Below are positions 1 to 43,399 of a stretch of DNA of 43,399 bases, in pieces. The notes under the pieces are model-generated. The model was not told where the DNA came from. It worked only from the letters and a program-made list of their open reading frames with translations, and did no database searches. The DNA is taken from NCBI RefSeq assembly GCF_013166655.1, contig NZ_JABKCA010000051.1:1-43399 (forward strand), given 5' to 3'. The position numbers and the translations under genes were made by a program. The stretch's first letter is position 1. Every line of letters begins with the position of its first letter. This DNA comes from Lentimicrobium sp. L6 (lineage in GTDB: Bacteria > Bacteroidota > Bacteroidia > Bacteroidales > UBA12170).

Positions 1-121
1 ATTAAACTATTTTCTTCTAAATATAGCTTTTTAACAAAGTATGCGTTTGCCCTGTACCTTGAGTATTCTTCTCAAAAGCTAAACTAGCTTTTTCATCAAT
101 TCATTAAACCTACAGATCCTC

Positions 122-2617
122 CTATTCCACATTCTTAACTTCACTAGTAATACTACTAGAAATATTATTAATCAAACTAAAAACACTCTTCAAGAAACTC
201 TTTTCGATAACTGAAAGCTCAGATATTTCAATGGTATTTAGAGGAGCCTTTCCATCTTGGATTAATCTAGACTGGTTTTTAAGCCTTAGCTTCATCATAT
301 AGTTATAGGCCAAATCTATGTCCTTGTAAAAGTTCTTTGATATTTTACCTGCTTGGTTTAAAGCTTTAATTCTCTCAGTAGTATTTGTATGCTCTATACC
401 TTGCTTAAGCGCATTTATTCTAGCGTATTTTATAATTGGTGTTAATATGGTTTTTAAGTCTATGGTTTTGACTTTAGAAGTAAGATCATTGCCCACCAGG
501 TTCCCAAATGCATTGAGGGGGGATTTGAAATTAGCTGTCATATCTGCTAGCTTGACCAAGAAATCGTTATTAGACTTAGCAAGTGATAGCACATATTGTT
601 TCAAATCATTACTAAGTTGGCTATGACCTTGTATAGCTCTAAAATCTAAAAATGTACTGGCTTCAATCAGACTTTCGGTTTCGGTGCTCAAAACCCAAGA
701 TGAGAAATATTCTTTCCATTTTGAGAGGGGTTGACACCATTTTGGATTACAAGCCATTATACCTCCGTTACAATAATGATATCCTATATCGTTCAAGGAA
801 TCAGAAATATAATTGGCTAATTCTAGAAAATATTCTTGTGTTTTTTCATTGTCGTTGCCATCCTCATAAATCAATCCATTGTCCTGATCGGTGAGGAGGG
901 TTTGTTCTTTTCTACCTTCACTTCCCACGGCTATAAAAACAAATTTACAAGGAGCAGGGCCATAAGTTTCAATGGCGAAATCTATTAGCTTCTGTGTGAT
1001 TCTATCAGAAATAGAAGAAGCAAAAGCAACGGTATCATAGATATGGTCATTACTTTCTGCAAGTGCCTGAATAAGAGTAGGTACTTTATTATGAATTTTT
1101 CGCAATTCATCAACTGTATTTGTATTTTCTATTTCAAAGAGTAAGTATGACAATGTATTGTGTTGAATAGAGATTATTCTATCGTAGGAAATAACTCCTG
1201 AGATGGCATTCTCTATATCAGTAGTAACCAAGTGGGAAACCTTTTGGGAAGTAAACATCAATAGCGCTTCATGTAAACTTGCCGTTTCGGAGATAGTAGT
1301 CAAAGGAGCCGTCATTATACTAGTAATGGGCTTATTAAGCTCACAACCTTTAGCCACAGATTTTATGGAAATATCTTGACTACTTACAATACCCAATATA
1401 TTATGGTTCTGCTTTATAAGGAGAAAATTTTTATTCAAACGTCCCATTTTGTTGGCTGCCATTTGAATTGTGGTATCAGCAGTGCAGGATGCAATGGATT
1501 GAATGAGAGGTTTTATGGCCTGTTTCATTAACAAGAGCGATGTTTTTACCTCTCCAGAGAATTTATCGTGTTCACGCTCTACCAATTCTTTTTTTGATAC
1601 TTCTTTGCTAGTTATGATATAGCCATAGGTTTTTGCGTATTCTACTTTTGAAATAGATAAAACTACTTCTTTAAAGCTATTTCCTGAACATATTAGTGAA
1701 GATTCGAATGAAAAAGACTTTGTATTGTTGAGGAAGTTAGCATGTATGTTATCCCAATTGGTGGTAAAAAGCTCGTCTAATTTTTTTCGACTCACTTCCT
1801 TTTCATCAAAACCACAAATGGCTCTAAACTTAGCATTTGAAAATATGATGGATTCATTCAAAAACATGAGTGTTCCTTCGTTGGAAGCCTCCACTAATGT
1901 TTTATATTTTTGTCTCGATTCGTGTAGTTCTTCAGTCAGTTTTTGACGTTTCATTTCTATACTTAAGCTTTGTCGAACCACGTAAAACAGAATCATAGCG
2001 ATAATGAAAGCAATGAATAATGAAATGATTAGTAGCGAATCTCTCAACTCATTAAGCTCTTCTTCCACATCTTCAAGATAGATTCCCGTTCCCACTATCC
2101 AACCCCAAGGTTGAAAGGATTTCACACAGGATAATTTGGGTACAACTTTGGTGGAATCGTCATTCCATTGCCACATATAATCTATAAAGCCCTCCTCTTG
2201 CTTCTTTACCACATTGGCAGCTTCCACAAAGAGTTTATGACCATTTGAATCGTAATAATCCTTTAATTCAGAGCCAATGAGCTCAGGCCTGTATGGATGC
2301 ATGATCATTATTGGTTCTTCATCGATAATCCAGAAATAATCCTTTTGATCAGAGCCATATCTAATTTGAGCGACTCTATCTTTAGCTGACTGCTTAGCCT
2401 CCGCTAGGCTTAAACTTTTGTTCTTATATTCAGTCTCATATTCATTAATTAAGCTCCATGCTGTATTAGTTAGTTCTGCAATCATTTCTTTTTTGTCATC
2501 CATAATTGCTTTCTCAAAAAATGGAATAAAGAAAATATGTATGGAAGCAATAAATAAAACTATTGCCAATGCTGAGGGTAATGCTACGCCTAAATAGAAG
2601 CTCCGGTTGTTTTTCAA
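122..2617 (-). CDS. Cache-PAS-CBS-DUF294 nucleotidyltransferase signalling protein
   Basis: An inner-membrane sensor joined to a cytoplasmic nucleotidyltransferase-like output. A transmembrane helix (about residues 10-32) is followed by a periplasmic single Cache domain (about 40-190, with DYFWI, MIMHP and WGWIVGTGIYL, typical of sCache_2) and a second helix (about 194-215). A PAS-like segment (about 236-340) and a CBS pair (about 378-485) come next. The DUF294 domain has GSEGRKEQ at 565-572 and DQDN at 577-580, the signature shared with GlnD-type nucleotidyltransferases, and a DUF294 C-terminal helical domain follows. The start is TTG at 2615-2617: the only upstream in-frame stop lies eight codons before it and the next Met (residue 39) would remove the first helix. 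Stand-alone DUF294 proteins usually have CBS domains; the added Cache and PAS sensors are the unusual part. The target of the transferase is not known. Domain assignment is firm, biochemical role is not. Confidence 0.85.
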   Translation of the reverse strand: MKNNRSFYLGVALPSALAIVLFIASIHIFFIPFFEKAIMDDKKEMIAELTNTAWSLINEYETEYKNKSLSLAEAKQSAKDRVAQIRYGSDQKDYFWIIDEEPIMIMHPYRPELIGSELKDYYDSNGHKLFVEAANVVKKQEEGFIDYMWQWNDDSTKVVPKLSCVKSFQPWGWIVGTGIYLEDVEEELNELRDSLLIISLFIAFIIAMILFYVVRQSLSIEMKRQKLTEELHESRQKYKTLVEASNEGTLMFLNESIIFSNAKFRAICGFDEKEVSRKKLDELFTTNWDNIHANFLNNTKSFSFESSLICSGNSFKEVVLSISKVEYAKTYGYIITSKEVSKKELVEREHDKFSGEVKTSLLLMKQAIKPLIQSIASCTADTTIQMAANKMGRLNKNFLLIKQNHNILGIVSSQDISIKSVAKGCELNKPITSIMTAPLTTISETASLHEALLMFTSQKVSHLVTTDIENAISGVISYDRIISIQHNTLSYLLFEIENTNTVDELRKIHNKVPTLIQALAESNDHIYDTVAFASSISDRITQKLIDFAIETYGPAPCKFVFIAVGSEGRKEQTLLTDQDNGLIYEDGNDNEKTQEYFLELANYISDSLNDIGYHYCNGGIMACNPKWCQPLSKWKEYFSSWVLSTETESLIEASTFLDFRAIQGHSQLSNDLKQYVLSLAKSNNDFLVKLADMTANFKSPLNAFGNLVGNDLTSKVKTIDLKTILTPIIKYARINALKQGIEHTNTTERIKALNQAGKISKNFYKDIDLAYNYMMKLRLKNQSRLIQDGKAPLNTIEISELSVIEKSFLKSVFSLINNISSSITSEVKNVE

Positions 2618-2643
2618 AATATGGACTATTAAGGATGTTTACT

Positions 2644-2751
2644 ATGAATAAGAATAGTCTGATAGTTATGGCTGTTAGCTTTAACAGTTTATCATTAGCT
2701 AGCTTGACTATTTTTAATGCAATTTACGTTTTAAAAAGTAAATGGCAATGA
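2644..2751 (+). CDS. Possible 35-residue small membrane protein
   Basis: A short frame preceded by AAGGA eight bases before the ATG, which is a better ribosome-binding site than most genes here have. The product would have a polar N-terminus (MNKNS), one hydrophobic segment (about residues 6-31) and a basic C-terminus ending KSKWQ, as in single-span small proteins. Its stop codon overlaps the ATG of a 21-codon frame. I do not recognise a family. In AT-rich DNA such a frame can occur by chance, so this is a weak call based on ribosome-binding site and hydrophobicity only. Confidence 0.25.
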   Translation: MNKNSLIVMAVSFNSLSLASLTIFNAIYVLKSKWQ

Positions 2752-2813
2752 ATACTAGAAAAAAGAGTTTGTTTAAAAAGATTTTGTGTGAGGATCTTCT
2801 ATTTTATTCATAA
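2748..2813 (+). CDS. Possible 21-residue basic peptide, coupled to the upstream small frame
   Basis: This frame begins inside the stop of the 35-codon frame (ATGA overlap) and encodes a lysine- and arginine-rich start (NTRKKSLFKK) followed by a short hydrophobic end. The overlap would allow translational coupling. No family is recognised and the frame is very short, so chance is the leading explanation. Confidence 0.12.
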   Translation: MNTRKKSLFKKILCEDLLFYS

Positions 2814-3235
2814 GTAAAGTCCTTAATCCAAATTTCGAGACAATCAGGTGTGCCTTGGGTGTAATTGGTAGTGGTTTAATGTTTTATGGAATACTTATTC
2901 AAGGAAAGAGTTGATAATTATAAGTTTTACTTTCACAATCGGAATTGCTTTCAGATTAAGGTTAAAAATTATGATACCGATAAAAACTACATTTTGGCTT
3001 TTAGTGGAATCATAATTATATGTATAAGCCATTCATTTACAAATGGTGCTTCATATTTAAGTGCTTTTTTTATATCTTTGGATGAAATAATAAACTCTTA
3101 TAATAATTTAATGGTTTGCAAGTAACTATAAATTAGTACCTCTAATACCCAAATAATGAAGCTCTAATTATCTTCAGTGTGATGATTTCTAAATAATAGA
3201 ATGCATAAATAGATGACCAGATAGGGAACACGGAA

Positions 3236-4459
3236 ATGAAAGACCAAGAAAAAACTAAAGAACAGCTTGTCTCAGAATTAGCTGAATTACGTAAAGAATA
3301 CAATTCTTTGAAAAAATCTTCTGAAACCCAAAAGCAAAAAGATAAGATACTACTCCACACCATCATCAACAATCTGCCTTCTTCTGTTTTTGTAAAAGAC
3401 AAAGAGTTCCGTAAAACTTTAGCAAACAAAGCACATTTATCCCGTATGTGTGCTCATTTAAAAAGCCTAGGATTAGATCCTCGAATAGACATTATAGGGA
3501 AAACTGATTTTGAGGTAACTCCTTTGGAACTATCAGAAGAATATTTTGCAGACGATAAAAAAGTCATACAATTTGGCGAATCCATACTCAATAAAGAGGA
3601 ATCGGGTTACAACCCAAATGGTGAGCCTATTAATCAGATTGTAACCAAAGTTCCCTTATTGGATTATATAGGTGAGATTATTGGCATGATTGGTATAACA
3701 ACAGATATTACTGAATTACGTTTGGCAGGTGAAGAGATAAAAATTAAGAATAAGCAACTCATAAAATCAAATGCTGAAAAAGATAAGTTCTTTTCAATAA
3801 TAGCTCATGACTTACGAAGCCCTTTCAATTCAATTTTAGGTTTTTGTGAAATGATTATTGAAGAAGTAGAAGCAAAGAATCTAGACAAAGTTGAAGAGTA
3901 TGCAAATATTATTCTTAAATCTGCGTCACGAGCCGTTGACCTACTGATGAACTTAATGTATTGGGCACAATCACAAACTGGCGGAATTAAATTTAATCCA
4001 ATAAACATAGTAATAAGCGATTTGTTTGAGGAAGTCTTAGTCTTATTTGAAGATATTGCTCGACAAAAAAACATTATAATTGATAAGGATTTGCCTGATA
4101 ACCTCATAGTATCTGTAGATAAAGCAATGATAGCTACTGTATTAAGGAACTTGATTTCGAATGCTATTAAGTTTACACATTCTGGTGGGAAAATTGTTAT
4201 CTCAACTGAATTAGTAGAAAATATGCTGCTTATCTCAGTAAGAGATAATGGTGTTGGAATACCTAAAGAAGTGATAGATAAACTATTTAAAACCGACGAA
4301 AGCCATTCAACGCTAGGGACAAAAAACGAGAAAGGAACGGGACTTGGATTAGTTCTCTGTAAAGAATTTGCAGAAAATCATCATGGGAAAATTTGGGCTG
4401 AAAGTGAATTGGGTAAAGGGAGTGTTTTTAAATTTAGTTTACCTTTAGCTGTTTATTGA
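3236..4459 (+). CDS. Soluble PAS-domain sensor histidine kinase
   Basis: A 407-residue histidine kinase with no transmembrane segment, so it should sense a cytoplasmic or diffusible signal. An N-terminal coiled coil (about 1-40) leads into a PAS domain (about 41-162, ending in the usual GITTDITE). The dimerisation and phosphoacceptor helix carries FFSIIAHDLRSPFNSILGF with the phosphorylated His at residue 191. The ATPase domain shows the N box (NLISNAIKFTHSGG), the G1 box (RDNGVGIP) and the G2 box (KGTGLGL). No response regulator lies beside it, so the kinase is an orphan in this window and its partner must be elsewhere. The start is the ATG after GGGAACACGGAA. Family assignment is secure; the signal is unknown. 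Confidence 0.92.
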   Translation: MKDQEKTKEQLVSELAELRKEYNSLKKSSETQKQKDKILLHTIINNLPSSVFVKDKEFRKTLANKAHLSRMCAHLKSLGLDPRIDIIGKTDFEVTPLELSEEYFADDKKVIQFGESILNKEESGYNPNGEPINQIVTKVPLLDYIGEIIGMIGITTDITELRLAGEEIKIKNKQLIKSNAEKDKFFSIIAHDLRSPFNSILGFCEMIIEEVEAKNLDKVEEYANIILKSASRAVDLLMNLMYWAQSQTGGIKFNPINIVISDLFEEVLVLFEDIARQKNIIIDKDLPDNLIVSVDKAMIATVLRNLISNAIKFTHSGGKIVISTELVENMLLISVRDNGVGIPKEVIDKLFKTDESHSTLGTKNEKGTGLGLVLCKEFAENHHGKIWAESELGKGSVFKFSLPLAVY

Positions 4460-4504
4460 TAGGGAAATTGATAGAAAGATTTTATTATTAGAATATTAAA
4501 AGTT

Positions 4505-5271
4505 ATGAGAGATAATACAGATTTGAATCTAGCTGTTTTAATAGATGCTGATAATATTCCATATAGTAATATTAAAGGTATGCTTGATGAAATTACAAAG
4601 TTTGGTATTCCTTCAATAAAGAGAATTTATGTTGACTGGATAAAACCAACGGTATCAGGGTAAAAACCCGCGTTATTAGAGCATGCAATCACTCCAATTC
4701 AACAATACAGTTATACATCGGGTAAAAATGCAACTGATTCTGCAATGATTATTGATGCTATGGATATTCTTCACCGTGAAAAGATAGATGGCTTCTGTAT
4801 TGTTTCAAGCGACAGTGACTTTACAAGATAGCCAACACGCCTTAGAGAGTCTAGTAAACTGGCCATTGGTATTGGAGAAAAAAAGACTCCTTATCCCTTT
4901 ATCGTAGCATGTGACAAGTTTATTTATATAGAAATTATCTCTAAATCTAAAAAGCGAATCAAGAATCTGGATTCTCTAGTTCAAAGTCGAAATCATCAGC
5001 AAAATCTGTAGTTGAATTCGATAAAATAGATAAAAGGCTTATTAATTTAATTAAAACAACTATCGATGATTTGGCTGTTGATACAGATTTGGCTTTTTTG
5101 GCAAGAGTAGGTGGTTTATTGAATAAAAAGAAATCTGATTTTGATCCTAGAAATTATGGTTTTGTAAAACTAACTCCTATGATTAAATCTTTGGATTCTG
5201 TGTTTGAAATAGAAGAAAGAGATGTGGACCATAAATCAATAAAGCATGTTTATGTAAGAATTAAAAAATAA
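4505..5271 (+). pseudogene. Decayed NYN-domain (LabA/DUF88-like) protein with C-terminal LOTUS-like domain
   Basis: Translation from the ATG at 4505 gives a NYN nuclease-like N-terminus (LAVLIDADNIP, then ATDSAMIIDAMDIL and CIVSSDSDFTR, with the acidic residues expected of the PIN-like active site). The frame is broken by TAA at 4661-4663 and by TAG at 4829-4831, each in the middle of conserved sequence that continues in frame. Between about 4930 and 4970 the frame shifts, and the last part (ending at 5271) encodes an OST-HTH/LOTUS-like domain (DLAFLARVGGLL, GFVKLTPMI, VYVRIKK). Intact relatives are single proteins of roughly 250 residues that combine NYN and LOTUS domains and are linked to RNA metabolism. 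Two stops plus a frameshift point to a dead gene rather than to recoding or a single sequencing error. Confidence 0.85.
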
Positions 5272-5484
5272 GTTTCACCTGTTATTTTTAGCAAAGGCGC
5301 ATAATGTGCTAGAACTTGGTTCTACCGCCATTTCAATACAGGCTACCATTTGCCTCGAAAAACTCACTAATACAGATAATGAAATGTTTTTTGAGCTTAT
5401 TTCATGATACAATGGGTATGATTTTGTAATGATTAATTCACTCTATTAATACTTGTTAGAATTAAGGTTTCAGTTTATATGAAG

Positions 5485-5518
5485 AAAGCCTGAAAACGAC
5501 TCTCGTTTTCAGGCTTTT
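5485..5518. terminator. Bidirectional intrinsic terminator
   Basis: A perfect 15-base-pair hairpin (arm AAAGCCTGAAAACGA, loop CTC, then the reverse complement) followed by a T run on the plus strand and flanked by an A-rich stretch that gives a U-rich tail on the minus strand. It lies between the remnants of the NYN gene (plus) and the end of the threonine dehydrogenase gene (minus), so it can end transcription from both sides. Confidence 0.9.
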
Positions 5519-5542
5519 TATTTATCTATATGATAGAACTTT

Positions 5543-6493
5543 CTAGGAAAGTTTTTCCTTTATTCCATCTAACATCACCTTAGTTAGGCATTTGATATCG
5601 TACTTATAATTTAATCCCCAATCTTTTTTAGCCACACTGTCGTCGATACATGCTGGCCAGCTATCGGCAATGGCTTGACGAAAATCAGGTTTGTATGAAA
5701 TCTTGAACTCTGGAATGTGTTCCTTGATTTCTTCTGCCAATTGTTTAGGGTTAAAGCTCATTCCTGCCACATTATAACTAGAATGGATAGAAAGGTCTTC
5801 AATATCAGCATCCATTAAATCGATAGTAGCCTGAATGGCATCATCCATAAACATCATGGGTAGACTGGTATCTTCAGATAAGAAAGACTCATATTTCCCT
5901 TCACGAATGGCTTCGTAGAAAATTTCTACTGCATAATCAGTAGTGCCTCCTCCTGCTTCTGTTTTATAAGAAATTAGACCAGGGTAACGGATACTTCTGA
6001 TATCTAAACCATATTTTTGGTGGTAATATTCCACCCATCTCTCACCAGCTAACTTACTAATTCCATAAACGGTGTTGGGTTCTGTGATGGTATATTGAGG
6101 TGTGTTTTGACGAGGAGTAGAGGGGCCGAAAATAGCAATAGAGCTAGGCCAGAATACTCTCTTTACCTCAGGTACTTCTTTAGCTAATTCTAAAATATTC
6201 ATCAAAGATCTCATGTTGATATCCCAAGCTTGTAATGGAATCTTTTCTGCATTTCCAGATAATACAGCAGCCAAATGATAAATCTGAGTAATCTTATGAC
6301 GAATAACAAAATGAATCAAACGATTACTGTCCATTACATCCATAATTTGAAAAGGACCGCCCTCTAAAACATCTGTTGGTGGCTCTTTGATATCTGTAGC
6401 AAATACATTTTCACTACCGAATTTCTTTCTCAATGCAATAACGAGTTCAGAACCAATCTGTCCAGCAGCTCCAATAACCAATATATTTTCCAT
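5543..6493 (-). CDS. tdh: L-threonine 3-dehydrogenase, short-chain (epimerase-fold) type
   Basis: A 316-residue NAD-dependent enzyme of the extended short-chain dehydrogenase fold that oxidises L-threonine to 2-amino-3-oxobutyrate, the first step of threonine breakdown towards glycine and acetyl-CoA. The Rossmann motif GAAGQIG lies near the N-terminus. The conserved block with PSSIAIFGP, YGISKLAGE (catalytic Tyr and Lys) and IRYPGLIS is characteristic of epimerase-like Tdh rather than sugar epimerases. I chose the ATG at 6491-6493, preceded by AAAGGA; a GTG-initiated extension of 13 residues is possible, but a TAnnTTTG element at 6515-6522 would leave that start outside the transcript. The partner ligase gene (kbl) is not in the window. 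The gene diverges from a sodium/sugar symporter, with no obvious functional link. Confidence 0.9.
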   Translation of the reverse strand: MENILVIGAAGQIGSELVIALRKKFGSENVFATDIKEPPTDVLEGGPFQIMDVMDSNRLIHFVIRHKITQIYHLAAVLSGNAEKIPLQAWDINMRSLMNILELAKEVPEVKRVFWPSSIAIFGPSTPRQNTPQYTITEPNTVYGISKLAGERWVEYYHQKYGLDIRSIRYPGLISYKTEAGGGTTDYAVEIFYEAIREGKYESFLSEDTSLPMMFMDDAIQATIDLMDADIEDLSIHSSYNVAGMSFNPKQLAEEIKEHIPEFKISYKPDFRQAIADSWPACIDDSVAKKDWGLNYKYDIKCLTKVMLDGIKEKLS

Positions 6494-6514
6494 TTCCTTT
6501 GCTTTTGTTTGCTG

Positions 6515-6522
6515 CAAATTTA
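6515..6522 (-). promoter_or_regulatory. Putative -7 element of the tdh promoter
   Basis: TAAATTTG on the minus strand matches the Bacteroidota -7 consensus TAnnTTTG. It lies 21 bases before the chosen tdh ATG and would give a short leader of about 15 bases. I see no clear -33 TTG. Confidence 0.5.
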
Positions 6523-6684
6523 TTAAAATCACTATCGTGTTTGATGTCCTTGATGGAATTGGGTAAAACTCTGATCGACTCTATTGTTTAAGACACCATT
6601 TTATCATCCAATTATAAATGAATCCGATAGTGATATCGTTCTAGTTTTAAGCAATTTCGTTTTTAAATAATATAGTTAAATCAC

Positions 6685-6692
6685 TATATTTG
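6685..6692 (+). promoter_or_regulatory. Putative -7 element of the symporter promoter
   Basis: TATATTTG matches TAnnTTTG. It lies 134 bases before the symporter ATG and would give an unusually long leader of about 125-130 bases, in which I see no riboswitch that I can name. No clear -33 element is visible. Confidence 0.45.
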
Positions 6693-6826
6693 TGCTCTTT
6701 ATTGATATTTCCTTTTTAAATGTGGAAGTCGAAATACATGATAAAGTAAAGTATATCAAATACATAAATTGATTTTAACAAGCAAATACATATCTGACTA
6801 ACCTATTTAATAAAAACTAAAACACG

Positions 6827-8470
6827 ATGAACCCCAACTTTACATTACTTGATTATTCCATATTTGCCCTATATGCCATCCTCATTCTTGGAGTTGGGAT
6901 TTGGGTGTCTAGAGGAAAGAAAGGAGTTAAAAAAACAGCCGAGGATTATTTTTTAGCTAGCAAATCATTGCCTTGGTGGGCCATTGGAGCCTCTCTTATT
7001 GCGGCTAATATTTCTGCGGAACAAATGATAGGTATGTCGGGTTCCGGTATGGCTGTTGGTTTGGCTATTGCCTCTTATGAATGGATGGCAGCTTTAACAT
7101 TAATCATAGTAGGTAAATATTTCCTTCCCATATTTATTGAAAAAGGATTGTATACCATTCCCGAGTTTATAGAAAAAAGGTTTTCTACTCAGCTTAAAAC
7201 CATATTGGCGGTTTTCTGGATTGCCTTATTCATTTTTGTGAACCTAACCTCTGTGCTATTCCTCGGAGGAAAGGCATTAGATACCATTATGGGCTCAGGA
7301 GATGGCTCCTTAATTATGCCAGCCATTATTGGATTGGCCCTTTTTGCTGCTGCTTATTCCCTATATGGGGGCTTGGCAGCTGTTGCCTGGACCGATGTTA
7401 TTCAAGTAACCTTGCTTGTAGCTGGAGGACTAATCACTTCTATGATTGCTCTGGATTATGTGACTCCCCAGGGAGGAATCGTCAATGGATTAAATCATAT
7501 TTACGACACGGCAGGCGATAAATTTCATATGATATTGAAAAAGGAAAACCCGGAATTCATGAACCTTCCTGGTATTGGAGTTTTGGTAGGTGGACTATGG
7601 GTGGCTAATCTTTATTATTGGGGTTTCAACCAATATATCATTCAAAGAACTTTAGCTGCAAAAAGCTTAAAAGAATCTCAACGAGGTATCATCTTCGCTG
7701 CATTTTTAAAAATGATCATTCCTTTAATCGTAGTTATTCCTGGTATCATAGCTTATGTGATGTTTTACCAACCCGAAGGAACTGCAATTGTTGATGGTGT
7801 TCAAGATGCATTTAGCAAAGCTGGAGGAGGAGTAAATTACGACAAATCCTATCCTTGGTTAATAGCCAGCTTTATTCCAACCGGAATCAAAGGTTTAGTG
7901 GTAGCAGCATTAGCAGCAGCCATTGTTTCTTCTTTAGCGTCTATGGTGAACTCTACTTCTACTATTTTCACCATGGATATCTACAGACCTTATTTAGCCA
8001 AGAAAGATGGTAAAGATCATGATGTACAAGTGGGAAGAATAAGTGGTGCCATAGCTTTAGTTATTGCTATTTTTGTTGCTCCTCTACTTGGAAACATCGA
8101 TCAAGCCTTCCAATATATCCAAGAGTATACGGGTTTAGTGAGTCCTGGAGTATTAGCAGTTTTTCTTTTAGGCCTTTTCTATAAAAAGACAAATAATAAA
8201 GGAGCAATTGTTGGTATTTTAGTATCTATTCCAATTGCATTAATGCTAAAAACACCCTCACTGGAATTACCGTGGATGGATCAAATGTTCTATACTTTCC
8301 TCATGACCTTAGTTATTATTGTTGGAGTAAGTTTAACTACTAATCCTTATGACGACGATCCTAAAGCCATCAAATTCACCAATAAAATATTCAAAACTGA
8401 CAGCATTTTCAATATAGCTGCCTATGCCATTCTAATTATGTTGGTGGTGCTTTATGTTTTGTTTTGGTAG
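6827..8470 (+). CDS. Sodium/sugar symporter of the SSS (SGLT) family
   Basis: An inner-membrane secondary transporter of 547 residues, about the length of the Vibrio sodium/galactose transporter, with roughly 14 hydrophobic segments. Diagnostic stretches are ASLIAANISAEQMIG in the first repeat, the EWMAAL helix, YWGFNQYIIQRTLAAKS (the SGLT signature), FLKMIIPLIVVIPG with the conserved Lys, the serine-rich IVSSLASMVNSTSTIFT helix that contributes to the sodium site, and YIQEYTGLVSPG with the conserved Gln. These match the sugar-binding branch of the family, so the cargo is most likely a hexose such as glucose or galactose. That is an inference from residues; myo-inositol or sialic acid cannot be excluded. 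No sugar-catabolism gene lies next to it. Confidence 0.92.
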   Translation: MNPNFTLLDYSIFALYAILILGVGIWVSRGKKGVKKTAEDYFLASKSLPWWAIGASLIAANISAEQMIGMSGSGMAVGLAIASYEWMAALTLIIVGKYFLPIFIEKGLYTIPEFIEKRFSTQLKTILAVFWIALFIFVNLTSVLFLGGKALDTIMGSGDGSLIMPAIIGLALFAAAYSLYGGLAAVAWTDVIQVTLLVAGGLITSMIALDYVTPQGGIVNGLNHIYDTAGDKFHMILKKENPEFMNLPGIGVLVGGLWVANLYYWGFNQYIIQRTLAAKSLKESQRGIIFAAFLKMIIPLIVVIPGIIAYVMFYQPEGTAIVDGVQDAFSKAGGGVNYDKSYPWLIASFIPTGIKGLVVAALAAAIVSSLASMVNSTSTIFTMDIYRPYLAKKDGKDHDVQVGRISGAIALVIAIFVAPLLGNIDQAFQYIQEYTGLVSPGVLAVFLLGLFYKKTNNKGAIVGILVSIPIALMLKTPSLELPWMDQMFYTFLMTLVIIVGVSLTTNPYDDDPKAIKFTNKIFKTDSIFNIAAYAILIMLVVLYVLFW

Positions 8471-8502
8471 TAGTCTCTGCAAGAAAACTCCGATAACACC
8501 TT

Positions 8503-8760
8503 ATGCTTTTTCTGAAAACAGTCATTGACAAAAGTCAACTCCTTGATTTTTACAAAAACCAAGCCTTGTCAATACCTGCAAAGTGGATCAGAACTGGTAG
8601 GTATGATGTACTTAGGCTATATGGCGATTTAGAATGAGGATTAGATGAAATTTCTGAAGATAATCACTCCTTGTTTCAAAATGAGATGGAAGACTTGTGT
8701 CTTTTCCTAAAAATAATGCTACAAGAACAGTGTTCATTTAGGTTGTATCAAACAAACTGA
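8503..8760 (+). pseudogene. Possible remnant of an unidentified gene, one in-frame stop
   Basis: A frame from ATG 8503 runs 44 codons to TGA at 8635-8637 and then continues open to a second TGA at 8758-8760. The two halves read like ordinary protein (for example IPAKWIRTGRYDVLRLYGDLE, then GLDEISEDNH) with a codon composition similar to real genes here. A single TGG-to-TGA change would explain the stop. I do not recognise the family and there is no supporting operon context, so this may be a decayed gene or chance. Confidence 0.3.
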
Positions 8761-9260
8761 ATAAAATATCCTAATAATTAAACTGCTGTATGAACAATAC
8801 CTGTGCTATAATTGTGAAAAAGGAGATATTAACAGCTCATTGTTGTTACATGCGGATTTAAGGTTGCAATCCGAGTGTATACATCAATAAGAATTAACAA
8901 AAAAGATTCAATCCTAAACTGGCCATTGTGTTTGACAGCTATCAGTCAAAGATGAAAATAGTTTTGAGTATTATATGCCCTCGGAAAACATGCTGAGGTT
9001 TTGCATAGCAGAACTTCAAAAGCGATTATATTGGCATAATACACAAACTTACAGTACGTTCACTCATTACTTGGTACATAATTACACTGAACATATTAGG
9101 GACGCGATCCTCTCACTTCGACTACGCTCAATGACCGAAGGCACTCATCCCTTTTGGAAGGAAACATATGTAACTTACAATCTAAGCCAAACTTTAAGTA
9201 CTTTAGATACTCCAAGTACTAACTACTTTTAACAAACCCTTATGATAGTTTGACATTTTT
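8761..9260. other. Intergenic region with degraded repeats
   Basis: About 500 bases without a gene between the symporter and the AraC regulator. It contains a dispersed-repeat-like sequence (9111-9136) and a TACTTTA-rich stretch (9195-9220). The 85-codon frame at 8975-9232 runs straight through both and is not accepted as a gene. Confidence 0.5.
9111..9136 (-). repeat. Dispersed intergenic repeat-like sequence
   Basis: Read on the minus strand this contains TTGAGCGTAGTCGAAG, a form of the TGAGC..AGTCGAA sequence that I know as a scattered intergenic repeat in many Bacteroidota genomes. The outer bases CTTCG and CGAAG can pair around it. Only one copy is seen in this window, so the repeat status rests on memory of other genomes. 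Confidence 0.4.
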
Positions 9261-9295
9261 AGACAAATAGGACATGCCAATTTTGAATAGTTTTG
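9261..9295 (+). promoter_or_regulatory. Putative AraC operator half-site and -7 element of the araC-like gene
   Basis: TTTTAGACAAATA (AGACAA starting at 9261) lies exactly 27 bases upstream of TAGTTTTG at 9288-9295, a perfect TAnnTTTG element. The same word and spacing occur before the downstream operon (10164 and 10191). Transcription would start at or next to the ATG at 9300, which implies a leaderless or nearly leaderless message. Autoregulation by the encoded protein is inferred. Confidence 0.55.
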
Positions 9296-9299
9296 TCAA

Positions 9300-10130
9300 A
9301 TGGAAAATTCTGATATTAAATATATTCATTGTGGAGACTTGGAAATTGCTGCGGGATGCGAAACTGATATTTCAAAAGAGACCACTGCCTACTTACCCTC
9401 CTCCTATTTGGTGTTTGTGGAGCAAGGTCAATTGCATATTAGGATAGACCAACAGTTTTATATTATTTCAGCTGGAGAATATGCATTGGTTAGAAAATAT
9501 ACGGAAGCCACTGTATATAAGTCCTATAAAAAAGAAGAGGGTGCAGCCAAAACCTATTTCTTCGCACTTACCAATGACTTTATCAGAAAAATCATCAGGA
9601 ATATCCACATCCCCAATCATCTCGAACCCATTGCCGAAAGAATTGTTCCTCTAGAATCTAATTCCTTATTATCGGGTTTAATGAAATCTATTAAAGATTA
9701 TGTAGATACTGGTGATGATTTAGATCCTGAATTAGTGAAACTTAAAACCAAAGAAGCGCTATTGGCCATCATTAAATCTAATGCTAAATATGCAGCTATC
9801 TTTAGAGAATACTCCATGGCGGAAAGAGCTGATATTGTTCAGTTCATGAATTATAATTATCTAGAGAATCTACCCTTAGAAACCTTAGCTATACAAACTG
9901 GCCGAAGCTTATCTACCTTTAACAGAGAGTTTAAAATGGTATTTAATGAAACTCCACATCGCTGGATTATGAAGAAAAGATTAAACTATGCCAGAAACAG
10001 ATTGCTTCAAGGAGAACAAAAGCCTTCTGAAGTATATCTAGAAGCCGGTTTTGAAGATTTAGCCCATTTTAGCCGTGCCTTTAAGAAGCAATTTGGTATG
10101 CCTCCATCACGAATTCAAGCTTTAGCTTAA
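9300..10130 (+). CDS. AraC-family transcriptional regulator
   Basis: A 276-residue regulator. The N-terminal half (about 1-165) is a cupin-like sensor domain of the ExsA/AraC_N type (YLVFVEQGQLHIRI, then IISAGEYALVRKYT). The C-terminal half (about 175-276) carries the two helix-turn-helix motifs: LPLETLAIQTGRSLSTFNRE and PSEVYLEAGFEDLAHFSRAF, with the conserved F.R.FK..FG..P ending. It is followed, 98 bases later and on the same strand, by a three-gene enzyme operon with matching promoter geometry, so it probably activates that operon in response to a small molecule. The ligand is unknown; the enzymes next door suggest a carbonyl or lipid-derived compound. No alternative start is evident. Confidence 0.92.
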   Translation: MENSDIKYIHCGDLEIAAGCETDISKETTAYLPSSYLVFVEQGQLHIRIDQQFYIISAGEYALVRKYTEATVYKSYKKEEGAAKTYFFALTNDFIRKIIRNIHIPNHLEPIAERIVPLESNSLLSGLMKSIKDYVDTGDDLDPELVKLKTKEALLAIIKSNAKYAAIFREYSMAERADIVQFMNYNYLENLPLETLAIQTGRSLSTFNREFKMVFNETPHRWIMKKRLNYARNRLLQGEQKPSEVYLEAGFEDLAHFSRAFKKQFGMPPSRIQALA

Positions 10131-10140
10131 TGACATGAAT

Positions 10141-10198
10141 AGACAAGTTGTTTTGAAGGTTTTAGACAAGTAAAAACTATAATTACTCAATAAATTTG
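10141..10198 (+). promoter_or_regulatory. Operon promoter with two direct AraC-type half-sites
   Basis: AGACAAG occurs at 10141-10147 and again at 10164-10170, a direct repeat spaced 23 bases, close to two helical turns as is usual for AraC-family sites. The second copy ends 20 bases before TAAATTTG (10191-10198), a perfect -7 element, so it occupies the place of the -33 box. The ATG of the first gene follows at 10229 with a leader of about 25 bases. This is the expected geometry for a class II activator. Binding by the upstream regulator is inferred from position and from the shared word at 9261. Confidence 0.6.
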
Positions 10199-10228
10199 CA
10201 GCATCAATAAAACAAAAAAAGAAAAAAA

Positions 10229-11287
10229 ATGAAAACTATAGATAAAACAAAACCTATCATGGTAACTGGAGCTACAGGATATGTGGCAGGCTGGATCATC
10301 AAGAAATTATTAGAAGATGGAATTACAGTACATGCTGCCGTTAGAAACCCTGATAATAAGGAAAAACTTAAATATCTTAATCAACTTGCTGAAAAAACAT
10401 CAGGTAAGATAAAATACTTTAAAGCTGACCTTTTGCAAAATGCTTCTTATGAGGAGGCCATGAAAGATTGTGAACTCGTCTACCATACTGCTTCTCCTTT
10501 TATCAATTCGGTAAAAGATCCTCAAAGAGACTTAATAGATCCTGCGCTATTGGGAACTAGAAATGTATTGGACTCGGTGAACAAGACCGAAAGCGTGAAA
10601 CGAGTGGTATTGACCAGTAGTTGTGCTGCCGTCATTGGAGATACCATAGACCTTTTAGATTTACCCGGAGGAATTGCAGACGAAGAAAACTGGAATACCA
10701 CCTCTAACCTCAAACACCAAGCCTATAGCTACTCTAAAACCTTAGCTGAGAAAGAAGCTTGGAAAATGAATGAAGAACAAGGACGATGGGATTTAGTAGT
10801 CATCAACCCAACTTTAGTTTTGGGCCCTGGCATCAATCCAATCTCTACATCAGAAAGCTTTAACCTGATTAAACAAATGGGTGACGGAAGCATGAAAATG
10901 GGTGCTCCAGGATTAGATATTGGAGTGGTAGATGTTAGAAATGTGGCAGATGCCCATATCAATGCGGGGTTTCTACCTAAAGCCAAAGGGCGTCATATTA
11001 TTTCCAATACACATAAAACATTTTTACAATTGGCAGAAATGCTAAGGCCTAAATATGGCGATTCTTATCCGCTACCGAAAAAAGAATTACCTAAATTCTT
11101 GGTTTGGTTAGTAGGTCCTCTTCAGGGTATTAAACGCAAGATGGTCAGTAGAAACTTTGGCTACCAATGGCTGGTTGACAATAGCAAGAGCAAAAAAGCA
11201 TTGGGCATTAAATATATTCCCATCGAAAAAACAATGGAAGATTTCTTTCAGCAGATGATTGACAATGGTGTTTTCAATAAGAAATAA
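10229..11287 (+). CDS. NAD(P)-dependent aldehyde/dihydroflavonol-reductase-like enzyme (extended SDR)
   Basis: A cytoplasmic 352-residue oxidoreductase. It has the extended-SDR nucleotide motif GATGYVAG (residues 14-21), the NADP-favouring AAVRNP at the end of the second strand, the YHTAS segment that holds the adenine pocket, and the catalytic YSYSK (Tyr and Lys four apart). The INPTLVLGPGI region is typical of the dihydroflavonol reductase, cinnamoyl-CoA reductase and yeast Gre2 group. Such enzymes reduce aldehydes and ketones; the physiological substrate here is not determined. It is the first gene of the operon under the putative AraC-controlled promoter and is separated from the next gene by five bases. 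Confidence 0.87.
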   Translation: MKTIDKTKPIMVTGATGYVAGWIIKKLLEDGITVHAAVRNPDNKEKLKYLNQLAEKTSGKIKYFKADLLQNASYEEAMKDCELVYHTASPFINSVKDPQRDLIDPALLGTRNVLDSVNKTESVKRVVLTSSCAAVIGDTIDLLDLPGGIADEENWNTTSNLKHQAYSYSKTLAEKEAWKMNEEQGRWDLVVINPTLVLGPGINPISTSESFNLIKQMGDGSMKMGAPGLDIGVVDVRNVADAHINAGFLPKAKGRHIISNTHKTFLQLAEMLRPKYGDSYPLPKKELPKFLVWLVGPLQGIKRKMVSRNFGYQWLVDNSKSKKALGIKYIPIEKTMEDFFQQMIDNGVFNKK

Positions 11288-11292
11288 AAAAG

Positions 11293-12204
11293 ATGATCAT
11301 GAACTTTAACCCAACAAATATACCCTCACAAAAAGGGAAAGTAGCCATAGTTACAGGCGCAAACATAGGTTTGGGCTATGAAACCACTATAGCTCTAGCC
11401 AATAAGCATATGCATGTGATTATGGCTTGCCGAAATATTCAAAAAGCACAAAAAGCCAAAGAAACCATCATGAAGATTCTCCCAACGGCTAGTTTGGAGA
11501 TCATGATATTGGATTTAAACAGCCTGAAATCTGTTAGAGATTTTGCAAGCGCATTCACCAAGAACCATCAACAATTAGATCTTCTGATTAATAATGCTGG
11601 AATTATGATTCCTCCATTTGCCAAAACGGAGGAAGGCTTCGAAAGTCAGATGGGTGTGAACTATTTTGCACACTTTCTTTTAACAGGGTTATTACTCCCT
11701 ATATTAGAGAAAACAAAAGGTTCACGAGTGATTTCATTGAGTAGTATAGCCCATAAAAGCGCTAAAATCAATTTCGAAAATTTAAACAGCGAAAAGAGCT
11801 ATTCAAAGATTGAAGCCTACGGTCAAAGCAAATTAGCTTGCCTGATGTTTTCCTACGAATTAGACAGACGATTGAAGGCAAAAGGAAGTCATGTGAAATC
11901 TATTGCTGCTCATCCTGGCGTTTCTGATACTGATTTAGGAAGACATGTTTCAAAATGGCTTTATAGCCTATTGCTACCTGTTATAAGATTGATGTCGCAT
12001 CGGCCAGAAGACGCAGCCCTTCCTACTCAATTTGCAGCTTTAGCAGAAGATTTAAAAGGTGGAGAATATATTGGTCCTACAGGATTCAGCGAAATGAAAG
12101 GCAAGCCTGGAATTGCTAAATCAACTCCTTTATCTCATGATACTCAAATTGCCAAGCAATTATGGGAAGTATCGGAGAAACTCACCAATATTAAGTATTT
12201 ATAA
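11293..12204 (+). CDS. Classical short-chain dehydrogenase, retinol-dehydrogenase-like
   Basis: A cytoplasmic 303-residue NAD(P)-dependent oxidoreductase. It shows TGANIGLG for cofactor binding, NNAG in the fourth strand, the catalytic Ser in VISLSSIAHK, and YGQSK as the catalytic Tyr and Lys, followed by AAHPGVSDTDLG. The insert after the serine (INFENLNSEKSY) and the overall pattern resemble the retinol dehydrogenase 11-14 and WWOX-type group, which acts on lipophilic alcohols and ketones. A second ATG two codons in (11299) is an equally good start. It is the middle gene of the operon and lies one base from the next start, so translation is likely coupled. Confidence 0.88.
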   Translation: MIMNFNPTNIPSQKGKVAIVTGANIGLGYETTIALANKHMHVIMACRNIQKAQKAKETIMKILPTASLEIMILDLNSLKSVRDFASAFTKNHQQLDLLINNAGIMIPPFAKTEEGFESQMGVNYFAHFLLTGLLLPILEKTKGSRVISLSSIAHKSAKINFENLNSEKSYSKIEAYGQSKLACLMFSYELDRRLKAKGSHVKSIAAHPGVSDTDLGRHVSKWLYSLLLPVIRLMSHRPEDAALPTQFAALAEDLKGGEYIGPTGFSEMKGKPGIAKSTPLSHDTQIAKQLWEVSEKLTNIKYL

Positions 12205-12205
12205 A

Positions 12206-13321
12206 ATGAAGAAATTTTTTATGTGGTTTATTATCATCATATTAGCAATAGTTTTGGCCATTGGCTTATATATCAATTTGAATCCGCAATTTGGTGCCAA
12301 TGTCATGGCTTCTGATAAAAGTATTTATGCACAATCTAAATGGTGGGATGGTGAAAAATTCATCAATGAAACAGAAACCACCATGGATATTACGCTTAAG
12401 AATATGCCGGGTTTATTAAGAGCACAATTTACCGATAAGCATTTACGCAGTCCTGAAAAGAACTTGGAAATGATTCCTTTGGACAAAGAAAAATGGGCTC
12501 AGAATCCTGAAACGGCAAAATTTGTTTGGCTGGGCCATTCCGCTTTACTCATCCAAATCAATGGAAAAAATTATCTAATGGATCCCATGTTAGGTGATGA
12601 TACTTCTCCTATTGCACCCATGAAAACCAAACGATTTACAGAGAATGTTTTGGCCATTATAGATGAATTGCCTCCCATTGAAGCCATTTTCATGACTCAC
12701 GATCATTATGACCATTTAGATTATGCCAGCATCAAAAAATTGAAATCGAAAGTAAACAAGTATTATGTAGCTCTGGGAGTTGGGCGTCATTTGGAGAAGT
12801 GGGATATTCCAAATACACAAATTAAGGAGTTCGATTGGTGGGATGAAATTTCTGAGGATGGTTTAAAAATCACATTCACCCCTTCGAGACATTTCTCGGG
12901 TCGTGGACTTACAGATCGTGGTAAGTCGCTTTGGGGTGGTTGGGTAATTCAGTGGGACGAGCACAGTCTGTATTGCACTGGTGATGGTGGATACGATAAA
13001 CATTTCAAGGTAATTGGTGAAAAGCTAGGCCCTTTTGATTGGGCATTTGTGGAGTGTGGACAGTATAATGAGCTGTGGCATCAAATACATATGTACCCTG
13101 AGGAAAGTATAAAAGCGGGAATAGATGCACAAGCAAAAGTGAGTATTCCTATCCATTGGGGTGGTTTTCCTTTGGCATTGCATCCTTGGAAAGAGCCTGT
13201 AGAAAGATATGCTGCTGAAGCTCAAAAAACCAATGCTAATATTTCTCTTCCTAGATTAGGTGAAATTGTAGAAATGGGCAATGAGCCTCAGGAGAATGAT
13301 TGGTTTGTGGATTTGAAGTAG
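12206..13321 (+). CDS. Membrane-anchored metallo-beta-lactamase-fold hydrolase (RomA/NAPE-PLD-like)
   Basis: A 371-residue metal-dependent hydrolase. An N-terminal hydrophobic helix (about residues 3-22) without a clear cleavage site should anchor it in the membrane. The metal-binding motif is THDHYDHLDY, with further ligands expected at SRHFSG, the Asp in CTGDGGYD and the His in PIHWGG. This pattern, with WLGHSALLIQI before it, fits the UlaG/RomA/NAPE-phospholipase-D branch of the fold, members of which cleave phosphodiester bonds in lipids or small molecules. I chose the ATG one base after the preceding stop because the hydrophobic anchor starts there; an upstream frame overlapping the previous gene adds 31 residues that look non-native. 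The substrate is unknown. Confidence 0.85.
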   Translation: MKKFFMWFIIIILAIVLAIGLYINLNPQFGANVMASDKSIYAQSKWWDGEKFINETETTMDITLKNMPGLLRAQFTDKHLRSPEKNLEMIPLDKEKWAQNPETAKFVWLGHSALLIQINGKNYLMDPMLGDDTSPIAPMKTKRFTENVLAIIDELPPIEAIFMTHDHYDHLDYASIKKLKSKVNKYYVALGVGRHLEKWDIPNTQIKEFDWWDEISEDGLKITFTPSRHFSGRGLTDRGKSLWGGWVIQWDEHSLYCTGDGGYDKHFKVIGEKLGPFDWAFVECGQYNELWHQIHMYPEESIKAGIDAQAKVSIPIHWGGFPLALHPWKEPVERYAAEAQKTNANISLPRLGEIVEMGNEPQENDWFVDLK

Positions 13322-13691
13322 AGCTATTGAAAGAAATATTACTAACCTACTATATAAATATCTTCATGATGGATAAATAGAAAGGGCTTATATCTATCAA
13401 TATAGTTTCTAATAACCTGTTCGATTATAAATTAATCACACAGAAAGACAATAATGCATTAGATTTTAGTCTGAAAATCATGAAGATATAGCGGGCTATA
13501 TCAAATGGTTTTTAGTTATAAGATGATGTATTATTGTCTTTTCTATATTGGATTTTAATAATTTGCCCATCTACTTCCTCAAATTTTATCGAGTTATCCC
13601 GATAGCTCTTCATAAATCTGTGGCATATACGAGCTAATTATCTGAAAATGTGTGCTAATTTACTGTCGAAGGTTAATAGTATAAATATCAT
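13322..13691. other. Intergenic region between convergent genes, nothing recognised
   Basis: About 370 AT-rich bases between the ends of two convergent genes. A short palindrome around 13590-13607 (GAGTTATC, CC, GATAGCTC) has almost no loop and no T run, so it is not a convincing terminator. No open frame or RNA gene is seen. Confidence 0.5.
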
Positions 13692-16667
13692 TTATTTAGG
13701 CAACATGACCACGCCACTATTATGCTTACCATCGAGTTTTATCTCCAATGGATCATTAAATCTCACATGGCGAAGAAACTCATTTTCATAAATAGCCGTT
13801 TGTTTATTTAAGAAATCGAGCTGGTAATGCCCATCCTCAATAAATGGATTCAAAGTAAAATATCCTACCCTAAAAGAGGTTAGATTCTGAAAGAAATGGG
13901 TTCCTTGACTGGGTTCTATTCTGTAATTTTCTAGACCTGACTCCACAATCAGTCTTGCCATACTGATTTGCGGCCATTTTACTGGAATACCAAGCCACGG
14001 ATCGCTACTTCCCCATCGTCCGGGGCCCACTAAAACATAGTTTTTGTCTTCAGCTATCATTTTATCATTAAGCTCTCCAACCATATTTGCAACCTCTTCA
14101 TTTCTGGCCGGATCAAAACACTCTGGTTTTACATAAATCACATCATGAATATCTTTGATGATACCATTTCCGAGTGAGGATTTAGAATATATTAATGTGT
14201 CTTCTTTCTTAATCTTGGATAAATCCTCCTTAATACCTTCCTGATTTTCAACTATGGGTCTAATTTGTAGAATAAAGAAGGTTCCCGGTGTACCGTTTGC
14301 ATCATTCAAATCCACGGCAAATTCAATTTCAACAGGTTTGTTCATTTCTCTCTCCCCTGTTTTCATCATATCGATAGCAATGGCAGAGAGAGGAAAAGTA
14401 TCATATTTCAAGACATTTGAAAAGGTGATAATCTTTTTTCCCACTGCATGTTTTCCTTCTCTTATCATGTTGTTCTGTAGATCAAAAGTGGAGCTTAATT
14501 GCTGTAAAGTTCCGTGTTCTTCAGCTTTTTTCAACCTCAGTCTGGCCAAGTTATGGGAGTCATCAGTTTGAGGGGTAAAATTAGGTTGGTTTAAGTCTAA
14601 AGCAAAGAAATGCTTTTGAGTTTCACGCAAGGCCATCTCTGGTGAGGATAATTGTAAAATCTTTTTCGGATGAAAAGGAGATACTCTTAAATTCTGACCA
14701 CCATCAACAATATGCTTTCCTAGGCCTAGGGCAAGATTTATAATACCTTCTTCTGGCAATTCAGGATCGATAGGGTAGAAATTAATGCTTCTTCCCACTC
14801 CAGAAATATGGGGATAAAAATAGTTTTCATGTTTACGACCTACCATTTCTTGAATAACAATGGCCATTTTTTCTTCATCTATTACTTGGCTAATGGCATT
14901 CATATAGGCCTTAGAGGCTTTATAAAAAACTGAAGCATATACTGCTTTTATGGAATTGCATAAGGCTGTAATTTTTTCCTCATTATTAATATTATTGCAA
15001 GGAACCATATAAGTGGAATATATGCCTGCAAAAGGCTGATAGTGTGAGTCTTCAAGCAGGCTGCTCGACCGAACTGCAAGCGGGTTCTTAACTACTTCAA
15101 TAAAGGCGGAAAGGTCTTTCTGTATACGTTCTGGCATGGTTGCGGCTAAGAAACGTTCTAAAATTTCTTTATCTGGAATATCTGATAAAGCAATTTTATA
15201 AAGGTCATTATCCTCCATAAACTCATCGAATATCTCAGTGGTGAGAACTAATGTTTTAGGAATGCGAATAACCACACCGGGATATTTAAATGTCAGGTTA
15301 TTTCTATTTACCAAACTATCTAAAAAGGCCAATCCACGTGCTTTTCCACCTAAAGAACCAGAGCCAATTCTGATGAAGGTGAGGTATTCATCAAAATTAT
15401 CACGATTAAATTGTGCAATTACTCCTCTACCCTTATTTATGCGATAGGCTGCAATACTGTCAAAGATAAACTTTCGTAAAGCATCCAAATTATTAAAATC
15501 ATCGGGTGTAAATTGTTTAAGAACAGAGGCTAAGGGGAAAATGGCACGGCTATTCAGCCACTTACTAATATGGTTTCTTTTAAGGTGATAGCTAAGAATT
15601 TCATCAGGTATTTTGAAGATTTTTTTCTGCAAAGATTTCAAATCGGTGGCTCTATCCACTTCATGCTTAGTGTGTCTATCTAAAAATATGAAATCCCCAA
15701 AAGCAAAATAATTGACAATAAAATTTCGTAATTCTCGATTTAAATTTTTTGAGTTTTTATGTATGAAACCCACTCTAATTTCCTTTGCAAAAAGGCTGTT
15801 TTTATAATCGGAGGATTGAATGAGAAATGGTAAATATTTATTATCCTCTTTGATGCGACGTGCCAGTGACAATCCAGCATATTTATTCATGACCCCATTT
15901 TGGTTATAGGACATATCGCTGATAACCCCATGTAGGTTGCCTTTATATTTTTCGTAAAGTCCAATGGCTTCTTCATAAGTAGTCGCCAGTAAAATCTTTG
16001 CTCTTCCCCTCATTCGCATCATTTTCTGGTGGTCGTTCAGCCCTTCTTGCATAAACTTCATGGACTGGCGCATAATGATTTTATAGATATTGGGAAGATA
16101 GGAAGAATAAAAACGAATAGAATCCTCTACCAAGATTATGGCTTGAACACCTACTTCATTAATATCATAATCCGCATTCATTTTATCCTCGATTAACTTA
16201 ATAATAGCCACCAAAAGGTCAGTATTCCCCAACCATGCAAATACATAATCGTAGGGCTCTGTACCTTCTTGCTTAAATCGTAATGAAATTTCGCGACTAA
16301 ACGGAGTTAGTGCCACAATTGGTTTTTCAGGATATTCCTCTTTAATGATGTGAGCAAATTCTGTAGACGACTCATTCTCAATGGAAAGCATATTGATAAT
16401 CAAATCAATATTTTCGCTATGTAATACCTGCATGGCCTCCTCTTCCGAATTCACGATAATGAATTGAGGAGGATAGCGGAGGTTCAGAGAAACATATTCC
16501 ATAAATATCTTCTCGTCTATCCTTCCATCGTCTTCTAGCATAAAAGCATCGTATGCACTAGTAATCAATAGAACTTGATAGATTCTATTGCGCATTAAAT
16601 TGCTAAACATGGTATCGGTAAAGCTTTGCTGTATAGGTGTTTCGGGAAATATATTGGATTCGCTCAT
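13692..16667 (-). CDS. PEP-synthase-like protein with N-terminal receiver-like domains
   Basis: A 991-residue cytoplasmic protein. Residues about 30-160 look like a degenerate receiver domain (no Asp at the usual acceptor position). Residues about 175-310 look like a second receiver with ILVEDS, a candidate phosphoacceptor Asp 251 (GVISDMS) and a Lys near 304. From about residue 430 the sequence is a PEP/pyruvate-binding (PPDK_N) ATP-grasp domain: GSGSLGGKARGLAFL, AVRSSSLLEDSHYQPFAG and QEMVGR. I see no phosphohistidine swivel domain and no PEP-utilising barrel, so it cannot perform the complete PEP synthase reaction alone. The ATG at 16667 is chosen because a -7 element lies at 16686-16693; the longer open frame upstream lacks support. 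The role may be regulation or phosphotransfer; this is inference. Confidence 0.83.
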   Translation of the reverse strand: MSESNIFPETPIQQSFTDTMFSNLMRNRIYQVLLITSAYDAFMLEDDGRIDEKIFMEYVSLNLRYPPQFIIVNSEEEAMQVLHSENIDLIINMLSIENESSTEFAHIIKEEYPEKPIVALTPFSREISLRFKQEGTEPYDYVFAWLGNTDLLVAIIKLIEDKMNADYDINEVGVQAIILVEDSIRFYSSYLPNIYKIIMRQSMKFMQEGLNDHQKMMRMRGRAKILLATTYEEAIGLYEKYKGNLHGVISDMSYNQNGVMNKYAGLSLARRIKEDNKYLPFLIQSSDYKNSLFAKEIRVGFIHKNSKNLNRELRNFIVNYFAFGDFIFLDRHTKHEVDRATDLKSLQKKIFKIPDEILSYHLKRNHISKWLNSRAIFPLASVLKQFTPDDFNNLDALRKFIFDSIAAYRINKGRGVIAQFNRDNFDEYLTFIRIGSGSLGGKARGLAFLDSLVNRNNLTFKYPGVVIRIPKTLVLTTEIFDEFMEDNDLYKIALSDIPDKEILERFLAATMPERIQKDLSAFIEVVKNPLAVRSSSLLEDSHYQPFAGIYSTYMVPCNNINNEEKITALCNSIKAVYASVFYKASKAYMNAISQVIDEEKMAIVIQEMVGRKHENYFYPHISGVGRSINFYPIDPELPEEGIINLALGLGKHIVDGGQNLRVSPFHPKKILQLSSPEMALRETQKHFFALDLNQPNFTPQTDDSHNLARLRLKKAEEHGTLQQLSSTFDLQNNMIREGKHAVGKKIITFSNVLKYDTFPLSAIAIDMMKTGEREMNKPVEIEFAVDLNDANGTPGTFFILQIRPIVENQEGIKEDLSKIKKEDTLIYSKSSLGNGIIKDIHDVIYVKPECFDPARNEEVANMVGELNDKMIAEDKNYVLVGPGRWGSSDPWLGIPVKWPQISMARLIVESGLENYRIEPSQGTHFFQNLTSFRVGYFTLNPFIEDGHYQLDFLNKQTAIYENEFLRHVRFNDPLEIKLDGKHNSGVVMLPK

Positions 16668-16685
16668 TTTCTGTTTTTTGAAGCT

Positions 16686-16693
16686 CAAAAGTA
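16686..16693 (-). promoter_or_regulatory. Putative -7 element for the PEP-synthase-like gene
   Basis: TACTTTTG on the minus strand matches TAnnTTTG. It lies 18 bases before the ATG at 16667, giving a short leader and supporting that start over the longer frame. Confidence 0.45.
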
Positions 16694-16753
16694 AGGATAT
16701 TTTTAGTTTTGGTGGGGAATTTAGAAGATCTAGAGGATTCACGGAGACCAGTT

Positions 16754-17284
16754 TCAAGTTGGAAAAATAATAGGGTGACATTCTTGAATAAAATAATCAT
16801 AATTTTGAAGAGCTAAAGTATTAGGCCAGCTCATCAATAATAATGGGAGAGGAGGTTGATATTTAGAATAGGGTGGTTGTTGATAATCATGATTATTTAA
16901 ATGGAAACCTAGGTGTTTATAGAATTGAATGCGTTTTTGCTGGACGAGTGATATGGGTTTTTCCACTTCCAAAATGATGGGACTGTTGGATTCTGCAATA
17001 AAATGATTTAGAATTTGGGAGCCAAAGCCATGGCTTCTATGTTCTATTTCTATGGCGAAATGCTCAATATATCTCAATTTCTCAAATTTCCACCACAGAA
17101 ATATTCCAATAAAAACCTCCCCAGTATATATCAAGTCAAAGTGATATTCCTTTTTAGGCATTACCATTTTTTGGCTGTTCATTTCTCTTCTCTCTTCAAT
17201 GGGAAAAGAACTATGATAAAGATTCCAGGCATTCTTAAACTGTGAACCCTTAACATCATGAATTCTGTGTCGGTCTATTTTCAT
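16754..17284 (-). CDS. GNAT-family N-acetyltransferase
   Basis: A 176-residue cytoplasmic acetyltransferase of unknown substrate. The N-terminal YHSSFPIEERRE and the acetyl-CoA-binding segment RSHGFGSQIL (R..GxG/A type) are seen, preceded by the strand LRYIEHFAIE and followed by PIILEVEKP and FYKHLGF, the usual last elements of the fold. Proteins of this length with the FP..ER start are common in Bacteroidota as single genes. It lies between the response regulator and the PEP-synthase-like gene on the same strand, 86 bases before the latter's start, so it may share transcription with either. Confidence 0.8.
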   Translation of the reverse strand: MKIDRHRIHDVKGSQFKNAWNLYHSSFPIEERREMNSQKMVMPKKEYHFDLIYTGEVFIGIFLWWKFEKLRYIEHFAIEIEHRSHGFGSQILNHFIAESNSPIILEVEKPISLVQQKRIQFYKHLGFHLNNHDYQQPPYSKYQPPLPLLLMSWPNTLALQNYDYFIQECHPIIFPT

Positions 17285-17328
17285 TTTTATGGATAAAAAC
17301 TTATGTTCATTAAATTAAACTATCCAAT

Positions 17329-18024
17329 TTACGTTTCCACCTTAAAAATAAATCCAACCCCATGGATATTCTCAATATTTAAACGAGGATCTTTTTTGAG
17401 GAGTTTACGAAGGCGGGATACAAATACATCGAGGCTTCTGCTCAGAAAATAGCTGTCATCTTTCCAGAGGGTATTGAGGATGTCTTCTTTTTTAAGGAGT
17501 TTATTCTTGTTTTGACAGAAAAGATGCAGCAATTCAGCTTCACGAAGAGTAAGCCGCTGGGCATTATTGTTCTCGGATAACTCGAGGTTCTCAAAATCGA
17601 AATAGAACTTACCCAACTCTGCAATACTGCTTTGGGTTTCTACTTTCTTCACTTTGTTTCGCTTCAAAAACACCTCAATCTTCAATACCAGTTCTTCAAT
17701 ACTAAAGGGTTTGGTGATATAATCATCGGCGCCAATGGTTAATCCTTTGATGCGATCTTCTTTCAGGGTTTTGGCCGAGAGAAACAGAATAGGAATATCT
17801 TGATTTTCTTTTCTTATAGCCTCTGCCACAGAGAAACCATCTAGCTTGGGCAGCATAATATCGAGAATACATAAATCGAATTCTTGTTCAGAGAAAACTT
17901 GAATAGCAGCCTCCCCATCTTTTTGCCAATTGATGTCGTATCCTTTAATCTCCAAGTTATCTTTGGTTACAAAACTCAAGTAAATATCGTCTTCTACATA
18001 CAGTATTTTTGGCTTTTTGCTCAT
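17329..18024 (-). CDS. OmpR-family response regulator
   Basis: A 231-residue two-component regulator. The receiver domain has the acidic pair EDD at 11-13, the phosphoacceptor Asp 55 (LCILDIMLP), LSAK and the conserved Lys in YITKPF. The C-terminal winged helix carries LTLREAELLHLF, RSLDVFVSRLRKLLK and the final GVGFIF hairpin. The ATG at 18022-18024 begins one base after the stop of the histidine kinase gene, a normal coupled arrangement; a GTG start 12 bases earlier would overlap the kinase. It acts as the output of the adjacent kinase. Targets are unknown. Confidence 0.93.
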   Translation of the reverse strand: MSKKPKILYVEDDIYLSFVTKDNLEIKGYDINWQKDGEAAIQVFSEQEFDLCILDIMLPKLDGFSVAEAIRKENQDIPILFLSAKTLKEDRIKGLTIGADDYITKPFSIEELVLKIEVFLKRNKVKKVETQSSIAELGKFYFDFENLELSENNNAQRLTLREAELLHLFCQNKNKLLKKEDILNTLWKDDSYFLSRSLDVFVSRLRKLLKKDPRLNIENIHGVGFIFKVET

Positions 18025-18025
18025 G

Positions 18026-19294
18026 TTATTTTGCACTCATTATAATGGTAAATATACTTCCTTTTTCGGATCTTGACTTCACCTTAATTTTCCAGTTATG
18101 GGCATTTACTATGTTTTTTACATAGTCTAATCCCAAACCAAATCCTTTTACATTGTGAATGTCACCGGTGGGAATTCTAAAGAATTTATTGAAGATCTTT
18201 TTTCTAAATTTATCATCTATTCCAATTCCATTATCGGCAATGGATAGATGTATTTTTGAGGATTCTAATCGAGCAGATACTTCTACTTTCGGATTTACAT
18301 CACAGTATTTTAAGGCATTATCTAAAAGGTTGAACAGGAGATTTTCGAAATGGCTTTTGTCGGCTTTGATGATCTCTACATTATCATCGGAATGGAAAAT
18401 GATTTCGCCTGCTTTCTCCTTGGCCTTCAGCTCAAAATCACGAATCACATGGTTTATACAATCATTTAAAGAGAATGCTTCTAGCTCCAAATGAATCTTT
18501 CCTTTTTCGGACAAAGTAGATTTCAATACTTTCTCTACTTGTTTCTCCAATCGTTGGTTTTGATGAGTGATGATGCTGGCATATTGTGCTAGACGTTCTG
18601 GCTGATTGGCAATATTAGGTTCCGAAATCACTTGAGCAGAAATTCCAATGGTAGAAATGGGCGTTTTAAGCTCATGAGTCATATTATTTATAAAATCTTT
18701 CTGTACCTCTGAGAGTTTTTTCTGACGAATGATGACAAAAATAGCATAGATAAAAAACAGGAACGCAGTAATTAAAACAAAACCCGAAATGGCCCAAACA
18801 TTCATATCTTGCAGTACCGACCTGGTTTTGCTTGGGAACCGGATGGAGAAATAATAATTAAAATCGTCGAACTTTTTAAAAGCACCCTCCTCCAGTTGTT
18901 TTTCCTTTTTTCCGCTTACATTTATCCTTTTCACATGAACCATAGCATCGCTATCGCAATCGTAAATGGCATACTCATAATCTATGTGGATATGGCTGTT
19001 ATCAAACTCTGTCTCGAGGAAATGCTCTAGGATAATAGGGTCGATAATGTCATCAATATTCACTATGAAATTATTGGAGGAAACTTGATTGACGGGATTG
19101 ATGTTTGGCTTTTGAGAATCGTTGAACTCCGCCATTTGGTGAGCCACATTAAAAAGAGCACTCTTGATACTCAAATCCAGTTGTTTTTGATCTGAGCTGA
19201 AAGTATTATAAATCCAGAATACCTGGAATATAATGATGCCTACTAGGGAAATACTCCCTAAGATAATAACACTATATATCCTATTCTTCTTCAT
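18026..19294 (-). CDS. Membrane sensor histidine kinase
   Basis: A 422-residue inner-membrane kinase paired with the downstream OmpR-type regulator. Transmembrane helices at about 7-29 and 167-189 bracket a periplasmic sensor of about 135 residues with no named domain. No HAMP domain is evident; the second helix leads through a short linker to the dimerisation helix with FINNMTHELKTPIST, phosphoacceptor His 207. The ATPase domain has NLLDNALKYC, IADNGIGID and GFGLGLDYV. The layout is typical of the Bacteroidota kinases that often control envelope functions. It is the first gene of the pair, with a 50-base palindrome just upstream of its start. Confidence 0.92.
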   Translation of the reverse strand: MKKNRIYSVIILGSISLVGIIIFQVFWIYNTFSSDQKQLDLSIKSALFNVAHQMAEFNDSQKPNINPVNQVSSNNFIVNIDDIIDPIILEHFLETEFDNSHIHIDYEYAIYDCDSDAMVHVKRINVSGKKEKQLEEGAFKKFDDFNYYFSIRFPSKTRSVLQDMNVWAISGFVLITAFLFFIYAIFVIIRQKKLSEVQKDFINNMTHELKTPISTIGISAQVISEPNIANQPERLAQYASIITHQNQRLEKQVEKVLKSTLSEKGKIHLELEAFSLNDCINHVIRDFELKAKEKAGEIIFHSDDNVEIIKADKSHFENLLFNLLDNALKYCDVNPKVEVSARLESSKIHLSIADNGIGIDDKFRKKIFNKFFRIPTGDIHNVKGFGLGLDYVKNIVNAHNWKIKVKSRSEKGSIFTIIMSAK

Positions 19295-19343
19295 ATTTGG
19301 TTTTTTCTTGAGGTCCTATAAATGCAAACTTCTTCGTTGCTTC

Positions 19344-19393
19344 ATCAATTTAAAATCTTCATTTACTATAGTAAACTCAGATTTGAAATTTAT
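19344..19393. repeat. 50-base imperfect palindrome upstream of the histidine kinase
   Basis: Twenty of 25 positions pair around a centre at 19368/19369. The core TTTACTATAGTAAA is a perfect 14-base dyad, flanked by AAATCT/AGATTT and by ATcAATTT/AAATTtAT arms. It lies 50 bases upstream of the kinase ATG (minus strand) and about 360 bases before the DUF1573 gene (plus strand). There is no T run, so it is not a simple terminator. It may be a protein-binding site, a structured leader of the kinase message, or a genomic repeat. Confidence 0.5.
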
Positions 19394-19712
19394 TTGCGCC
19401 TCGAATTTTACTATTTCTAGAACCTCTGAAATCTGTTATATCTTAAGCATGTCCAAAAAGTTCATAAATATCGATTTCCAATGCCTATTTGCCTTTATAC
19501 AAAAAGGAAGTATCCGTTGAAAATCAGTCTCCCTAAAGGGTAGGGGCAAAGCTAATATTTAAATAGCAACAGGCTAATTACACTTATTGATAGCTTCCTC
19601 CCAATCGTTTCGTCAGTGTAAAATTAAAGATTAAATGCTTAAATACTAATCCATTTACACTTCATTAACAAGTATTTGAAAGTCATTAACATAGGTCAGC
19701 CTAACTTGCTCC

Positions 19713-19720
19713 TACATTTG
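19713..19720 (+). promoter_or_regulatory. Putative -7 element for the DUF1573 gene
   Basis: TACATTTG matches TAnnTTTG and lies 30 bases before the ATG at 19751. AAAGGA just before the ATG is a reasonable ribosome-binding site. The rest of the 456-base gap (19295-19750) contains the palindrome at 19344-19393 and nothing else that I recognise. Confidence 0.5.
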
Positions 19721-19750
19721 CTCTGTAATTAAAAATCAAAAAAAAGGATC

Positions 19751-20194
19751 ATGAAAACAAAATTATTTTTAAGCTTATGCCTGATGGCATTTATTTCAAC
19801 AACCGTATTATCTCAAACAGCTCATCAAGTAAAATCGAGCACAGAAACTAGTGAAACAACCGAAAGTCCATCGAAGGTAAAATGGGATTCTCAGGAATAT
19901 GATTTTGGAAATATTCCTAAAAACATAGCAGCAGAAGCTGAATTCGTATTTACCAATACGAGTAAGGAACCTGTTATCATTTCAAAAGTGAAATCTTCTT
20001 GTGGTTGTACAGTTACAGGTTACGATAAATCTCCAGTGATGCCAGGCGAATCATCCACAATTACCGCCACTTATAATGCAAAAAAATTAGGTGCATTTAG
20101 AAAGTCATTAAGAGTTACCACTAATGATTTTAAGCCCTATACCTTAATTATTAAAGGTGTGGTTGAGGAAGACCAAACTATTGGTTTGAAATAA
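19751..20194 (+). CDS. Secreted DUF1573 (ASH-like) domain protein
   Basis: A 147-residue exported protein. The signal peptide (about residues 1-21, ending VLS before QTAH) is followed by a low-complexity Ser/Thr/Glu stretch and a DUF1573 domain (about 43-145): WDSQEYDFGNIPKN, FVFTNTSKEPVIIS, SSCGCTV with the conserved Cys pair, MPGESSTITATYN and ITIKGV-like ending IIKGVV. This immunoglobulin-like fold is very common in Bacteroidota periplasms, and no precise function is known. The gene stands alone, with its own promoter element and terminator. Confidence 0.88.
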   Translation: MKTKLFLSLCLMAFISTTVLSQTAHQVKSSTETSETTESPSKVKWDSQEYDFGNIPKNIAAEAEFVFTNTSKEPVIISKVKSSCGCTVTGYDKSPVMPGESSTITATYNAKKLGAFRKSLRVTTNDFKPYTLIIKGVVEEDQTIGLK

Positions 20195-20208
20195 TATCGA
20201 TGGTAGCG

Positions 20209-20270
20209 AAGAGTTTGCTTATTGCTTATGTGTTTTGTAATTCATAGCTGATGAGCAAACTCTTTTTTTA
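20209..20270 (+). terminator. Intrinsic terminator of the DUF1573 gene
   Basis: AAGAGTTTGCT pairs with AGCAAACTCTT (11 base pairs). The long loop contains a second possible stem (GCTTATG with CATAGC). A run of seven T follows on the plus strand. On the minus strand there is no T run, so it does not serve the convergent GH3 gene. Confidence 0.75.
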
Positions 20271-20287
20271 GTTTGAAAAGAAATCAA

Positions 20288-23059
20288 TTACTCCTTAATA
20301 ATTTTCAAGAAATGTCTCTTTTCATCGTCTTTAATCTCAACAAAATATAAACCAGAAGGGAGATCCGAATTCATAATGAAATCAAAAGTATTTCCCCCTG
20401 TATTTATCATTCCATGATAAAGGTTTTGTGCTAAAACTCCGGACATATAGTATAAATTGATATGAATAGCCTTTGAAGATTGGCTCATTAGTTTTACTTG
20501 AAACTTAGACCGAACAGGATTTGGAAGCACCTGTATATCTTTTATAGAGGATGTGTTATCTAGGATACCATCTACCAAATCAAAATCATAATAGTTAATA
20601 TTAAAAGCATCGGTTTGGGCCAATACTGTCATGATGGTTTCTCCTTGATTTAAATATACTTCTGTGGAAAAATCCTCCCAATTTTGCCATCCATCGGTGG
20701 AAGTATAATTTACGCTGGCCTCTATGCCTTCATCAAATTGAAAGCGTAAACTTCCTGAATTATAGCCTGACATTCTGCTTTTTAATTGATATATTCCAGA
20801 TTGTTTGACATCAACTACATACTTCATCCAATCACCAGGTTCTATATAGCCCACATTAATTCCTCCTCCAATATCGGTACATTCTTCCGTTTGAATGCCC
20901 AACATATCGTAATAATTCTCCGCCTGTATCTTTCCCGGAATATCATTGCTTCCAGGTGACGCGCCAATATCATTGCAGATATAGAAGTCTTCAAATGGCT
21001 CCAATTCTAAAGTGCTGGATTGAATACCACTACCGATATATGAAATACTCAAATCTTCATCAGAGGATTCTAGTTCCGAGTTTAGGGCTATCACTAATAT
21101 ACTTTCATCATCCTCCCAAATACTAATATCACTAATGATATTGGGGACAGCTACTCCGTCTATTTTGATCACAAAATCCTCATTTTCATAATCAAGAATA
21201 GAAATCTTATCCGATATTGCTAATAGAACAGATTGACCATCTCCAGGACAAATGGCAGCATAAGGTGATAAATGAGTGCTGTTTGCCAAGCTTGAAAATT
21301 GTTGGAGCCCATGTTTATAATCAAAAAGGCCTGGTTTGTTATCCCCAAAATTGATGGGAATTTGACTCATTTTTCTGGGCCAAGTGTGCGCCAATTTTCC
21401 GCTGGGATTATGGTAACCGAAAAGGATTTCGGCAATACCTTCGCCTTCACTTCCAGGAAGCCATGCAGCAATAAACGCATCGGTATAGGGCAACACATCG
21501 CTAATAATCATAGGGCGACCTGAAATCAATACGGTAACAACAGGGATTCCTTTATTTTTTAATCGCTTGATAAGACTAATTTCGTCAGATTCTAGATGTA
21601 AATCGTTTCTATCTCCAGCACCTTCGGCATAAGGGTTTTCTCCAACTACTACTACTGCCACATCAACACTTTCGTTATAATCACCAAGCTCAGAATAAAT
21701 AACTTCACTGGTTTCTGCTAGATTCTGAATGCCTTGGAGTATGTTGGTTCCTTCTGTAATTTGCCCGTTAGAACCCTGCCAAGAAATAGACCATCCACCA
21801 CACTGCGCACCTAAATTATTGGCCAATTTACCAGCAACTAATATCTTCTGATTATTTTTTTGGAGTGGAAGAACATTTATTTTTGAGTTTAGTAAAACGC
21901 TGGACTCTCTTACCGCTTGTCTGGCTATATCTCTATGTGCTTGTGAACCAAAATCGGCAGCTAAACTTGGATCTGTTAAAGGCTCCTCAAATAAATTTAA
22001 TAGAAATTTCTGCTTTAATATCCTTCTGGTCGCATCATTAATTCTTTCTAAACTGACTTCTCCATCTGCCACCAAGCTTTTTAAAATGCTGATGAAATAG
22101 ATATATCTGTCTGGAACCATCACCATATCGATACCTGCATTTACCGACCTTTTTACCGCTTCTCTATAATCTTCATCTACCTGATCTACGCCTTTCCAAT
22201 CAGAAATCACAAAGCCTTCAAATCCCAATTCCTCTTTCAATACATCATTGAGCAGGTAATCATGACCATGTAATTTTTGGCCATTCCAACTATTATAGGA
22301 AGCCATAACTGTTCCTACATTTTGCTCGACGGCATCAATATATCCGGCCATATGAAGCTCCCGTAATACCTCTTCTGAAACAACAGTGTTTCCTTGGTCG
22401 ATACCATTCATTGTTCCTCCATCGCCCACAAAATGCTTGGCACATGCTAAAATAGTTTCGGAGGATGTTAAACTTTCTCCCTGCAGTCCAATTACCGAAG
22501 CCGAAGCCATCATTTTTTGAACTTCTGCAGTTTCGCCAAAGCCTTCATAAGTTCTTCCCCACCTTTCGTTTCTAGGTACTGCTATGCAAGGACTAAAAGT
22601 CCAATCGATTCCTGTTGCGGCCACTTCCTTGGCTGTAATTTGATTAATGGTCGTTACTAAATTTGGATTCCAAGTACATCCCAAGCCAATATTATGAGGA
22701 AATATAACAGCACCATAAACATTATTATGACCATGAACTGCATCTACTCCATAAACCAGAGGAATTCCTAATCTACTATTTAAAGCGATGTTTTGGTATT
22801 CATCATACATATTGGCCCAAGCCGCTTGTGAATTGGGTACAGGAGTAGAGCCTCCTCCACTTAATAAAGAGCCTAATGAATAATAAGAAATGTCAGTTAT
22901 GGTTTCTAGAGCTCCTCTTTCGGCTTGAGTCATCTGACCAATTTTTTCTTCAAGGGTCATGAGCTGAAGGAGACTGTCTACTTTTTCATCAACACTAAGA
23001 GTTTGTGCAAAGGCAGTGATAGAAAAAATTAGACTTAAAAGTATTAATAAAGTTGATCT
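20288..23059 (-). CDS. Secreted GH3 beta-glucosidase with CBM6-like and T9SS sorting domains
   Basis: A 923-residue exported glycoside hydrolase, probably removing glucose from beta-glucans. A signal peptide (MRSTLLILL.., cleavage expected at AFA before Q20) precedes the GH3 barrel. The barrel carries KHF (K208, H209) and the nucleophile Asp 287 in GFVISDWKG. The alpha/beta sandwich carries the likely acid/base Glu 479 in GENPYAEGAGD, as in barley exo-glucanase-type GH3 enzymes. A CBM6-like domain (about 695-825: GKIQAENYY, PGDWMKYVVDV, GETIMTVLA) and a type A T9SS sorting domain (last 80 residues: VLPNPV, SGLYFVEI, KIIKE) follow. It should be exported through T9SS to the cell surface or medium. 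The ATG at 23059 is used because the signal peptide begins there; a GTG 33 bases upstream overlaps the promoter element. No SusC/SusD pair is adjacent. Confidence 0.93.
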   Translation of the reverse strand, partial: RSTLLILLSLIFSITAFAQTLSVDEKVDSLLQLMTLEEKIGQMTQAERGALETITDISYYSLGSLLSGGGSTPVPNSQAAWANMYDEYQNIALNSRLGIPLVYGVDAVHGHNNVYGAVIFPHNIGLGCTWNPNLVTTINQITAKEVAATGIDWTFSPCIAVPRNERWGRTYEGFGETAEVQKMMASASVIGLQGESLTSSETILACAKHFVGDGGTMNGIDQGNTVVSEEVLRELHMAGYIDAVEQNVGTVMASYNSWNGQKLHGHDYLLNDVLKEELGFEGFVISDWKGVDQVDEDYREAVKRSVNAGIDMVMVPDRYIYFISILKSLVADGEVSLERINDATRRILKQKFLLNLFEEPLTDPSLAADFGSQAHRDIARQAVRESSVLLNSKINVLPLQKNNQKILVAGKLANNLGAQCGGWSISWQGSNGQITEGTNILQGIQNLAETSEVIYSELGDYNESVDVAVVVVGENPYAEGAGDRNDLHLESDEISLIKRLKNKGIPVVTVLISGRPMIISDVLPYTDAFIAAWLPGSEGEGIAEILFGYHNPSGKLAHTWPRKMSQIPINFGDNKPGLFDYKHGLQQFSSLANSTHLSPYAAICPGDGQSVLLAISDKISILDYENEDFVIKIDGVAVPNIISDISIWEDDESILVIALNSELESSDEDLSISYIGSGIQSSTLELEPFEDFYICNDIGASPGSNDIPGKIQAENYYDMLGIQTEECTDIGGGINVGYIEPGDWMKYVVDVKQSGIYQLKSRMSGYNSGSLRFQFDEGIEASVNYTSTDGWQNWEDFSTEVYLNQGETIMTVLAQTDAFNINYYDFDLVDGILDNTSSIKDIQVLPNPVRSKFQVKLMSQSSKAIHINLYYMSGVLAQNLYHGMINTGGNTFDFIMNSDLPSGLYFVEIKDDEKRHFLKIIKE

Positions 23060-23091
23060 CATTTTGATTATGTTTGACTTATAATTTGGCA

Positions 23092-23099
23092 CAAAAATA
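23092..23099 (-). promoter_or_regulatory. Putative -7 element for the GH3 gene
   Basis: TATTTTTG on the minus strand matches TAnnTTTG, 32 bases before the ATG at 23059. It supports that start over the GTG at 23092. No sugar-regulator site is recognised beside it. Confidence 0.45.
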
Positions 23100-23317
23100 C
23101 GTGCAATTATTACTTTTTAGGTCATTTCACACTACATCAAAAACACATCAAAAAGAACAAAATAGGCTATTTTACAAGCTTTACAGTGATTTTCAAAACT
23201 AATAAGCATCAAAAAATAGTTTTCATGAATTATTTCAAAACTTGAGCTTGGATTTTGGTCTTTCCGTCGCTGGATATTCACAATAGCATTTCAATGAAAT
23301 GAAACATCAATTATGAT

Positions 23318-23325
23318 TAGCTTTG
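23318..23325 (+). promoter_or_regulatory. Putative -7 element for the methyltransferase gene
   Basis: TAGCTTTG matches TAnnTTTG and lies 25 bases before the ATG at 23351, giving a leader of about 20 bases. Confidence 0.5.
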
Positions 23326-23350
23326 TACGCTAAAAATAGAAAGACAAACT

Positions 23351-23962
23351 ATGAATGTAAACCCAAAAGATTTTTTTGAAGGAAAAGCTGAGGATTACGA
23401 TAGAGAAGTAGCTAGAAGGAAAAACGTTTCCAATATAGCTCAACTTATGATGAAAGAAGCGGATTATAAACAAAGCATGAGCATCATGGATTTTGGTTCA
23501 GGGACAGGTTTGCTTTTGTCTGACATTGCGCCTTCTGTAGGAAAAATCACAGCCATTGATATTTCAAAATCTATGAATGAGGTTTTAGAAAGCAAACGAG
23601 ATCTTATAAAATGTGAGCTAGAGATTATGGAAATGGATTTGACCAAAGAAAACCTAGAACGACAATTCGATGGTATTATTTCTTCAATGACCATACATCA
23701 TGTGAAAGATATTTCTGCACTTTTTAAGAAGTTTCACAATATGTTAGCCGAAAATGGAATCATTGCTATTGCTGATTTGGACAGTGAAAATGGGAGTTTT
23801 CATAAAGAGAATACGGGAGTGCATCATCTTGGTTTTGATAGAGCTGAGTTTTTAGAGATAGCAAAACATGTAGGGTTTAAAAATTTGAAAATCCAATCTG
23901 CCAGCATCATTGAAAAACCCTATGGGAAGTACCCAGTTTTTTTATTGACAGGGAATAAATAA
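23351..23962 (+). CDS. Class I SAM-dependent methyltransferase
   Basis: A 203-residue cytoplasmic methyltransferase. Motif I, the AdoMet site, is MDFGSGTGLLLSDIA (about residues 46-60), the acidic end of strand two is ITAIDIS, and motif IV is FDGIISSMTIHHVKD, followed by LAENGIIAIADLD (post-motif). This is the small-molecule type of the Methyltransf_11/25 group, with no substrate-recognition domain to indicate what is methylated. The gene stands alone, with its own promoter element, and converges on the next gene. Function beyond the reaction type cannot be stated. Confidence 0.87.
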   Translation: MNVNPKDFFEGKAEDYDREVARRKNVSNIAQLMMKEADYKQSMSIMDFGSGTGLLLSDIAPSVGKITAIDISKSMNEVLESKRDLIKCELEIMEMDLTKENLERQFDGIISSMTIHHVKDISALFKKFHNMLAENGIIAIADLDSENGSFHKENTGVHHLGFDRAEFLEIAKHVGFKNLKIQSASIIEKPYGKYPVFLLTGNK

Positions 23963-24013
23963 AAAGTACCTATTATTCTGTTCGGTCATAAAGGTGCATT
24001 TTAATCTCTTGTA

Positions 24014-24469
24014 TTATTTTAATACCAATCCCTTTTTCTCAGACTGTTTATCTTTTGCTTGCCCCAAAACAATTCCAATGGTCATGCCAAGTACCAAACC
24101 TAAAGCAATTCCATTCGATTGACCAGCAGTTGCTCCTATTGAGGCGCCAATTGCTACTCCAAAGCTCATTCCTAAAGCCATGTATAGGCTTTTATAATAA
24201 CCTTCTTGAACATAGGAGAATTCTTTTTGGAGAAAATTCACCAAAACATTGATTTTTTTCCTGAAAAACCTTCTTGGATTTTGGGGTGAAGAATTCAGTT
24301 CCAGAGAGTCTAATTTTTCTTCAATGGCTGTTAACTGATTTTCCTCCAATCCTTTATTTTTGATACTAACTAGTAGTTTCTGAAATTTAGTATAAATCTT
24401 AATTTCCGATTTTTTATCTGTTCTTGATTTCAGACCTTCAAACAGGTCAATGGTTTTATCTATTTTCAT
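24014..24469 (-). CDS. Hypothetical protein with C-terminal glycine-zipper membrane segment
   Basis: A 151-residue protein of unknown function. The N-terminal two thirds are charged and helical (for example EENQLTAIEEKLDSLEL). Residues about 95-140 form two hydrophobic helices rich in small residues at regular spacing (ALGMSFGVAIGASIGATAG and GIALGLVLGMTIGIVLG), the pattern of a glycine zipper that packs helices in a membrane. The C-terminus is basic. There is no signal peptide, so it is likely an inner-membrane protein with a cytoplasmic head. It lies downstream of the ECF sigma unit on the same strand, separated by a repeat-rich 142-base gap. Confidence 0.7.
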   Translation of the reverse strand: MKIDKTIDLFEGLKSRTDKKSEIKIYTKFQKLLVSIKNKGLEENQLTAIEEKLDSLELNSSPQNPRRFFRKKINVLVNFLQKEFSYVQEGYYKSLYMALGMSFGVAIGASIGATAGQSNGIALGLVLGMTIGIVLGQAKDKQSEKKGLVLK

Positions 24470-24511
24470 TTCTTTCTTATTTAAATATGAAGCCTAAAGC
24501 CTCAATAATAC

Positions 24512-24606
24512 TCATCTTCTTCCCTCATCGGTCATCCAACTTCTGCCTTCTTACTTCCTACTTCTAACTTTTTTTTTACCTTCTCACTTCGAGCTTCTGA
24601 CTTCCA
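24512..24606. repeat. Degenerate ACTTC/CTTCT-type intergenic repeat
   Basis: The gap between two minus-strand genes is built from irregular copies of CTTC-containing units (ACTTCTGCC, TTACTTCC, TACTTCTAAC, TCACTTCGAGC, TCTGACTTCC), with a run of nine T in the middle. This low-complexity sequence is a familiar decayed tandem repeat in Bacteroidota spacers. No gene or clear hairpin is present. Confidence 0.6.
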
Positions 24607-24611
24607 ACCAA

Positions 24612-25253
24612 TTATTTTCTCAAATCTTCCATATCAGCCAAAATATCATCTAGCTTTTTATATACAGGTCCATATACCAATTTCACATCGAAATTATACA
24701 AACGCCCTCCAAAAAATGCCAAAGCAATAGTGATGATCAGAATTGGAATGGTCCAAAGAATGGGGAAGTCTCCAACTAGGTATATCTCATGGGGCTTGGC
24801 GAGTATTTCTTGAAACACATGTTGTATGCCCGGACTAAACCATAAACCTATTACCACTGCTAAAAATAGAGCTGGATAATAATAGCCAGCCATCTTTCTA
24901 TTGATAGACAATTGTTTTTTTAACCAGATATTAAAGGAGCTCAAATACTCATAGCTGTTATTCCCTTTATCGATGGTGTCAAAACCTTTCATCAAATTCC
25001 GGTTTACATATAGTATCACTGCGAGGATGATGAAGGTGGCGATTCCTGTTAAGGGAAAATGCATAAAATAAGTTATCACAAGGAATATGGGTGCTCCTAC
25101 AGCAATAGCAATGAGGTTGATTTTGTTCATCCTCTTTATTTTTTCAATGATATGTATCGATTTCTGATTGTATAAATTATTGATTTTGGGAACCGTGATT
25201 TCTTCTGCATTTACAAATCCCTCTTTCCAGATGTTTTCAATTGTCTTGTCCAT
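24612..25253 (-). CDS. Membrane protein paired with the ECF sigma factor
   Basis: A 213-residue protein with a cytoplasmic N-terminus (about 1-45, IWKEGFVNAEEITVPKINNLYNQ) followed by four hydrophobic helices: about 46-66 and 69-87, then, after a polar loop, about 122-143 and 168-188. Its start lies inside the end of the sigma factor gene (17-base overlap), the usual place for an anti-sigma factor. It has no recognisable zinc-finger anti-sigma domain, so regulation of the sigma factor through its N-terminal segment is an inference from position. No named family is claimed. Confidence 0.7.
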   Translation of the reverse strand: MDKTIENIWKEGFVNAEEITVPKINNLYNQKSIHIIEKIKRMNKINLIAIAVGAPIFLVITYFMHFPLTGIATFIILAVILYVNRNLMKGFDTIDKGNNSYEYLSSFNIWLKKQLSINRKMAGYYYPALFLAVVIGLWFSPGIQHVFQEILAKPHEIYLVGDFPILWTIPILIITIALAFFGGRLYNFDVKLVYGPVYKKLDDILADMEDLRK

Positions 25254-25731
25254 CTAATATCTTCTTTAATCGTTCTTTAATCCTTTTAATTCTCACACCT
25301 ATATTATTGGGATTGGTTCCCATGATATCGGCGATTTCCTGATACGATTTCTCTTCCAAGTAAAGTAAGATGACTCCTCTATCCACTTCCGACAGGTGTT
25401 TTATGGCTGCGTATAAATGGTTTAGGGCATCGTTAGAAAAGGCGGCATTGTCTTCAAATACTTCATTCGGAATAGCATCGGAAGCAAAATACTGCACATT
25501 ACTTTTCTTGTTTTTCTTGAGGAGGCTTAAACATACATTCAGTGATATCTTGTATACCCATGTTGACCATTCCGATTGCTCATTGAAATTGTCTTTGCTT
25601 TTCCATATCTGCAGACTGACTTCCTGATAATAATCCTCAAAGTCTTCCTGAGTATTGGTATAAGCACGGCATATCTTAATGATGATGGCCGCATAGGGTA
25701 AAATGAATGTTCTGTAAAAATCGTAACTCAA
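25237..25731 (-). CDS. ECF-type RNA polymerase sigma factor
   Basis: A 164-residue sigma-70 family factor. Region 2 includes RAYTNTQEDFEDYYQEVSLQIWK and WSTWVYKISLNVCLSLLKK, and region 4 includes HLSEVDRGVILLYLEEKSYQEIADIMGTNPNNIGVRIKRIKERLK, given here only in part as EKSYQEIADIMGTNPNNIG. No ATG is available in the right position: the frame has an upstream stop and begins with TTG at 25731 just after it, so TTG is taken as the start. It precedes and overlaps a four-helix membrane protein that may hold it inactive. The target promoters are not known. Confidence 0.88.
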   Translation of the reverse strand: MSYDFYRTFILPYAAIIIKICRAYTNTQEDFEDYYQEVSLQIWKSKDNFNEQSEWSTWVYKISLNVCLSLLKKNKKSNVQYFASDAIPNEVFEDNAAFSNDALNHLYAAIKHLSEVDRGVILLYLEEKSYQEIADIMGTNPNNIGVRIKRIKERLKKILDGQDN

Positions 25732-26319
25732 ATCGTTTTTTATTAATTAGTGTATGAAATTACAGATTATTACACCCCAAGGGAAAATATTTTTTCTTTT
25801 TGTGATATTTATTGGAAATTAGGAGTGATAATCGAAATGCAATTTCGATTACGCGCTATAAAGTAGGAGATTAAATAATCCATGTTTTTTCCTTGCCGAA
25901 ACCCCATGAAAATACACTATATCATGACAAGCATGTTTTGATGTGCTTTATCTTAAAAGCATGAATACAATATTTCTTTTTACACATTTTTGGAAAAAGT
26001 GTAGGAAAAATTTCCGCTGTTGATTAAAGGCTACTCCAGTGACTTTACTTCCTGAAAACAAAAAACTCCAACTTTTAGCTTTTGTTTACCAACAAAAACT
26101 AATGAGCGTCAAACAGTTTTGTTTTTATTCACTTTGAAATGTCACTTCCGTTTAACACTTTTACTCAATGGCGGAGTTGACTTTTTTCAAAAATCTTTAG
26201 ACCCCAATTTCCTAAGTTTCTAACTGTATTTTGAGTTCTTTCCTTCTAAAGGCGGCAATTGGTTTTTCTTTAAAAAAAGATTCAATTCCAAACATTAGGA
26301 AGCAATAGCAGAAGGAAAA
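25732..26319. other. Intergenic region, no gene seen
   Basis: About 590 AT-rich bases upstream of the ECF sigma gene and downstream of the long operon. It holds a palindrome at 25829-25851 and a short hairpin at 26090-26107 (TTTTGTT, TACC, AACAAAA). I see no open frame with a ribosome-binding site, no tRNA and no convincing terminator for the operon. Confidence 0.5.
25829..25851. repeat. Perfect 10-base-pair palindrome
   Basis: TAATCGAAAT and ATTTCGATTA are exact reverse complements around GCA. It lies about 100 bases upstream of the ECF sigma gene. No T run follows, so a protein-binding site or a repeat unit is more likely than a terminator. Confidence 0.5.
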
Positions 26320-27348
26320 CTATTGTTCAGAATGATTTTTTACTTTTCTAATCTTTTCTAATCCCCAGGTGAGAACTACTGTTAAAAGGAAGATGGGAAC
26401 ATACCACCACATAAACATCGAAAGCTCTTGTGTTTGAAATATGGCTGTTGCAATGTTTCCAATAATTAACCATTGAATGACATAAAACACAGTGATATTT
26501 TTTCCCAACCATCGCAGAAATACAATAACTGGAAACTGAGGAAACTTCTGTACAATAAACCAAAATAGGGTAACCCAAAGAATGACCAAACCCAATGCCC
26601 ATAAGAAGAAGTAGAAGTCATGGTGATAATATTCGCTGAGGTTTATGGTGGTTTCTATCCCAAATTCAGAAAAAGCAAGTACAAAAATGAGTATAGAACC
26701 TAAAACAATGATAGCGCCCTTTTTAAATTTTTGAATCAGTTCTTTGGTTTGCAACTCAATTTTTTGAAATAAGAATCCAAGCAAAGGATAAGCTAACCAA
26801 GGAAATAGTGGGAAATAGGACCAAGAATATTTACCTGCAATAAAAGCAAGAATGTAATTTCGTTCTGCTACCATTAATAGTTCATTCAAATACGAGGTGC
26901 TTCCTACAACCAATAAAATTAATCCAAAAACCAGCCATTTTTGTCCTTTTTCTATCGCTTTTAAAACCGAAAGTATCACAATACTTAAGCCAGCCAGATA
27001 GAAAATGTCAACTCCAAATATAAATTGAAGCGGATCTAATGACCAACCTTCGGTAAAAATCTTTAGTAGCAAATGGAAATTCAATCCAATATTGAGCAGC
27101 AAGCCCAATACAAAAATAAAAATCCCCCGCACAACATTTTGCAATGGGCTTTTTTTATTTAGACCAATAAAATAACCCATTACCATCATAAAAATAGGTA
27201 CAGCAATGGGTCCACCGAGTAATAAAAGAATTCTACCGAACAGACTTTCTCTTCCGGGAAGATTGATAAATGTTTCCAGAATATGAACTGGAACGATCAA
27301 AAAGACCGCAAATCCTTTTAGTAAATCGGGTAAAGGAAATCGTTTCAT
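26320..27348 (-). CDS. Multi-membrane acyltransferase-like protein (DUF1624/acyltransferase-3-like)
   Basis: A 342-residue inner-membrane protein with about ten hydrophobic helices. The N-terminus (PLPDLLKGFAVFLIVPVHILETFI) has the DLLKG start and the conserved His in the first helix that mark membrane acyltransferases of the HGSNAT/DUF1624 and acyltransferase-3 type. Such enzymes transfer an acetyl or other acyl group to sugars or other envelope acceptors. The ATG overlaps the stop of the preceding T9SS gene by four bases (ATGA), so it belongs to the long operon and is its last gene. Acylation of the operon's product or of an envelope target is an inference; the exact family is uncertain. 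Confidence 0.65.
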   Translation of the reverse strand: MKRFPLPDLLKGFAVFLIVPVHILETFINLPGRESLFGRILLLLGGPIAVPIFMMVMGYFIGLNKKSPLQNVVRGIFIFVLGLLLNIGLNFHLLLKIFTEGWSLDPLQFIFGVDIFYLAGLSIVILSVLKAIEKGQKWLVFGLILLVVGSTSYLNELLMVAERNYILAFIAGKYSWSYFPLFPWLAYPLLGFLFQKIELQTKELIQKFKKGAIIVLGSILIFVLAFSEFGIETTINLSEYYHHDFYFFLWALGLVILWVTLFWFIVQKFPQFPVIVFLRWLGKNITVFYVIQWLIIGNIATAIFQTQELSMFMWWYVPIFLLTVVLTWGLEKIRKVKNHSEQ

Positions 27349-28145
27349 TGTACGATGATCTTTCGCGATTCAGATTGATACTTATCATATTTAATATGGT
27401 AATAGTAAACTCCAGTGGAAAGGTCATTTACATTCATGGTAATATTATTTGAATGGCTATCTATCATAAAATCTTTCACCATATTTCCATTGGAATCTAT
27501 GACATAAAGTTGAGCATTTATCACATTTACAGGAAGTTGATATTCTAGTTTAATCACATCTTTTGCTGGGTTTGGATAAGCATTTAGAAAAATATCCTCT
27601 TGGCTATTTGGAGATGATATTACAGAGACAGAGGTGCCAGGAACTCCATAAATATTTGTCCACACGGTTTCTGGACTCACCGAATAGTCGAAACAATAGG
27701 CAAAGAGTTTATATTCATAATTATCTGTTTGGTTGATATAAATATATTGAGCATTATCTATGGTTTGAAGAACATTTCCGTTTTCTGTAATCACTTTAGC
27801 CCCGTAAATATAATAATAAGATGTTGAAGTAGTCACAATTTTATAATAGGTAAATGCCAACTCAATTTCAGAATCAGTATCAAATAATTGTTCTGAAACA
27901 TATTTAATATCAGCTAAAAAATAACCATTAGGAACAGGGCAGTCAATAGTCTTGTAAAGAGAATGATCCATATTGTACATACGACATTCGCTATTCGGAA
28001 CATCCATTAAATAATATTTAAAACCTATGGTTTCAAGATTTACTATTGTAGCTGAATAGTCATAGGTTTTTTCAAAAGTTACTTGTGCAAAACCTGCGAT
28101 AATTGATAATAATAATAATACTGTACTTAAAAAAAATCTTTTCAT
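27345..28145 (-). CDS. T9SS-sorted secreted protein of unknown function
   Basis: A 266-residue exported protein. A signal peptide (MKRFFLSTVLLLLSIIAGFA, cleavage expected before Q) leads into about 165 residues rich in Tyr, Thr and Asn with no recognised domain. The C-terminal 70 residues are a type A T9SS sorting domain (NAYPNPAKDVIKLEYQLP, YVIDSNGNMV, LSTGVYYYHI). The protein should be carried across the outer membrane and attached or released at the surface. It lies ten bases after the TPR gene and overlaps the acyltransferase-like gene, so it appears to be the surface component of the operon. No function can be assigned. Confidence 0.82.
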   Translation of the reverse strand: MKRFFLSTVLLLLSIIAGFAQVTFEKTYDYSATIVNLETIGFKYYLMDVPNSECRMYNMDHSLYKTIDCPVPNGYFLADIKYVSEQLFDTDSEIELAFTYYKIVTTSTSYYYIYGAKVITENGNVLQTIDNAQYIYINQTDNYEYKLFAYCFDYSVSPETVWTNIYGVPGTSVSVISSPNSQEDIFLNAYPNPAKDVIKLEYQLPVNVINAQLYVIDSNGNMVKDFMIDSHSNNITMNVNDLSTGVYYYHIKYDKYQSESRKIIVQ

Positions 28146-28155
28146 TGTATTTTAT

Positions 28156-28779
28156 TTATTTGATTAAGCTTAATCCCTCTGTGGCTGATTTGTCACCAGG
28201 ATTAAATAAATTTACCTTGTTAAATAGTACTTTAGCTTGATTGTTATTGCCCATGAAGTAGGAGGTCCAAGCGAGCATCAACAGACCATCATAACCAAAG
28301 GGATATAAATCGACGACCTTCTTAAAAAGGGAATTGGCAGTATTGTATTCTTTTCTTCCGTAATATACCAAACCCAATCTATAAAGAGCGGTGGTGTTAT
28401 TAGGGTTTACTTCGAGTATTTCATCATAGGTTTTTATAACATTATCCCATTTCCCAAGTGCTGAAAGGGGAAGGATTAAACCAAAACGAGCCTCTTCTGA
28501 ATAAGGTTTGAGCTCTTGTGCTTTGTTATAGTATATGATGGATTCATCAAATAAGCCAGCATTATAATTAAGCCATCCCAAACGAAGGTTTATTTCGTAG
28601 GACGATTCATCATAAACTTTTTTTAAGGCATCCATTGAGGCGCTAAAGTCACTGTTTCTTTCGTAGGTATAGCTCTCTGAAAAAGCTTCCACTAGTTCAT
28701 TATTAGTTGATTGCGAATAAGCAATATTGGCAAGAATTAGTAATATAAAAAGACTAATATATTTTTTTAAAATTTCCAT
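28156..28779 (-). CDS. Exported tetratricopeptide-repeat protein
   Basis: A 207-residue protein with a signal peptide (about 1-22, ending AYS before Q) and four or five tetratricopeptide repeats from about residue 38 onward, for example LRLGWLNYNAGLFDESIIYY, ALYRLGLVYYGRKEYNTANS and LMLAWTSYFMGNNNQAKVLF. These form a protein-binding scaffold, here in the periplasm. Its start overlaps the end of the YaiO-like barrel gene by 13 bases, so the two are translated together and probably work together at the outer membrane. No partner can be named from sequence. Confidence 0.83.
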   Translation of the reverse strand: MEILKKYISLFILLILANIAYSQSTNNELVEAFSESYTYERNSDFSASMDALKKVYDESSYEINLRLGWLNYNAGLFDESIIYYNKAQELKPYSEEARFGLILPLSALGKWDNVIKTYDEILEVNPNNTTALYRLGLVYYGRKEYNTANSLFKKVVDLYPFGYDGLLMLAWTSYFMGNNNQAKVLFNKVNLFNPGDKSATEGLSLIK

Positions 28780-30101
28780 GATATTCCAGCTGTTATTGTG
28801 TGTATTAAATATTTGTATTCTAAATTTGTACTTTTTTCTCCTAAAGTATATACTTGATAGTTTTCCTTTACACTTCTATTAATATATCTAAGGACAAATT
28901 GATATTTTTTATCAATCGGAAAGTATATGCTTCCCATGATTTTATAATCGGATTTTCCAGGAAGATTAAAGACGGTATATCCTGTTGATTCCACGAAGTT
29001 TTTCATATCACCTCGCAAGTATTGTCCTGAAATATAGATTTTTCCAATGGAGGCTCCAGCAGATATTTCGAAAGTGTTAAATGCGAAACTCTCCTCTGGG
29101 CTTGACTTAAAATACACCCTTGGTCTAATAAATAATTTTGTGTTTGATAATGGGTAATAAGTTATCCAAGCAGACAATTGTTTAAAATCTAAATTATTGA
29201 TATTACCTATATTAAGCTCCAATCCTGGCGAAACATTTCCGAAGTCAGACCAAAATGCAGTAGAGAAAACATAATCGCTATACTTAAACTCTTTCAGATC
29301 GAATACTTTGTCCTTATAATTGTTGATGAGTTTACCTGCATATACATCACTTGTCCCCCAAATATAGAGAAGGGAAGGGGAAATATTGAATTTTTTCCCG
29401 ATCACCCATACCGGATTTATATAATAGTTAAACTGATTAACACGAATGGGCGAGCTCGTTTGTTTTCCCCAGTTAACAATGGCATCACGAGTTACGTGAT
29501 AATAACTCAGGTTATGATTCACTGTGAAATTAGAACCTATATGGTGGCTCAGATCTAAAGATTGTTGGGTGTAGCTCTTTAAGAAATAGCCTTCTCCATA
29601 ATCTTCACCAAGGTTTACTTCACTGCTAAAGTCACGACCTCTTAACTCATCAAAATCCTGATTAAAACCATAATTGGTTTCATATGCCAAGAAATCGACT
29701 GCAGTTTTGCGAAGTCCTATCTTCTCTTTCACTTCTTGGGAAAAGGAGCTGATATATTTATTGGCTTCTAGTTTTCGACCACTAAACAATAAACTATAGT
29801 AAACATACTCTTGAAGCCAGTTGTCGGATTGGTCTTTAGCATATGCGTCTATAAAATATTGACAAGCTTTACGATATTTACCTTGCTTGTACCAAGCTAT
29901 GCCAGTTCGATATTGAAGATAATAAAAGTCGATTCCTTGTGCTCTAGCCTCCTCTGACAATTGAATCAATTCTGGCCATTTTTCCTCACGAAAAAGTTGA
30001 TAGGATTGTATATCAACTACCCTATCGTTCATCTTTTCCTGTGCATAGCTAACAGAAAAAAGCATCAATAAAAAGCTTATGACGACTAATTTTTTTGACA
30101 T
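28767..30101 (-). CDS. YaiO-like outer-membrane beta-barrel with N-terminal TPRs
   Basis: A 444-residue outer-membrane protein. After a signal peptide (about 1-20, ending YA before Q), a short TPR-like helical region (about 30-125, AWYKQGKYRKACQYFIDAYA) precedes a barrel of alternating-residue strands from about residue 145 to the end (for example YEISAGASIGK-like ISAGASIGKIYISGQYL, RPRVYF and the last strand ITAGISWKF with a terminal Phe). The layout matches the YaiO family. The start overlaps the urea-transporter/M23 gene by 16 bases. In this operon it is a candidate for moving or anchoring the product at the outer membrane; that is inference. The barrel assignment is firm in general, the family name less so. 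Confidence 0.78.
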   Translation of the reverse strand: MSKKLVVISFLLMLFSVSYAQEKMNDRVVDIQSYQLFREEKWPELIQLSEEARAQGIDFYYLQYRTGIAWYKQGKYRKACQYFIDAYAKDQSDNWLQEYVYYSLLFSGRKLEANKYISSFSQEVKEKIGLRKTAVDFLAYETNYGFNQDFDELRGRDFSSEVNLGEDYGEGYFLKSYTQQSLDLSHHIGSNFTVNHNLSYYHVTRDAIVNWGKQTSSPIRVNQFNYYINPVWVIGKKFNISPSLLYIWGTSDVYAGKLINNYKDKVFDLKEFKYSDYVFSTAFWSDFGNVSPGLELNIGNINNLDFKQLSAWITYYPLSNTKLFIRPRVYFKSSPEESFAFNTFEISAGASIGKIYISGQYLRGDMKNFVESTGYTVFNLPGKSDYKIMGSIYFPIDKKYQFVLRYINRSVKENYQVYTLGEKSTNLEYKYLIHTITAGISWKF

Positions 30102-32305
30102 GTAATCTGTATTTTTAAATCTTTATTAACTAGCTCAATATCGAAAACACCACTTTCATCGAGTTTAGTTTTGAAATGATATTTTTCTGTGCTTTGTCCG
30201 GCGATTTTTTTAGTCAATTCTGATTTCAATAATATATGGTCTGATAAAAGGATATCGCCTTCCTCTTCAATTTCTAGTTTGTAATCTGCTTTTAGAAAAA
30301 GATATATGGGCGCAATCATATCCTGAAGGAACAAAGAAACACCACCAAACATGAGGTTTATAGGAACATTGTCTTTAATATTGCTATTGGGCAAGAAGCC
30401 TAAAGGAACTTTAAATAATGCCAAGAAAAACCAATATAGGGCAGTTTCTTTCTTACCAATATAATTAGTGAAATAATGTTGTTCCTCATTATTGTACAGG
30501 TAGGCAAAAGTATGATCCTCTTCGCTTTCTATATAAATCGAGTTAAACACATCAGTATTTACTCTCCAATTGAATTCTTCATGGTATTCCTGAACTCCAG
30601 TCTTTGTATTTTCAATTCTAAATTCACCAGAAATACCTTGACCAGGAATAAAATGGAGGAGCTTTGTCAGTAAATTATTTTTCCTAGGATTGGCCACCAC
30701 CTGTCCTTTTTGAGGAATAGAGAAGGTTTCGAAATTGTATTTTTCACCTTTTAGAAGATAGTGTCCAATGGGGTAATCTAGAGTTGTAGAGCCAATATAT
30801 GGTGTGGGTTGAAATTGAAAGTGTAAATGTGGGTAAGGGGAGCGACCTGAGTTTCCACATTTCCCGAGTAACTGTCCTTTTTTCACCTGGTCTCCTACTT
30901 TTACTGCAACGGACTGGTGCTTTAGATGACACAACTTGGAAAATATAGTGTGACTATGTTTTATGATAACGGTATTTCCCCAATTGTTAATGATGTCTAC
31001 ATTGCCAATAGTATTATCAGATATGGAGTTAACGACTTCTACCACTGTTCCTTCAAAAGGTGCAGTTATTGCTTTTCCAAAGCAGAAATAATCTTCTACA
31101 AAATCACCACTGCCTTTGTATTGTTCGCCCTTATTATCTGTTATCACAAAATCCCATGCATTCTGCCAGGCTCCTTTGTGAGTAATCTCTCCTTTGTGCC
31201 CCTGACTGATTTGCCATTCTCCAAAGAAAGGTAGGGAAGCTGCAATTGGAAATCTTGCAGGAAAACGCCTTAGATTACCCGATTGTAAATAAAGATTTTT
31301 CTCAGGGTTGCCCAGTTGGATTGGTGTTTCGAGTAGCTTATTGGCTCTTTTCTCCCTTAGTTTTAGAGAATATAAAAACATCAATACCACCATATTGAAT
31401 GGCAAAGAATAGGGTGAAATGTAGAAATGGGCAAAGAGTTGCTGAGTACTAATAGTTATTAAAACCACTGAGGGCAATAATACCATTATCCATGCAAAGC
31501 TGGTACGGCCTGGGATAAGATAATATCCTCCTAGGGCTATAGCGGTCAGAATATAATTAAAGCCAATAAAAGTATAACTCAGTGAGTTAAATTCAATTCC
31601 CACAAAAATGTAGAAAATGTAGGAGATGGTATATCCCAAAATTGAAAGAACAAAGGTAATTCGAGAATATATCAGAAGACCAAGTGAAATGAGTATTCCG
31701 GCCAATAAGCCCTTTTGAAAAAATATAGCTCCAAGAGAATAAAAATAAATCCGAAGAAATGAAGAGCTGATTAAGCCGTCCAACCAATCGTATAGACTCA
31801 CCATGGCTTGTCCACCAATTCCATAGAGCTCATTATAGGTATAGATTCCTCTTTCGCTGATATTGAGGGCTGTGAGTTCTCCTCCTGCTAAAAGTACAAT
31901 CCAGATGGTGGCTAAAAAAGGGATACTTAAAAATGGAAGCCCATATTTCCCAAGCACGCCTTGAAAAGCTATGGTGAGAAAGAAGGCTGTAGTGGATGCA
32001 ATGGCAATCAATAGAAATAATTCTATGGAGGGTTGAAAAGTTAAACCAACACCCAAACCAACCAACAAACTATTAAATCCAAATAATCCAGATTTTATAT
32101 AGTACTCATTATATCCAAGAAAATGGGCCAGAATATTGGCTATGATTACTGCAGTTAAACCACCGATTCCAGCTCCATAATCAAAGAAACTAATCAATAA
32201 TAAAACAATGGCCAGAATTTTAGAAGTGGAAAAAAACACCTGGGAATAACTATTCAAAACAGTAAATATAATCTCCTTGCTTATTATTCTAATGTTTTTT
32301 TCCAT
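30086..32305 (-). CDS. Urea-transporter-type channel fused to a periplasmic M23 peptidase domain
   Basis: A 739-residue two-part protein. Residues about 15-315 are hydrophobic and contain both halves of the urea-transporter fold (GLFGFNSLLVGLG at about 73-85 and FIGFNYILTAIALGG at 246-260). Residues about 370-520 are an M23/LytM-type metallopeptidase domain (AITAPFEGTVVEVV, GNTVIIKH, VKVGDQVKKGQLLGKCG, GNSGRSPYPHLHF). Zinc ligands Asp 385 and His 493/495 are present, but the usual HxxxD first ligand is Gln 381. The last 200 residues are of unknown fold. The channel should lie in the inner membrane with the M23 domain in the periplasm. The start is a clear ATG; the gene follows the PLP decarboxylase by 106 bases and overlaps the barrel gene. 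Urea need not be the cargo. Confidence 0.85.
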   Translation of the reverse strand: MEKNIRIISKEIIFTVLNSYSQVFFSTSKILAIVLLLISFFDYGAGIGGLTAVIIANILAHFLGYNEYYIKSGLFGFNSLLVGLGVGLTFQPSIELFLLIAIASTTAFFLTIAFQGVLGKYGLPFLSIPFLATIWIVLLAGGELTALNISERGIYTYNELYGIGGQAMVSLYDWLDGLISSSFLRIYFYSLGAIFFQKGLLAGILISLGLLIYSRITFVLSILGYTISYIFYIFVGIEFNSLSYTFIGFNYILTAIALGGYYLIPGRTSFAWIMVLLPSVVLITISTQQLFAHFYISPYSLPFNMVVLMFLYSLKLREKRANKLLETPIQLGNPEKNLYLQSGNLRRFPARFPIAASLPFFGEWQISQGHKGEITHKGAWQNAWDFVITDNKGEQYKGSGDFVEDYFCFGKAITAPFEGTVVEVVNSISDNTIGNVDIINNWGNTVIIKHSHTIFSKLCHLKHQSVAVKVGDQVKKGQLLGKCGNSGRSPYPHLHFQFQPTPYIGSTTLDYPIGHYLLKGEKYNFETFSIPQKGQVVANPRKNNLLTKLLHFIPGQGISGEFRIENTKTGVQEYHEEFNWRVNTDVFNSIYIESEEDHTFAYLYNNEEQHYFTNYIGKKETALYWFFLALFKVPLGFLPNSNIKDNVPINLMFGGVSLFLQDMIAPIYLFLKADYKLEIEEEGDILLSDHILLKSELTKKIAGQSTEKYHFKTKLDESGVFDIELVNKDLKIQITCQKN

Positions 32306-32411
32306 TCTGATTTTCTTTGGTTTTTATGATGTTTTTAATAATGGTATTAAGAAATCTGTCTTATTCGTAGTGAAAGATAAATTTAATCAATTACTTTTTA
32401 CAATGAGGGCT

Positions 32412-33752
32412 TTATTTTCTTTTGGGGTTGTTTTCCGTATTTTTAAAGGACTCTAAGCTTTCTTTTTTTCTGATCACATGTGTTTCACCCTCCTCATCAA
32501 TTAAAATCACATTGGGGCGATAGGTGATAAATTGCATCGATTGAGTAACATTATATGCTCCCACGCGCTCTATGACTAAAGGCTCACCCACACCAACCTG
32601 CGGAATGACAATAGCTTCACGAACCACATCAATATTCATACATAATGGACCATATATGGAGGATTCTTCAGCATGGTCGAGTTCTCGGGTGGTGTATACA
32701 TTTAGGTTATACCAAAAGGAGGTAAACAAAAGATTCACCCCTGCATCAATCACCATGGAGCGTCTTCTGTCGCTCAAGCGTTTATTTGCAATCACGGTTG
32801 TCAATAGATAACCGGCATCATCTATTAAGGCTCTACCCGTTTCTAGAAATAAGACAGGTAGTTTTTCATGAGGAATTTCCGAAGAAATCAAAGCATTGGA
32901 GATGGCCTCGGCATAATCGTCAAAAGAAGGACAGGTTTCACTGCCAGGCATATAGGCGCCTTTTAAAGTGTTTTTCGAAGCAAAGCCTCCACCTAGATCT
33001 ATATATTTTAACCAATAATCGAATTTATGGTGAACTGCCATATAGAGGTTTGAAAGTTTAGAAGCAGCAATGCCATATGCTGATGGCGCCATAATGTAGG
33101 TGCCAAGATGAGTGTGTAAACCAATGAGCTCAAGACTATCGGCTAACATAATCCTATTTATGGCATTCCAAGCATCCCCATTTTCATAATTGAAACCAAA
33201 ACGATCCCACATGGGATAAATTCCAGCATCTAGGTTTATTCTAATGGCCACTCTCGCTTTCTTATTTAATTCACGACTGATTTCTATTAACAAATAGAGT
33301 TCATCGAAATGGTCAATATGAATATAGGCATTATGCTCTATAGCCATGATTAAGTCAGATTTGGATTTATCTGGACCATTAAACAAAATTTGAGAACCCT
33401 TCACTCCATTTGAAAGTGCTTTTTCAAACTCGAAACCAGAAACCACTTCGGCCCAAGAACCTTCATCATGATAAATACTACAGATAGCATCTAAGTAATT
33501 GGTTTTATAGGACCAGGCAAATTGTACTTTAGGATACCTAGTTTCAAAGGCTTGTTTGGCCTCTGCAAAAGTGTTTCTTATTGTCTTTTCAGAAAAAACA
33601 AAAAGTGGCGAGCCATATGCTTCCAATAAGCTTGGAACGGCTATTCCATCAATTTCTGAAATTATTTTTTGTTTTACTGGCAATCCAAATTTACTTGGCA
33701 TTCCGGCATTTATCTTACTAATTGAGGGTTTTGTATATTTTAACTTTTCCAT
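32412..33752 (-). CDS. PLP-dependent amino-acid decarboxylase of the LysA (DAP/ornithine decarboxylase) fold
   Basis: A 446-residue cytoplasmic enzyme of the fold-III decarboxylase family. PLP would be bound by Lys 83 in FAWSYKTN. The phosphate loop is DLGGGFASK (252-260), ETGR (304-307) corresponds to EPGR, the catalytic Cys is C371 in GPLCMNID, and GAY (398-400) contacts PLP. In diaminopimelate decarboxylase the Cys motif is CES; here it is CMN, and HIGSQ is replaced by HLGT, so diaminopimelate is probably not the substrate. It is not placed with lysine-biosynthesis genes but ten bases after an ATP-grasp ligase. It probably decarboxylates an amino acid, free or attached to the ligase product. 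The substrate is unknown. Confidence 0.85.
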   Translation of the reverse strand: MEKLKYTKPSISKINAGMPSKFGLPVKQKIISEIDGIAVPSLLEAYGSPLFVFSEKTIRNTFAEAKQAFETRYPKVQFAWSYKTNYLDAICSIYHDEGSWAEVVSGFEFEKALSNGVKGSQILFNGPDKSKSDLIMAIEHNAYIHIDHFDELYLLIEISRELNKKARVAIRINLDAGIYPMWDRFGFNYENGDAWNAINRIMLADSLELIGLHTHLGTYIMAPSAYGIAASKLSNLYMAVHHKFDYWLKYIDLGGGFASKNTLKGAYMPGSETCPSFDDYAEAISNALISSEIPHEKLPVLFLETGRALIDDAGYLLTTVIANKRLSDRRRSMVIDAGVNLLFTSFWYNLNVYTTRELDHAEESSIYGPLCMNIDVVREAIVIPQVGVGEPLVIERVGAYNVTQSMQFITYRPNVILIDEEGETHVIRKKESLESFKNTENNPKRK

Positions 33753-33762
33753 GATATTTCTT

Positions 33763-34809
33763 TTATAATTCTCCGTTCATTGCTATTGATTCAAACTTCT
33801 CTAGATCCACAATAATGTCGTATGAATAGCGCACAAACATTTTTCCTGAACTGTAAGCTTCTAGTGGGGCTACTTCCTGACCTAAAGCCAATTTTACTAA
33901 TGCTTCAGGAATATTCTGACCAGCACCCACAGCTAAATAAACCCATGCGGGAATACGAGGGTTAATTTCGAGAAGGTAATATTCTCCTTTAACGGTTTTT
34001 ATTAACTCAAGCTCCATAGCACCTTTCCACTTTGTTTTACGGATTAGGTTGCTTGTGATTTCTAACATTTTTTTATCGGCAAGGGTAATTCCCCCCCAAG
34101 CTTTCCCTTTGTCAGTAATATATTGTTTTCGCATAGGTACGGCGGCAATGGTATTTCCTTCTCCATCACCAAGAGCAATTACATTTACCTCGGTGCCCTT
34201 TACAAACTCTTGAATAATCACTGGTAAACCCCATTTTGAGGAGATTTTATTGAAAGACTGCTTTACTTGCTCCGAATTATATGCCATATATGCATCATAA
34301 AACTTTCCTTTCACCATCACCGGATATTCAAACTTATCTTTGATTTGAGAAATCTGATTTTGGCTGCCTAAGTTAAGACTTGCAGGAACTTTTAAATCAT
34401 ATTTTTCGCCAAACTCCGGCAGTTTATCTTTATCTCTTTCTTGGAATTGTTTTATCGTAGGTAAAAAAGTTCGAATACCGCTTTCTAATAGGCGGACTTC
34501 ATTCTTCATAAAGGAAAACAATTCAGCATCGAAATTAGGAATGAGAATATCGATGGGGTCACGACGGTGGATTTCCTCAATCCTATCGATTAATTCGTTA
34601 GTGCCAGCGGAAGGATAAGGGATTTGGTAAATTTTATCACATAAGCCCTCCATATATATGCCCGGCTCTAAGGTTTCATACACTAATCCAATAAATTTAA
34701 TATCGAAGGCTTTGGAGTCTTTCAAGGATCGAATTACGGGAACTCCAGGGCCAGGGTTATCGGTATTGTTTAGACCAGTAACGGCTATTGTAAGTTGTAA
34801 AGTTGACAT
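33763..34809 (-). CDS. ATP-grasp ligase (carbamoyl-phosphate-synthase-like)
   Basis: A 348-residue cytoplasmic enzyme that should join a carboxylate to an amine or similar nucleophile through an acyl-phosphate. The N-terminal pre-grasp domain begins TIAVTGLNN and has the PNFDAE turn (91-96). The ATP-grasp core has PVMVKGK with the ATP-binding Lys (about 165-168), QEFVKGTEVNV (200-210) and the magnesium-binding EINPR (281-285). Within the superfamily this resembles CarB- and PylC-type ligases rather than D-Ala ligase. It lies 12 bases after the PqqD-like gene and 10 before the decarboxylase. An amino-acid ligase whose product is then decarboxylated, or vice versa, is the simplest reading; neither substrate is known. 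Confidence 0.87.
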   Translation of the reverse strand: MSTLQLTIAVTGLNNTDNPGPGVPVIRSLKDSKAFDIKFIGLVYETLEPGIYMEGLCDKIYQIPYPSAGTNELIDRIEEIHRRDPIDILIPNFDAELFSFMKNEVRLLESGIRTFLPTIKQFQERDKDKLPEFGEKYDLKVPASLNLGSQNQISQIKDKFEYPVMVKGKFYDAYMAYNSEQVKQSFNKISSKWGLPVIIQEFVKGTEVNVIALGDGEGNTIAAVPMRKQYITDKGKAWGGITLADKKMLEITSNLIRKTKWKGAMELELIKTVKGEYYLLEINPRIPAWVYLAVGAGQNIPEALVKLALGQEVAPLEAYSSGKMFVRYSYDIIVDLEKFESIAMNGEL

Positions 34810-34821
34810 GCTGGTTTTGTT

Positions 34822-35085
34822 TTATTTGAAATCAAGCGGATCTTCAGTAGTGGCAACCTGATGATAGTTAACCATGGCGCAAAACTCATGGTAATCTTTC
34901 TCAAAAGCCAAATCATCGATATCATATTTCTGGATAAATATCTCTTTAATGCTATCGAAGTCAATGTTTTGAGCAATTAGTTTTATTAACTCTAGACCTG
35001 TTGGATTTACATTAAAAGAATCCCCAGTTTTGGAATTGAAAACGAATCCATTGTCGCTAATCTTTATTTCTTCTGTTATATTCAT
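34822..35085 (-). CDS. PqqD-like (RiPP recognition element-like) protein
   Basis: An 87-residue cytoplasmic protein with the small PqqD fold: a beta-hairpin start (IKISDNGFVFNSKTGDSFNV), then NPTGLELIKLIAQN and a helical end (LAFEKDYHEFCAMVNYHQV), as in PqqD and other RiPP recognition elements that bind a leader peptide and present it to a modifying enzyme. It is the first gene of the operon, directly after a -7 element, and precedes the ATP-grasp ligase by 12 bases. I could not find a precursor peptide next to it. It could bind a peptide encoded elsewhere, an amino-acid carrier or the ligase itself. The fold assignment is good; the partner is unknown. Confidence 0.78.
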   Translation of the reverse strand: MNITEEIKISDNGFVFNSKTGDSFNVNPTGLELIKLIAQNIDFDSIKEIFIQKYDIDDLAFEKDYHEFCAMVNYHQVATTEDPLDFK

Positions 35086-35104
35086 TTTTCAATAATTTAT
35101 AAGA

Positions 35105-35112
35105 CAAAAATA
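35105..35112 (-). promoter_or_regulatory. Putative -7 element of the PqqD-like operon
   Basis: TATTTTTG on the minus strand matches TAnnTTTG and lies 19 bases before the PqqD-like ATG, giving a leader of about 13 bases. No -33 TTG is seen at the expected spacing, which suggests dependence on an activator. Confidence 0.5.
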
Positions 35113-35230
35113 CGGGATGCAACAAAGGGAATTGTTACATAATTTGGTCTTTTTTTTACAAAATGTGGTGTTATTAATAAAACAGGTTTATTTAAGAATA
35201 AGTCAAGATTTATGAATGATACTGACCGAA

Positions 35231-35824
35231 TTAATAGAGTTTGTTGAGTGACTTCTTATAGAAAGAAGGACTTTTTTTAAAGTCAGACAAGGAAACCCCA
35301 ACAATGGATTTAAACTGGTTAGACAAGTGGTGGGGGCTGCTATAATCCATCATCCAAGCAATTTCGCTTAATGAAATATGGTCTTCCACAGCCAACTCTT
35401 TTACTCTTTCTATTTTTTGAAGGATGATATAACGCTCAAGTGTTATGGGTTCAACTTTTGAGAATACTTTGGACAAGGCTTGATAGCTTTTGCCTAGTTT
35501 CTCCACTAAGTATTCCGATTTTCTAGAGATAGAATCCACATTATTCATATAGTGAACCAACTCGATTACAGTTTGTTTGATTTGCTCTACCATTATCTCA
35601 TCTTTACTAATGATCAGACTCATTCCTAAATTTTGTAATACTTCTTCTATTTGTTTCTTACTAACCTTATCTTGATCATAATTGAGGGTGGCTTCTCCCA
35701 ATTTTATATCAACAACAGAAATACCAAGCTTGGTCAAATCTTCTTTAACCACCCTTATACAACAGTAACCTAACATATTACTTATGAAAATCCTTTTATT
35801 TGTATTACTATCTTGTTGCTTCAT
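35231..35824 (-). CDS. AraC-type regulator with N-terminal HMA-like domain
   Basis: A 197-residue regulator. The N-terminal part (about 8-75) has the ferredoxin-like pattern of heavy-metal-associated domains (GYCCIRVVKEDLTKLGI, DIKLGEATLNYD, QIEEVLQNLGM), but a CC pair stands where the metal-binding CxxC would be. The C-terminal part (about 95-190) is an AraC-type DNA-binding domain (HISLSEIAWMMDYSSPHHLS). It lies 145 bases upstream of the PqqD-like gene on the same strand, so it may regulate that operon or itself. Small regulators of this kind are common in Bacteroidota. The ligand could be a metal, but the missing CxxC makes that doubtful. Confidence 0.85.
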   Translation of the reverse strand: MKQQDSNTNKRIFISNMLGYCCIRVVKEDLTKLGISVVDIKLGEATLNYDQDKVSKKQIEEVLQNLGMSLIISKDEIMVEQIKQTVIELVHYMNNVDSISRKSEYLVEKLGKSYQALSKVFSKVEPITLERYIILQKIERVKELAVEDHISLSEIAWMMDYSSPHHLSNQFKSIVGVSLSDFKKSPSFYKKSLNKLY

Positions 35825-36156
35825 TTGAGCTAACTAAATTAAACAAAATGATGAATGTAATAGTGGAAAATGAAAGCATTCTAGGATTTATTGGGATATA
35901 GACTAGGATTGGTTTATTCTTGAATATAGAATCTAGTTATATAGTAGGTTTCTAGACAAGCTAGTGCGAATTCCCAAACCCAGGTGACCATATAAAAATC
36001 TTCTTTCGAGAGGAACAAGAGAACTTCCAAAACCAGTGTTGTGATGCTTTACGAGACTCTCATCCCTTAAAGCCTTCTAGCGAAGGGGATACTATATAGA
36101 TAACTCAGACTATTAACCCTAAGTACTTTGATATACTTTAGACACTTCAAGAAATT
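35825..36156. other. Intergenic region, no gene seen
   Basis: About 330 AT-rich bases between two minus-strand genes. A TAAGTACTTT-containing stretch at 36120-36151 resembles one at 9195-9220. I see no frame with a ribosome-binding site, no promoter consensus and no terminator. Confidence 0.5.
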
Positions 36157-36480
36157 CTATTTCTCTTTCTTAGGCTTAGGCGCTGGCAATTCTGTAATAG
36201 TAACCTTCACCAATTCGGCGAGTTTATCTCTGTCTTCCAATTCCTCCGTAATTAAGAAGCTTGGTTTTGCGCCTTCATAGGGAGGTGCTTCATTGACCTC
36301 ACCAAGAAAAGCTCTTCCAGCTTTTGTGGGTTTAATGAATAGCTTATTATCACAAATCAGAGCGAAGAATTTATCATTACAGTATATTCCATACTCCCCA
36401 AACATGGCTCTCGTTCTGATCTCTCCAGCCTGCTCCATCTGGTCTGCCACGTAATTTACAAAGTCTTTATCTGTTGCCAT
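36157..36480 (-). CDS. TfoX/Sxy N-terminal domain protein
   Basis: A 107-residue cytoplasmic protein consisting of the TfoX N-terminal domain alone (FVNYVADQMEQAGEIRTRAMFGEYGIYCNDKFFALI, seen in part as RAMFGEYGIYC and FALICDNKLFIKPT), followed by a lysine- and proline-rich tail. Full Sxy/TfoX proteins, which promote competence in gammaproteobacteria, carry a further C-terminal domain that is missing here. Short versions are widespread and of unknown role. It is the last gene of a three-gene unit, 11 bases after the DUF4180 gene. Confidence 0.87.
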   Translation of the reverse strand: MATDKDFVNYVADQMEQAGEIRTRAMFGEYGIYCNDKFFALICDNKLFIKPTKAGRAFLGEVNEAPPYEGAKPSFLITEELEDRDKLAELVKVTITELPAPKPKKEK

Positions 36481-36491
36481 AATTTATAATT

Positions 36492-36851
36492 TTAAGAATT
36501 TAATTGATGAATAGCTTCCTCTAAATTTGAAAGGAAAAATACTCTTTTTTGTTGATTACTCTCTTTTATAAAGTCTTGAAAACTCTTGCTTTCGTATTTT
36601 GAGAACTTGCCAATAATAGCCAGTTTTACTTTGTAATTGGAGAATTTTTGGAGGAGGTCTCCGAATATTCTAGTTTTCAAATCGAAGAATTTTGCATTAA
36701 AATGATACTCTTGCATGATGATTTTATCATAATCCTGATAATAAAGGTCTATCATAATTTGAAAACCCTCTTCAACTGAGTTCACTAGCTTCTTATCGGA
36801 AATTAGCTCAGCAATTTTAGTAGAGGGAGTAAGATGAGTTTTGATTTCCAT
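36492..36851 (-). CDS. DUF4180 protein
   Basis: A 119-residue cytoplasmic protein resembling the DUF4180 family, with an early predicted strand and helix (IAELISDKKLVNSVEEGFQI), the central DLYYQDYDKIIMQEYHFN-type region where the family conserves aromatic residues, and LAIIGKFSKYESKSFQDFI. The family has no established function. It starts four bases after the M81 gene and ends 11 bases before the TfoX-domain gene, so the three are co-transcribed. Confidence 0.82.
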   Translation of the reverse strand: MEIKTHLTPSTKIAELISDKKLVNSVEEGFQIMIDLYYQDYDKIIMQEYHFNAKFFDLKTRIFGDLLQKFSNYKVKLAIIGKFSKYESKSFQDFIKESNQQKRVFFLSNLEEAIHQLNS

Positions 36852-36855
36852 AGCA

Positions 36856-38424
36856 TTATTTTTTTGATCCAGAGATTGGGATTAAACGCGCGCTGAGGTC
36901 TGGATCTGCCATATCTGCATCCAATGGAAACATAGGGCGTTTTATGTGTTTATACCCCAATCTTTCTAGGTCTTGATCCACACCGCCTGGGGTTTGGGCC
37001 ATAATCCAATCGGCACGCATATCATAAAGTTCTGGTACTAGGTATCCAATTTTCACTACGACAATATCTGCACCTCTAGGATTTAAACCTAGATTGGTGA
37101 AATCGCTTTCATGATGATAGGGCTTACGTATTTTGGTAACAATGACTGAAACAGAACCTACTTGTACCACTACTTCGGTTTCAGCATATTTATCGCCATG
37201 CTTTATGGCCATTACTTTTCCTTCTAACTGAATTGGTGGTGAAAATCGATCATCAATAGCGGCTCCCACTTCTCCTTTTACTTGTCCACCTACTCCAGCT
37301 TCTAAAGCTTTTTTAACAAGGTCGGGACCAGGAATAGAAGCATATATTAATTTTGAACCTTCCTCCGTTTTAAATTCAGGATGGCTTAGTATTTCATTTA
37401 ATGTCCAAGTTACATCCCCTGCACCACCAGCAGTAGGATTATCGCCCATATCGCTAATGATGAATGGGTGATTATTGCTGGCAATAGCCATATTTAAACA
37501 TTCCTCTAATGGGGCAACTGGTGCTACAAATACAAAATCATTTCTCACCTCCCAAAAGCTTTGTGCCAATGCTTCTGCGTTTTCTATTACTTTTTGTTTT
37601 TCATCACCCGTAACCATCACCACTGCATGATTGCGTTTTTCATCGGCCCAAGCATAACCGACCCAAATGGCAGCATCTAAAATCCCTTCTTTATCAGCCA
37701 CTGGAGCTACCTGCGCATAAAGACTTTTTCCGGGTTCAATTCTGGTGCTGGTTTTTTCTCCTGGAAGTAAGATGGGAATAGGAATCCAAGCTTTAAAGGC
37801 TGGTTTTCCTTTTCCACTTTCTAATCTATCTAAAAGATTAGTCAAAGCTCGTTTTCTTGATTCTGTGGCATCTTCATGGGGAGCCAAACGATAACAAGTG
37901 ATTAAATCACTATTCTCGGCCAATCGTGGCGAAACATTTCCATGCAAATCCATTGAAGTAGAAATGATGGTTTCATAACCTATTACTTCTCTTATTTTGA
38001 TGATAAAGTCACCCTCTGGATCTTCTAAACCTACCACGCTCATGGCACCATGAATATCGAGGAATAAACCATCGTAGGGAAGGTTTTCTTTGAGTCTTTC
38101 TAGCGTTTCTTTGAGTAATGATTCGTAAGCTTCACGGGTAACAATTCCACCAGGGATGGCATGACCTCTAAGGCTAGGGAAATAGGTTGCTCTTTTTCTG
38201 TTGATGGAATCTGGCGAAAGGAAATTATAATAGGTATATACCTCCTCGCCACGACGAGCATGAAAAGCTTCTTTGTGGGTTTGAGCCGGAGAAAAGGTGC
38301 TCGATTCAATGGCAATTCCAGCTATGGCAATGCGAGGTAAATCTTTTTGTTGTTCTTCTTTATTTACTGATGTTCCACAGGATAATAATAAGATTAGTGA
38401 TAGGAAATAGAGTACTTTTTTCAT
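36856..38424 (-). CDS. M81-family (MlrC/microcystinase-like) metallopeptidase lipoprotein
   Basis: A 522-residue exported hydrolase. The N-terminus is a lipoprotein signal with the lipobox LLLSC (Cys 16), so the protein should be lipid-anchored in the envelope. The family block is clear: GIAIESSTFSP, FLDIHGAMSVVGLEDPEGD, STSMDLHGNVSP with the likely metal-binding His, YRLAPHEDATESRKRA, and FIISDMGDNPTAGGAGDVT. M81 proteins are named for MlrC, which removes linear microcystin fragments, but most relatives act on unknown amides or peptides. The lipoprotein signal is unusual, since many relatives are cytoplasmic. It starts the three-gene unit with DUF4180 and TfoX-domain genes. Confidence 0.88.
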   Translation of the reverse strand: MKKVLYFLSLILLLSCGTSVNKEEQQKDLPRIAIAGIAIESSTFSPAQTHKEAFHARRGEEVYTYYNFLSPDSINRKRATYFPSLRGHAIPGGIVTREAYESLLKETLERLKENLPYDGLFLDIHGAMSVVGLEDPEGDFIIKIREVIGYETIISTSMDLHGNVSPRLAENSDLITCYRLAPHEDATESRKRALTNLLDRLESGKGKPAFKAWIPIPILLPGEKTSTRIEPGKSLYAQVAPVADKEGILDAAIWVGYAWADEKRNHAVVMVTGDEKQKVIENAEALAQSFWEVRNDFVFVAPVAPLEECLNMAIASNNHPFIISDMGDNPTAGGAGDVTWTLNEILSHPEFKTEEGSKLIYASIPGPDLVKKALEAGVGGQVKGEVGAAIDDRFSPPIQLEGKVMAIKHGDKYAETEVVVQVGSVSVIVTKIRKPYHHESDFTNLGLNPRGADIVVVKIGYLVPELYDMRADWIMAQTPGGVDQDLERLGYKHIKRPMFPLDADMADPDLSARLIPISGSKK

Positions 38425-38845
38425 GCGATTTGTTTGTGTGTTTTTTTGGAAAAGTAAATGTACAACTATACCAATTAAAAACCATATTGAGTACTATAAA
38501 TCGTTTCAATATAATTGAATCCCCTTTCCCGTTTCTCGAGACAAGTTGTGAAACTTTCTTGTTTTGCGGGACAAGTTATTGAATAGCTGTACCACAAATT
38601 GACTCAGAGGATTTCATAAAGAGGCACAAAGGAAAATAATGTCTTTGCCCGGGTTTTTTTTGAGTTTTTCTTGATGATTTTTGAAGCAGAAATTGGCAGA
38701 TTGGTTTTATTGAACAATAAGTTTTTTTGTGGCTAAAATACCTTCATTTGATTGAGATATATTCCCTTGGCATAGTTGGCCAGAATGTTTTTAAGAGAAA
38801 ATACTTTTCTTGCCAATACATTAATTTCAAAATATCTACTGAAAA
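38425..38845. other. Intergenic region, no gene seen
   Basis: About 420 bases between the M81 gene start and the terminator of the PKD/T9SS gene. ACAAGTT occurs twice 30 bases apart (38541 and 38571) in a GC-richer patch. There is no TAnnTTTG element near the M81 start and no open frame that I accept. Confidence 0.5.
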
Positions 38846-38880
38846 CAAAAAAACACCCCCACCAAAATTGGCAAGGGTGC
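38846..38880 (-). terminator. Intrinsic terminator of the PKD/T9SS gene
   Basis: On the minus strand CACCCTTGCCA can pair with TTGGTGGGGGTG (about 11 pairs, including G-T pairs) and is followed by a run of eight T. It lies about 50 bases after the gene's stop codon. Confidence 0.7.
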
Positions 38881-38929
38881 ATCATTATCTCTAATGATAG
38901 AGTGGATTATAAAAGAGTTTGAGTATTTA

Positions 38930-40720
38930 TTATTTAATAAACTTCTGGCTTATCATATTCTTTCCATCGTTTCTTAGCTGTAGGAAATATAAACCAGATT
39001 TTAATTGATTGGTATTGATTTCTAATCTTTGTGTTCCCATACTTAATTGCTCTTGGGCTTCATACATCACTTGTCCTAGTTGATTGATAATTAAAACCTC
39101 AACTTGAGTAGCTTCTTGAGCTTCTACTTCGAGATAAGCTATATTGCCTACTGGATTAGGATAAATATCACCAATACGAGCGATATATCTTGATGCGATA
39201 TCTTCTAATCCTGTGGTGACTCCATTTTCGGTAATATTGATTTCCACATGAGAAGTAGGATTGTCAGCGCTTAAGGTAATAATAGCTGGCTGAGTTGTTA
39301 AACCTATTACTTCAGCATATACCATATAGGTGCCGAAAGCGATATTAGAGAAATCGAATCCTGCGTCAATACTAGATGTAATCTCTAATGGATTTCCAGT
39401 TTCAGATAATAAGAATAAACTAATATCATCAGCTGACAACTGACTTTTAAAACCATCCCCTATAATATCTCCATTGATGACACCGTCGCCAGAGTTGGCA
39501 CCAGAAGTAGTCTGAAGAATAATATCATATGGGTTCTCTAGTTCACCAAGAGTAATAATAGTTGCATCTAACCAATAGATAGCATCGCCATAATAGGTCG
39601 GATAAGTAGTATTAAAATGTAATGAAGATTGGTCAGCTTCTGCTAAAATTAAATAGCTACCTTGAGGTATATCAGCAAAATAGTAAGCCCCAATAGAATC
39701 TATTACACACTGAGCTATTAATACAAAGTCTTGACCAGAAACAGTATCGTTCATAATACCATATAGGCTAGCTATTCCTGAGTCAAGAGGCATGTTTTCT
39801 GCAAATACTTGCCCCCATAGGAATTCTCCAGAGCTACCACCTACAATATTCACCCAATGGCTAGATGTTGCTACACAGCCTTCAACATTAGTAGTAGTCA
39901 ATATAATCATATAATCACCACCATTGGCATACTCATGAGTGACTTCTTGACCTTCAGCACTTGTACCATCACCAAAACTCCATGCAAAGTCTATGATTTC
40001 AGTATTATCGAGTCCGTAACCCCAAACGGTAACCGTCATATCATCTACTTCAAATTCAAATGCATTCTGACAATTGGTAGAATCGTTTCCTCCACCTGTG
40101 GTGTCTTGCATCACATAAATAGTTTGTGTAGAAATATATTCACAAGTATCGTTAAGAACAGTTTCTAGGCTTACTGAATAAGTTCCATCTTCTGCAAAAG
40201 TATGGTTCACTTCCATTCCTTCAGCTGTTGTTCCATCACCGAAGTTCCATGAGAATATGGCATCACCTTCGCTAAATATCTCACCTGCAAATTGATATTC
40301 TAGACCTTCACCTATGTAATAGAAGAAGTTTTCACAACTATAGTTGGTGGTATCATTTCCTCCACCTCCACCAGAAGTATCTGTACAAACTTCAAAATCA
40401 TAATAGATTTCCATATTGCCAGGATTGAAAAACTGTGAAACCACTAAATAGTCATTACAAGTTTCTGTGGAGAGGATGATTTCTCCTTGAGTATTTTCAT
40501 CGTCTAAAGTAATTTCATCAATATAATAACCATCGCTATTGGTAAATACAGAATTAGAATAGAAAAATCCAGCAATTGAGTCGCTGCTATAAATATTGAC
40601 CATATGGCCAGAGATGGCATCTCCATTTTCATCAACTACCGTTCCGTTGACCACTAAATCTAATGCCATGATTTGCGTTCCTAAAAAAACTAGGACAAAG
40701 AATAAATAAATACGTTTCAT
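38930..40720 (-). CDS. Secreted PKD-domain protein with T9SS sorting domain
   Basis: A 596-residue exported protein. After the signal peptide (about 1-19, ending MA before LDLVV), a carboxypeptidase-regulatory-like beta domain (about 20-115, VNGTVVDENGDAI) is followed by two PKD domains (about 125-205 and 215-295, with FSWNFGDGTTAEG and FAWSFGDGTSAEG), then two further beta-sandwich segments and a type A T9SS sorting domain over the last 80 residues (IGDIYPNPVG, LKSGLYFLQL, SQKFIK). Glycine-rich linkers with DTSGGGGGNDTT separate the first domains. It looks like a surface adhesin or matrix protein; no catalytic domain is seen. It is a single gene with its own terminator. Confidence 0.88.
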   Translation of the reverse strand: MKRIYLFFVLVFLGTQIMALDLVVNGTVVDENGDAISGHMVNIYSSDSIAGFFYSNSVFTNSDGYYIDEITLDDENTQGEIILSTETCNDYLVVSQFFNPGNMEIYYDFEVCTDTSGGGGGNDTTNYSCENFFYYIGEGLEYQFAGEIFSEGDAIFSWNFGDGTTAEGMEVNHTFAEDGTYSVSLETVLNDTCEYISTQTIYVMQDTTGGGNDSTNCQNAFEFEVDDMTVTVWGYGLDNTEIIDFAWSFGDGTSAEGQEVTHEYANGGDYMIILTTTNVEGCVATSSHWVNIVGGSSGEFLWGQVFAENMPLDSGIASLYGIMNDTVSGQDFVLIAQCVIDSIGAYYFADIPQGSYLILAEADQSSLHFNTTYPTYYGDAIYWLDATIITLGELENPYDIILQTTSGANSGDGVINGDIIGDGFKSQLSADDISLFLLSETGNPLEITSSIDAGFDFSNIAFGTYMVYAEVIGLTTQPAIITLSADNPTSHVEINITENGVTTGLEDIASRYIARIGDIYPNPVGNIAYLEVEAQEATQVEVLIINQLGQVMYEAQEQLSMGTQRLEINTNQLKSGLYFLQLRNDGKNMISQKFIK

Positions 40721-41009
40721 GATTAATTATTTTAAATTAAAATTGTGAAGCCACTCTTTTAGGCATTTTGCCTTTTCAAAGGGGTAATCGTGGATTTGCT
40801 CACAATAGTTGCCTGTCTCTAAAAATATTTTCTATTTAATTTAATTGAGGTGTTTAGATAAGTGCTTATTCAAAACTAGAAGGTAAACACCTAACATAAT
40901 GATTTTTAGTCTTTTTTCATTTTCCCCAACCCCAAGGGGAGCGAAAAAAGCATGCTCAAAAATAATTAGTTCTACAGTTTGTTAGACCCCATTAAGCTAA
41001 GCAAATAAT
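40721..41009. other. Intergenic region, weak promoter candidate only
   Basis: About 290 bases upstream of the PKD/T9SS gene. TAGTTTTG on the minus strand at 40871-40878 matches the -7 consensus but lies about 150 bases from the ATG. A CCCC/GGGG inverted repeat near 40924-40941 has no T run directly after it. Confidence 0.35.
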
Positions 41010-41042
41010 TAAAAACCCTCTATAATTATTTTTTATGAGGCT
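41010..41042 (-). terminator. Intrinsic terminator of the dual-membrane protein gene
   Basis: On the minus strand GCCTCATAA can pair with TTATAGAGG (one bulge), followed by GTTTTT. It lies about 40 bases after the stop at 41083 and fits termination of the sigma/Dma pair. Confidence 0.6.
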
Positions 41043-41082
41043 TAATCAATCCACAAAGTCTGAGCTTCCTAAAACAACTATT

Positions 41083-42723
41083 TTAAAACAATTTAAATCG
41101 AATACCCGCTTTTACTTTGTATAATTGGTATTTCCTTCTCATATCTTGATTGAGGACTTGGCTTTCGTTCAGTTGATATTGATATTCGGGTTGAATATAG
41201 AACTGCCACTTCTTCCATTGATAGTTGATATTTGCTGCGGCCATTAATCGCCAGGTAAGCGATGGATTCACCTTTCCGCTATATTCCTGAATACCTCCAT
41301 CTTTGCTATAATAATAACCCTCATTGCTCAGATTAAGTGCAATAGCCGCTCCTCCTAATACCTGGAAACTCCATTTTTTATTATGGGTTTTAAACTCATA
41401 ACCTATCATCAAAGGAATGTTTAAATAAGTATAAGTATTGGTATACTTCTTGCTATTTTCGTCAGTGGACATCACTTTGTTATAGGTTGAATCTACATGA
41501 GAAAGAAGCGTATCTTGCCTGAAAATGGTATCTATTACAAAGTGATTGGTATCGACTATGATATAAAAGGTATCAATTACTTGCTCTATGCTAAAAGTAG
41601 AATCGTAATTCCAATAACTCAGTTCGATATCTTCGAAGCTCTGTGACCATTTATAGTCTATTTTCTCTTTAAAAACTTGATAATCGATTCCGGTATATAA
41701 TAACCAAGGTTTATCTTTTAATTTTAACTGAAATCCCATTCCAAATTCGTAGGACAACTGAGGCGTTTGAGTATAAGCTGTTGATGTTAAACTATCACTA
41801 TATAAAGCAGGAGAAGATGCGGTATTATCAAACATAAATCCACCTACATGAATATCAAGAAAGGCATTTAGTTTCTTTGTTTTTGTACCTTGAGCACTCC
41901 TATCTGTAGTTTTGGCAAACTTTGTCTTCTTAGCTTTCTTCTTGGGCTTTGTTTTCTTTTTATCTTTTGAATCTATTTCTTTATTGTTTCCATCTATACT
42001 TGTATTACTCTCCTCACTTGTTAAAGCACTTTCTTCTCCAATTTCAATGCTCACAGCTATTCCTAATTCTTCTGCTAATGTTTCTTGAATGGCCTCCTCT
42101 AAAGAAATGCTTTCATTTTCTTCAAAAATTGGAGTTTCAGGCTTGGTATTCTCTTTGGTTTTTTCTTCTGATTCATTTGTCAACTCCGGTGCTATCAGAA
42201 TTTCAGATGAGGTTTTTTCTTCAATATCAAGTTCCTCATCTAGCAAAATAGCTTGAGGCTCTTTATGATTTTCACTAGATGAAATAATTTCTTTTTGTTC
42301 AGAATCCACTATAATAGTTTCGGAAATATTCTCTTCATTTTTCTGTAAGGGATTTGACTGCTCTTCTTGTAGAGTTATCATTTCTTCATCAGATATTTTA
42401 GGGGAGTCTATCATTTGAGATTCAGCTATAGGTTCTGCATTCTCTTCCTTTATAACACTTTTAGTAATGGTGTTTTGAGTATTTGAGAGTGGGAGTTCTA
42501 GATGAGTTCCCTCATTGGGTCGTTCCTCATTTTGCAAGGCCTCATAAACCAACCAAGAAGAAACAGAGATGATTCCGGCAATCAAAATATATTTTGCCCA
42601 ACGAAAATACATGGCCGTTTTGAGCTTAGCATCCAAAGTAGTGAGGGCATCAGGAGATAGTTCAGGAGAAAATTGGCTGAACTTTTCATTAAATAGCATT
42701 TCAACATCTTGTTTCTTATCCAT
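41083..42723 (-). CDS. Putative dual-membrane-spanning anti-sigma (Dma-like) protein with outer-membrane barrel
   Basis: A 546-residue protein with four parts. Residues 1-42 are cytoplasmic and resemble a short anti-sigma segment (FNEKFSQFSPELSPDALTTL). Residues about 43-61 are one transmembrane helix with no signal cleavage site. Residues about 62-285 are a very acidic, disordered-looking linker ending in a basic patch (KKKTKPKKKAKKTK). Residues about 286-546 are an outer-membrane beta-barrel (FLDIHVGGFMF, QLSYEFGMGFQLKL, NIPLMIGYEF, YKVKAGIRFKLF). One chain would therefore join the sigma factor, the inner membrane and the outer membrane. The ATG overlaps the sigma gene by eight bases. This matches the Dma anti-sigma layout described in Bacteroides; function here is inferred from layout and context. 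Confidence 0.78.
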   Translation of the reverse strand: MDKKQDVEMLFNEKFSQFSPELSPDALTTLDAKLKTAMYFRWAKYILIAGIISVSSWLVYEALQNEERPNEGTHLELPLSNTQNTITKSVIKEENAEPIAESQMIDSPKISDEEMITLQEEQSNPLQKNEENISETIIVDSEQKEIISSSENHKEPQAILLDEELDIEEKTSSEILIAPELTNESEEKTKENTKPETPIFEENESISLEEAIQETLAEELGIAVSIEIGEESALTSEESNTSIDGNNKEIDSKDKKKTKPKKKAKKTKFAKTTDRSAQGTKTKKLNAFLDIHVGGFMFDNTASSPALYSDSLTSTAYTQTPQLSYEFGMGFQLKLKDKPWLLYTGIDYQVFKEKIDYKWSQSFEDIELSYWNYDSTFSIEQVIDTFYIIVDTNHFVIDTIFRQDTLLSHVDSTYNKVMSTDENSKKYTNTYTYLNIPLMIGYEFKTHNKKWSFQVLGGAAIALNLSNEGYYYSKDGGIQEYSGKVNPSLTWRLMAAANINYQWKKWQFYIQPEYQYQLNESQVLNQDMRRKYQLYKVKAGIRFKLF

Positions 42724-43252
42724 GATATCCTCCTTTCTCCATTATGATTTGTAATTTTTGTTTAGCCTTTAAAAATTGTGTCTTCGATGTGCTTTCAGAG
42801 ATACCTAGCTGTTTAGCTATTTCTTTGTGCTGGTAACCTTCAATAGCGAAAAGGTTAAAAACCATTCGATATCCAGCAGGCAAAGTATAGAGCATTTTCA
42901 GTAATTCATCCATTTCCACATCATTGGTTTGCGGGTTCGAAAGACCACCAGCATAAACAGTATCCACATCAGAAAACATAGGGTCATTTTTGTGTTTTCT
43001 ATAATAATCGATAGATTTATGGACCACAATAGACTTCATCCAGGCCTCAAAAGACTTGGTTTTATACTTTTTTATATTCTTAAATATATCCATAAAAGCG
43101 TCCATTAATACTTCTTCAGCCACCTCTCGATTATTGACATAGCGGAGACACAGGCCATAGAATTGCTTACTATAGCGCTGAAATAAAGCCTTTTGTGCTG
43201 TTTTATTTTGTTTCCGACATGCTTTAATGATGTCAGACTGGTTCCACTCCAT
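42716..43252 (-). CDS. ECF-type RNA polymerase sigma factor
   Basis: A 178-residue sigma-70 family factor. Region 2 is seen in AQKALFQRYSKQFYGLCLRY, EEVLMDAFMDIFKNIKKY and FEAWMKSIVVHKSIDYYRKH; region 4 in LPAGYRMVFNLFAIEGYQHKEIAKQLGISESTSKTQFLKAKQKL, of which EGYQHKEIAKQLGISESTSK is the helix-turn-helix. It should direct RNA polymerase to a small set of promoters when released. The gene is followed, with an eight-base overlap, by the dual-membrane protein that is its likely anti-sigma factor. Other genes of the regulon cannot be named. No clear -7 element lies upstream. Confidence 0.92.
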   Translation of the reverse strand: MEWNQSDIIKACRKQNKTAQKALFQRYSKQFYGLCLRYVNNREVAEEVLMDAFMDIFKNIKKYKTKSFEAWMKSIVVHKSIDYYRKHKNDPMFSDVDTVYAGGLSNPQTNDVEMDELLKMLYTLPAGYRMVFNLFAIEGYQHKEIAKQLGISESTSKTQFLKAKQKLQIIMEKGGYHG

Positions 43253-43399
43253 ATCTATGGAGTCGTAGTTTTATTGGTAATAGTTGCCCCAAGAATACTT
43301 TTTTTTGAATTCCTTGTGATTTTGGTTCATCATTTTTTGTCTTAACACAAAAAACGAAGCAAAAAAAGTCAAGACTCCACCTGCTTCACTCAAAAAAGC

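Follow-up and report, generated by a model that had tools for sequence, protein, structure and literature searches.

A conserved gene set of Bacteroidota with a urea-channel–M23 fusion: a probable system for the synthesis and export of an amino-acid-derived compound

What is made, or moved, by a run of genes in which a PqqD-like protein, an ATP-grasp ligase and a PLP-dependent decarboxylase are followed by a urea-type channel fused to an M23 peptidase domain (herein referred to as UT-M23)? Such a run lies in a contig of Lentimicrobium sp. L6 (NZ_JABKCA010000051.1, positions 1 to 43,399; the whole stretch of 43,399 nucleotides is herein referred to as the window). The gene set probably serves to make a small compound derived from an amino acid, which would leave the cell through the urea-type channel and an outer-membrane pore. 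A description of this gene set was not found in the open-access (open-licence) literature, and urea, M23 and decarboxylase go without mention in the excerpted text of PMC8939145.

Organization and conservation of the locus

Eight open reading frames are present on the minus strand at 26320-35085, in the order given by the preliminary description (Table 1). The PqqD-like and ATP-grasp genes are separated by 12 bp, the ATP-grasp and decarboxylase genes by 10 bp, the decarboxylase and UT-M23 genes by 106 bp, and the TPR and T9SS genes by 10 bp, while the T9SS and acyltransferase genes overlap by 4 bases. The spacing described earlier, from a 4-bp overlap to 12 bases with a single 106-base gap, missed overlaps of 16 bases between UT-M23 and barrel and of 13 bases between barrel and TPR, as read from the ORF coordinates. 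The gene order is not a product of chance, since the same order recurs in dozens of loci.

Table 1. Features of the gene set and its domains in the window
Feature	Coordinates	Strand	Basis or remark
PqqD-like small protein, 87 aa	34822..35085	-	First core gene; Pfam PqqD
ATP-grasp ligase, 348 aa	33763..34809	-	Pfam ATPgrasp_Ter, 46.6 bits; also ATP-grasp_3
PLP-dependent alanine-racemase-fold decarboxylase, 446 aa	32412..33752	-	Pfam Orn_Arg_deC_N, 98.1 bits, and C domain
UT-M23 fusion, 739 aa	30086..32305	-	Pfam UT, 188.8 bits, and Peptidase_M23, 62.7 bits
Urea-transporter channel domain, residues 4-346 of UT-M23	31268..32296	-	Alignment to solved urea transporters
M23 (LytM-like) domain, about residues 347-529 of UT-M23	30719..31267	-	Likeness to LytM/M23 structures
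Beta-rich C-terminal region, about residues 530-739 of UT-M23	30089..30718	-	AlphaFold2 model
Outer-membrane barrel with N-terminal TPR-like helices, 444 aa	28767..30101	-	AlphaFold2 model
Periplasmic TPR protein, 207 aa, signal-peptide-like N-terminus	28156..28779	-	TPR Pfam matches
T9SS-sorted secreted protein, 266 aa, accessory	27345..28145	-	Por_Secre_tail, 47.7 bits
Membrane acyltransferase-like protein, 342 aa, accessory	26320..27348	-	Acyl_transf_3, 64.3 bits
Probable regulator, degenerate HMA-like domain and AraC HTH	35231..35824	-	HTH_18, 43.9 bits

Linkage was analyzed in 73 loci, with near-copies kept in (for example, L044 and L051 are close). Upstream sequence of 4.5 kb or more was available for 61 UT-M23 loci, and at 60 of these the PqqD-like protein, the ATP-grasp ligase and the decarboxylase are all encoded. 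In the genome with the sole exception, the module is split over two contigs, one with the enzyme trio and the other with the channel, barrel and TPR genes, so that both parts are present. The TPR protein is encoded no more than 3.5 kb from UT-M23 in 56 of the 59 loci with enough downstream sequence. Judged by sequence comparison, the four genes form one inherited unit, an ancient linked core, which nearly always occurs with the TPR protein and, in most loci, with a recognisable outer-membrane barrel.

Three separate searches of 296 genomes of the phylum, for UT-M23, the ligase and the decarboxylase, returned the identical 27 genomes, belonging to 22 of 140 genera; these searches score a subset of first-look candidates per genome, and single misses are possible. 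For UT-M23, 278 of the 296 genomes had a match when M23-only proteins were included, and the 27 are those with the UT part. In a second phylum, 9 of 147 genomes likewise have the four-gene order; the genome sets used may overlap. Gene distances of six families correlate (r 0.84-0.98, species descent being left in these figures), which supports a single system. None of the 69 plasmid records with a match covers 80% of UT-M23. Carriers include, by record title, the cultured Maribellus luteus (L033) and M. maritimus (L037), and the system can therefore be tested.

The last two of the eight genes behave differently from the core. The acyltransferase gene was found in 20 of the 73 loci, on the opposite strand in several, and the T9SS proteins of two branches have weak hhalign similarity (probability 44, E 2.3e-4). 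Both genes are classed here, from their occurrence, as lineage-specific and accessory. The idea of a single system is thus supported for the core genes and not for all eight as a unit, since most distant relatives lack the last two genes or have them in other places. Genes for an aromatic lyase, an SDR and RibH, located beside the Chlorobi-type loci, were judged to be neighbours in one lineage only. A probable regulator, outside the gene set first noted, is encoded upstream of the eight genes on the same strand; its HMA-like domain scores 18.8 bits, below the cut-off of 24.8, and at other loci, too, a relative of the regulator precedes the core.

The small protein and the two enzymes

The PqqD-like protein of the window scores 23.6 bits with the Pfam PqqD model (cut-off 23.4), and the profile of its family matches the RREs of lasso-peptide systems, TbiB1 (8.2e-12) and TfuB1 (1.1e-7). 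By this score and the match to solved RREs, it belongs to the PqqD/RRE family. These matches are what would be expected of a RiPP-like pathway, in which the PqqD-like protein would bind the leader of a precursor encoded elsewhere, the ligase and decarboxylase would modify the peptide, and the M23 domain would cut off the leader at the channel. Peptides are large for a urea-type pore, and no conserved precursor was found near the core: among 549 small ORFs compared (18-90 aa with an ATG start, on the coding strand and no more than 1.2 kb from the core), none looks real. The widest clusters of these ORFs (13, 10, and 9 loci) fall, by position, in the T9SS gene region, a 6-locus cluster corresponds to the start of the acyltransferase gene, and the remaining clusters include no more than 4 loci. 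The clade of the decarboxylase does include MccE, which acts on a peptide-nucleotide (PMC7857480, excerpt). On balance, a RiPP-like pathway is fairly unlikely. A LysW-like tether acting through a conserved C-terminal residue was dropped as well, because the last residues of the PqqD-like proteins vary (K in 22, E in 13, V, N, Y, and S in 4 each, and others) and leave such a role without support.

Candidate catalytic residues of the ATP-grasp ligase (K167, E266, E268, E281, N283, and R285) are present in 20 of 20 aligned rows. Assignment to the graspetide ligases of the MvdC/MdnC type was rejected: the MvdC model gives 13.2 bits, compared with a cut-off of 425, and no precursor was found. Iyer and colleagues reportedly surveyed the neighbourhoods of ATP-grasp amidoligases in 2009, and that survey might mention such loci.

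The best solved relative of the decarboxylase is FigC (7kh2, 280.5 bits), compared with 184.8 bits for DAPDC and 132 bits for BtrK. Residues K83, H213, GGG254-256, E304, R307, C371, and Y400 are kept in 19 of 19 rows. In the same 19 rows, the position of the specificity-helix Arg of DAPDC is occupied by T344, and the catalytic Cys is followed by M372 in place of an acidic residue, giving the Cys-Met pair also found in FigC. With the PLP and catalytic residues kept and the basic-amine and DAP pockets lost, the enzyme would belong with decarboxylases of tethered substrates. According to the excerpted text of PMC7857480, the amino acids on which FigC, SbnH, AcsE, MccE, and BtrK act are linked to a carrier protein, a peptide-nucleotide or citrate. 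In the decarboxylase tree, FigC is placed beside the operon family (100/100); this placement was flagged for long branches, and the tree is therefore taken as a hint only.

Membership in the LysA superfamily might suggest that ordinary lysine or polyamine genes have been misread as a new system. The enzyme scores 222.4 bits with TIGR01048 (LysA; 221.9 in the genome search), below the cut-off of 297.9, the DAPDC-specific residues are absent, and a separate lysA (401.5 bits) is found elsewhere in the genome, which makes this reading highly improbable. A lysine or polyamine role was rejected. Judged by these profiles and residues, the enzyme is something other than LysA; among solved structures it is nearest to an N-citrylornithine decarboxylase, with the substrate-recognising residues changed. 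It falls outside that family too (NF041039, FslC: 219.5 bits, cut-off 500).

Likeness to FigC, together with the HMA-like domain of the regulator, could point to a metallophore pathway resembling those for rhizoferrin or staphyloferrin, in which the ligase and decarboxylase would build a chelator exported under the HMA-AraC regulator. FigC residues R387 and H357, proposed to bind the citryl group (PMC7857480, excerpt), correspond however to Q404 and I374 in 19 of 19 rows. Among the core genes, neither an NIS synthetase nor a TonB-dependent receptor was recognised, and the CxxC motif, kept by eye in 11 of 22 regulators, is lost in the window copy. A metallophore is accordingly a distinctly unlikely product.

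The channel fusion, the barrel and the TPR protein

The AlphaFold2 model of UT-M23 has a mean pLDDT of 82.8. Its first domain matches solved urea transporters with Z of about 33-34 and belongs to the UT fold. Most of the first-half pore motif of urea transporters is kept (Q22 in 17 of 19 rows), while the second-half Glu of dvUT, which we take to be a pore residue, has been replaced by A or S in 19 of 19 rows; the curated Yut model gives 122.5 bits, below its cut-off of 274.6. The M23 domain matches LytM/M23 structures with Z of about 12-14.6, and H376, D385, H460, H493, and H495, presumably the metal and catalytic His/Asp residues, are present in 19 of 19 rows, as in an M23 metallopeptidase. 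The C-terminal region of about 210 residues is confidently modelled and barely covered by the structure comparison. A match in Azospirillum was set aside as an unrelated-looking exported M23 protein.

The side of the membrane on which the M23 domain lies separates two readings. The best structural matches of the domain are peptidoglycan hydrolases, and of 9 free-standing M23 relatives examined by eye, 7 appear to be secreted, as might be expected if the domain were external. In an envelope system of this kind, a periplasmic M23 domain would cut peptidoglycan, the channel, TPR protein and barrel would span the wall, and the enzymes would modify the wall or surface. The topology of the UT domain and the charge just after it (K+R 4.7 against D+E 1.8, mean of 19 rows) instead place the M23 domain, by prediction, on the cytoplasmic side, contrary to the earlier suggestion that it acts outside. 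Close M23 relatives were also found in a haloarchaeon, an organism not known to have murein. An envelope function is therefore considered unlikely.

The model of the barrel protein (mean pLDDT 90.8) includes helices at residues 26-127 and 14 listed strands, which agrees with the outer-membrane barrel previously proposed. The label YaiO gains no support from Pfam, no family so named being among the matches of the protein at E<=1. The barrel matches FadL/TodX with Z of about 20, also resembles CymA and OmpG, and its helices match TPR proteins with Z of about 14. No direct profile similarity was found between the window-branch barrel and the small barrels of other branches (probability 2.8); the two types are joined by intermediates only (probabilities 95.4 and 96.6), the L058 barrel reaching 97.2 among the matches listed.

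FadL/TodX and CymA are uptake channels. Urea-type channels are passive, so that either direction is possible and that of export is a guess. The barrel and channel could then import a small amide, to be degraded by the M23 domain and the decarboxylase. A common barrel fold is no proof of function, though, and an ATP-consuming ligase among the first genes of the operon fits synthesis better; uptake and breakdown are thus quite unlikely.

Proposed function and comparison with known systems

A module for biosynthesis and export is regarded as the best explanation of the core, and we consider it about evenly balanced between right and wrong; its tether, direction and product we infer. In the cytoplasm, the ATP-grasp ligase would couple an amino acid by an amide-type bond to a partner, which may be a small acid or else a carrier or peptide that the PqqD-like protein holds. 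Next, the tethered amino acid would lose its carboxylate through the action of the decarboxylase. Hydrolysis by the M23 domain, hung on the cytoplasmic face of the channel, would set the product free, and the UT domain would conduct it to the periplasm. Release from the cell would be mediated by the TPR protein together with the TPR-barrel porin. Lineage-specific T9SS proteins, as outer parts, may bind or process the product. The full combination, with the PqqD-like protein as tether or presenter, the ligase, a decarboxylase of tethered amino acids, clipping by M23 at the channel and exit through the TPR porin, is a tentative proposal. Amino-acid-based synthesis in the cytoplasm, as suggested in the preliminary description, is supported as an inference and agrees with a decarboxylase other than LysA.

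The module would be a biosynthetic system as yet unstudied, found in full both in scattered Bacteroidota and in some genomes of a second phylum. If the proposal is true, urea-channel folds are not for urea alone and can form the exit of a biosynthetic line, M23 hydrolases are able to act on the cytoplasmic side, and ATP-grasp/decarboxylase chemistry makes use of PqqD-type proteins.

Parts of the module resemble several known systems. The exporters PgaA, BcsC, and PelB combine an outer-membrane barrel with TPR helices, as here, and PelBC and cellulose synthase subunit C were among the entries returned in the comparison; the 14-stranded model, in contrast, is nearest to the FadL/TodX/OmpG folds, and the unit includes no polysaccharide synthase. 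With dvUT and Yut, UT-M23 has in common the fold of the channel and the greater part of the first-half pore motif; it differs in the replaced second-half Glu and the fused M23 domain, and it is not located beside urease in the locus maps. The lasso-peptide B1 proteins TbiB1 and TfuB1 share, by profile, the stand-alone PqqD/RRE fold, whereas no precursor, protease B2 or cyclase was found in the cluster here. The rhizoferrin pathway (FigA/FigC) provides the closest solved decarboxylase, with the same Cys-Met pair; here, an ATP-grasp enzyme takes the place of the NIS synthetase, and FigC R387 and H357 are replaced.

The logic of butirosin biosynthesis by BtrI, BtrJ, and BtrK is proposed here to be similar: a small carrier is charged with an amino acid, which is decarboxylated while attached to it. 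The ATP-grasp ligase of that pathway is BtrJ, and BtrK belongs to the same superfamily as the decarboxylase of the window. BtrI consists of 87 aa (PMC7857480, excerpt). In contrast to butirosin, the small protein here is PqqD-like rather than an acyl carrier protein, and the channel-M23 fusion, the TPR protein and the barrel are part of the unit.

Gene content and linkage of the module

Eight genes were found on the minus strand of the window, preceded by a gene for a probable regulator. The gene set named in the preliminary description was recovered, but not its spacing, since overlaps of 16 and 13 bases at two junctions had been missed. In the regulator family, the CxxC motif of the HMA-like domain is kept in 11 of the 22 aligned proteins, as judged by eye, and is lost in the window's own protein. 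The window also carries genes for a metallopeptidase and for two more T9SS-sorted proteins.

Features of the window and of homologous loci (L-numbers) in other genomes
Locus	Position	Strand	Feature	Length
Window	26320-35085	-	Eight genes, numbered from the transcript 5' end	
		-	1, PqqD-like protein	87 aa
		-	2, ATP-grasp enzyme	348 aa
		-	3, PLP decarboxylase	446 aa
		-	4, urea-transporter/M23 fusion (UT-M23)	739 aa
		-	5, outer-membrane barrel	444 aa
		-	6, TPR protein	207 aa
		-	7, T9SS-sorted protein	266 aa
		-	8, membrane acyltransferase	342 aa
Window	35231-35824	-	Probable regulator, AraC HTH and degenerate HMA-like domain	
Window	36856-38424	-	MlrC-type M81 metallopeptidase, lipoprotein-like N-terminus, upstream of operon	
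Window	20288-23092		T9SS-sorted GH3 enzyme with CBM6	
Window	38930-40720		T9SS-sorted PKD-domain protein	
L131	2599-6036		Genes 1-3 and regulator (same genome as L032)	
L032	10001-15139		UT-M23, barrel, TPR and T9SS part	
L106	6949-9203		UT and M23 as two overlapping ORFs, no fusion	
L125	3659-4618		M23 relative without UT domain	
L126	2527-3621		M23 relative without UT domain	
L058	6832-7260		Secreted protein directly ahead of PqqD	
L105	11568-12062		Secreted protein directly ahead of PqqD	
L139	10416-10859		Secreted protein directly ahead of PqqD	

In total, 73 loci were compared, 47 from a UT-M23 scan of genome contigs and 26 from phylum-sample genomes besides the window's own, found with the family profile. 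The preliminary description had called for a neighbourhood check of the first four genes, and these proved to stay together. The PqqD, ligase, and decarboxylase genes (the trio) lie upstream of UT-M23 in 60 of the 61 loci having at least 4.5 kb of sequence there, and all four core genes are co-stranded in 26 of 26 phylum-sample loci. The one locus of these 61 without an upstream trio is L032, whose genome has the trio and the AraC regulator on a different contig, a natural split of the module. Near relatives contributed another 11 loci, retrieved around their ligase genes (L002-L012), and the trio was present in all of them. In L110, about 2 kb separates the PqqD-like gene from the ligase. A TPR gene was found no more than 3.5 kb from UT-M23 in 56 of the 59 loci with at least 2.7 kb downstream; none was found within 3.5 kb downstream in L058, L105, and L106.

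The 296 Bacteroidota genomes of the phylum sample were searched for the ligase at E<=1e-60 and for the decarboxylase at E<=1e-90, and each was detected in 27 genomes. These are identical to the 27 genomes holding the UT part of UT-M23, the raw tally for the fusion (278 of 296) including matches to M23 alone. A second phylum was reached via a Candidatus Latescibacterota record; there the ligase was found in 9 of 147 genomes, and the order PqqD-ligase-decarboxylase-UT-M23 is kept in all nine loci, two of which (L142 and L145) are cut by contig ends. Across six families, gene distances are correlated pair by pair with r of 0.84-0.98, and 0 of 500 permutations reached the observed r for each of the 15 family pairs, both computed without adjustment for species descent. 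Linkage and protein families of the module are established.

Accessory genes and barrels

Of the single eight-gene unit proposed earlier, the four-gene core stood, while the T9SS gene of the window type (21 of 73 loci) and the acyltransferase gene (20 of 73, partly on the opposite strand) are confined to a minority. The loci L094-L101, eight members of another branch, encode a T9SS-tailed protein of comparable size immediately ahead of PqqD; its kinship to the window's T9SS protein is weak (probability 44). Second-phylum loci and L105 have at this place a secreted protein of 142-164 aa, with no Pfam match in the two members scanned. Upstream of the regulator, L042, L043, L047, L050, L051, and L059, which represent one lineage, carry aromatic amino acid lyase-like and riboflavin synthase beta subunit-like genes (named by eye) on the opposite strand, mostly with an SDR reductase.

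The window-type barrel was found in 53 of 73 loci. Another 13 have a smaller barrel, which follows the TPR gene or stands at a different place; the second-phylum locus L058 also has the small type. No direct profile similarity was found between the two types, and intermediates connect them. The window's barrel is modelled with TPR-like helices and 14 strands, its nearest folds being FadL/TodX, CymA, and OmpG; this common fold is no indication of function.

The channel and its hydrolase

In the AlphaFold2 model of UT-M23, residues 4-346 match solved urea transporters (Z about 33-34) and residues about 347-529 match M23 structures (Z up to 14.6). The first-half pore Gln is retained in 17 of 19 aligned proteins. 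The second-half Glu of the solved bacterial transporter dvUT, which we take to have a role in the pore, is replaced by Ala or Ser in all 19. An uptake system is an improbable reading.

A full UT domain starts and ends on the same side of the membrane, taken as cytoplasmic in known transporters. The stretch after it has on average 4.7 K+R against 1.8 D+E (19 proteins), and the segment between the two UT halves has a net negative charge in 12 of them, no net charge in 5, and a net positive charge in 2. This topology and charge pattern predict a cytoplasm-facing M23 domain, although 7 of 9 free-standing M23 relatives look secreted by eye, which counts against this orientation. Among the close M23 relatives that lack a UT domain (also in L117 and L120), one is encoded on a Thermus plasmid and has several hydrophobic segments at its N-terminus, and another is encoded on a haloarchaeal plasmid. 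Archaea are not known to have murein, and these relatives show that the M23 subfamily is not tied to it, which points to a different substrate. An envelope system is a rather unlikely reading.

Chemistry of the core and relation to known pathways

PLP and catalytic residues of the decarboxylase are kept in 19 of 19 aligned proteins. Among solved relatives, it scores best against the N-citrylornithine decarboxylase FigC (280.5 bits), followed by diaminopimelate decarboxylase (DAPDC, 184.8) and the butirosin-pathway decarboxylase BtrK (132); M372 adjoins the catalytic C371, as in FigC. T344 occupies the DAPDC arginine position, and Q404 and I374 replace FigC R387 and H357, the proposed citrate contacts (roles of the compared specificity residues from passages of PMC7857480). 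Given these replacements, the enzyme should use neither diaminopimelate nor a citryl amide; its pocket appears to suit an amino acid without a free amine at the far end. A separate lysA is located elsewhere in the genome (401.5 bits). A metallophore pathway, to which the FigC likeness could point, seems an improbable alternative.

The family of the PqqD-like protein is similar to leader-binding lasso proteins, and no conserved precursor peptide was found near the core; a RiPP-like pathway is unlikely, if less so than the other alternatives. In passages of PMC7857480, FigC, SbnH, AcsE, MccE, and BtrK are grouped with DAPDCs and D-ODC, and the substrates of the five named enzymes are attached amino acids. 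The ATP-grasp ligase, ahead of the decarboxylase, is the natural candidate for making such an attachment. In the route we favor, the ligase would attach an amino acid, the decarboxylase would remove its carboxylate, and hydrolysis at the channel mouth would free a product that passes the UT channel and exits by the TPR porin. We give this whole route an even chance, and infer its tether, step order, M23 side, product, and direction.

No match to the whole gene set was found in the open-licence literature searched for it. Attachment before decarboxylation would be shared with the BtrI-J-K and FigA/C pathways, but by the tests made the module is a member of neither. We rate it as belonging with the tethered-amino-acid pathways, its channel-hydrolase exit being the new part.
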